In this document: positions 1-27,083 of the stretch, piece after piece
How the letters are laid out: the number at the start of each line of letters is the position of its first letter
How positions within the stretch are numbered: position 1 is the stretch's first letter
Virus record (IMG/VR): IMGVR_UViG_3300025097_001935
Span: 1 to 27,083 of that record
Reading direction: 5' to 3' (one strand)
DNA from: a virus
Length of the DNA: 27,083 bases
Notes under the pieces: generated by a model
Told to the model about the DNA's origin: nothing
The model's input: only the letters and a program-made list of their open reading frames with translations
Database searches by the model: none
Made by a program: the position numbers and the translations under genes

Positions 1-64
1 ATCGCCGTGATAGTGGTTGTGCCTATCACAGCACCTTGGATTACTTGCGGTAATCAATCGGAAA
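1..64. other. Left-edge non-coding stretch with two small hairpins
   Basis: No open frame with a start and ribosome-binding site is visible. Two short perfect inverted repeats are present: GTGATAG at 7-13 with CTATCAC at 23-29 (9-base loop), and GATTAC at 39-44 with GTAATC at 50-55 (5-base loop). Neither is followed by a T-run on either strand. They may be RNA-processing or regulatory structures, or chance. The next gene lies outside the window. Confidence 0.35.
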
Positions 65-96
65 GGACCCCCAAGACCCAACGGTCTCAGGGGTCC
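61..96 (-). terminator. Probable terminator after the 79 aa gene
   Basis: GGACCCC at 65-71 pairs with GGGGTCC at 90-96, and AGACC at 74-78 pairs with GGTCT at 83-87. A 2x2 internal loop separates the two stems and the loop is CAAC. The hairpin starts 12 bases after the stop codon of the minus-strand 79 aa gene. On the minus strand it is followed by only TTTC, so as an intrinsic terminator it is GC-strong but poor in U. Confidence 0.55.
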
Positions 97-108
97 GTGT
101 GACAGTGG

Positions 109-348
109 TCAGTCCTGCTGCTGGGCCGCGTAGATCGCGTCCAGTTCAGTGATGGTCTTGCCTGTCCGTCGAGACATTTCGCCTTTGGCCGCAGCCACTG
201 TTGCGGGCAGGGACTTCGGGTTCTTGTAAGCCGAGTTGACAAGCGAGGACATCGCTTGCTTGGTCACTGGCACTCGCTTGTTGCTATGGAAGCAACGCTC
301 GAAGTCAGCCATCGCTGACTTCTGCTCCGGTGTGATCTTGTTAGGCAT
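109..348 (-). CDS. Hypothetical 79 aa protein
   Basis: Function not recognised. The start is well supported: the minus strand reads AGGAGG seven bases before the ATG at 348. The protein is small, Lys/Ala/Gln-rich and probably mostly helical, with no signal peptide, membrane segment or cysteine cluster (one Cys only, in the FERCFH stretch around residue 19). It is isolated: a 428-base gene-free region lies upstream and a hairpin terminator directly downstream, so it is probably transcribed as its own short unit, possibly from the minus-strand promoter candidate at 604-621. Its position next to a phage-promoter-like region would suit a small early or host-interaction protein, but that is inference only. 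Confidence 0.75.
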   Translation of the reverse strand: MPNKITPEQKSAMADFERCFHSNKRVPVTKQAMSSLVNSAYKNPKSLPATVAAAKGEMSRRTGKTITELDAIYAAQQQD

Positions 349-542
349 GATATGCCTCCTATGGAAAAGAGCAGAGAGTGAGATCCTCGTTCAATCACGC
401 GAAAGAACACAGGTCTTACAATCTACGATCATCTTTATGTGTGAAAGAAGATCACCCCCCGCCCCGAAGGACCGCAGAGCGGTCGTGAGAGGGCTGTAGG
501 TGTTCTGTAAAGTATAATATGATTAGGTACCTAGCTAGTAAC

Positions 543-560
543 CCTAGGGTACTACTATAG
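543..560 (+). promoter_or_regulatory. Candidate T7-type phage promoter, plus orientation
   Basis: The element CCTAGGGTACTACTATAG matches the minus-strand element at 604-621 at 16 of 18 positions. With the final G taken as +1, it has the same 17+1 layout and the same ACTATAG initiation core as class III T7 promoters (known family feature). A matching single-subunit RNA polymerase is encoded about 0.8 kb away. In this orientation it would transcribe rightward, antisense to the 166 aa and polymerase genes, so either it makes antisense RNA or it is only a mirror product of the palindromes. A weaker relative, one base shorter and ending ACTATAT, lies at about 616-632. Confidence 0.4.
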
Positions 561-603
561 AACATAGGAGAATAATATTATAATTTTATCTACACCTATA
601 TAA

Positions 604-621
604 CTATAGTTATACCCTAGG
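604..621 (-). promoter_or_regulatory. Candidate T7-type phage promoter, minus orientation
   Basis: Read on the minus strand from 621 to 604 the element is CCTAGGGTATAACTATAG, sharing 16 of 18 bases with the plus-strand copy at 543-560. Transcription would start near 604 and run toward the 79 aa gene, leaving a leader of about 256 bases. The ACTATAG core and 18-base length resemble T7-type promoters. It overlaps the 16-base palindrome at 599-614. The assignment rests on resemblance and on the nearby polymerase gene, not on several independent intergenic copies. Confidence 0.45.
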
Positions 622-736
622 TTCTACTATATACTCCAACTATAGGTAACCACAACATATAGTAGGTACACTAGCATCTGCATGCCGTTCCTCATTTATA
701 TAATTATTTGTGTCAACCCCCCCCGGAGGAGGTGTC

Positions 737-769
737 AAAAACTCTCCTAGAGCCGAAACCCTAGGAGAG
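737..769 (-). terminator. Intrinsic terminator after the 166 aa gene
   Basis: A 9-bp perfect stem (CTCTCCTAG 742-750 / CTAGGAGAG 761-769) with a 10-base loop is followed on the minus strand by five T (741-737). It begins 8 bases past the stop codon of the 166 aa gene. This is the most classical rho-independent terminator in the window and probably ends the transcript carrying the RNA polymerase gene. Confidence 0.85.
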
Positions 770-776
770 CTGAGGG

Positions 777-1277
777 TTATCGGACAGAGCAGCCGGGGAA
801 CTGACTCCTATGCCACTTCTCTACAAATGGTCGTACCGGCATGTCTTCTTCCCAGCCCTTAAGGTTGAAGACTTCGGTATTACCATGATACTCAAGTGTG
901 ATCTTCATCACACCCTTATCAATGTCCACTGCCGCTGATATAAGCTTGAAGCTTGTCAGCTGTCCTATCGTGATCCTTGGATGCAGCCTTTGCTCCAATC
1001 CCAAGTCACTGATTCCAGCAGCCTTTCGTACCTCTAGAGTACCAAACATCAGTTCATGAATGGCTTCAGCTGAGGTTGTGAGACTGACCTCTTGAGTCTG
1101 TTTGAGGTAGACCCATGCAGCTGCATTCTTCCACAGGTTCGGGATGAACCTTGCGGATACGAAAGCACCGCCACGATAAATATACAGTGTACCCGGTTGG
1201 TCACCTACTGTGACTGAGTGGCCCGAGTACGTCCTCAATCCAATGTCCCCTGAAAGAGGAATAGGTTCGAAAGCCAT
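777..1277 (-). CDS. Hypothetical 166 aa protein
   Basis: Function not recognised. The ATG at 1277 is preceded on the minus strand by AGAAAGGAAAG with about 8 bases spacing. The predicted protein is mixed alpha/beta, with beta-rich stretches in both halves (for example LYIYRGGAFVSARF near residues 31-44 and GVMKITLEYHG near 121-131). It has no signal peptide and no transmembrane segment. It follows the RNA polymerase gene by 74 bases, in which a strong hairpin sits, and is ended by an intrinsic terminator, so it is the last gene of that transcript. Base composition matches the polymerase gene rather than the late structural genes. No catalytic motif is apparent. Confidence 0.8.
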   Translation of the reverse strand: MAFEPIPLSGDIGLRTYSGHSVTVGDQPGTLYIYRGGAFVSARFIPNLWKNAAAWVYLKQTQEVSLTTSAEAIHELMFGTLEVRKAAGISDLGLEQRLHPRITIGQLTSFKLISAAVDIDKGVMKITLEYHGNTEVFNLKGWEEDMPVRPFVEKWHRSQFPGCSVR

Positions 1278-1302
1278 GTTGACTTTCCTTTCTACCCTGT
1301 GA

Positions 1303-1344
1303 GGGTACTAGCCAAGCAACGAGCTTAGCTAGTACCCTTAGGGT
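1303..1344. other. Strong intergenic hairpin sharing an element with the 524-560 region
   Basis: GGGTACTAGC at 1303-1312 pairs perfectly with GCTAGTACCC at 1328-1337. After one mismatch, AAGC (1314-1317) pairs with GCTT (1323-1326) around a 5-base loop. No T-run follows on the minus strand, so it is not a typical intrinsic terminator. A processing site for RNase III or a protein-binding site is more likely. The right arm belongs to a 19-base block (1326-1344) that recurs with two one-base indels at 532-550. Confidence 0.7.
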
Positions 1345-1351
1345 GTTTGAA

Positions 1352-3091
1352 TTAGAGTCCAACGACCATTGGAGTATGATCGTGATTCCAAGGCTTCCAG
1401 TCGCCTTGTTCTTTCCAGAGCGTGGTTACATCGAAGGGCAGATTACTCTGCTTATGGGTCTCCAAGAAGCAATGGCTGAAGGTCTTCATAGCCCACTCAA
1501 GGTAAGCTATTGGGATCACAACAGCATCATGGATGGCTCTGCAAGGAATATTCTTTTCCTTACATTTGAGAACGAAACTGAACATGTTGAAACTGTCCAA
1601 GTTATGGATCAGTTTAGCCAGAACATCTGTGTAAGAACTCTCTACCAGTGTAGAGACTCCACAACCATGTTTCAGTCCTTCGTCATCAACGAAGGAGATA
1701 CCATGCTTCTTTGTGTCCAGCTCACGGTAGTCGAGGATTGGGCATTGCCAACCTCCGATACCAACTACCCTGTCTTCGGGCACTGAGCCTCCAGCCCATG
1801 TTGTCAACCTCTCTACGATAAGAGGAATCATGGGGAAGCAGGACTTGAAGTGAGTAGCATAAGGACTACCCACTTTCTTCTCGAAGAGCTTGACCGCTTC
1901 TTGTGGGTCTTCGATACCCGCAAGAAGTTTCTCGAACGGCTTAGGAACAACGAGTCCCTCATTTGGGATCTTCCAGCAATTCTTGCTATGATCCCATTTG
2001 ATGTCGAGAATCTGTCCAGTGATGGCCTTCTTGCCACCACCGTACTGTCCGACTGTTGTACATGACTTGGCCCAGATCAGTATCTCTTTGATACTCCATG
2101 TAGCCATGAATGGACAACGGCTCTTCAGCTTTGCAACCATACGGAAGTGGAGCTTTCTCCACTTGCTATGATAGCAGTCGATCTCATACATGGAGTACTG
2201 ACCCCATTCCATGAGAATGTGAACAAGACCAGAGGTATGAGCATCGAACTCGACACCTCTGTTAGTCTTGCCTGACTTGCAGATGTCTCGCCATGCTTTG
2301 GCATAAGAGATGGCCTTGATACCATTCTTCTTATCTGAGACATCATCTTCAGCCAAGACTTTCTTAGCCCAGTTGTCTACACCTCTAGTGCCTTGGAGTC
2401 CATACTCCAGACACAGGCATACTTGGAAGAACAACTTGGCCTTCTTCGAGACCTTGAACTTCCTCTTGAACACGAACCAGAAGCGACTCTGAGGCGTGTT
2501 CACTGGACCACACCCACGCATGGACTCGTGAGTGCCTCGGCCACTGATCTGTGTAGTCAGCCACTTGCCAAATACAGAATCAGCTTTGCCGATGTCATTG
2601 ATTGTTTCTGCCACATACGCAGGCATGTAGCCTTCTTTCTGGTCATCCGGCAGCGTTGCCAGATGCCTTTCACAAGAGCCGAACAGTTGTTTGTCCAAGA
2701 CATATTCACAACTGCCCAGATACCTCAGGGCCTCAGACCAGAGAGGAGGCACGGTATTGGTTGCCATCTTGCCAACCACCGGCTCCTCGTACTGAGGCTC
2801 TGTTGAGAAGTACTCAGGCTCGCCCTCATACATAGGCTTACCTTGTACCCATGACTGAAAGATTGCTCTTTCAACCGATCCAGCGACCTCACGAGAGAAG
2901 GGAATACCCATCTCTGCAATGACATCGTTACGTAGAGTTTCGATGGCTTTGCTGTTACCATCCTGCTTTTGCAGGCGTGTATGCAACATAGCCACGTAAC
3001 TCTTGAGCTTTGAGAATACAATTGTAGTTGCATTCTCTGCTCGTTCTCTCAGTGTCCTAGGTTCACTGGGAGTGAGCGAGAGCTTTTTCAT
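1352..3091 (-). CDS. Single-subunit DNA-directed RNA polymerase, T7 family, compact
   Basis: Transcribes phage genes from phage-specific promoters. Landmarks (579 aa numbering): a possible DxxGR-like element QISGR at 181-185; motif A, FDAHTSGLVH, with catalytic D283; motif B with K342 followed eight residues later by Y350-G351, the same K-to-YG spacing as T7 K631/Y639; the IHNLD element with H496 and D499; and motif C with H521-D522. K342 to D522 is 180 residues (181 in T7). The protein is much shorter than T7 RNA polymerase (883 aa): the N-terminal part is reduced and motif A to B is 59 residues instead of 94. The position of T7 R627 is Leu338. The start is set at the ATG at 3091, preceded by AGAAAGGAG; an upstream in-frame TTG at 3124 lies before that ribosome site and is less likely. 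Unusually, it lies downstream of the late genes. Confidence 0.88.
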   Translation of the reverse strand: MKKLSLTPSEPRTLRERAENATTIVFSKLKSYVAMLHTRLQKQDGNSKAIETLRNDVIAEMGIPFSREVAGSVERAIFQSWVQGKPMYEGEPEYFSTEPQYEEPVVGKMATNTVPPLWSEALRYLGSCEYVLDKQLFGSCERHLATLPDDQKEGYMPAYVAETINDIGKADSVFGKWLTTQISGRGTHESMRGCGPVNTPQSRFWFVFKRKFKVSKKAKLFFQVCLCLEYGLQGTRGVDNWAKKVLAEDDVSDKKNGIKAISYAKAWRDICKSGKTNRGVEFDAHTSGLVHILMEWGQYSMYEIDCYHSKWRKLHFRMVAKLKSRCPFMATWSIKEILIWAKSCTTVGQYGGGKKAITGQILDIKWDHSKNCWKIPNEGLVVPKPFEKLLAGIEDPQEAVKLFEKKVGSPYATHFKSCFPMIPLIVERLTTWAGGSVPEDRVVGIGGWQCPILDYRELDTKKHGISFVDDEGLKHGCGVSTLVESSYTDVLAKLIHNLDSFNMFSFVLKCKEKNIPCRAIHDAVVIPIAYLEWAMKTFSHCFLETHKQSNLPFDVTTLWKEQGDWKPWNHDHTPMVVGL

Positions 3092-3107
3092 GCTCGCACT
3101 CCTTTCT

Positions 3108-3149
3108 GTCCCGACGAGGGACAATGTGCTGTCATTGAAGGCTGACAGC
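3108..3149. other. Two tandem hairpins in front of the RNA polymerase gene
   Basis: GTCCC 3108-3112 / GGGAC 3118-3122 (5-base loop), and GCTGTCA 3128-3134 / TGACAGC 3143-3149 (8-base loop). In the minus-strand transcript both lie between the 112 aa gene and the polymerase ribosome-binding site. No T-run follows, so they may be RNA-processing or stability elements, as hairpins between T7 genes are (known RNase III sites), or partial attenuators of polymerase expression. Confidence 0.55.
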
Positions 3150-3176
3150 TGGGCCTAATGAAACTGTCTGGTGGCC

Positions 3177-3515
3177 TCAATACACCCAGTCTAACCTCTG
3201 TTTTGGGGTATATGAGCTCCATTCTCTGACATGCCGACCAGTCAGATTACGCCATGACTTATCAAGGCATAACCAAAACCCTTGTTGGTCTGCCGTTAGC
3301 TCTCCAATAGCTACGACATCGCCCGGAGAGACACAGAGTCCATCGCCTCCGGTTTGTTGCATTACCATCTCGGCAATGTCATGGAGAGAGACATAACCTT
3401 GAGTAAGGAATAACTCCGTAAGGTCATCAATACTCAAGGAGATTGTCACCTCATGTTTTTTACCATCGGTGTGCTTGAAGATCATGCACGACCACTTAAG
3501 CTTTTCGTTAATCAT
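3177..3515 (-). CDS. Hypothetical 112 aa protein
   Basis: Function not recognised. The ATG at 3515 overlaps the stop of the upstream 50 aa gene as ATGA and has its own ribosome site (GAAGGAGA, about 7 bases upstream), so translation is probably coupled. The sequence is soluble, with a likely helical segment SLSIDDLTELFLTQ (residues about 26-39), a second helix at about 44-55, and a Trp-rich C-terminal part with four Trp (FWLCLDKSWR, REWSSY, LDWVY). There is no signal peptide. It sits between a small membrane protein and the RNA polymerase, 85 bases before the polymerase start. Confidence 0.75.
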   Translation of the reverse strand: MINEKLKWSCMIFKHTDGKKHEVTISLSIDDLTELFLTQGYVSLHDIAEMVMQQTGGDGLCVSPGDVVAIGELTADQQGFWLCLDKSWRNLTGRHVREWSSYTPKQRLDWVY

Positions 3516-3664
3516 GTCAGGTCTCCTTCCAAGACTACGGCTACCAAGTACCCAACCATCCCGGCAAAGGGAATGAAGGCTGAGGTAATGGTCCCTACGA
3601 AGGGGAAGATGGCAAGGCCACCAAAGAAGAGCACAAGGCTCACGATATGGATCAGCTTATACAT
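3512..3664 (-). CDS. Small membrane protein, 50 aa, possible holin-like
   Basis: The minus-strand frame opens with ATG at 3664 after an excellent ribosome site (AAAAGGAGG, 7 bases spacing) and ends at a TGA overlapping the next start by 4 bases (ATGA). The product has 50 residues: a short MYKLIH head, a first hydrophobic stretch at about 7-25, a second at about 28-45, and an acidic tail (EGDLT). A two-helix membrane hairpin following the late structural genes would suit a small holin or another lysis accessory, but no sequence family was recognised, and many phage membrane miniproteins have other roles. The coupling and ribosome site make a real gene likely despite the length. Confidence 0.75.
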   Translation of the reverse strand: MYKLIHIVSLVLFFGGLAIFPFVGTITSAFIPFAGMVGYLVAVVLEGDLT

Positions 3665-3683
3665 TGCTGGTCCTCCTTTTAGA

Positions 3684-3729
3684 GGGGGTACGGGGGGAAA
3701 TCCACAACGGCTTTCCTATCCATACCCCC
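3684..3729. other. Nested inverted repeats between the giant gene and the small membrane protein gene
   Basis: GGGGGTA 3684-3690 pairs with TACCCCC 3723-3729; inside it GGAAA 3696-3700 pairs with TTTCC 3712-3716. It lies in the 94 bases after the giant gene stop and just upstream of the next ribosome-binding site. There is no T-run in the minus direction. It may be a leaky stop or an RNA-processing point between the late operon and the downstream genes. Confidence 0.5.
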
Positions 3730-3758
3730 GTGTAAATTCGTGACCCCCTAGTCGATTT

Positions 3759-6700
3759 CTACAGCAGTCCCTCGGGCATCTCCAGTTTCTCCGGTTGCTC
3801 TTCAATAGAGGCTACTAGGTCTGTACTCTTAGCTTGCCCTGAGGGAGCCGGAGAGCTCGCCACAGGGACGCTAGGCTCTTCTGAGGGCTGGGGTACTGGT
3901 TGCTCTTCGGCAGGCAGTACGTGGCTTCTAGAGTCTCTCTGAGCACGGCGGCTAGGAATACCTAAGGGACTAGCGAATTGACGCTCATACTTAGGCCAAT
4001 CAGGCTCCCACCCAAACGAGTCAAACAATCTTCCTAATCGACTTTCATAGGAACTATTCCTGAACTCTTCTGGTAGACCCATATGCTGGAAGTTATACTG
4101 TGGTTTTAAATTCAGTCCAGAGCTACTACCTCCGCCGGAGTTATGCTGTTTCTTCTCGATCATATCTCCCCATGCTGAGTAGATCCCCAATCTAACAAAG
4201 GCATCTCCAATCATAGGGATAATTCTAGTAGCATTAACCAGATCTTGTTTTGCAAGACTTCCTTCTCCTATCCAACCAGTTCCTAGAGCTACCATATTTT
4301 TTACAACATTAATAGCAGCGGAAGCGGGGATAAAACCATTAGGAGCATCCTTCCCACCAGCCAGAGCAGCCGCAGCCACAGCCATTTGTGCGTAGTACTT
4401 ACCGAAGATAGGAAGCCTTGTTCCATACGTTGTTATAAAACCACTGACTCCACGTTCTTCAAGGTCTTCAAAAAGATCTTCTTTACTAGTACCTGTAGCT
4501 AACCTAAGAAGCATCATGTAGATAATATCTAAAAGAAGCATAGTAATTGCTGTACCAGCCCAAGCTGTCATACTCGATTTTGCTCCTTTGCGGAACATCA
4601 TTTGATTTGCCCACAACACAGGGAATCTACGGAATGTTTCCCATGCCCGAGACCTTAGATCAGTACCAGTATACATATCAAAGACATTAGGCTCAACCAT
4701 ATTCTCATGGATGTATTGAGTTTCGGCTGTTTTAATACCACCAGCAATATCTAACATATTTTTATAATGTGGAGAACCACCTGCCCCTGCATCTGCAATA
4801 GCCAATTGACTTAATAAATGATTTAAGACAAATACCTTGTCCTTGTGTGCGCTATCTTTCATTGCTATTACTAAATCATTTACACGACTAGTATGTAATA
4901 AGCCAGCTACTCTGTAATACTCTAATAGTTTTCCATACCTCATCCAACTAATATTATGTTTATTCATTAAGGCTTTCTTAGCTTTAATAGTAGCCGGTTT
5001 AGTATCGTTTAATTCAGCCACATATCCCATAAACTTATCTTCGTTTTTAACAGCCAGTTTATACATGGCTTTCCTAGCCGTCATAACCCTTGCTGCAATT
5101 GTTTGTCTAAGCACATATTTAGGAACTCTTAAAGCCATATCTGCTGCCGAGTTAACAAAACCGGAGAACATGGCTGGATCATGATCTGAAGCTATTGCAT
5201 CATAATCAGGAAGATGTCCTTGAGTAATAGATTCAATCAGATCTAGGTGGTCTTCAGCCATAAGCCTTAAAGCTTCACCTTGAAGACCAGCTGTCAATGG
5301 AGTAAAGAATGTTCTAAGGCCATCAATAAAACGACCTTCTCCAACTATAGTTACCAAAGTATTAGTAATATGTTCTACAGTTAATGAAGCTAATCCTAGG
5401 TTTCCTGCAAAAGCAAGCTTAGTAATTCCGGGAGCCATTTCGAAAGCCCAGTCTGCCATCTTTCCGTAGCTTGACTCATTCTTTTGGAAACCTCGTAAGA
5501 AGTCATATTTTTCTTGCAGGAATTTCATTGTTGATCTAAAATCTTTTTGTTTTTGCGGGCTTAACGCTCCACCATTAAAGTCGTGTAAGGCTCCTTGCTT
5601 TGCAAGTGTTGAAAATAAAGTAAGGACATCTTGGAACGTTCCTTTAATTCCAAATTGATTTTTTAATATCTGTTTTTCTGCTGTTTCATCAAAAAGACCT
5701 CGCTTTAAATTTGAAAGTGTTTTGTCTGGATTCAATGCTAAACCTTTTCTTATATGTTTATCAGAAATTACTTCCCCTACTCTAGGAACCCACCAAGCAT
5801 CTCTAGCTAAATAGTGGCCTGCATACGCTCTCTGAATAAAATTCATTGTCATCATATGTAAAGCGTTATTATATTCATTTCCTTTCATTAAACTTTCGTG
5901 TAATAATAAAGGAGCTCTTCCTTCTCCCGGTATAAAAGCCATGGCAGATCTAAACCTTTCCGACCGCCTCATACCTTCTTTCGTCATCACAAGTAAAGAT
6001 TGCAGTCTATTATTATGCTCTTGAGTTATGGTTTCCATGTTACTAACCCGATTCAAATTAGCTCTATAAGCGTTTTTTATAGTATTTAGTTCTCCAACGT
6101 GGCTCCCAAATTTAGCTAGGGTAGCCCAAGTAACAACACCATCAGCCATCTTATTATTTATCCTTGCTACAGCAGTATTAAGTGACACACGTATACTAGT
6201 TTCTCTATTCCTAAGGCTTTGTAAAAATGTTCTTCTAAACTTATTTTTTGAATCAGCGAAGGTATCTGCAATAGGTTCTCCAATTATACGCTCTTTAGAA
6301 CTCAGCTTTTCTCTATTCTCAATCTTCCAAACTTCAGACATAAGGAAATTAAACATTATAGGTAAACGAGGTTCACCTTCTGGTGTCAAAAGATCTTCTA
6401 CGGTATTTTCTATGCTATCTATCACAGGGAACAAATAATGTCCTTCTTCAGTTTTAGAGGTTAATAAAAAGTGAGGCTGTATTCTCCCATGGGTGTCTTC
6501 GTTTTTAACATTGTCTATAAATATATTAGACATCCTCTCAGAAAACCTTAAATTAATATCAGCACTCTTTATGTCTTTTGATAAGAGGTAACCCATTAAA
6601 GGATTATGTATTCCAACCTCAGTCCATTCCCCCAGTTCTTGCATATCTGAGATAATATTTTGCATAAACGCTCGCATTTCTTTTGCCATATTAGAAACCA

Positions 6701-9700
6701 ACTGATTAATTTCTAAGACATGTTCTTCTGAATAATTTTCTCTTAAGATAACTTCTGCCTCTTCTGTATGCTGAATTACTGCCCCTTCGTTTTCAACTAA
6801 AGTAGCCCAAATACCCCAACTACTATCCGCAATAATTTTTGATGATGCTCGCATCCCACGGGTTTTCCCTGCACCATGGAGTGCCGTGCTAAAACGTCCT
6901 CTAATTATGTCAATTAAATTATGTTGTTGACTAACTATACTGCTTTGAACAAGAGCCGCAGATTTGAGAGCTGACGTTAAGGAGTGAACACCTGAAGTTG
7001 TCATTAAGTCGCCTTCAAAAACATTTAGGTTACCATCAATAAGATTTGTTAACCAACGGGCAACCAATAAACTTGAGCCCATAGTAAATTCAGAACCTAC
7101 GTGGCCTGAGACACCGCTCTGAGCGAGTCCACGCACATCAATACGCTCTGTACTTAATACCGATGCTACAGCTCTTGCTGCTCGGGCAGCTCCTCGTTGC
7201 ATTTCGTTCCCTTTCTTTTCTGCTAGATCGTCTAACATATACTGACCCATCCAACGTACCTTCTCTGCCAAGACCGCTTCCGACTCGTTTCCAGTCTGTA
7301 TAAATAAACGACTAAGATCTAAGGTCCCCTCATCAGAGGTCATTTTTCTTGTATATTCCTCATACTTACCATAATACATCTTTCTCTTTAAACCAGTTGG
7401 ACCAACAATATCTAGTTTAGTTTCTAGAAATCTCTTTTCTCCTTGTTGTTCTGAAGATAGAACTTCTGTTTCCTCTAGTTCCTTTAGTTTTCTTGCCATT
7501 TCAACATGCTCATCATGATCTACCTTACTAGGAGCTTCGTTATTATGGAACACAGGTTGGAAACCACCGCCCATAGCTTCATAACTTTGGTGTGGGTTGC
7601 CTACATCTGGTAAGACTAATTTAGTAAGGGGATCTAAACCAAATAACCTACTCATTAAATCAGCAACATCTTTCCTATCCTTTGTAATCTTTTGCCAAAC
7701 ATGACTAAGATCTAAGAACAGTCCGTGGACAAAGCCCATCATTCGTTCGATAATACTAGTGGACCTAGCTTTAGCTCCAGCTTCCTCATTAGTAAGATTA
7801 CTAATTTCTGGGAGAAGGTCTTGTAATAAATGATATGATCCTAAGCCAGCAATAAACTCTTCTGTATTTGTAGTATACTTTCTATACTCAGCCCTAGCTT
7901 CTGAAGTCCACTGTCCTCCATGCCAAGCAAGAACTAGTTTCTTTATATAACTCTTTCCAGATCCAGACTCCATAAGATATTTAAAGGAGTTCCACTCAGC
8001 ACCATTATCTTTAATAAACTTAATTCGAGCAACATGAGTTATCTCATGGGCAAAGAGTTCTAGAGCAGAGAATTGATGGCTACTTACATCTCTTAAGTCT
8101 GGACCAAATCGAACAAAATATTTACCATGGGAATCTTTCCCACCCTCAAAAGTTCTTGCATCTATATCAAAAGAAGTGTCTTGTATCAATAAAGGATTAG
8201 TAGCATAAAGATTTAATACCATTATTCGCATAAATCTAGCTTGCTGTCCATCTACCCTACCACTACTTTCGAGCAGTCCAATTTGTCGAGCTATGGCTTG
8301 AAGATCCTCTCTAACAAGGCCTCCCTGATCTCTAGCAAAGTCAACCATAGTCTGTGTATCTCTAGCATAATTCTGTTCTAGTATCCTGTGTTTCAGGGGA
8401 ACAGGTGCTCCCTCTTGAACAGGATGAGGAGAAGAAAGACCATAGACTCCAGAGATTTTATTCCTAGCTTCTTGAGATTGTATAGATCGATAGAGAGCCA
8501 CAGTAGCAAGCTTTTCTTTTAAGCCACTCTCTGGCGTATCTGGGAATAGGATTTTTAGTTCCCTAATAAATCCTGATGTATCTTCTGGTAGGGCGTGCTT
8601 ACCAAAGATAGATTCAATTCCGTCACGAGTGGTCCTCCACTCTGTGCCCCTGAAGTTCCGATTTAAGTTAGTGCCCCAAGTTGCTGTATTTTGTCCCTCA
8701 GCCCAAGCGGGTACTAGAGAACCAACATCGAGACTTTCCCCATCAATGACTAAACTATTAGCCTCTTGGAGTTTTTTGAATAAGTCTGCTGTTAGCTCTA
8801 TATCCCTATTATTATATTCCTCTAATCTTTGCCGAGCTTTCTCTGGAGTTAACTTATTAATTGTTTCTATTTGCGCATCAAATCCTCCCCGTTCATTGAC
8901 ATGGGTTCTACTAACTATAACTCCTCTACTTCTTTCCCATAAGAGAATAGCCAATGCACCACTCTCTTCGGTCTTGCCTTTTCCCCCCAAAGCTTCTGAC
9001 ACCGCTTCTAATTTTAAACCCCTCGAACTTGTTCGATTGTTCCAAGACATTATATTGGTCATTAAATCAACACCTCTTGCGGCAATCCTAGAAGCTAACT
9101 GCATGTCTCCAGCAATCTTCCCTAGAATTCTAAGATCGAAACCTATTCCATTATAAGTTACTATTTTGTAACCATCGTTTATTTTTTGTTCTAAGTTCCT
9201 TAGAATTTCTAAGGCTTCTTTTTTAGTGAGCTCTTTATCCCGTACCCCATGACTTCTTTCACCAGTCTTGGTATCGAGAGAAGCTATTGCTACTACTCTC
9301 TCATGCTGAAGATCTGATTCTATATCTAAGACATAAAGTTTACCATCTTTCATCCAGTTCGCTGTATCAGAGAATTCTGGGCTAGTTGCGTCTACAGCTA
9401 AACCTAACTGAGTAAGTAGTTCGGTGGTTCTGGCTACGTACGCAACCCGAGTTAACTCAGGATTATCTATAGAAAAACCATCCCATTCTCCGCTTTTTTT
9501 TAATCTCTGGATGAAAGCATCTTCGGGATTCATAAGTAACTCTTCACTGAGGGGCAGAATTCCCATACTAAGGTCATAAGCCATTGATTCAGCAGCAAGA
9601 CTAAATGGTAGATTACCAACAATAGAGTTTCTGTTTTCAAGAACAATCATCTGTCGCTGCAAACCAAAGGCTTCCTCAATAAGAGGTCCTACATCCTGTA

Positions 9701-12700
9701 ATCCCTTTTGGTTGGTTCGGTCAACATCATAAATCTTTGGATCTAACATCCACAAGTATTGTCCTTCATTGATTTCTCTTATTGAGTCTCTTTCAGAAGC
9801 TTCTAATAATACTCCTGTATTATGAATCATGGCTGTTAAAATAGAGGCTACTCCACCAGATTTTATATCCCCTTCAGTAACCCCTGTAATCAGTTCTTCT
9901 AGACGAGACAACACACCAAAGCCTTCCAAGCCATGTCTTTGGGATATACTAATAAACTCCTTTATCGGAGCTATCCTTGCTTCTACCCAAGGCAATAGTA
10001 GATCGATATTACTCCCTCGTTGAATGGCATCAAGATCAATTAAACTACGCTTATTGGTAAAAGGACCGGGGGTTGTCATCTGTGGCCCTTTGGTCTCCGG
10101 TGTTTTAGTAACATTAATAATCATTTCCAAAGCACGGCTAATTTGGAATGCTTCGTTTGTTTGAGTTTCTGTAGTATATCCAATTGCTCTTTGCACAGTA
10201 TCTTGTAAAGGATCTGCTTTAACCCTTGTTCCCTCTGGACCTCTTTTAAACCCAAAGACTTTCCCTGCCGCTGCTGCCATATTTAAACTATGTATTACAT
10301 GGTGATTATCAATAATACTAAACATGTCTATTACAGCTGCTGGAGTTAAAGCTAACTTAAATTTTCCGCCAATCAACTTATATTCTCTAGGTATCAGGAC
10401 TTTAAAAGCAAAGCCTAGTTCAGAAAGTGAGTGGGCGGATTGCATAGGAATCTCTTTTCCGTCTCTTTCAACCGTCATTGGGAATTGCTGCTGCAAAGAT
10501 AATGCATGACTATAGTCCTGATTTTCTACTTTGGTTATATCAAAAGTCAGTGAAATTGGCGTTTGCTCGCCCGACAAAGCTAGTTTTCTAACTTGATGCC
10601 AGATCGCCGGGCGGTGGTCTAATGCTATATCCTTCTCCCACCTACTTGGATCCTTGAACCATTTCTCTTCTTTATGCTTATAGGGTTTTTGACCCTCATA
10701 CTCAAAATCCTTAAGTACCTTAGAAACATAATCCTGTATTAAAAGGTTAGGTAAATAAGCAAACGAATCTCTACCCTGTGGAATTTTAGCAGCAGTACCC
10801 GTAGGAGCCTTTCTTACATATTCTGCGAACTTCTCGCCTTGCTTGATAAGTTCCTTTAGTTCAGCCTGTTCGTCATCAGATTTAATTATAACAGTACCCT
10901 CATAAAGAACTGTACCAAAGTCTATTTCTTCCTCAATAGGCGTTGGACTTAATCTGTTATTAGTAACAGCGTCTGCATAAGTTTCACCTGCTTCTATAAG
11001 TTTCGTTATAGCAAGAGGTTGATCTGGTCTTTCGAGTATAATACTAGAGTGTTCCCAATTATTTAGGTTTCTTGCTACTTTTGAAAGTAGGTGTATTCTC
11101 TCAAGATACTGTTCTCTTCGTATATTAAGCTCGTCTATATCAGGATTAGATTTAGAATATCTAGTAAACTCCTCATTAATTTCAGATAATTTCTTAACCA
11201 ACCAATAATAAGGGTATAGCTCACTGGGGTGTTTATATAATTCTGCTAACTCATTATCACCATAAACCCGTTGTACCCAGTTATCTATGTCTTTCGCGGT
11301 CTTTGCAGCAAACATGTTTTCTTCAGGAGTCTCATTAAACCTAGCCAGATAATCAATCACTCTTCTTTGCGGAGGAGCAAACCTAGAGCCTTCATAGGCA
11401 CTAGTCCAACCCCATATAGTCTTATCTTCAAGAGATGTATCTTCATCCATCCCATACTCAAAATCCTCACCTAATATATTTTTTAGTTTATGATGAACTA
11501 CGCTTTCTTGTAAAGCAAAGATACCTCGATCTGTAAAAGCCGATCTAGTATACTGGGGTGATAAAGATAAGATGCCGCGTTGTTGAGAGTTATTAATATA
11601 GTGAGTAACCTCTGATTCTGAGTTAACATATACTCTTGGAGCCGTATTGAGTTTCTCAGCTACACCCTTATTAAATAATCCAAATTTACTTTTAAGCTGC
11701 AAAGCCTTAGGTCCTAGTTGTTCTTCTAAGGCTTGTTCAGCTTGTAATTCCTCACCCATTCTTTCTTGACTCTCTAAATGTTTCATTGCAAAGTCTTGAT
11801 TAAAAAGCACATCACTGTCTTCGGCAGTATAATTAGGAAATATTGATTTGGGAAGTTTTCCGTAAGAAGCCCACCACAGCATAATTTGTTTATATAAAAT
11901 GTTCTCGATTGCGACTTCAGCCTCCTCTAGGGTCATTTCATGATAAGCATTATCTACTAGGTCAAACAGGCCCAGAGTTTCTTCCGCTCCTTTAAACTCT
12001 AAATATTCTTCAAGAACTTTACTCTTTGCTTCGGTATTCCACTCGTCTCCATTATTTTCGTGTTCCCCTTGTCTTATCTCAAAATACTGCTCATAACTAG
12101 TAATCTTTTGCCCAGCATAGTTTATGCCTGTTAAAACAGTTGCAACACGATCTATAGCTTGACCAGTAATATTAAATTTTGAAGCATGTGCTGAATATAA
12201 TCTCCCAGACATTGGGGAGGTCCCCACACCAAGGTAGACGCTATGTCCAACTAAGTGTCCCATCATTTCGTCTAGATCAACACCAGAGAGTGCAAGGGAT
12301 TCTGCTACAGCAGCCGCTCTTTTTCGGTTGAAGGTGTGTCCAGAAGCACCTAGCATATTCATAGCTCTGAAGGTAGCGTTTTGAATTTGTGGCATATCCG
12401 GTCTCCAAATATCCTTTAACCTTTGGATATCTTGCTCAGATACTAACATACCGTTTCCACGTCTCTCTATCTCCGCAAAAAATTCTTCTGTTGCTTTATA
12501 TTGCTTATTGTATCTTTCCTTATATTCTCTCTGAACAGCTTCATGATCAACCGCTCCTTCTTCTGTTCCGTCTTTTCTTCTTCTTTTAAAAGTAAGCTCC
12601 GCAGCTAAGTCCATATTTTCTTCCCATAGTTTTTTTAACTCCCCTAATCGAACTATGGTTGGTGTAAAGTCAGGATCTGGGCTTTCAGACTGTTCGGTAT

Positions 12701-15700
12701 TTCGTTGAATTGTTTCTGATCCCATAACTGCTCCAGCAGAGTTTCTTCGGGTTATTGTAATGTCATCACCCTTTGGGGTCATAGCTTTTTTTGTTGCTTG
12801 AAGCTCACTCCATCTTTCTGTCATTTCTGCAATATCAACTTTACCTAAAGACTTTCTATGATCAACCCCTAAAAGCTTAAGTACGGTATTTCTTAGATCT
12901 TTAGTAACACCAGTAGTAGCTTCAATAAGATTCATTTTACTTACTTCGGCTCTAGTATAGGCTTCACTAAGTGCAATACCTAATTGAGTAATCTTAAGAT
13001 TAAAGAGAATGTTTTCCAAACTCTTTAATACCGGTTCAGGAGGAGCTGTAAACTCTTGGTCCATTGCTTCATATAGTTGCTCCATAGCCTCATAACCCTT
13101 GCCTTGGGGAGTAAAGAATTCTTTTTTAAAGTTTTCTTTACCTGCTTCATAACCTGTCCGCATGAGGGGTACTTTCATTACTGCTCTTAAGGCTACAACA
13201 ACAGGGTCTTTACTGGTCTTTATTTGCTCAACCTTTGTAATACCTTCTAAATGCCGCATAGCTTCGCCTATAATCCCTAAATCGTTCGCTATTTGTGACC
13301 TGTTAGTTCTTAAAGTTTCTATAGCAGTTTTAAGATTCAAGAGCCCAGCACCATAAATATCTTCAAGCTGTGCATCGGTAGCGGTTTCTCTTAAGACAGC
13401 TCCTAATAAACCGTGTTCTTCTATAGCCTTAGTAAACCCAACTTCATCTGCCTCTGTCAATTGTGTAATAATTTTCTCCATAGCTCCCGGAACAAGGGCT
13501 AAGGAAGCAAGTTTCCACTCATGCCTAAAGCTTGCGTTTCTATCGACATGGTTTGCGTCTGAATAGATTTCACTAGTATCTAAATCCGGGTTATCGTTTT
13601 TCCACTTCTTATATTGTTCATTATGATAATCAATAACTTCCTCGACAAGGCCGTGTAAAGCTGGTCCCATCATCTCTATTGAAAAAGCCTCTCCCCAGCG
13701 CCAAATAGGAAGATCTATATCATCGCCTTGAGTTAGAACTGTTGAACCATGTTTCCACTGTGGGTTAAACATAAGATCAGCATCTCTGGAACTAGTAATC
13801 TGATCAAAGATTGTAGAGATTCCCATATTGGGCATATTGAAAAGATAATCTAATAAGAGAGAATGTAGCTGAGACAGGGTTGGTATAGACTGGTCTAAAG
13901 CACCCCCTATAAGTTCAGGAGCTATTCCTGCACCGAAGATAACTCCCAATGGATTTGGGGTGCCTTCAGAAGTATTAGCTTCGTTAATCCATGTTTCGAA
14001 AGCTTCTCTAACACTCTCAGTCATTTCTAAATTAAAAATCTCTTTAACTCTTAAATTAAATCTTTCTCTATTTTGCATTTCGACAAATTTAGCTAGCGGT
14101 GTTTTACTGGCTTTATTTAGTCCCCCAATACCTGCTGTAGCAATACGAAGCGATATACCACCTTCACCTGCATCGTCCTCATTTCTAAAACTTTCGTTCT
14201 GTCCTTCTACAACACTAAGACTTCGTTGTATACTCAACTCCTTATCTGACAATACATCTATAAGGCCATGTCCAACATCCTCTGGAGAAGCCCAATCTAA
14301 CTCCCCATTTCCAAAGTTCTCAATTGTCCACTCTATGCTTTCCCTCGGCGGGGCCAGTACATGGAGATTCTCAATAATCTCTTCAACTGTTTGTTGAACC
14401 GCAGAATGGCTCCTTACTGAATCTAAACCTAGTCTACTTCTAAGTTTATTTAGTTTTGCTAGTTTCTTAGTATCAGAGAACCTAAGTAAAAAAGTATTTA
14501 GTCTGGTTGTCATAGCCTCTATTACAGCCTTTTTAAATAAAAGGCCATTATGCGAGTCTCCTTGGAACGTAATTTTACCTGTAATAAGGTTAACGCTTGA
14601 AATAAAACCATGTACTGCATAGTTTATCTGTAATATAGGTGTTAAACTATGTCGTAAAGTATTAAGATAATCTTTAACCATTACAAGATTAAGGGTTTCA
14701 ATATTATTTAGAATATGCTGTTCCCTTTCTTCCCCTAAAACATCAAGTGCTTCGCTGACCCAACCTTTTAATTCATTAGCGGAACGGGCTTGTTCTCTTT
14801 GGACTATTTCGATTACGCTCTTAAGATTATACATGTGAATTTCTTCTGGAGATGGGTTTCCTATAATAGCTTGCCGTGCTAACGTTCGCCAATCAAGTCC
14901 TCTTTCATTAAGGGCTGAGATAAGATGTCTAATTTCTGCTAATTGGCCCTCAGCTACTAGGTATTCTCCATCTTCAACTATTGTGTGATCGCTAGAATAT
15001 AATTCTTGAAGAAATGTTAATGCACTGGTCCAAGTGTTAAGTTTTTCTATATCACTTGACCATACTCTATCAGGTATTCCGGGAGTACTCCTCTCCAGAA
15101 CATCCGCCCTCGTTTTTGTCGGCATCGGTATTTGACCCTTAGTTCTCAGAGCCTCAAGAATACTGATGACATCTGAACTATTTTTGGGCGTTTCAAATTT
15201 AGATCTCTTAATTACTTGATCATGAGAATCCTTTAACATTTCTCTAGCTTTGTCTACAGTAAGTTCTTCGTTCTGTACTTTCACAAGCGCTTCACCTTCT
15301 AATCCTCTTGTTATATTAAAATAATTTTGAGAGTGACTGGAACTTGGGGCTACCCAGCCACCCATAGTAATCTTCTTACCATCTTTTGTTACTACACGAG
15401 TTCTCATCATCTCATCCAGAGTAAAGGTAACTTCGGCTTGCTCAGTAACTGTAGCTTCAGCTGGTGATACACGGCTTTTAACTACACTTTCAGAAATACC
15501 TAGATTATCAGCTATTTTCTTAACAATAGCATCATCTATTGTACGTCCTTGGGCATCTAATTCATTCAAGATGACATCTAGAGCCCTAAGTTTTGCATCA
15601 GGCACTAGTGCATCTTTTAATGGTATTTTGGTTTTTATTACCGGCTCACCTTTTTGTGAGACTTCTATTCCCAGCTTACCTAGCTCAGTATCACCAAAGA

Positions 15701-18700
15701 GTAACGGAGCCATACCACCTTTGTTTTGAAGGCGTATTCTTGCAGCTTGTCCCGGCCCTCTATTTACAAATATGCCTTGATTATCGACATTAAATGCTGG
15801 ATCTAAATGACCATCTCCGTCAACCACAACCGACACCAGAATATCTCCACCTACGACATGGCCCCATCCAGATTCACCAAAGTCTTCAGCAAGCCAATCC
15901 TTTACATCAAAAAAGCGTCTTCCCTTTTTATCGGCAATCTGTTTTAACTTTAAATCCTTTTTAAGACCCACCATCTTATTTTCTGCCTTTTTTAACAGCA
16001 TAGTCTTTATATGCTCGGGTATAGTAGGATCTTCTTTTATAGTTGCTATAGCTTTTTCAATAGACCGAACAGCTTGTTCAACTGGCATTTCATTAACTTT
16101 ATGGTCTATTACTTGTGCAGCATCATTCCAGTTTTCTATTGTTGGATCGGGTCGGTTGAATAGGGAGGTAGGAGCCTCGGTTGGACGAGCCTCACGAGGA
16201 CCAGCAGCAGCTTTTCGCTCTTTAACAACGGCTTCAAAGTGCTTCTCTAATTCTCTCAATACCCTTCTTACTTCTTGCTGATGACCTAAGGCAATAATAC
16301 CATCTTGTGCTCTTTTTAAGTTTCTGCCTTGAACCCTCTGTTGTCTAATACGTATAGTAGACGCATAGTTCTGGTATTCATTTTTCTTCTTCTTTTTTTT
16401 GCTCTGTAGTTCCTTATAAGCCTCCCAATATGTTTTTCCGGTTTGGGGATCTACCTCTTTCTGTAATCCCTTTTCTATTATTTGTATAAAGTCTTCTTCT
16501 GTCTTTTTAACAAGTTTATTAAATTTATCCGCTTTCACACTTTGCTGGTCTAATAATTTTTCTAATCGTGTAGTATCCAGCTCAGTATCTTCCATAAAAT
16601 TAATCAGCCGACGTAAAGCTTTTTTAGTTTTATCAGTAAGTGTAATTGTACTCTTAGTCTCTTGTAGGTTGTCATAAGCCCTGTTTACAAGGACTGATAG
16701 AATTCTTTTTAATCTTCTATGCTGTATTTCGATCTTTTTCCATTCTGGCCTTTCGATTTCGTTTAGCTTTTTATTTATAGCTTCTAACTCGGTTTTAAAG
16801 TTTTGAAGCATTTCAAATTCTACTCTAGTTGTAAAACTCGTAAGGCTTCTCATTTCTTCTAATGAAATTTGAAGCTGTTCTTCTAAACCGCTTAGGTTAT
16901 CAATTTCTTCCCTCTTCCCTTGCACTTCTGATGCTAGGTCTGTTTTCTCGGAGTCTTGGTCATCATTTAGTTGTTCAAATTCTTCCTGAAGTTCCTTTAC
17001 TTCTTGACCCAACTGGGTTTTTTTGGCTGTTATTTTAGCAAGAGCTCCTGCTGTTCTTTCTTCTGCGGTCTCTGTTCCCGTCTGTGCAGCTTCACTAGTA
17101 ATTATATCTCCCTCTTCATTTACAGTCGTAGACGTATCCTCACCCGTAAATACACCCTCAGTAGCTGTATCTATGTTTCTTAGGATTTCTTCCCAACTAA
17201 AAATAGTTTTATGTCGGAGATCGCCCACCTCATTAAGATGCTGGTTAAAAAAGTCGCTTACCGCACTTAGCTTCTCCTCGTTTGTCTTTTCACTCCAACT
17301 GTCTTCTTTAGTCTCCTCAAACATATTTCGGATTTCGGGAGGCAAGAGTAGTTCTGGTTGATCTGCTAAAACATCCGCAGCTTGTTCCAGACTTATCTCT
17401 TCTGTAGATTCTTTAGCTATCTGTTCAATCAATAGGGAATAATTGACCCTCATAATAATTGCATCCTTTGCGTCTTCACTGATAGTACCAGTATGCTCAC
17501 TTTCAATAAGTCGTTCTACCACAACACCAAGTAATTCCTCTGTAGTATATCCCTCTTCGTTTGGTGTAATATCCTGTAAAATTTCAGCTAAAATTTCTCC
17601 GGAATGCTCTGGAGAAATTCCCATTTTGTCGAAGATAACAGCCAAACTAAGGCTATGGCTTTCGCCCTCAAGGAGTTCTCCAAACGATAAAGAATCAGCT
17701 CCTTCAAGCAATAGTTGGTCTAAGCTTCCTCGCACAGAATCAAATGCTTCGAGCTGTTTTAGGTAACCTTCAGCCGTCTCGGCTCTTAAGAATATCTTTG
17801 ATCTTTTACTGATGGAAAGTATATTTTTAGCGAGGGTTCCACCAGCCTTAGCCCTAGCTCGTAGACCATGGCCCATTAAAGACAGGGGAAGACCACCACC
17901 AAGGCCTATGCCTTTATAACCCCAACCAATGACAGGGTTAATAGCCGGAGAAATTATGGCTTCGAATAAAGTTTCCCAACCAATTCTTCCCCAGTCTAAT
18001 TCCTTTTGATCATGCATGTACATTTTTCTATACTGATTTCTAACCTCAGCCATAAACCCAGTAAGAGCACCTTCTGCAACATTACCGGGAATATTCTTTA
18101 ACCCTCTTACAAAAAACCCCTTGAACCCCTTTCCTCTTGCATAACCCTCTTTCCAAAGATATTTTCTTAAAAGATGAGGACCTACGGTTTCGGGGAGATA
18201 GTTTTGGGCTCTTTGAAGACCTCTTGTTATTCTTAATACTTTCCTAGTTTTATTTATAGATTTTGTAAGTTGGTATACTCCTGAAGCTACTAAAGAAGTA
18301 CCTCCTGTTAAGATACCAAGCAATAAAGAAATTCCCGTACTAGTAACCATATCAGGATCATTAATAACGCCATTAACCAATAGGTTTTTTACCCAGTCTG
18401 CTGTCCAGTAAAGAGTACCATGTCTCTCACCAAAGTCTTCAATACTTTGTCCGATTTCCTTTTTTCTTACAGCATCTCCTAACAGATAGAAGAACTGTGC
18501 TGGATTTCTAGCATTTTTGGTAAGAGTATAAAGACTGTCAACAGAACCCAGTTGCCTTAAAAGAAAGTTAGCTCTTTCGGGATCTCTTTCTAAAAGAATA
18601 TCTACTGCATCTTTAGGGCTCCATCCCGGAGGAGGATTACTGGCCAGCATATCTGTGATATCCTCTTTCCCATGGGATATACCAGACCATTGGTCTACCA

Positions 18701-19106
18701 TATTCCAGCCCGATAACTCAGTACCTGTTTGTAGATACCTCTGGGCTCGTTCATCTAGTTCTAAAATAGTTCCTGTGTACTTATCCTCACCGAAAATAGA
18801 AGAAATACGATCAGCTACGTATTTAATATTAGCGGTATTCTGAGCAAAGATACCTCTGGTATAATCTTGTGCAAAACTTTCAAACGATGCTTGACCATAA
18901 TCTAGGAAACCCCTGTAACTTTTTCCTTTGTTTGTATGTTCTGCCCTTTTTGAAGCAGCACTTCTATTAAACAGCCCTTGTATCGGTAGGTTAGACCACT
19001 CTTCAAAACGTTTCCTACGTTCTTCTTTTACATCTTCCATATTTTCGAGTTGAAAGATTGTAGGATAAATTGGAAGTGGACTGTCTGCCCAAATATTTCT
19101 TGGCAT
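3759..19106 (-). CDS. Giant 5115 aa putative ejected virion protein with exonuclease and metallopeptidase domains
   Basis: One uninterrupted frame of 15.3 kb. The ATG at 19106 follows an AGGAGA ribosome site and starts 13 bases after the previous stop. Layout by residue: N-terminal region without recognised domain; hydrophobic segment about 254-275 (ISLLLGILTGGTSL); Gly/Pro-rich membrane-like stretch about 335-410; long charged coiled-coil region about 680-980 with a Lys run at 903-908; a large unrecognised middle; a DEDDy exonuclease domain about 3254-3450; a zinc-peptidase motif HEITH at 3687-3691; a C-terminal hydrophobic helix about 4848-4868; a Gly/Ser linker near 4985; and a Pro/Glu/Ser-rich tail (about 5060-5115). 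Position after gp14-like and lysozyme-domain proteins suggests it is packaged and ejected, as with T7 gp16, the N4 virion polymerase (about 3500 aa) or the roughly 4600 aa protein of Bcep22-like phages. No N4-type polymerase motifs were found. The role is inferred. Confidence 0.85.
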   Translation of the reverse strand: MPRNIWADSPLPIYPTIFQLENMEDVKEERRKRFEEWSNLPIQGLFNRSAASKRAEHTNKGKSYRGFLDYGQASFESFAQDYTRGIFAQNTANIKYVADRISSIFGEDKYTGTILELDERAQRYLQTGTELSGWNMVDQWSGISHGKEDITDMLASNPPPGWSPKDAVDILLERDPERANFLLRQLGSVDSLYTLTKNARNPAQFFYLLGDAVRKKEIGQSIEDFGERHGTLYWTADWVKNLLVNGVINDPDMVTSTGISLLLGILTGGTSLVASGVYQLTKSINKTRKVLRITRGLQRAQNYLPETVGPHLLRKYLWKEGYARGKGFKGFFVRGLKNIPGNVAEGALTGFMAEVRNQYRKMYMHDQKELDWGRIGWETLFEAIISPAINPVIGWGYKGIGLGGGLPLSLMGHGLRARAKAGGTLAKNILSISKRSKIFLRAETAEGYLKQLEAFDSVRGSLDQLLLEGADSLSFGELLEGESHSLSLAVIFDKMGISPEHSGEILAEILQDITPNEEGYTTEELLGVVVERLIESEHTGTISEDAKDAIIMRVNYSLLIEQIAKESTEEISLEQAADVLADQPELLLPPEIRNMFEETKEDSWSEKTNEEKLSAVSDFFNQHLNEVGDLRHKTIFSWEEILRNIDTATEGVFTGEDTSTTVNEEGDIITSEAAQTGTETAEERTAGALAKITAKKTQLGQEVKELQEEFEQLNDDQDSEKTDLASEVQGKREEIDNLSGLEEQLQISLEEMRSLTSFTTRVEFEMLQNFKTELEAINKKLNEIERPEWKKIEIQHRRLKRILSVLVNRAYDNLQETKSTITLTDKTKKALRRLINFMEDTELDTTRLEKLLDQQSVKADKFNKLVKKTEEDFIQIIEKGLQKEVDPQTGKTYWEAYKELQSKKKKKKNEYQNYASTIRIRQQRVQGRNLKRAQDGIIALGHQQEVRRVLRELEKHFEAVVKERKAAAGPREARPTEAPTSLFNRPDPTIENWNDAAQVIDHKVNEMPVEQAVRSIEKAIATIKEDPTIPEHIKTMLLKKAENKMVGLKKDLKLKQIADKKGRRFFDVKDWLAEDFGESGWGHVVGGDILVSVVVDGDGHLDPAFNVDNQGIFVNRGPGQAARIRLQNKGGMAPLLFGDTELGKLGIEVSQKGEPVIKTKIPLKDALVPDAKLRALDVILNELDAQGRTIDDAIVKKIADNLGISESVVKSRVSPAEATVTEQAEVTFTLDEMMRTRVVTKDGKKITMGGWVAPSSSHSQNYFNITRGLEGEALVKVQNEELTVDKAREMLKDSHDQVIKRSKFETPKNSSDVISILEALRTKGQIPMPTKTRADVLERSTPGIPDRVWSSDIEKLNTWTSALTFLQELYSSDHTIVEDGEYLVAEGQLAEIRHLISALNERGLDWRTLARQAIIGNPSPEEIHMYNLKSVIEIVQREQARSANELKGWVSEALDVLGEEREQHILNNIETLNLVMVKDYLNTLRHSLTPILQINYAVHGFISSVNLITGKITFQGDSHNGLLFKKAVIEAMTTRLNTFLLRFSDTKKLAKLNKLRSRLGLDSVRSHSAVQQTVEEIIENLHVLAPPRESIEWTIENFGNGELDWASPEDVGHGLIDVLSDKELSIQRSLSVVEGQNESFRNEDDAGEGGISLRIATAGIGGLNKASKTPLAKFVEMQNRERFNLRVKEIFNLEMTESVREAFETWINEANTSEGTPNPLGVIFGAGIAPELIGGALDQSIPTLSQLHSLLLDYLFNMPNMGISTIFDQITSSRDADLMFNPQWKHGSTVLTQGDDIDLPIWRWGEAFSIEMMGPALHGLVEEVIDYHNEQYKKWKNDNPDLDTSEIYSDANHVDRNASFRHEWKLASLALVPGAMEKIITQLTEADEVGFTKAIEEHGLLGAVLRETATDAQLEDIYGAGLLNLKTAIETLRTNRSQIANDLGIIGEAMRHLEGITKVEQIKTSKDPVVVALRAVMKVPLMRTGYEAGKENFKKEFFTPQGKGYEAMEQLYEAMDQEFTAPPEPVLKSLENILFNLKITQLGIALSEAYTRAEVSKMNLIEATTGVTKDLRNTVLKLLGVDHRKSLGKVDIAEMTERWSELQATKKAMTPKGDDITITRRNSAGAVMGSETIQRNTEQSESPDPDFTPTIVRLGELKKLWEENMDLAAELTFKRRRKDGTEEGAVDHEAVQREYKERYNKQYKATEEFFAEIERRGNGMLVSEQDIQRLKDIWRPDMPQIQNATFRAMNMLGASGHTFNRKRAAAVAESLALSGVDLDEMMGHLVGHSVYLGVGTSPMSGRLYSAHASKFNITGQAIDRVATVLTGINYAGQKITSYEQYFEIRQGEHENNGDEWNTEAKSKVLEEYLEFKGAEETLGLFDLVDNAYHEMTLEEAEVAIENILYKQIMLWWASYGKLPKSIFPNYTAEDSDVLFNQDFAMKHLESQERMGEELQAEQALEEQLGPKALQLKSKFGLFNKGVAEKLNTAPRVYVNSESEVTHYINNSQQRGILSLSPQYTRSAFTDRGIFALQESVVHHKLKNILGEDFEYGMDEDTSLEDKTIWGWTSAYEGSRFAPPQRRVIDYLARFNETPEENMFAAKTAKDIDNWVQRVYGDNELAELYKHPSELYPYYWLVKKLSEINEEFTRYSKSNPDIDELNIRREQYLERIHLLSKVARNLNNWEHSSIILERPDQPLAITKLIEAGETYADAVTNNRLSPTPIEEEIDFGTVLYEGTVIIKSDDEQAELKELIKQGEKFAEYVRKAPTGTAAKIPQGRDSFAYLPNLLIQDYVSKVLKDFEYEGQKPYKHKEEKWFKDPSRWEKDIALDHRPAIWHQVRKLALSGEQTPISLTFDITKVENQDYSHALSLQQQFPMTVERDGKEIPMQSAHSLSELGFAFKVLIPREYKLIGGKFKLALTPAAVIDMFSIIDNHHVIHSLNMAAAAGKVFGFKRGPEGTRVKADPLQDTVQRAIGYTTETQTNEAFQISRALEMIINVTKTPETKGPQMTTPGPFTNKRSLIDLDAIQRGSNIDLLLPWVEARIAPIKEFISISQRHGLEGFGVLSRLEELITGVTEGDIKSGGVASILTAMIHNTGVLLEASERDSIREINEGQYLWMLDPKIYDVDRTNQKGLQDVGPLIEEAFGLQRQMIVLENRNSIVGNLPFSLAAESMAYDLSMGILPLSEELLMNPEDAFIQRLKKSGEWDGFSIDNPELTRVAYVARTTELLTQLGLAVDATSPEFSDTANWMKDGKLYVLDIESDLQHERVVAIASLDTKTGERSHGVRDKELTKKEALEILRNLEQKINDGYKIVTYNGIGFDLRILGKIAGDMQLASRIAARGVDLMTNIMSWNNRTSSRGLKLEAVSEALGGKGKTEESGALAILLWERSRGVIVSRTHVNERGGFDAQIETINKLTPEKARQRLEEYNNRDIELTADLFKKLQEANSLVIDGESLDVGSLVPAWAEGQNTATWGTNLNRNFRGTEWRTTRDGIESIFGKHALPEDTSGFIRELKILFPDTPESGLKEKLATVALYRSIQSQEARNKISGVYGLSSPHPVQEGAPVPLKHRILEQNYARDTQTMVDFARDQGGLVREDLQAIARQIGLLESSGRVDGQQARFMRIMVLNLYATNPLLIQDTSFDIDARTFEGGKDSHGKYFVRFGPDLRDVSSHQFSALELFAHEITHVARIKFIKDNGAEWNSFKYLMESGSGKSYIKKLVLAWHGGQWTSEARAEYRKYTTNTEEFIAGLGSYHLLQDLLPEISNLTNEEAGAKARSTSIIERMMGFVHGLFLDLSHVWQKITKDRKDVADLMSRLFGLDPLTKLVLPDVGNPHQSYEAMGGGFQPVFHNNEAPSKVDHDEHVEMARKLKELEETEVLSSEQQGEKRFLETKLDIVGPTGLKRKMYYGKYEEYTRKMTSDEGTLDLSRLFIQTGNESEAVLAEKVRWMGQYMLDDLAEKKGNEMQRGAARAARAVASVLSTERIDVRGLAQSGVSGHVGSEFTMGSSLLVARWLTNLIDGNLNVFEGDLMTTSGVHSLTSALKSAALVQSSIVSQQHNLIDIIRGRFSTALHGAGKTRGMRASSKIIADSSWGIWATLVENEGAVIQHTEEAEVILRENYSEEHVLEINQLVSNMAKEMRAFMQNIISDMQELGEWTEVGIHNPLMGYLLSKDIKSADINLRFSERMSNIFIDNVKNEDTHGRIQPHFLLTSKTEEGHYLFPVIDSIENTVEDLLTPEGEPRLPIMFNFLMSEVWKIENREKLSSKERIIGEPIADTFADSKNKFRRTFLQSLRNRETSIRVSLNTAVARINNKMADGVVTWATLAKFGSHVGELNTIKNAYRANLNRVSNMETITQEHNNRLQSLLVMTKEGMRRSERFRSAMAFIPGEGRAPLLLHESLMKGNEYNNALHMMTMNFIQRAYAGHYLARDAWWVPRVGEVISDKHIRKGLALNPDKTLSNLKRGLFDETAEKQILKNQFGIKGTFQDVLTLFSTLAKQGALHDFNGGALSPQKQKDFRSTMKFLQEKYDFLRGFQKNESSYGKMADWAFEMAPGITKLAFAGNLGLASLTVEHITNTLVTIVGEGRFIDGLRTFFTPLTAGLQGEALRLMAEDHLDLIESITQGHLPDYDAIASDHDPAMFSGFVNSAADMALRVPKYVLRQTIAARVMTARKAMYKLAVKNEDKFMGYVAELNDTKPATIKAKKALMNKHNISWMRYGKLLEYYRVAGLLHTSRVNDLVIAMKDSAHKDKVFVLNHLLSQLAIADAGAGGSPHYKNMLDIAGGIKTAETQYIHENMVEPNVFDMYTGTDLRSRAWETFRRFPVLWANQMMFRKGAKSSMTAWAGTAITMLLLDIIYMMLLRLATGTSKEDLFEDLEERGVSGFITTYGTRLPIFGKYYAQMAVAAAALAGGKDAPNGFIPASAAINVVKNMVALGTGWIGEGSLAKQDLVNATRIIPMIGDAFVRLGIYSAWGDMIEKKQHNSGGGSSSGLNLKPQYNFQHMGLPEEFRNSSYESRLGRLFDSFGWEPDWPKYERQFASPLGIPSRRAQRDSRSHVLPAEEQPVPQPSEEPSVPVASSPAPSGQAKSTDLVASIEEQPEKLEMPEGLL
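7827..8129 (-). other. Zincin metallopeptidase-like domain within the giant protein
   Basis: Residues about 3660-3760. The motif ELFAHEITHVAR gives H3687, E3688 and H3691, the standard HExxH zinc-binding and catalytic signature in a hydrophobic helix. About 58 residues later NTEEFIAGLGSY offers E3749 or E3750 as third ligand, the arrangement of gluzincin-type and phage or toxin metallopeptidases (family knowledge). Target unknown; self-processing, cell-wall protein cleavage or attack on a host protein are all possible. HExxH alone can occur by chance, so the downstream EEFIAG element and the helical context carry the call. Confidence 0.6.
8757..9347 (-). other. DEDDy 3'-5' exonuclease domain within the giant protein
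   Basis: Residues about 3254-3450. All conserved blocks of the DnaQ/PolB-type exonuclease (RNase H fold) are in order: Exo I LYVLDIES with D3261 and E3263; Exo II TYNGIGFDLRIL with D3324; a GLKLEAVSEALGG helix typical of the family; and Exo III YNNRD with Y3431 and D3435, the Y-x3-D form of DEDDy enzymes. Spacing (63 and 111 residues between the Asp residues) fits an intact domain with a modest insertion before Exo III. All four acidic metal ligands are present, so activity on DNA or RNA is plausible. Confidence 0.8.
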
Positions 19107-19119
19107 TTAAATAGATCTC

Positions 19120-22100
19120 CTATTCTGTCTGATCATAGTGTCTTATCTGTTTTGATTCTGACCCTGACATTTCTTTGTAGAACAGGTTTTCCTCTGAGAA
19201 TTTTAATCGTTCATTACTATACCGAGGAGGAAACCATTTTCTGGAAGAGTTACTTGAAATAGCAGCTGGATGCAAGTTGGATCTACTATAAGAAAAATCT
19301 TGATGGGTATAATCTCTTGTATCATTATTACTAGCGTGATCAAATAGCATTCCTTTATTATAACCTAACCACGTTCTCCATCCCCCCCACCCAACTATAC
19401 TACTAGGGATATGTAGATTGTGATAGTAGTTGATTTGGTTGAGGGGTATGTTAAGATGGTCTACGCTGATGAGTTGTGGCCCACTATTAGTATTTACTAG
19501 TATAGCCAAACTTCCTCTATTTGAAGGATCATGGATATAGTAGAAAGGATTAGGATCTACATTATAAGTACCTATGTAATTTGCAGGTCTTTCAGTATCT
19601 GTAGGTTCACTATATATTGTTTTTGGAAGATCTGGACGGGGAAGTTCATTAAGATTTCCTCCGAAAGTTATGCCACTCATAGAAACTAATGATCCGGCAG
19701 GGTGGACCTCTCCATCCTTAGTATCCCATTCTACATCTTCTCTGACTGGAGAATCCGGCCCGACCCAGCCTTTACCTTTCATTACTACTGGGCCCTCTAA
19801 TAAATGATAGAATGTAAACAAAACATCCGTCATTATAAGCTCTCTAACATCTCTCCCGTCGATCGGATCATCTGTTGGTTCTGTGGAAGGAAAGAACCTG
19901 ACCTGACCGGGGCCATATCTATGGCCCATCATAACAGCTTCTATAGGAGTTAGATTGGGCTTCTCAGCTGCTATCCGAGCAGCCTCTGCTCTCCGAGAAA
20001 CCTTTGCTTCTTGGAGAGCAGTCTCAGTATCTTTTGCCCTTCTTGAGACTTCCATTGCAAGCTTTATTAACGGCGTTATCCCCTTACTTCGTTCTTCTTC
20101 TGAAACTCTAACATCGATTCCACTTATTGTAGCTACATTATCTAGAGATCTCTCGCCTGTACGTTCGTTTAAAATCCCAACCTCATTAGTGTCCACATGA
20201 CTTACTAAAAATCGTACTACCCTTTCAGGTCGGGGCTCTGTATATGCCCATTTATGCCAGCCGCTAGTATAACCTAGCAACTCATCACTAGCGGGATCAA
20301 ATAGCTTATCGTTCCGAAACAAACCGAAGCGACCGAAGTGTCTCATGACCCAACCTCTATTACTAACTGTATCCACTCCTACCCTATCATTTGTAAAATC
20401 AGAATATGTACTGCTGAACCAAGGGGTGTTATCTGGATGTCGAATAGTAGCAGTTATTGTCTCGTTGATGATGTCATCGTGTCCGGGAAGGTTGCGGCCT
20501 ACCTCTTCAGCATCATCGGCAGTTGGGGGGTGGGCTGCGGCATTAAGACTATCTACTATTTCCTTAGGTGCCACATCCAATCCGCCATCTGCTCTTCTCC
20601 ATACAGTAGGCTTATTATCATCCCGTACTAAATTAGCTGATCCATACCACCTAGCTAAGTATGTAACCGGCAGACCAACTTTATCTCCCTCAACATCCCC
20701 ACCTAACATAGGTAATTGCATTAAAACTGCTACTGTCTTGGGATCAATTAAGGGATTATTTATCATTAAAGAAATGGTTGATAAAATTTCTATTTTTTGT
20801 TTAGCTGGGCTTAGTTTCTTAAAGTCTTTTTCTTCGTTTGTCGCTATCTCTAGACCTAAAGAAGTAAGCATCATCTCATGAGTTTTCCAAAGCCCATTCT
20901 CATCAAGGATATTTAAATCCTGCCAACCACTTGCTATCAGATAGGCTTCGATTGTTTCCACGGGCTTTGAGGAGAAGAACAGAGAGTCAATCTTTCCCAA
21001 ATCCATCCTGATTTGTTTGAAGGCATCCTTCGCTGCATCCGGGATGTTACCCACAGACCATTCATCCGCTGTCATTAAGGTAGTTATAGTCTCCGCCGCA
21101 TCGCCAACGCCTTGAATAAGGTTTGCTAAGTTATTAGGATCGTCTATTAAACCCATGCCAAGAGAATAAGTAAGTACTCCAGCCTCCTTGAGCTCTTCTA
21201 TCAAAGCTAAAAGAAGTATTTGCCGCTCATCCTCAATTCCTAGCCTATCAAAAAAAGCTTGTCTTGCTGATAGGTTTTCATTACCTGTTAAAACCCCTAA
21301 GTCTGTGATAAGAAAAGCGGCCTGTATTCCAGCAGCTCTACTTTCATCATCCCTGTTAAATTTTTCTATATTAAACAATAAGTGTAAATTCTCTAAACCC
21401 CCAGCATACATCTTTTTTGCTGCTCCTAAAGCTTGAAGTTCGATTCCATATTTTTCTTCAAAATCAAAAAAAGTTCGCATGGCCGCTACTCTACCTGCGG
21501 GGGATTGACCGTGCCAATTAATATTATATCCTCCGGGGTCCTCAGCCGTTGATATAAAGCGCAGAAAATGATCGTCAGTATCTCCAGTTAATTGAGTATA
21601 GTGTTCTTTAAAGGCTTTGTTAAGTTCAGCTTCTACTCCCATACTTAGAAGATCTGCGGAGCGGTTTTTTTCTTGAGGCGGACCATAAACTTTTCCGTTC
21701 ATGAAGTCTTGTAGATACTCGGAATTAGCGGAGGGATTTAAAAATGCATTAATAGCGCCTCTTAAATTAAATATCTCTGTCGATTCAGCCGCATAAAACT
21801 GATTCACAGCTGCGTTTACTTCCGCTACTTTTTGTATAAACGCTATATTTTCATCGGAAGCCTCAACATTTGGATCGGTGGCTAGATATCGAGCGTGCTC
21901 AACGACTTCTTGCCAACTATTAAACTCCGGTTTCCCGGCTTCTCGGAGGAAGTGATTAAAGTATTGCAATCTTGTTAGTTCTTTCTCTTCACCGGGAAGA
22001 CCCGTCCTTTGAGATCTTCTTTTACGTTTTTCTTTGTCTAGATCTTGGTCGAGAACGTATTGAATCAGCTCTTCGGGAGTATTTACCGTCAGTTTAGGGC

Positions 22101-23706
22101 GATTGCCGTCGGCATCTTTCGGTTTTATATAATCCGTGATTTCTTTAGGAAAAGTTTTCCTCCACGCATTAGAATTTAAAGCGCCATCTAAAGGTTCATA
22201 CACCTCCCAAGACACATGGTTTCTCTCAGCTAACCACCCGATTAAGTTCATGTACATCTCGTCTATATTTTCTCTATAGTCTATCATAGGGGCTGAAGGA
22301 AGACTTTGCTCATCAATAAAATCTATTTGATTTCCTATTGCCTTGGTAAGCTGAATGATATATCTTGTACGTTGATCTTGAGCTCGTTCGTATTCCCAAA
22401 CAGTTTTGTATTCTACCTGAGAAATCGGTTCCAAATTTGCCTCATACCACGCTCTTTGTTCAGGAAGTGCTTTTATCATTCGGTTGAATAGTTCGTCAGT
22501 ATCTACAGCTCCTAAGGCAGATGCTGCAATGAAGCCTAAAGATCCCAGTATAGGAGGACCGAAAGAAGGATCAGTTAGAGGTGATGGAGGTGCTAATTCT
22601 TGGTATGGGTCGGTTAAGCTTCTTGTATAAGCTGGATTATTATACATACTATTTTCATCTTCCACAACCTGATCTAATAAACCCGGTAACTCTTCATTGA
22701 GTTTATTTACAGTATCGGAATCTAGCATATCTCCTAGGGGTTCCCAAGGCCAATGGATTTGTTCAAACAATCTACTAACATTAAGAGATTTATCTCCCGG
22801 AGGATTTTTATCTAGAGTTAAGCCATCTACAGCTGTACGAATAGCTCTCATCACAGAGAATCCCTTAAGTTCTTCCGAAGAAATTACAGAAAGAAGTCCT
22901 TCTGTTATATCAAGAAACATTTGTTGTACTTTCGGAGTTTGTATTACCATAGACCCAACCAATCCGGTCATTCCGGGGTCTACGTTTACTCCTGAAAACC
23001 CAAGTGCTCCAAGATCAACAATATTATATAGTATCTCTCCTAATATTCTTGTTCCTTCTGTCGAACCATCCTCATTAAGCCTCAAGAAATCTTCAACAGA
23101 CCAGTATCGGCCTTCCTCTGGTGAGAAAGTAGATTCCTCTAAGAGTTTATAAGCAGCAAAAGATTCATCAGAGGTTTTAACGGCTTCGTCTACAGTATTT
23201 TGTAGGTAAATTTTTCTAGCCGCGTCCTTACTAGGAACTGTGCCATCTAAAACCTCACTAATTTGAACTTGAGGACCAGAGCCTCTGCCCTGATAAACTA
23301 CATCTTGTCCATCCATATAAGTTATTGGCTGTGACTTTTTAAAATACGCATCTAAGGTATCGGGATCTATTGGATTTTCTTTGGTACTGAACTGATTTCC
23401 TACATCTAAAAGAAGATTTTTAAAGTCTTGTTTTCTACTACCTGATCCCCAATTTGTATCACCCATAGGAAAGAAGGAAGGTGAGGGGTGTGTCTTTTCT
23501 TCTTCCATAGCTTGAACTGCATGGGAAATAGAAGAAGGACCAGAGCTTAGCTGAGGAGTTCTATTAGTGTCTAAGAAATTACTAACAGTACTTCTTTCGT
23601 TATACGCAGAATTATTTAAAACAGAATTTCGTTCGGCTTCAAGATTCCGATCCTTTCTTTCCCTCAAGCCTGCAATCATATTCTGTGCTGTATAAAATAA
23701 TCCCAT
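19120..23706 (-). CDS. 1528 aa putative internal virion (ejection) protein, unrecognised family
   Basis: The start is placed at the ATG at 23706: on the minus strand AAGGAGCTTAG lies directly before it, and the upstream stop (TAG, 23710-23708) is one base away. An in-frame ATG 36 bases further upstream lies inside the previous gene and has no ribosome site. The protein is acidic and soluble-looking, with many helices, no signal peptide and no convincing transmembrane span. Notable stretches are a charged helix with repeated RR and AEA runs around residues 1215-1250 and a Tyr/Asn/Trp-rich C-terminal 150 residues. No catalytic motif was identified; in particular no transglycosylase signature like that of T7 gp16 was seen. 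Its place between the lysozyme-domain protein and the giant protein suggests a T7 gp15/gp16-like structural ejection role, by context only. Confidence 0.75.
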   Translation of the reverse strand: MGLFYTAQNMIAGLRERKDRNLEAERNSVLNNSAYNERSTVSNFLDTNRTPQLSSGPSSISHAVQAMEEEKTHPSPSFFPMGDTNWGSGSRKQDFKNLLLDVGNQFSTKENPIDPDTLDAYFKKSQPITYMDGQDVVYQGRGSGPQVQISEVLDGTVPSKDAARKIYLQNTVDEAVKTSDESFAAYKLLEESTFSPEEGRYWSVEDFLRLNEDGSTEGTRILGEILYNIVDLGALGFSGVNVDPGMTGLVGSMVIQTPKVQQMFLDITEGLLSVISSEELKGFSVMRAIRTAVDGLTLDKNPPGDKSLNVSRLFEQIHWPWEPLGDMLDSDTVNKLNEELPGLLDQVVEDENSMYNNPAYTRSLTDPYQELAPPSPLTDPSFGPPILGSLGFIAASALGAVDTDELFNRMIKALPEQRAWYEANLEPISQVEYKTVWEYERAQDQRTRYIIQLTKAIGNQIDFIDEQSLPSAPMIDYRENIDEMYMNLIGWLAERNHVSWEVYEPLDGALNSNAWRKTFPKEITDYIKPKDADGNRPKLTVNTPEELIQYVLDQDLDKEKRKRRSQRTGLPGEEKELTRLQYFNHFLREAGKPEFNSWQEVVEHARYLATDPNVEASDENIAFIQKVAEVNAAVNQFYAAESTEIFNLRGAINAFLNPSANSEYLQDFMNGKVYGPPQEKNRSADLLSMGVEAELNKAFKEHYTQLTGDTDDHFLRFISTAEDPGGYNINWHGQSPAGRVAAMRTFFDFEEKYGIELQALGAAKKMYAGGLENLHLLFNIEKFNRDDESRAAGIQAAFLITDLGVLTGNENLSARQAFFDRLGIEDERQILLLALIEELKEAGVLTYSLGMGLIDDPNNLANLIQGVGDAAETITTLMTADEWSVGNIPDAAKDAFKQIRMDLGKIDSLFFSSKPVETIEAYLIASGWQDLNILDENGLWKTHEMMLTSLGLEIATNEEKDFKKLSPAKQKIEILSTISLMINNPLIDPKTVAVLMQLPMLGGDVEGDKVGLPVTYLARWYGSANLVRDDNKPTVWRRADGGLDVAPKEIVDSLNAAAHPPTADDAEEVGRNLPGHDDIINETITATIRHPDNTPWFSSTYSDFTNDRVGVDTVSNRGWVMRHFGRFGLFRNDKLFDPASDELLGYTSGWHKWAYTEPRPERVVRFLVSHVDTNEVGILNERTGERSLDNVATISGIDVRVSEEERSKGITPLIKLAMEVSRRAKDTETALQEAKVSRRAEAARIAAEKPNLTPIEAVMMGHRYGPGQVRFFPSTEPTDDPIDGRDVRELIMTDVLFTFYHLLEGPVVMKGKGWVGPDSPVREDVEWDTKDGEVHPAGSLVSMSGITFGGNLNELPRPDLPKTIYSEPTDTERPANYIGTYNVDPNPFYYIHDPSNRGSLAILVNTNSGPQLISVDHLNIPLNQINYYHNLHIPSSIVGWGGWRTWLGYNKGMLFDHASNNDTRDYTHQDFSYSRSNLHPAAISSNSSRKWFPPRYSNERLKFSEENLFYKEMSGSESKQIRHYDQTE

Positions 23707-23707
23707 T

Positions 23708-25216
23708 CTAAGCTCCTTGTCTTTCGAAGTATTCCGCCGCATGAATTAGAGCGTCACGTACTGCATCCATTCTTTTAATAATACCCCGGTTTACTCCTGT
23801 CTCCTTTGCCTTTCTATAATCATCGCGATTAATAAATTCTCTTGCGGCTTCCCTAAACTTTCCCTCTTTAATTAATTTTATTGTAGCTGGAGAACCTATC
23901 TGCTGTCCTTCGTCATTTATATGCGGGATAAAGCTTCCCCTAAAAGTAGCATCAATAAGATGATTTCTTAAGTTCTGTGGCAATTCTTCCCACTTATATT
24001 TCCCACCCTCTAAGACCTTAATAGTTTGTTTTCTTTTTTCTCGAATATTTAAAACCATCAACCGTTCTGCTTGAGATTTCGTAAGAGAAACCCGACCCTC
24101 TTGAACGTCTTTATAAGAAACACCGGGTAATACGATACCGATAAGTTTTCTACTTTCCTCGCCCCCGTCTAGATAATGACCCACTCCAATAGTATAATAC
24201 TTTTCTTGTCCTCCTCCTTTTTTTTCATTTTTATAAGCATTGAGTCTAAGACCTTCGTTTGTTTTTACCATATTAAATAGTGCATCACTGATATTAGAGT
24301 CAGCTGTAGTCTCCACAGGAAGATTTGTACTAGTATCAACTCCATCGACAATTAGATTTTCATGGCCTTTCATCTTGAACTTTGAAGGCCAATGCCCCTT
24401 CTTATCGGGTTTTGCACCAGCCCGCATTGCCGCTCTATAATCGTACTGGTGACGAGGATCATCGGGATTTGGATTCAAACCCCATTCAGTAGCGTATTGT
24501 CTATACCATTGTTGGAATTTCTGTTCTTCGGCCAAAGCGGCATCATATTCTACTGTGGGGACCCCACCCATAGCCGAAAGCGTAATAGCAGTACTAGCCG
24601 TTCCATACCCAAAACCAGTTCTAACTATCGTTTCTCCAAGATTTCTTCCCGAGGCTCGGCTATTCTCTAGATCTTTTTCTGTTGGCGGTTCTGGCTCTGT
24701 AAATATATTCCATCCGGGAACCTCGTTTATTAGACTGCCGTCATTATCGGAATTATCATCTGGCTCAGCAGTAGCTGGCTCCTGTTCGGAGGGGTCGGGC
24801 AGCGGCCCATAACCGGGGAGTTGCTTTTTCTCTGGTTCTGCTCCCGGGTCCACAACGGTTGGAGCACCTGTCTCCGGGTCCTTTACGATTTTGGGCTTCG
24901 TCACCACCCCGCCGTCAAGGCTTTTCGCGGCCAGATCCGCCCGAATTGCCGCCACATCTTGTTCACGCTGCGTCTCGGCGAGCGCCCTTTTCTCCGCTAT
25001 CTCTATTTTCTTTAAATCTAGTATACCTTCTACGACCGTAGATGTTATTTCATAAGGAGCTTTAATTAAAGCTTGCATATTTTTGTAATAATGATTCAGA
25101 TTTTCTTCAGAAAAATGAGTATCCCATCCCGTCATCTCTTCTCCAGAAACCGGAATAAAAGGAGTCGCTGGTGCTTCTGGAGTAGGAGCCTGAACGTGAT
25201 AATTAGGCTGTTCCAT
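23708..25216 (-). CDS. Virion-associated protein with C-terminal GH24 (T4 lysozyme-like) domain, 502 aa
   Basis: Probably opens the peptidoglycan during DNA entry. The start is taken at the ATG at 25216, 8 bases after AGAAAGGAG; an earlier in-frame TTG at 25222 is too close to that site. Layout: Pro-rich head; helical segment about 35-100; Pro/Glu/Asp-rich linker about 105-185; conserved-looking DYRAAMRAG...GHWPSKFK block at about 259-282, of a kind I recall from other phage virion proteins; GH24 domain about 309-497. Matches to T4 lysozyme include NEGLRLNAY with catalytic E321, YYTIGVGH with T342, and the C-terminal GIIKRMDAVRDAL. The position of T4 Asp20 is Asn330, followed by E331 and a 6-residue insertion. 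It overlaps the 334 aa gene by 14 bases. It could instead be the free endolysin, but the long N-terminal part and operon position argue for a virion role. Confidence 0.82.
   Translation of the reverse strand: MEQPNYHVQAPTPEAPATPFIPVSGEEMTGWDTHFSEENLNHYYKNMQALIKAPYEITSTVVEGILDLKKIEIAEKRALAETQREQDVAAIRADLAAKSLDGGVVTKPKIVKDPETGAPTVVDPGAEPEKKQLPGYGPLPDPSEQEPATAEPDDNSDNDGSLINEVPGWNIFTEPEPPTEKDLENSRASGRNLGETIVRTGFGYGTASTAITLSAMGGVPTVEYDAALAEEQKFQQWYRQYATEWGLNPNPDDPRHQYDYRAAMRAGAKPDKKGHWPSKFKMKGHENLIVDGVDTSTNLPVETTADSNISDALFNMVKTNEGLRLNAYKNEKKGGGQEKYYTIGVGHYLDGGEESRKLIGIVLPGVSYKDVQEGRVSLTKSQAERLMVLNIREKRKQTIKVLEGGKYKWEELPQNLRNHLIDATFRGSFIPHINDEGQQIGSPATIKLIKEGKFREAAREFINRDDYRKAKETGVNRGIIKRMDAVRDALIHAAEYFERQGA
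24775..24990. other. GC-rich island inside the lysozyme-domain gene
   Basis: Three successive 60-base lines (24781-24960) count 37, 36 and 38 G+C (about 62%), while 25021-25080 counts 20 (33%) and typical late-gene lines count about 22. The island encodes residues about 76-147: the end of a helical segment and the Pro/Asp/Glu-rich linker. The frame is continuous across both edges. Confidence 0.75.
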
Positions 25217-26207
25217 TACCAAGTCTCCTTTCTGTTGTGGTCTTTATTCCTTCAACCAAATTCTTATAATTAGCAATAAGCTGTTGGTTATTCTTAATAA
25301 CCCCTGTTTTAATTTTAGACTGGATCGAAGACTGTATCATAGATTTTGTTACTTCTTTAGGATTTTTTGAAGCTTTCGCAGTATCAATAATAATATTATA
25401 TCGATGCTCGTCTAAAACATAAGGACTGTTTAGTTGAGTAGACAAAGAAGCAACGATTTCTTTCTCTTGTTCCACCTGTCTTTTTAAAGCTAACTTATTA
25501 AGCCTCGACATTCTGTCTTTTACCATTGGCTTTAAATATTTTAGATAGATTAGTTGTTCTTCTACACTCATTTCTTCTTCGGTATCTGTAATAGTATAAG
25601 CGGGTACCCTAGTTCCATCCTTAGGAAAACCAAGTCTCCCGTTTTCTGTTGAGATTTCTTTTCCATAACCCATTCGATATAAACGTAGCCACTCATTAGT
25701 ATGTACTTCAGAAGGGACCTGAGCATCTAACTCATATTCTAAACCACTTAGAATCTTTCCAAGTTCTAGCCTATGTAAAACGATAGTTCTTTCTAATTGC
25801 TTAGTATCGTTCTTAGTTTTCAGGCTTTGATAATGTTCTTCTAATTCTGGGTACAAAGAATCCGGCCATGTTCTAAACTTTTCCCGGAAAACCTGTTCCT
25901 GTTCCTCTGAGGATTTGTTTTTAAAACTATTAAAAACCTCTTCTCTAATAAAAGAATCTCCAGATTCCTTAGTATCAGGCCAGAGTTCTTGGAAAGTATT
26001 CCAATATTCTTCTTTATTGTTTTCAGTAAACTCCCAAGGCTGTGCTATTTCGGAATTCCACAGAGACCACCTATCCCATGCTGGTATACCGGCTGTTCTT
26101 ACTAAGAATTCTTTATTAGTAGTAATTTGTTGATGCCCAAAAATTTCTCGCACAGAAGGAACATTAGATTCTATTCCTGTAGCAAGGTTTTTTAAAGTTT
26201 CATACAT
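25203..26207 (-). CDS. 334 aa putative virion protein, unrecognised family
   Basis: The ATG at 26207 is preceded by AAAGGG about 9 bases upstream on the minus strand; the start lies 22 bases after the gp14-like gene stop. The protein is soluble, strongly charged and almost wholly helical, with a Trp-rich first third (about 43-75: AWDRWSLWNSE, PWEF, YWNTF) and a long Lys/Glu coiled-coil-like stretch in the last third (about 225-330). There is no signal peptide, membrane helix or catalytic motif. Sitting between a gp14-like protein and a lysozyme-domain protein, it is most simply a structural or ejection component. The last 14 bases overlap the next gene, and the next ribosome site is inside this gene, suggesting coupled translation. 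Confidence 0.75.
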   Translation of the reverse strand: MYETLKNLATGIESNVPSVREIFGHQQITTNKEFLVRTAGIPAWDRWSLWNSEIAQPWEFTENNKEEYWNTFQELWPDTKESGDSFIREEVFNSFKNKSSEEQEQVFREKFRTWPDSLYPELEEHYQSLKTKNDTKQLERTIVLHRLELGKILSGLEYELDAQVPSEVHTNEWLRLYRMGYGKEISTENGRLGFPKDGTRVPAYTITDTEEEMSVEEQLIYLKYLKPMVKDRMSRLNKLALKRQVEQEKEIVASLSTQLNSPYVLDEHRYNIIIDTAKASKNPKEVTKSMIQSSIQSKIKTGVIKNNQQLIANYKNLVEGIKTTTERRLGNGTA

Positions 26208-26229
26208 AGTTTATACCCTTTATGATTAC

Positions 26230-26949
26230 TCACGGATTGGGACTACCGAATAAGAATTGGAACTGACTACTCCACTCGCCGGAGCCATCTCCCCCTTGAT
26301 ACCCAGCGTCTTTCATTCCAACGTAAGTACTTAAACCAGCACCCACACCAGCGGCAGCCCCAGTTACTAAGCCAGTAGTTAGTGCATTAGACATAATACT
26401 AGAATCAGATTGCTGGTATAGTGTACTTGGCATAAACTTAACTTGAGAAGCATAGCCAAAATTTCTCTTTGCCAGAATTCCTTCTTGTTCTCTTTGGGCA
26501 GATAACAAAGCATTACCGTGTTTTGTTCTTTGGTTAATTAATCCTTTCTTGGCTTGGCTTAAAGCTCCGTTCATTAATGATCGAGCTGTTCCGCTGCTTG
26601 GGTTTAGATTCTTGGTCTGCATTACAGACTGTAGTCGAGCGTTGACTTGGTTGTACTGTCGAGAAAACTGTCCAGTAGCGTTATCAAAATTATAACCTAA
26701 CCAGAATTCCTTTTCAGCCCTAGCCTTATTAGCTGACTTGGCTATATTCCTATTAGCCATCCACTTAGCGGCATTAGCCTGAGCAATCTGACGATTCTTA
26801 ACTTGGTTCTGCATCTTTTGCTGGAACTGTTGTTCCTCGAATTGAAGACGCTGTATAGCATTATTTGCTACCTGCTGCTGTCCTTGCATCATGGAGCCAA
26901 ATATAGCAGAACCAGCTGCTAGAGCTCCCATGCCAATTACTACACCCAT
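26230..26949 (-). CDS. gp14-like small internal virion protein, 239 aa
   Basis: Resembles T7 gp14 (196 aa) in architecture and position rather than in a specific motif. A hydrophobic Gly/Ala/Met-rich N-terminus (MGALAAGSAIFGSMM, residues 7-21) is followed by a long Gln/Asn/Ala/Lys-rich helical region (about 22-160). A Gly/Ala transmembrane-like stretch lies at about 187-211 (LTTGLVTGAAAGVGAGLSTY), and the tail is Gly/Ser-rich. T7 gp14 forms the outer-membrane part of the ejected channel (family knowledge), and the membrane segment here would fit. The ATG at 26949 follows AAGGAG with 7 bases spacing. It is the first complete gene of the late operon in this window. The call is moderately sure because many podoviral proteins share this plan. 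Confidence 0.65.
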   Translation of the reverse strand: MGVVIGMGALAAGSAIFGSMMQGQQQVANNAIQRLQFEEQQFQQKMQNQVKNRQIAQANAAKWMANRNIAKSANKARAEKEFWLGYNFDNATGQFSRQYNQVNARLQSVMQTKNLNPSSGTARSLMNGALSQAKKGLINQRTKHGNALLSAQREQEGILAKRNFGYASQVKFMPSTLYQQSDSSIMSNALTTGLVTGAAAGVGAGLSTYVGMKDAGYQGGDGSGEWSSQFQFLFGSPNP

Positions 26950-27083
26950 TCTAAGCTCCTTATGCGGCCCCTAAGGCCATACCTTTGATTCAGGGTACCC
27001 CAGCACCCTGATAATTCAAAGCTCTCTCAGAGGATCCTACGGCCTCTGGAGGTCCATTTGTTATTCTGCCGCTTCTGGGGCTT
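26950..27083 (-). other. Right-edge intergenic region with two hairpins; end of an upstream gene likely
   Basis: In the minus transcript, before the gp14-like gene, two inverted repeats occur: CAGAGG 27028-27033 / CCTCTG 27043-27048, and TCAGGGT 26990-26996 / ACCCTGA 27005-27011, the latter extended by CTTTGA 26983-26988 / TCAAAG 27016-27021. Two frames enter from the right edge: one ends after APEAAE at a TAA (27063-27061), the other runs 30 codons to a TGA at 26992-26990. The first ends cleanly before the hairpins and is the likelier tail of the upstream gene, but 134 bases cannot settle it. Confidence 0.5.

What the first reader, a model, noticed from the sequence alone, without database searches (positions are those of the whole stretch)
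1352..3091. Compact single-subunit RNA polymerase that lacks the motif B arginine
Motifs A, B and C, and the IHNLD element, are recognisable with T7-like spacing from motif B to C (180 against 181 residues). The protein is only 579 aa, and the motif A to B interval is 35 residues shorter. Leu338 stands where T7 has R627, four residues before the catalytic lysine. The reduced N-terminal and specificity parts suggest a divergent promoter-recognition mode.
Basis: partly seen in the sequence, partly recalled or inferred. Interest (0 to 1): 0.68.

Follow-up and report, generated by a model that had tools for sequence, protein, structure and literature searches.

The report
Compact second phage RNA polymerase
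This gene encodes an unusually small, highly diverged relative of the T7 phage RNA polymerase, and related phages carry it next to a normal T7-type polymerase, so it looks like an extra, stripped-down transcription enzyme whose NTP-gripping residues have been replaced.

Summary
[quoted passage not shown] It keeps motif A (D283), the motif B Lys and Tyr (K342, Y350), H496 and motif C (H521-D522). Leu338 occupies the T7 R627 position. Two points need correcting. The short A-B interval (59) also occurs in two marine phage ssRNAPs, and the T7-like B-C spacing is not typical of the family. The real surprise is context. A terminase-led search found an uncultured T7-type podophage lineage (records up to 64-68 kb). 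Three long relatives encode a canonical T7-like RNAP (812-826 aa) plus a second compact ssRNAP (590-677 aa), in the same slot after a giant virion-type gene. The nearest compact relative has Glu at R627 and another has Ser. In the same three enzymes the 'DK' pair (T7 D471-K472), a second triphosphate contact, is not recognisable, although that alignment is less certain. Canonical RNAPs of the lineage and all surveyed ssRNAPs with the column keep the Arg (27/27). I read it as a new variant of ssRNAP: probably an active accessory polymerase with altered NTP binding and cofactor-dependent initiation, like N4 RNAPII. Activity and promoter use are untested, and no structure of useful confidence was obtained.

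The parts
1352..3091 (-). Gene of the compact single-subunit RNA polymerase, 579 aa (ATG 3091-3089; an in-frame TTG at 3124 would give 590 aa, less likely)
2537..2539 (-). R185, best candidate for the DxxGR Arg (T7 R425); the Asp is replaced (Q181 or S183 depending on the alignment)
   Evidence: alignment of this element is uncertain
2213..2251 (-). Motif A EFDAHTSGLVHIL (residues 281-293) with catalytic D283 and G288 (T7 D537, G542)
2039..2080 (-). Motif B LIWAKSCTTVGQYG (residues 338-351): L338 (T7 R627), K342 (K631), Y350 (Y639)
1592..1609 (-). IHNLDS element (residues 495-500) with H496 (T7 H784, ribose selection)
1511..1537 (-). Motif C AIHDAVVIP (residues 519-527) with H521-D522 (T7 H811-D812)
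1281..1359 (-). Strong stem-loop (16-pair stem, 5-nt loop) just after the polymerase stop codon, no U-run; candidate RNA processing site
   Evidence: z = -6.9
3759..19106 (-). Upstream neighbour: giant 5115-aa virion-type protein with an RNase H-like exonuclease domain, an HExxH motif and a weak ssRNAP motif B-like segment; marks the conserved slot of the compact polymerase

Best explanation
The gene encodes a catalytically competent but specialised single-subunit RNA polymerase, the second phage-encoded one of an uncultured T7-type podophage lineage whose main enzyme is a canonical T7-like RNAP encoded a few kb further on. It keeps the two-metal palm (D283, D522), the motif B Lys (K342) and the ribose-selection residues (Y350, H496, G288), and so should make RNA. 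It has lost the motif B Arg, and probably the D471-K472 pair, that in T7 hold the triphosphate before insertion, so NTP binding should rest on K342 and unknown substitutes (K335 on the same face of the helix is a guess). It lacks most of the N-terminal region with which T7 RNAP reads and melts promoters. It therefore probably needs a partner protein or single-stranded DNA to start, in the manner of N4 RNAPII, and transcribes one temporal class of genes. Shown: family, motifs, substitutions, conserved slot, canonical RNAP in relatives. Inferred: activity, cofactor need, temporal role, and a canonical RNAP in the window's own phage (that part is not in the 27 kb fragment).
For: Profile match against shuffles. 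Catalytic Asp, Lys, Tyr and motif C HD present in all four compact enzymes. A four-member profile finds mitochondrial and T7 RNAP structures (E 1e-18 and 1e-12), with the two less diverged members carrying most of that signal; a profile of the two Q-like members alone finds none. Closest relative G001 598 aa, E 1e-10, 23% over 291 aa (E 9.1e-12). Same slot and strand after the giant gene in the window, G001, G006 and G011. Canonical RNAPs at 2e-79 or better in the same records. R627 is Arg in 27 of 27 other enzymes with the column, but L, E and S in three of four compact ones. T7 contacts D471, K472, R627, K631 from PMC9836923; T7 R627S keeps 10-30% activity in a coupled assay (PMC8155940). 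N4 RNAPII as precedent for a small enzyme that needs a cofactor (PMC4496689).
Against: No structure of useful confidence (single-sequence AlphaFold mean pLDDT 34). Only one relative with detectable pairwise similarity over the palm. The DK loss depends on an alignment that also allows 'GVDN' at 237-240. The four compact enzymes are not shown to be one clade (AU p 0.28 for holding them together). No promoter found. Loss of several NTP-contact residues would also fit an enzyme in decay.
Confidence: 0.62

Rival explanations
1. Pseudo-polymerase: the fold is kept but catalysis is weak or lost, and the protein acts as a regulator, for example as a decoy or modulator of the canonical RNAP.
For: Replacement of R627, and probably of D471-K472, in three of four compact enzymes; very long branches.
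Against: Both catalytic Asp, K631, Y639 and motif C HD are kept in all four despite 17-20% identity to the window protein over the four-way alignment; T7 R627S is still active.
Confidence: 0.15
2. A virion-packaged RNAP ejected with the DNA, since the gene directly follows the virion protein operon on the same strand.
For: Position after the giant virion-type gene in four genomes.
Against: N4 packages a ~3,500-aa vRNAP; here the giant protein is the better candidate. The G+C content of the compact gene differs from the giant virion gene in all four genomes, which suggests it belongs to the next gene block.
Confidence: 0.1
3. A primase: a small ssRNAP that makes RNA primers for replication.
For: Small size and probable lack of a promoter-binding part.
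Against: Relatives encode a T7-type primase-helicase with Toprim and DnaB domains.
Confidence: 0.07
4. Assembly chimera: the 1-3.8 kb segment (about 49% G+C against about 40%) was joined wrongly to the virion operon, and the gene belongs to another virus.
For: Sharp composition step near 3.8 kb.
Against: The same slot and the same step occur in three independent relatives: compact RNAP gene 0.50-0.57 G+C against 0.37-0.40 for the giant gene.
Confidence: 0.04

Closest known systems
T7 RNA polymerase and Autographiviridae RNAPs
   Same: Motifs A, B and C, H784 and Y639 equivalents; the lineage has a T7-type terminase (37-39% to Autographiviridae) and head-tail connector
   Different: 579 against 883 aa; N-terminal part before R425 cut from 425 to 185 residues; no R627; D471-K472 probably gone; a canonical RNAP is encoded as well in the relatives
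N4 RNAPII (gp15/gp16, Schitoviridae)
   Same: Small ssRNAP (673 aa in two chains) with a reduced N-terminal part, in phages that carry a second ssRNAP
   Different: One chain here; N4 RNAPII keeps R627 and D471-K472; no close sequence link on the tree
N4 virion RNAP (gp50)
   Same: Highly diverged ssRNAP; TxxGR in place of DxxGR, T-R in place of the DK pair
   Different: Keeps the motif B Arg (R666 of mini-vRNAP); ~3,500-aa ejected protein
Lactococcus phage KSY1 gp033
   Same: Diverged ssRNAP with a similar motif C (VHDAMIVP)
   Different: 820 aa, keeps R627 and DK
Compact ORF of IMGVR_UViG_3300033182_000145 (G001, 598 aa)
   Same: Nearest relative found: same slot, E 1e-10, no Arg at R627 (Glu)
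   Different: 23% identity; uncultured, no annotation seen

Membership tests
T7-like single-subunit RNA polymerase | Motif A Asp and motif C His-Asp of the palm | tested here: met
   D283, H521-D522
T7-like single-subunit RNA polymerase | Motif B Lys and Tyr at +8 | tested here: met
   K342, Y350
T7-like single-subunit RNA polymerase | Motif B Arg at -4 (R627) | tested here: not met
   Leu338; Glu and Ser in two relatives; 27 of 27 other enzymes have Arg. I treat it as a conserved residue rather than a defining one, because T7 R627S is partly active and the other family features are met; hence 'variant'
T7-like single-subunit RNA polymerase | DxxGR element | tested here: inconclusive
   QISGR or SGRGT depending on the alignment
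T7-like single-subunit RNA polymerase | RNA polymerase residues G542 and H784 | tested here: met
   G288, H496
T7-like single-subunit RNA polymerase | Significant profile match | tested here: met
   23.0 bits against 4.1 for the best of 2000 shuffles; Pfam RNA_pol alone below cut-off
T7-like single-subunit RNA polymerase | Right-hand fold overlaid on T7 RNAP | tested here: inconclusive
   AlphaFold model of a single sequence unusable
N4 RNAPII | Split into two chains (gp15 + gp16) | tested here: not met
   Single ORF
N4 RNAPII | Depends on a single-strand binding cofactor (gp2) | not testable with these tools
   Needs biochemistry
DNA polymerase family A | Match to a family A profile | tested here: not met
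   No match to the lineage's own pol A profile; no Pfam DNA_pol_A match

The most novel reading that the evidence does not exclude
The lineage runs three ssRNAP-derived modules: an ejected giant protein with an N4-vRNAP-like domain, a compact polymerase with a stripped NTP grip, and a canonical T7-type RNAP. This would be a three-step polymerase cascade in a T7-type phage, joining the T7 and N4 strategies.
Probability: 0.3. Interest if true: 0.8.

Novelty: new variant of a known kind. Interest (0 to 1): 0.6.

Why it matters
Autographiviridae are known for one ssRNAP, and N4-type phages for two. A T7-type lineage with a canonical ssRNAP plus a compact one is a natural test of which parts of the T7 active site are dispensable and of how a small ssRNAP starts without the usual promoter-binding domain. 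Loss of the motif B Arg in several such enzymes makes the role of R627 in NTP pre-insertion testable in natural enzymes. Very small single-chain RNA polymerases are also of interest as tools.

Tried and rejected
Relatives by the polymerase itself: no match in phages, none confirmed in IMG/VR or genomes; only the terminase route worked. Weak hits to Vibrio phages F100 and 1.193.O (537 aa) were read and set aside: their motif A and B are not of ssRNAP type. Alignments of distant ssRNAPs were too divergent to search with. AlphaFold on the single sequence failed; the second job was not used, because its stated rule lists only loci of certain tools and the relatives came through others. Promoter search by degenerate 18-mers gave only ribosome-binding and start-codon repeats. 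DNA polymerase A, assembly chimera and primase readings were considered and are disfavoured. The tree does not resolve whether the compact enzymes share one origin; only window + G001 group (96/90), with long branches. Randomised copies of the protein were generated as possible search decoys but never used as queries. Papers: no description of T7-type phages with two ssRNAPs found in the held library.

Full report
What was checked. The finding lies on the minus strand: ATG at 3091, stop at 1352-1354, 579 aa, with a good ribosome-binding site. The record is a 27,083-base virus contig, so it is a fragment.

Is it an RNA polymerase? Pfam alone sees only the motif C region below its cut-off (17.4 of 22 bits). 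A profile from 16 phage ssRNAPs that I collected (T7, N4 RNAPII, N4 vRNAP, KSY1, S-TIP37, phiKMV-like and others) scores the protein 23.0 bits through motifs A and C. The best of 2000 shuffles reaches 4.1 and a DNA polymerase A profile finds nothing. hhalign aligns 493 columns with P 3.3e-7. Motif residues: D283 (T7 D537), G288 (G542), K342 (K631), Y350 (Y639), H496 (H784), H521-D522 (H811-D812), and Leu338 at R627.

A-B is 59 against 94 in T7, yet it is 59 also in S-TIP37 and MedDCM-S28-C3 and 51-64 in N4 RNAPII-type enzymes and KSY1. B-C is 180 against 181 in T7, yet most T7-like enzymes have 155-168. What is truly reduced is the part before the R425 equivalent: 185 residues against 425 in T7 and 240 in N4 RNAPII.

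Relatives. Searching with the polymerase found nothing. A sister contig (L002) matches the window's virion genes and overlaps its right end at 97-98% nucleotide identity, and carries a T7-type large terminase, 37-39% identical to Autographiviridae. A terminase alignment then gave a distinct group in IMG/VR, L025-L042, at 51-78% identity, with the next best at 40% or less. Several of these records are long: 63,982, 67,272, 68,158 and 57,266 bases.

Two polymerases. In these records Pfam RNA_pol finds a canonical RNAP of 812-834 aa (four records, E 2e-79 or better), plus a second compact one in G011 (677 aa, 6e-33) and G006 (590 aa, 5.5e-29). The window protein itself finds the third, G001 (598 aa; E 9.1e-12, and E 1e-10 with 23% over 291 aa in the pairwise comparison). 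In the window, G001, G006 and G011 the compact gene follows the giant virion-type gene on the same strand; in the three relatives the canonical RNAP, primase-helicase and pol A come further on. In G015 only the canonical RNAP was found in the part that is held.

The Arg. In an alignment of all these enzymes R627 is Arg in 27 of 27 ssRNAPs that have the column, including the four canonical RNAPs of the lineage. In the compact set it is Leu (window), Glu (G001), Ser (G006, with an Arg one residue before) and Arg (G011). The D471-K472 pair is replaced in the same three (Q-G, gap, L-M) and kept in G011, although in the window protein an alternative alignment would put D239-N240 there. In T7, D471, K472, R627 and K631 hold the triphosphate and metal B before insertion (PMC9836923), and R627S retains 10-30% activity in a coupled assay (PMC8155940). 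So the substitution is real, shared and tolerable, and goes with a wider change of the NTP site.

Not a chimera. The window's G+C step at 3.8 kb recurs in the relatives: compact gene 0.57, 0.50, 0.53 against giant gene 0.40, 0.375, 0.37.

Tree. Window + G001 group (96/90). The four compact enzymes are neither shown nor rejected as one clade (AU p 0.28), and long branches limit the tree.

Mechanism. I take it as an active accessory polymerase (0.62). Family, motifs, substitutions and slot are shown. Activity, cofactor-dependent start (by analogy with N4 RNAPII, PMC4496689) and temporal role are inferred. No promoter motif was found. The window's own canonical RNAP is expected but lies outside the fragment.

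Novelty. The compact polymerase is a new variant of ssRNAP. The lineage, with canonical and compact ssRNAPs together, is not described in the papers that I could search, which is not proof that it is undescribed.

Noticed in passing
window 3759-19106 (-), residues about 1850-1990 of the 5115-aa protein; G001 giant residue 1935; G006 giant residue 2260: Giant virion-type proteins carry an ssRNAP motif B-like segment (RAVMKVPLMRTGYEAG, REFLKIPIMRKLYGGG, RKLFKKPVMVYLYGAG), a D-x-Y element before it and, in G006, a motif A-like FDGNFNGIHH. G006 is supported by profile (1.9e-6; hhalign P 2e-4); for the window it rests on alignment with the relatives, and its own profile match is not significant. 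It may be an N4-vRNAP-like domain; no motif C was found downstream, and an IHD-like segment lies upstream instead.
   Followed up: partly
window 3759-19106 (-): The giant protein also has an RNase H-like 3'-5' exonuclease domain (Pfam RNase_H_2, 3e-10) and an HExxH motif at residue 3687; N4 vRNAP has an HExxH too.
   Followed up: partly
window 23708-25222 (-) against L002 3341-5455: Same gene position, different C-terminal module: a lysozyme-like domain in the window, an HExxH (zincin-like) segment in the sister contig, whose shared stretches are 97-98% identical at nucleotide level.
   Followed up: partly
window 1281-1359 (-): Very stable stem-loop with a 16-pair stem between the polymerase stop codon and the next gene, z = -6.9, no U-run.
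   Followed up: partly
window 530-660: AT-rich non-coding stretch with long inverted repeats (CCTAGGGTACTACTATAG and CTATAGTTATACCCTAGG) and three CTATAG; only weakly above chance.
   Followed up: partly
L025-L042 (IMG/VR records): An apparently undescribed podophage lineage with T7-type terminase and connector, records of up to 64-68 kb, B12-dependent ribonucleotide reductase (G001) and giant proteins of 3,500-5,100 residues.
   Followed up: partly

Follow-up and report, generated by a model that had tools for sequence, protein, structure and literature searches.

Nucleases in injected or virion proteins of phages are already known, namely ParB-like DNases, PBECR RNases and the nuclease domains of MuF toxins (PMC5512222, PMC5576092, as far as these texts were accessible). 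Polyvalent proteins comprise 131 domain types, with zincin-like peptidases as the hub and with ParB-like DNases and PBECR RNases among the enzymes, and in the part of the source consulted the ParB-like DNases are said to be neither displaced nor accompanied by other DNase domains (PMC5512222). Within the main text of that paper, the word 'exonuclease' occurs in one reference only, and 'DEDD' and 'proofreading' are absent. Of 191 putative MuF toxins, over half carry a nuclease domain, and 'exonuclease' is absent from the accessible text of that report (PMC5576092). The N4 virion RNA polymerase is an ejected protein of ∼3,500 residues, according to the available part of a preprint (PMC12633501). 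For the ejection proteins of T7, a peptidoglycan hydrolase is described for gp16 in the accessible text of PMC8954989 and no nuclease, and the identity among gp16 homologues is given as only about 20%. The original prediction had stated that a nuclease is not part of the T7 gp14-15-16 model, which fits that text, where 'nuclease' is found a single time, within a reference title. No description of a proofreading-type 3′-5′ exonuclease in an ejection-module giant protein was found in the openly accessible literature.

The window, that is, the whole stretch of DNA analysed here, is an IMG/VR virus record of 27,083 bases in which the larger genes are all on the minus strand. In order, the genes encode 239, 334, 504, 1540 and 5115 aa, and toward base 1 they are followed by ORFs of 112, 590 and 166 aa and by small ORFs. 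Replication genes are absent from the 27,083-nt window. With the 1540-aa protein as query, a single relative of the window was found, a record of 8432 bases (L063), which is 97.2% identical to the window over 2487 bases and 98.3% identical over 3000 bases (∼5.5 kb together). Its gene order (terL, 240, 334, 704, 1540-like) is the same as that of the window save for one cassette. The terL product of L063 contains the T7 terminase nuclease domain (PF22530, 108.8 bits) and matches 2639 phage records, the best 40 of which are 35.0–39.0% identical; the four phage genomes fetched from these matches were all Autographiviridae. By comparison with L063 terL, the edge of the window is the 3′ end of a T7-type large terminase gene, the last 18 codons and stop of which are at 27027–27083 (minus strand, as are all features below).

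The gene order across the window and L063 is thus terL, 239/240, 334, 504/704, 1540 and 5115 aa. The 239-aa protein (26230–26949) has a hydrophobic N-terminus (residues 1–22) and is of the size and in the place of gp14, and no gp14-like profile matches it. The ORF list then gives a 334-aa protein (25203–26207), which is followed by a 504-aa protein (23708–25222) with a C-terminal T4-type lysozyme domain (PF00959, 24.1 bits against a cut-off of 22.3; PHROG 7, endolysin, 3e-7). The 1540-aa protein (19120–23742) belongs to the same gene run, was assigned to no family and has the 97% identical relative in L063. The last of the putative ejection-protein genes (3759–19106) is intact, a single uninterrupted ORF of 5115 codons with an ATG start.

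Downstream of the giant gene, a 50-aa hydrophobic ORF (3512–3664) follows directly and is holin- or spanin-like in character by eye. The 590-aa ORF (1352–3124) gave a weak match, below the cut-off, to PF00940, the C-terminal part of T7-type RNA polymerase (E 0.0022). By eye, its stretches DAHTSGLVH, GQYGGG and IHDA are all palm-like, and it is presumably short for a member of that family. No relatives were found with the 590-aa ORF or the lysozyme domain as queries. The G+C content is ∼0.49 in bases 1–4100 of the window and ∼0.39 across most of the remainder, and the shift falls within the final ∼110 codons of the giant gene; either real heterogeneity or an assembly join downstream of the giant gene may therefore account for it.

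L063 differs from the window in the enzymatic part of this operon. A cassette of 871 bp with the lysozyme (23731–24601) is replaced in L063 by 1477 bp (L063:3956–5432) that do not align with it, while both flanks are 97–98% identical. The alignment of the 504-aa protein with the 704-aa protein of L063 is limited to residues 1–222 and 1–240, respectively, and the 704-aa protein ends in a different part with HEGTHAAQ (HExxH), for which there was no match among phage records and no credible match in Pfam. Non-aligning cassettes between near-identical flanks show, for this single pair of records, that the enzyme cassette of a protein neighbouring the giant was exchanged between near-identical phages. 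The enzymatic part of the operon turns over and the framework stays near-identical. Since L063 stops short of the giant gene, it is uninformative on the giant's exonuclease itself. Between the two 1540-aa proteins, ∼40 nonsynonymous and 9 synonymous changes were counted in 992 codons (ratio 1.23, significance not assessed), which suggests relaxed or diversifying change in this protein of the putative injection module.

The giant protein was scanned over its whole length in ten overlapping pieces with Pfam and PHROG, and only the exonuclease gave matches below E 0.02. No polymerase family was found in these pieces beyond matches confined to the exonuclease part, so that one domain is confirmed in 5115 residues. 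Hydrophobic segments are located at residues 259–278 (18273–18332) and 4848–4874 (4485–4565), with a third, weaker one at residues 1719–1738. A weak match to SduA/DUF4263 covers residues about 776–884 (E 0.003), and the exonuclease domain itself matched none of the PADLOC defence families at E up to 1. The sequence HEITH at residues 3687–3691 (8034–8048) is a candidate zinc metallopeptidase motif, and EEFIAG follows ∼58 residues later (to about 7845), in the order expected of a zincin. An HExxH occurred in 375 of 2000 shuffles of the giant protein, so HEITH could be chance. The surrounding residues 3556–3860 had no credible Pfam match, and their single-sequence model was unusable (pLDDT 35). 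We regard the metallopeptidase as a candidate, to be used as a lead.

Residues 3254–3450 (8757–9347) of the giant protein form a complete DEDDy 3′-5′ exonuclease domain of the DNA-polymerase-proofreading/PolB-exo2 type, which is probably active. Residues 3240–3460 matched RNase_H_2 (PF13482) at E 1.6e-12 with 48.2 bits (cut-off 22) and DNA_pol_B_exo2 (PF10108) with 29.6 bits (cut-off 24), and both of the families proposed for the domain in the original prediction were therefore above their cut-offs. The PHROG matches were 403, 'DNA polymerase exonuclease subunit' (8.4e-11), and 17, 'DNA polymerase' (9.1e-10). In the translation of 8757–9347, the catalytic residues are all at the positions assigned to them earlier: Exo I with D3261 (9324–9326) and E3263 (9318–9320), Exo II with D3324 in NGIGFD (9135–9137), and Exo III with Y3431-xxx-D3435 in YNNRD (8802–8816). 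These residues and D3347 are invariant in an 8-row alignment; in a 15-row alignment neither Exo I nor the Tyr is invariant, some rows starting late or differing there. Before Exo III the domain has some 13–24 extra residues, the number varying with the relative compared. A DEDDy spacing pattern, designed with the sequence already in view, is found a single time in the protein itself, and 1 of 5000 residue shuffles contained it.

Searches with the domain led mostly to polymerase-linked proteins. In tblastn against 50,697 phage records, two were matched at E up to 0.01, annotated as DNA polymerase II and DnaQ-like exonuclease. At E up to 10 there were 31 records, most of them individually too weak to count, of which 25 were polymerase, polB, DnaQ-like or exonuclease subunit, one was RNase H-like and five were unannotated. 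A 15-sequence profile matched 44 PDB sequences at E up to 0.01, that is, 43 DNA/TNA polymerases (archaeal family B, delta, epsilon and T7 among them) and the exonuclease MrfB. A 14-row profile built from viral contigs with the window left out scored 60 bits on the domain, where the best of 50 shuffles reached 1.4. The 14 loci, which are also behind the 15-row profile and the structural model, were found through the window's own motif YNGIGFD; Pfam and PHROG are therefore the independent tests.

The AlphaFold2 model of the domain from the 15-row alignment had a pLDDT of 76.4 and a pTM of 0.77. The RNase H fold, on whose presence the original prediction had been staked beforehand, is present in this model. 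Foldseek returned 597 matches in the PDB, and the 21 at E up to 0.001 were all DNA/TNA polymerases (archaeal family B and T7); their TM-scores were moderate, 0.44–0.56, and their rmsd values 4.2–13.1. By VIA-align over 1000 chains the top match was 9qrn (Z 14.4), and 432 chains had Z of 8 or more. T7 DNA polymerase (6n7w) was aligned with Z 14.1 and rmsd 3.6 over 167 residues, model residues 18–221 lying on chain residues 1–224. 3′hExo (1w0h) and the diDNase 9f7d both had Z 12.9 and, together with TREX2 and DnaQ, were within 1.6 of the top; with RNA and other exonucleases this close to the best match, substrates are not told apart by fold. Among the named rows of a viral structure library were RNase H-like phage proteins and polymerases. 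Absence from any of these fold searches excluded no family. The sequence GLKLEAVSEALGG, proposed earlier as a helix typical of PolB/DnaQ-type exonucleases, does form a helix in the model, though a short one (residues 3366–3372). The claim that a DEDDy exonuclease lies within the 5115-aa protein was thus borne out, both families being above their cut-offs and the predicted fold matching proofreading exonucleases.

Relatives of the giant protein as a whole were sought with single sequences, an approach limited to close relatives, and the results may leave out records that lie very near the window. The exonuclease, residues 3501–5115 and residues 1–3239 found no giant-protein relative in IMG/VR. 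Against phage records, tblastn with residues 4369–5115 and 251–3239 gave no hits, and the exonuclease and residues 3001–4000 gave hits in the exonuclease part only, in 2 and 1 records, respectively, at E up to 0.01. No plasmid was found with the exonuclease query, and no bacterial genome was confirmed with the exonuclease or residues 4501–5115. The pattern FPxxWANQ, near the C-terminus of the giant protein, gave 14 stretches, none of them related. The pattern YNGIGFD gave 40 stretches, in which the longest containing open frame was 772 aa and several frames were cut by contig ends; 22 of the 40, with open frames 94–565 aa long, are matched by the exonuclease profile, and the frames of 559–565 aa are taken as putatively polymerase-fused. 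In a tree the exonuclease domain is on a long branch with unsupported placement. Third-position GC of the domain is 0.290, against a mean of 0.281 (sd 0.026) in the rest of the gene. A recent acquisition of the domain was considered and found unsupported, with third-position GC like that of the rest of the gene and the long branch.

With middling confidence, we favour the reading that a complete and probably active DEDDy 3′-5′ exonuclease is one module of the 5115-aa protein, which a T7-like podovirus encodes in its ejection-protein operon, and that it acts early on DNA 3′ ends. The giant protein would be packaged in the virion core and would then pass through the tail, so that its internal domains would arrive in the cytoplasm along with the first DNA. 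There, ahead of any phage gene expression, the exonuclease could shorten DNA at free 3′ ends, those of host DNA, of competitor DNA or of the phage's own incoming DNA. DNA is favoured over RNA or a signal nucleotide because the sequence relatives with a specific name comprise DNA polymerases, exonuclease subunits of such polymerases, DnaQ-like phage exonucleases and MrfB; judged by these relatives, a DNA 3′ end is the likely substrate. If the giant protein is ejected, a DNA-processing enzyme would be in the cell before any phage gene is read, and the role of ejected proteins in the cytoplasm could be probed directly through a single domain and a single substitution. A broader reading, which we put forward tentatively and with more doubt than belief, is that this T7-like lineage made its ejection apparatus a delivery platform for exchangeable enzymes, with the exonuclease giant and the swapped lysozyme/HExxH cassette in a second injected protein. 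The exonuclease would in that case attack nucleic acid of the host, of a rival or of a defence system within the first minute.

The exonuclease might instead serve the phage's own DNA, either by trimming or editing the incoming 3′ end or as a proofreading subunit after proteolytic release from the giant protein. The nearest relatives of the domain are indeed polymerase-linked exonucleases. Some podoviruses, such as Lentibacter phage ICBM2 (Zobellviridae), have the exonuclease and the polymerase as separate genes, and one group of jumbo-phage polymerases is described, in the accessible text of PMC7824862, as having no fused exonuclease, which is encoded elsewhere. However, the domain is in a late-module gene outside any replication cluster, and the metallopeptidase that might release it is a motif-level candidate; we consider this alternative unlikely.

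A decidedly unlikely alternative is that the substrate of the domain is not a DNA end but a defence nucleotide, a short oligonucleotide or RNA. The same fold serves other substrates, as in the diDNase and 3′hExo mentioned above, both of which are close to the best rows of the structural comparison, and enzymes targeting signals are predicted in injected polyvalent proteins (PMC7824862, in the part consulted). Against this, no RNase or oligonucleotidase family was matched beyond the general RNase_H_2 superfamily model, and all but one (MrfB) of the PDB sequences matched by the profile are DNA/TNA polymerases.

The favoured reading also depends on ejection of the giant protein. From gene position, ejection of the giant protein is a fair supposition, and it reads as an ejection protein because of its position, the protein sizes, the lysozyme and the hydrophobic segments. 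Profiles built from the gp14-, gp15- and gp16-like proteins of four T7-like phages, of which two genomes annotate internal virion proteins and most profile members were assigned by position, matched no protein of the window. Internal virion proteins are annotated in Desulfovibrio phage ProddE (proteins B, C and D) and Pelagibacter phage HTVC119P (protein D), and their genes lie between the tail tubular genes and the tail-fibre gene. In these two of the four fetched genomes, no late protein is longer than 'internal virion protein D' (1210 and 1268 aa), and the other two have a longest late protein of like size in the same place under other names. In the window the gene run begins directly after terL, unlike in the four T7-like genomes, so the layout differs. 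The earlier designation as an ejected virion protein was accordingly supported by the context only (a T7-type terminase, a gp14-sized protein and a lysozyme protein) and found no backing in the gp14, gp15 and gp16 profiles. The failure to detect gp14-16-like homology and the different place of the run would suit a giant protein with a structural role, in the tail or elsewhere, or one made after infection. Its place after the gp14-sized and lysozyme proteins in a T7-type late module argues otherwise, and we think it quite improbable that the giant protein is not ejected.

Very improbable, finally, is a former exonuclease that is now a DNA-binding fold only, gripping entering DNA in the manner of the clamp proposed for gp16-C in the available text of PMC8954989; the long branch of the domain would agree with this, but the five catalytic positions and the invariant D3347 are kept at 21–33% overall identity to the aligned relatives, so that loss of catalysis is unlikely.

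Compared with the known systems, the domain favoured here as an early-acting exonuclease is like the DEDDy exonucleases of PF13482 and PF10108 and the proofreading domains of family-B, T7 and other phage polymerases in its predicted fold and its Exo I–III residues. It differs from polymerase proofreading domains in that no polymerase domain was found in the protein and in its place, from residue 3254 on, within a late-module protein of 5115 aa. Like the polyvalent proteins such as P1 DdrB and DarB, as these are described in the accessible text of PMC5512222, the giant protein is very large, is predicted to be injected and carries an enzymatic module of unrelated biochemistry, with an HExxH motif in the same chain and a lysozyme in the same operon; here one domain is confirmed and HEITH is a candidate only. 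The N4 virion RNA polymerase (gp50) is likewise an enzyme of giant size and several domains, an HExxH subdomain among them, and is ejected (PMC12633501, a preprint consulted in part), whereas in the present case ejection is deduced from context, the enzyme is a nuclease and not a polymerase, the terminase is of T7 type and the candidate RNA polymerase is on a separate 590-aa ORF. The MuF toxins of temperate phages share nuclease domains attached to phage head-type proteins (PMC5576092, accessible text), but no MuF family was found in the Pfam scans here and the exonuclease is internal. With the T7 gp16 ejectosome the locus has in common a T7-type terminase, the place in the late module, hydrophobic segments near both ends and a peptidoglycan hydrolase in the module. 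The giant protein is more than three times longer than gp16-like proteins, which are 609–1337 aa in the part of PMC8954989 consulted and 1181–1576 aa in the four profiled proteins; the lysozyme is on a separate protein, homology is not detectable and a nuclease domain is present. Within the accessible literature, what is new here is a DEDDy exonuclease of the proofreading type inside a protein of 5115 aa from a putative ejection module.
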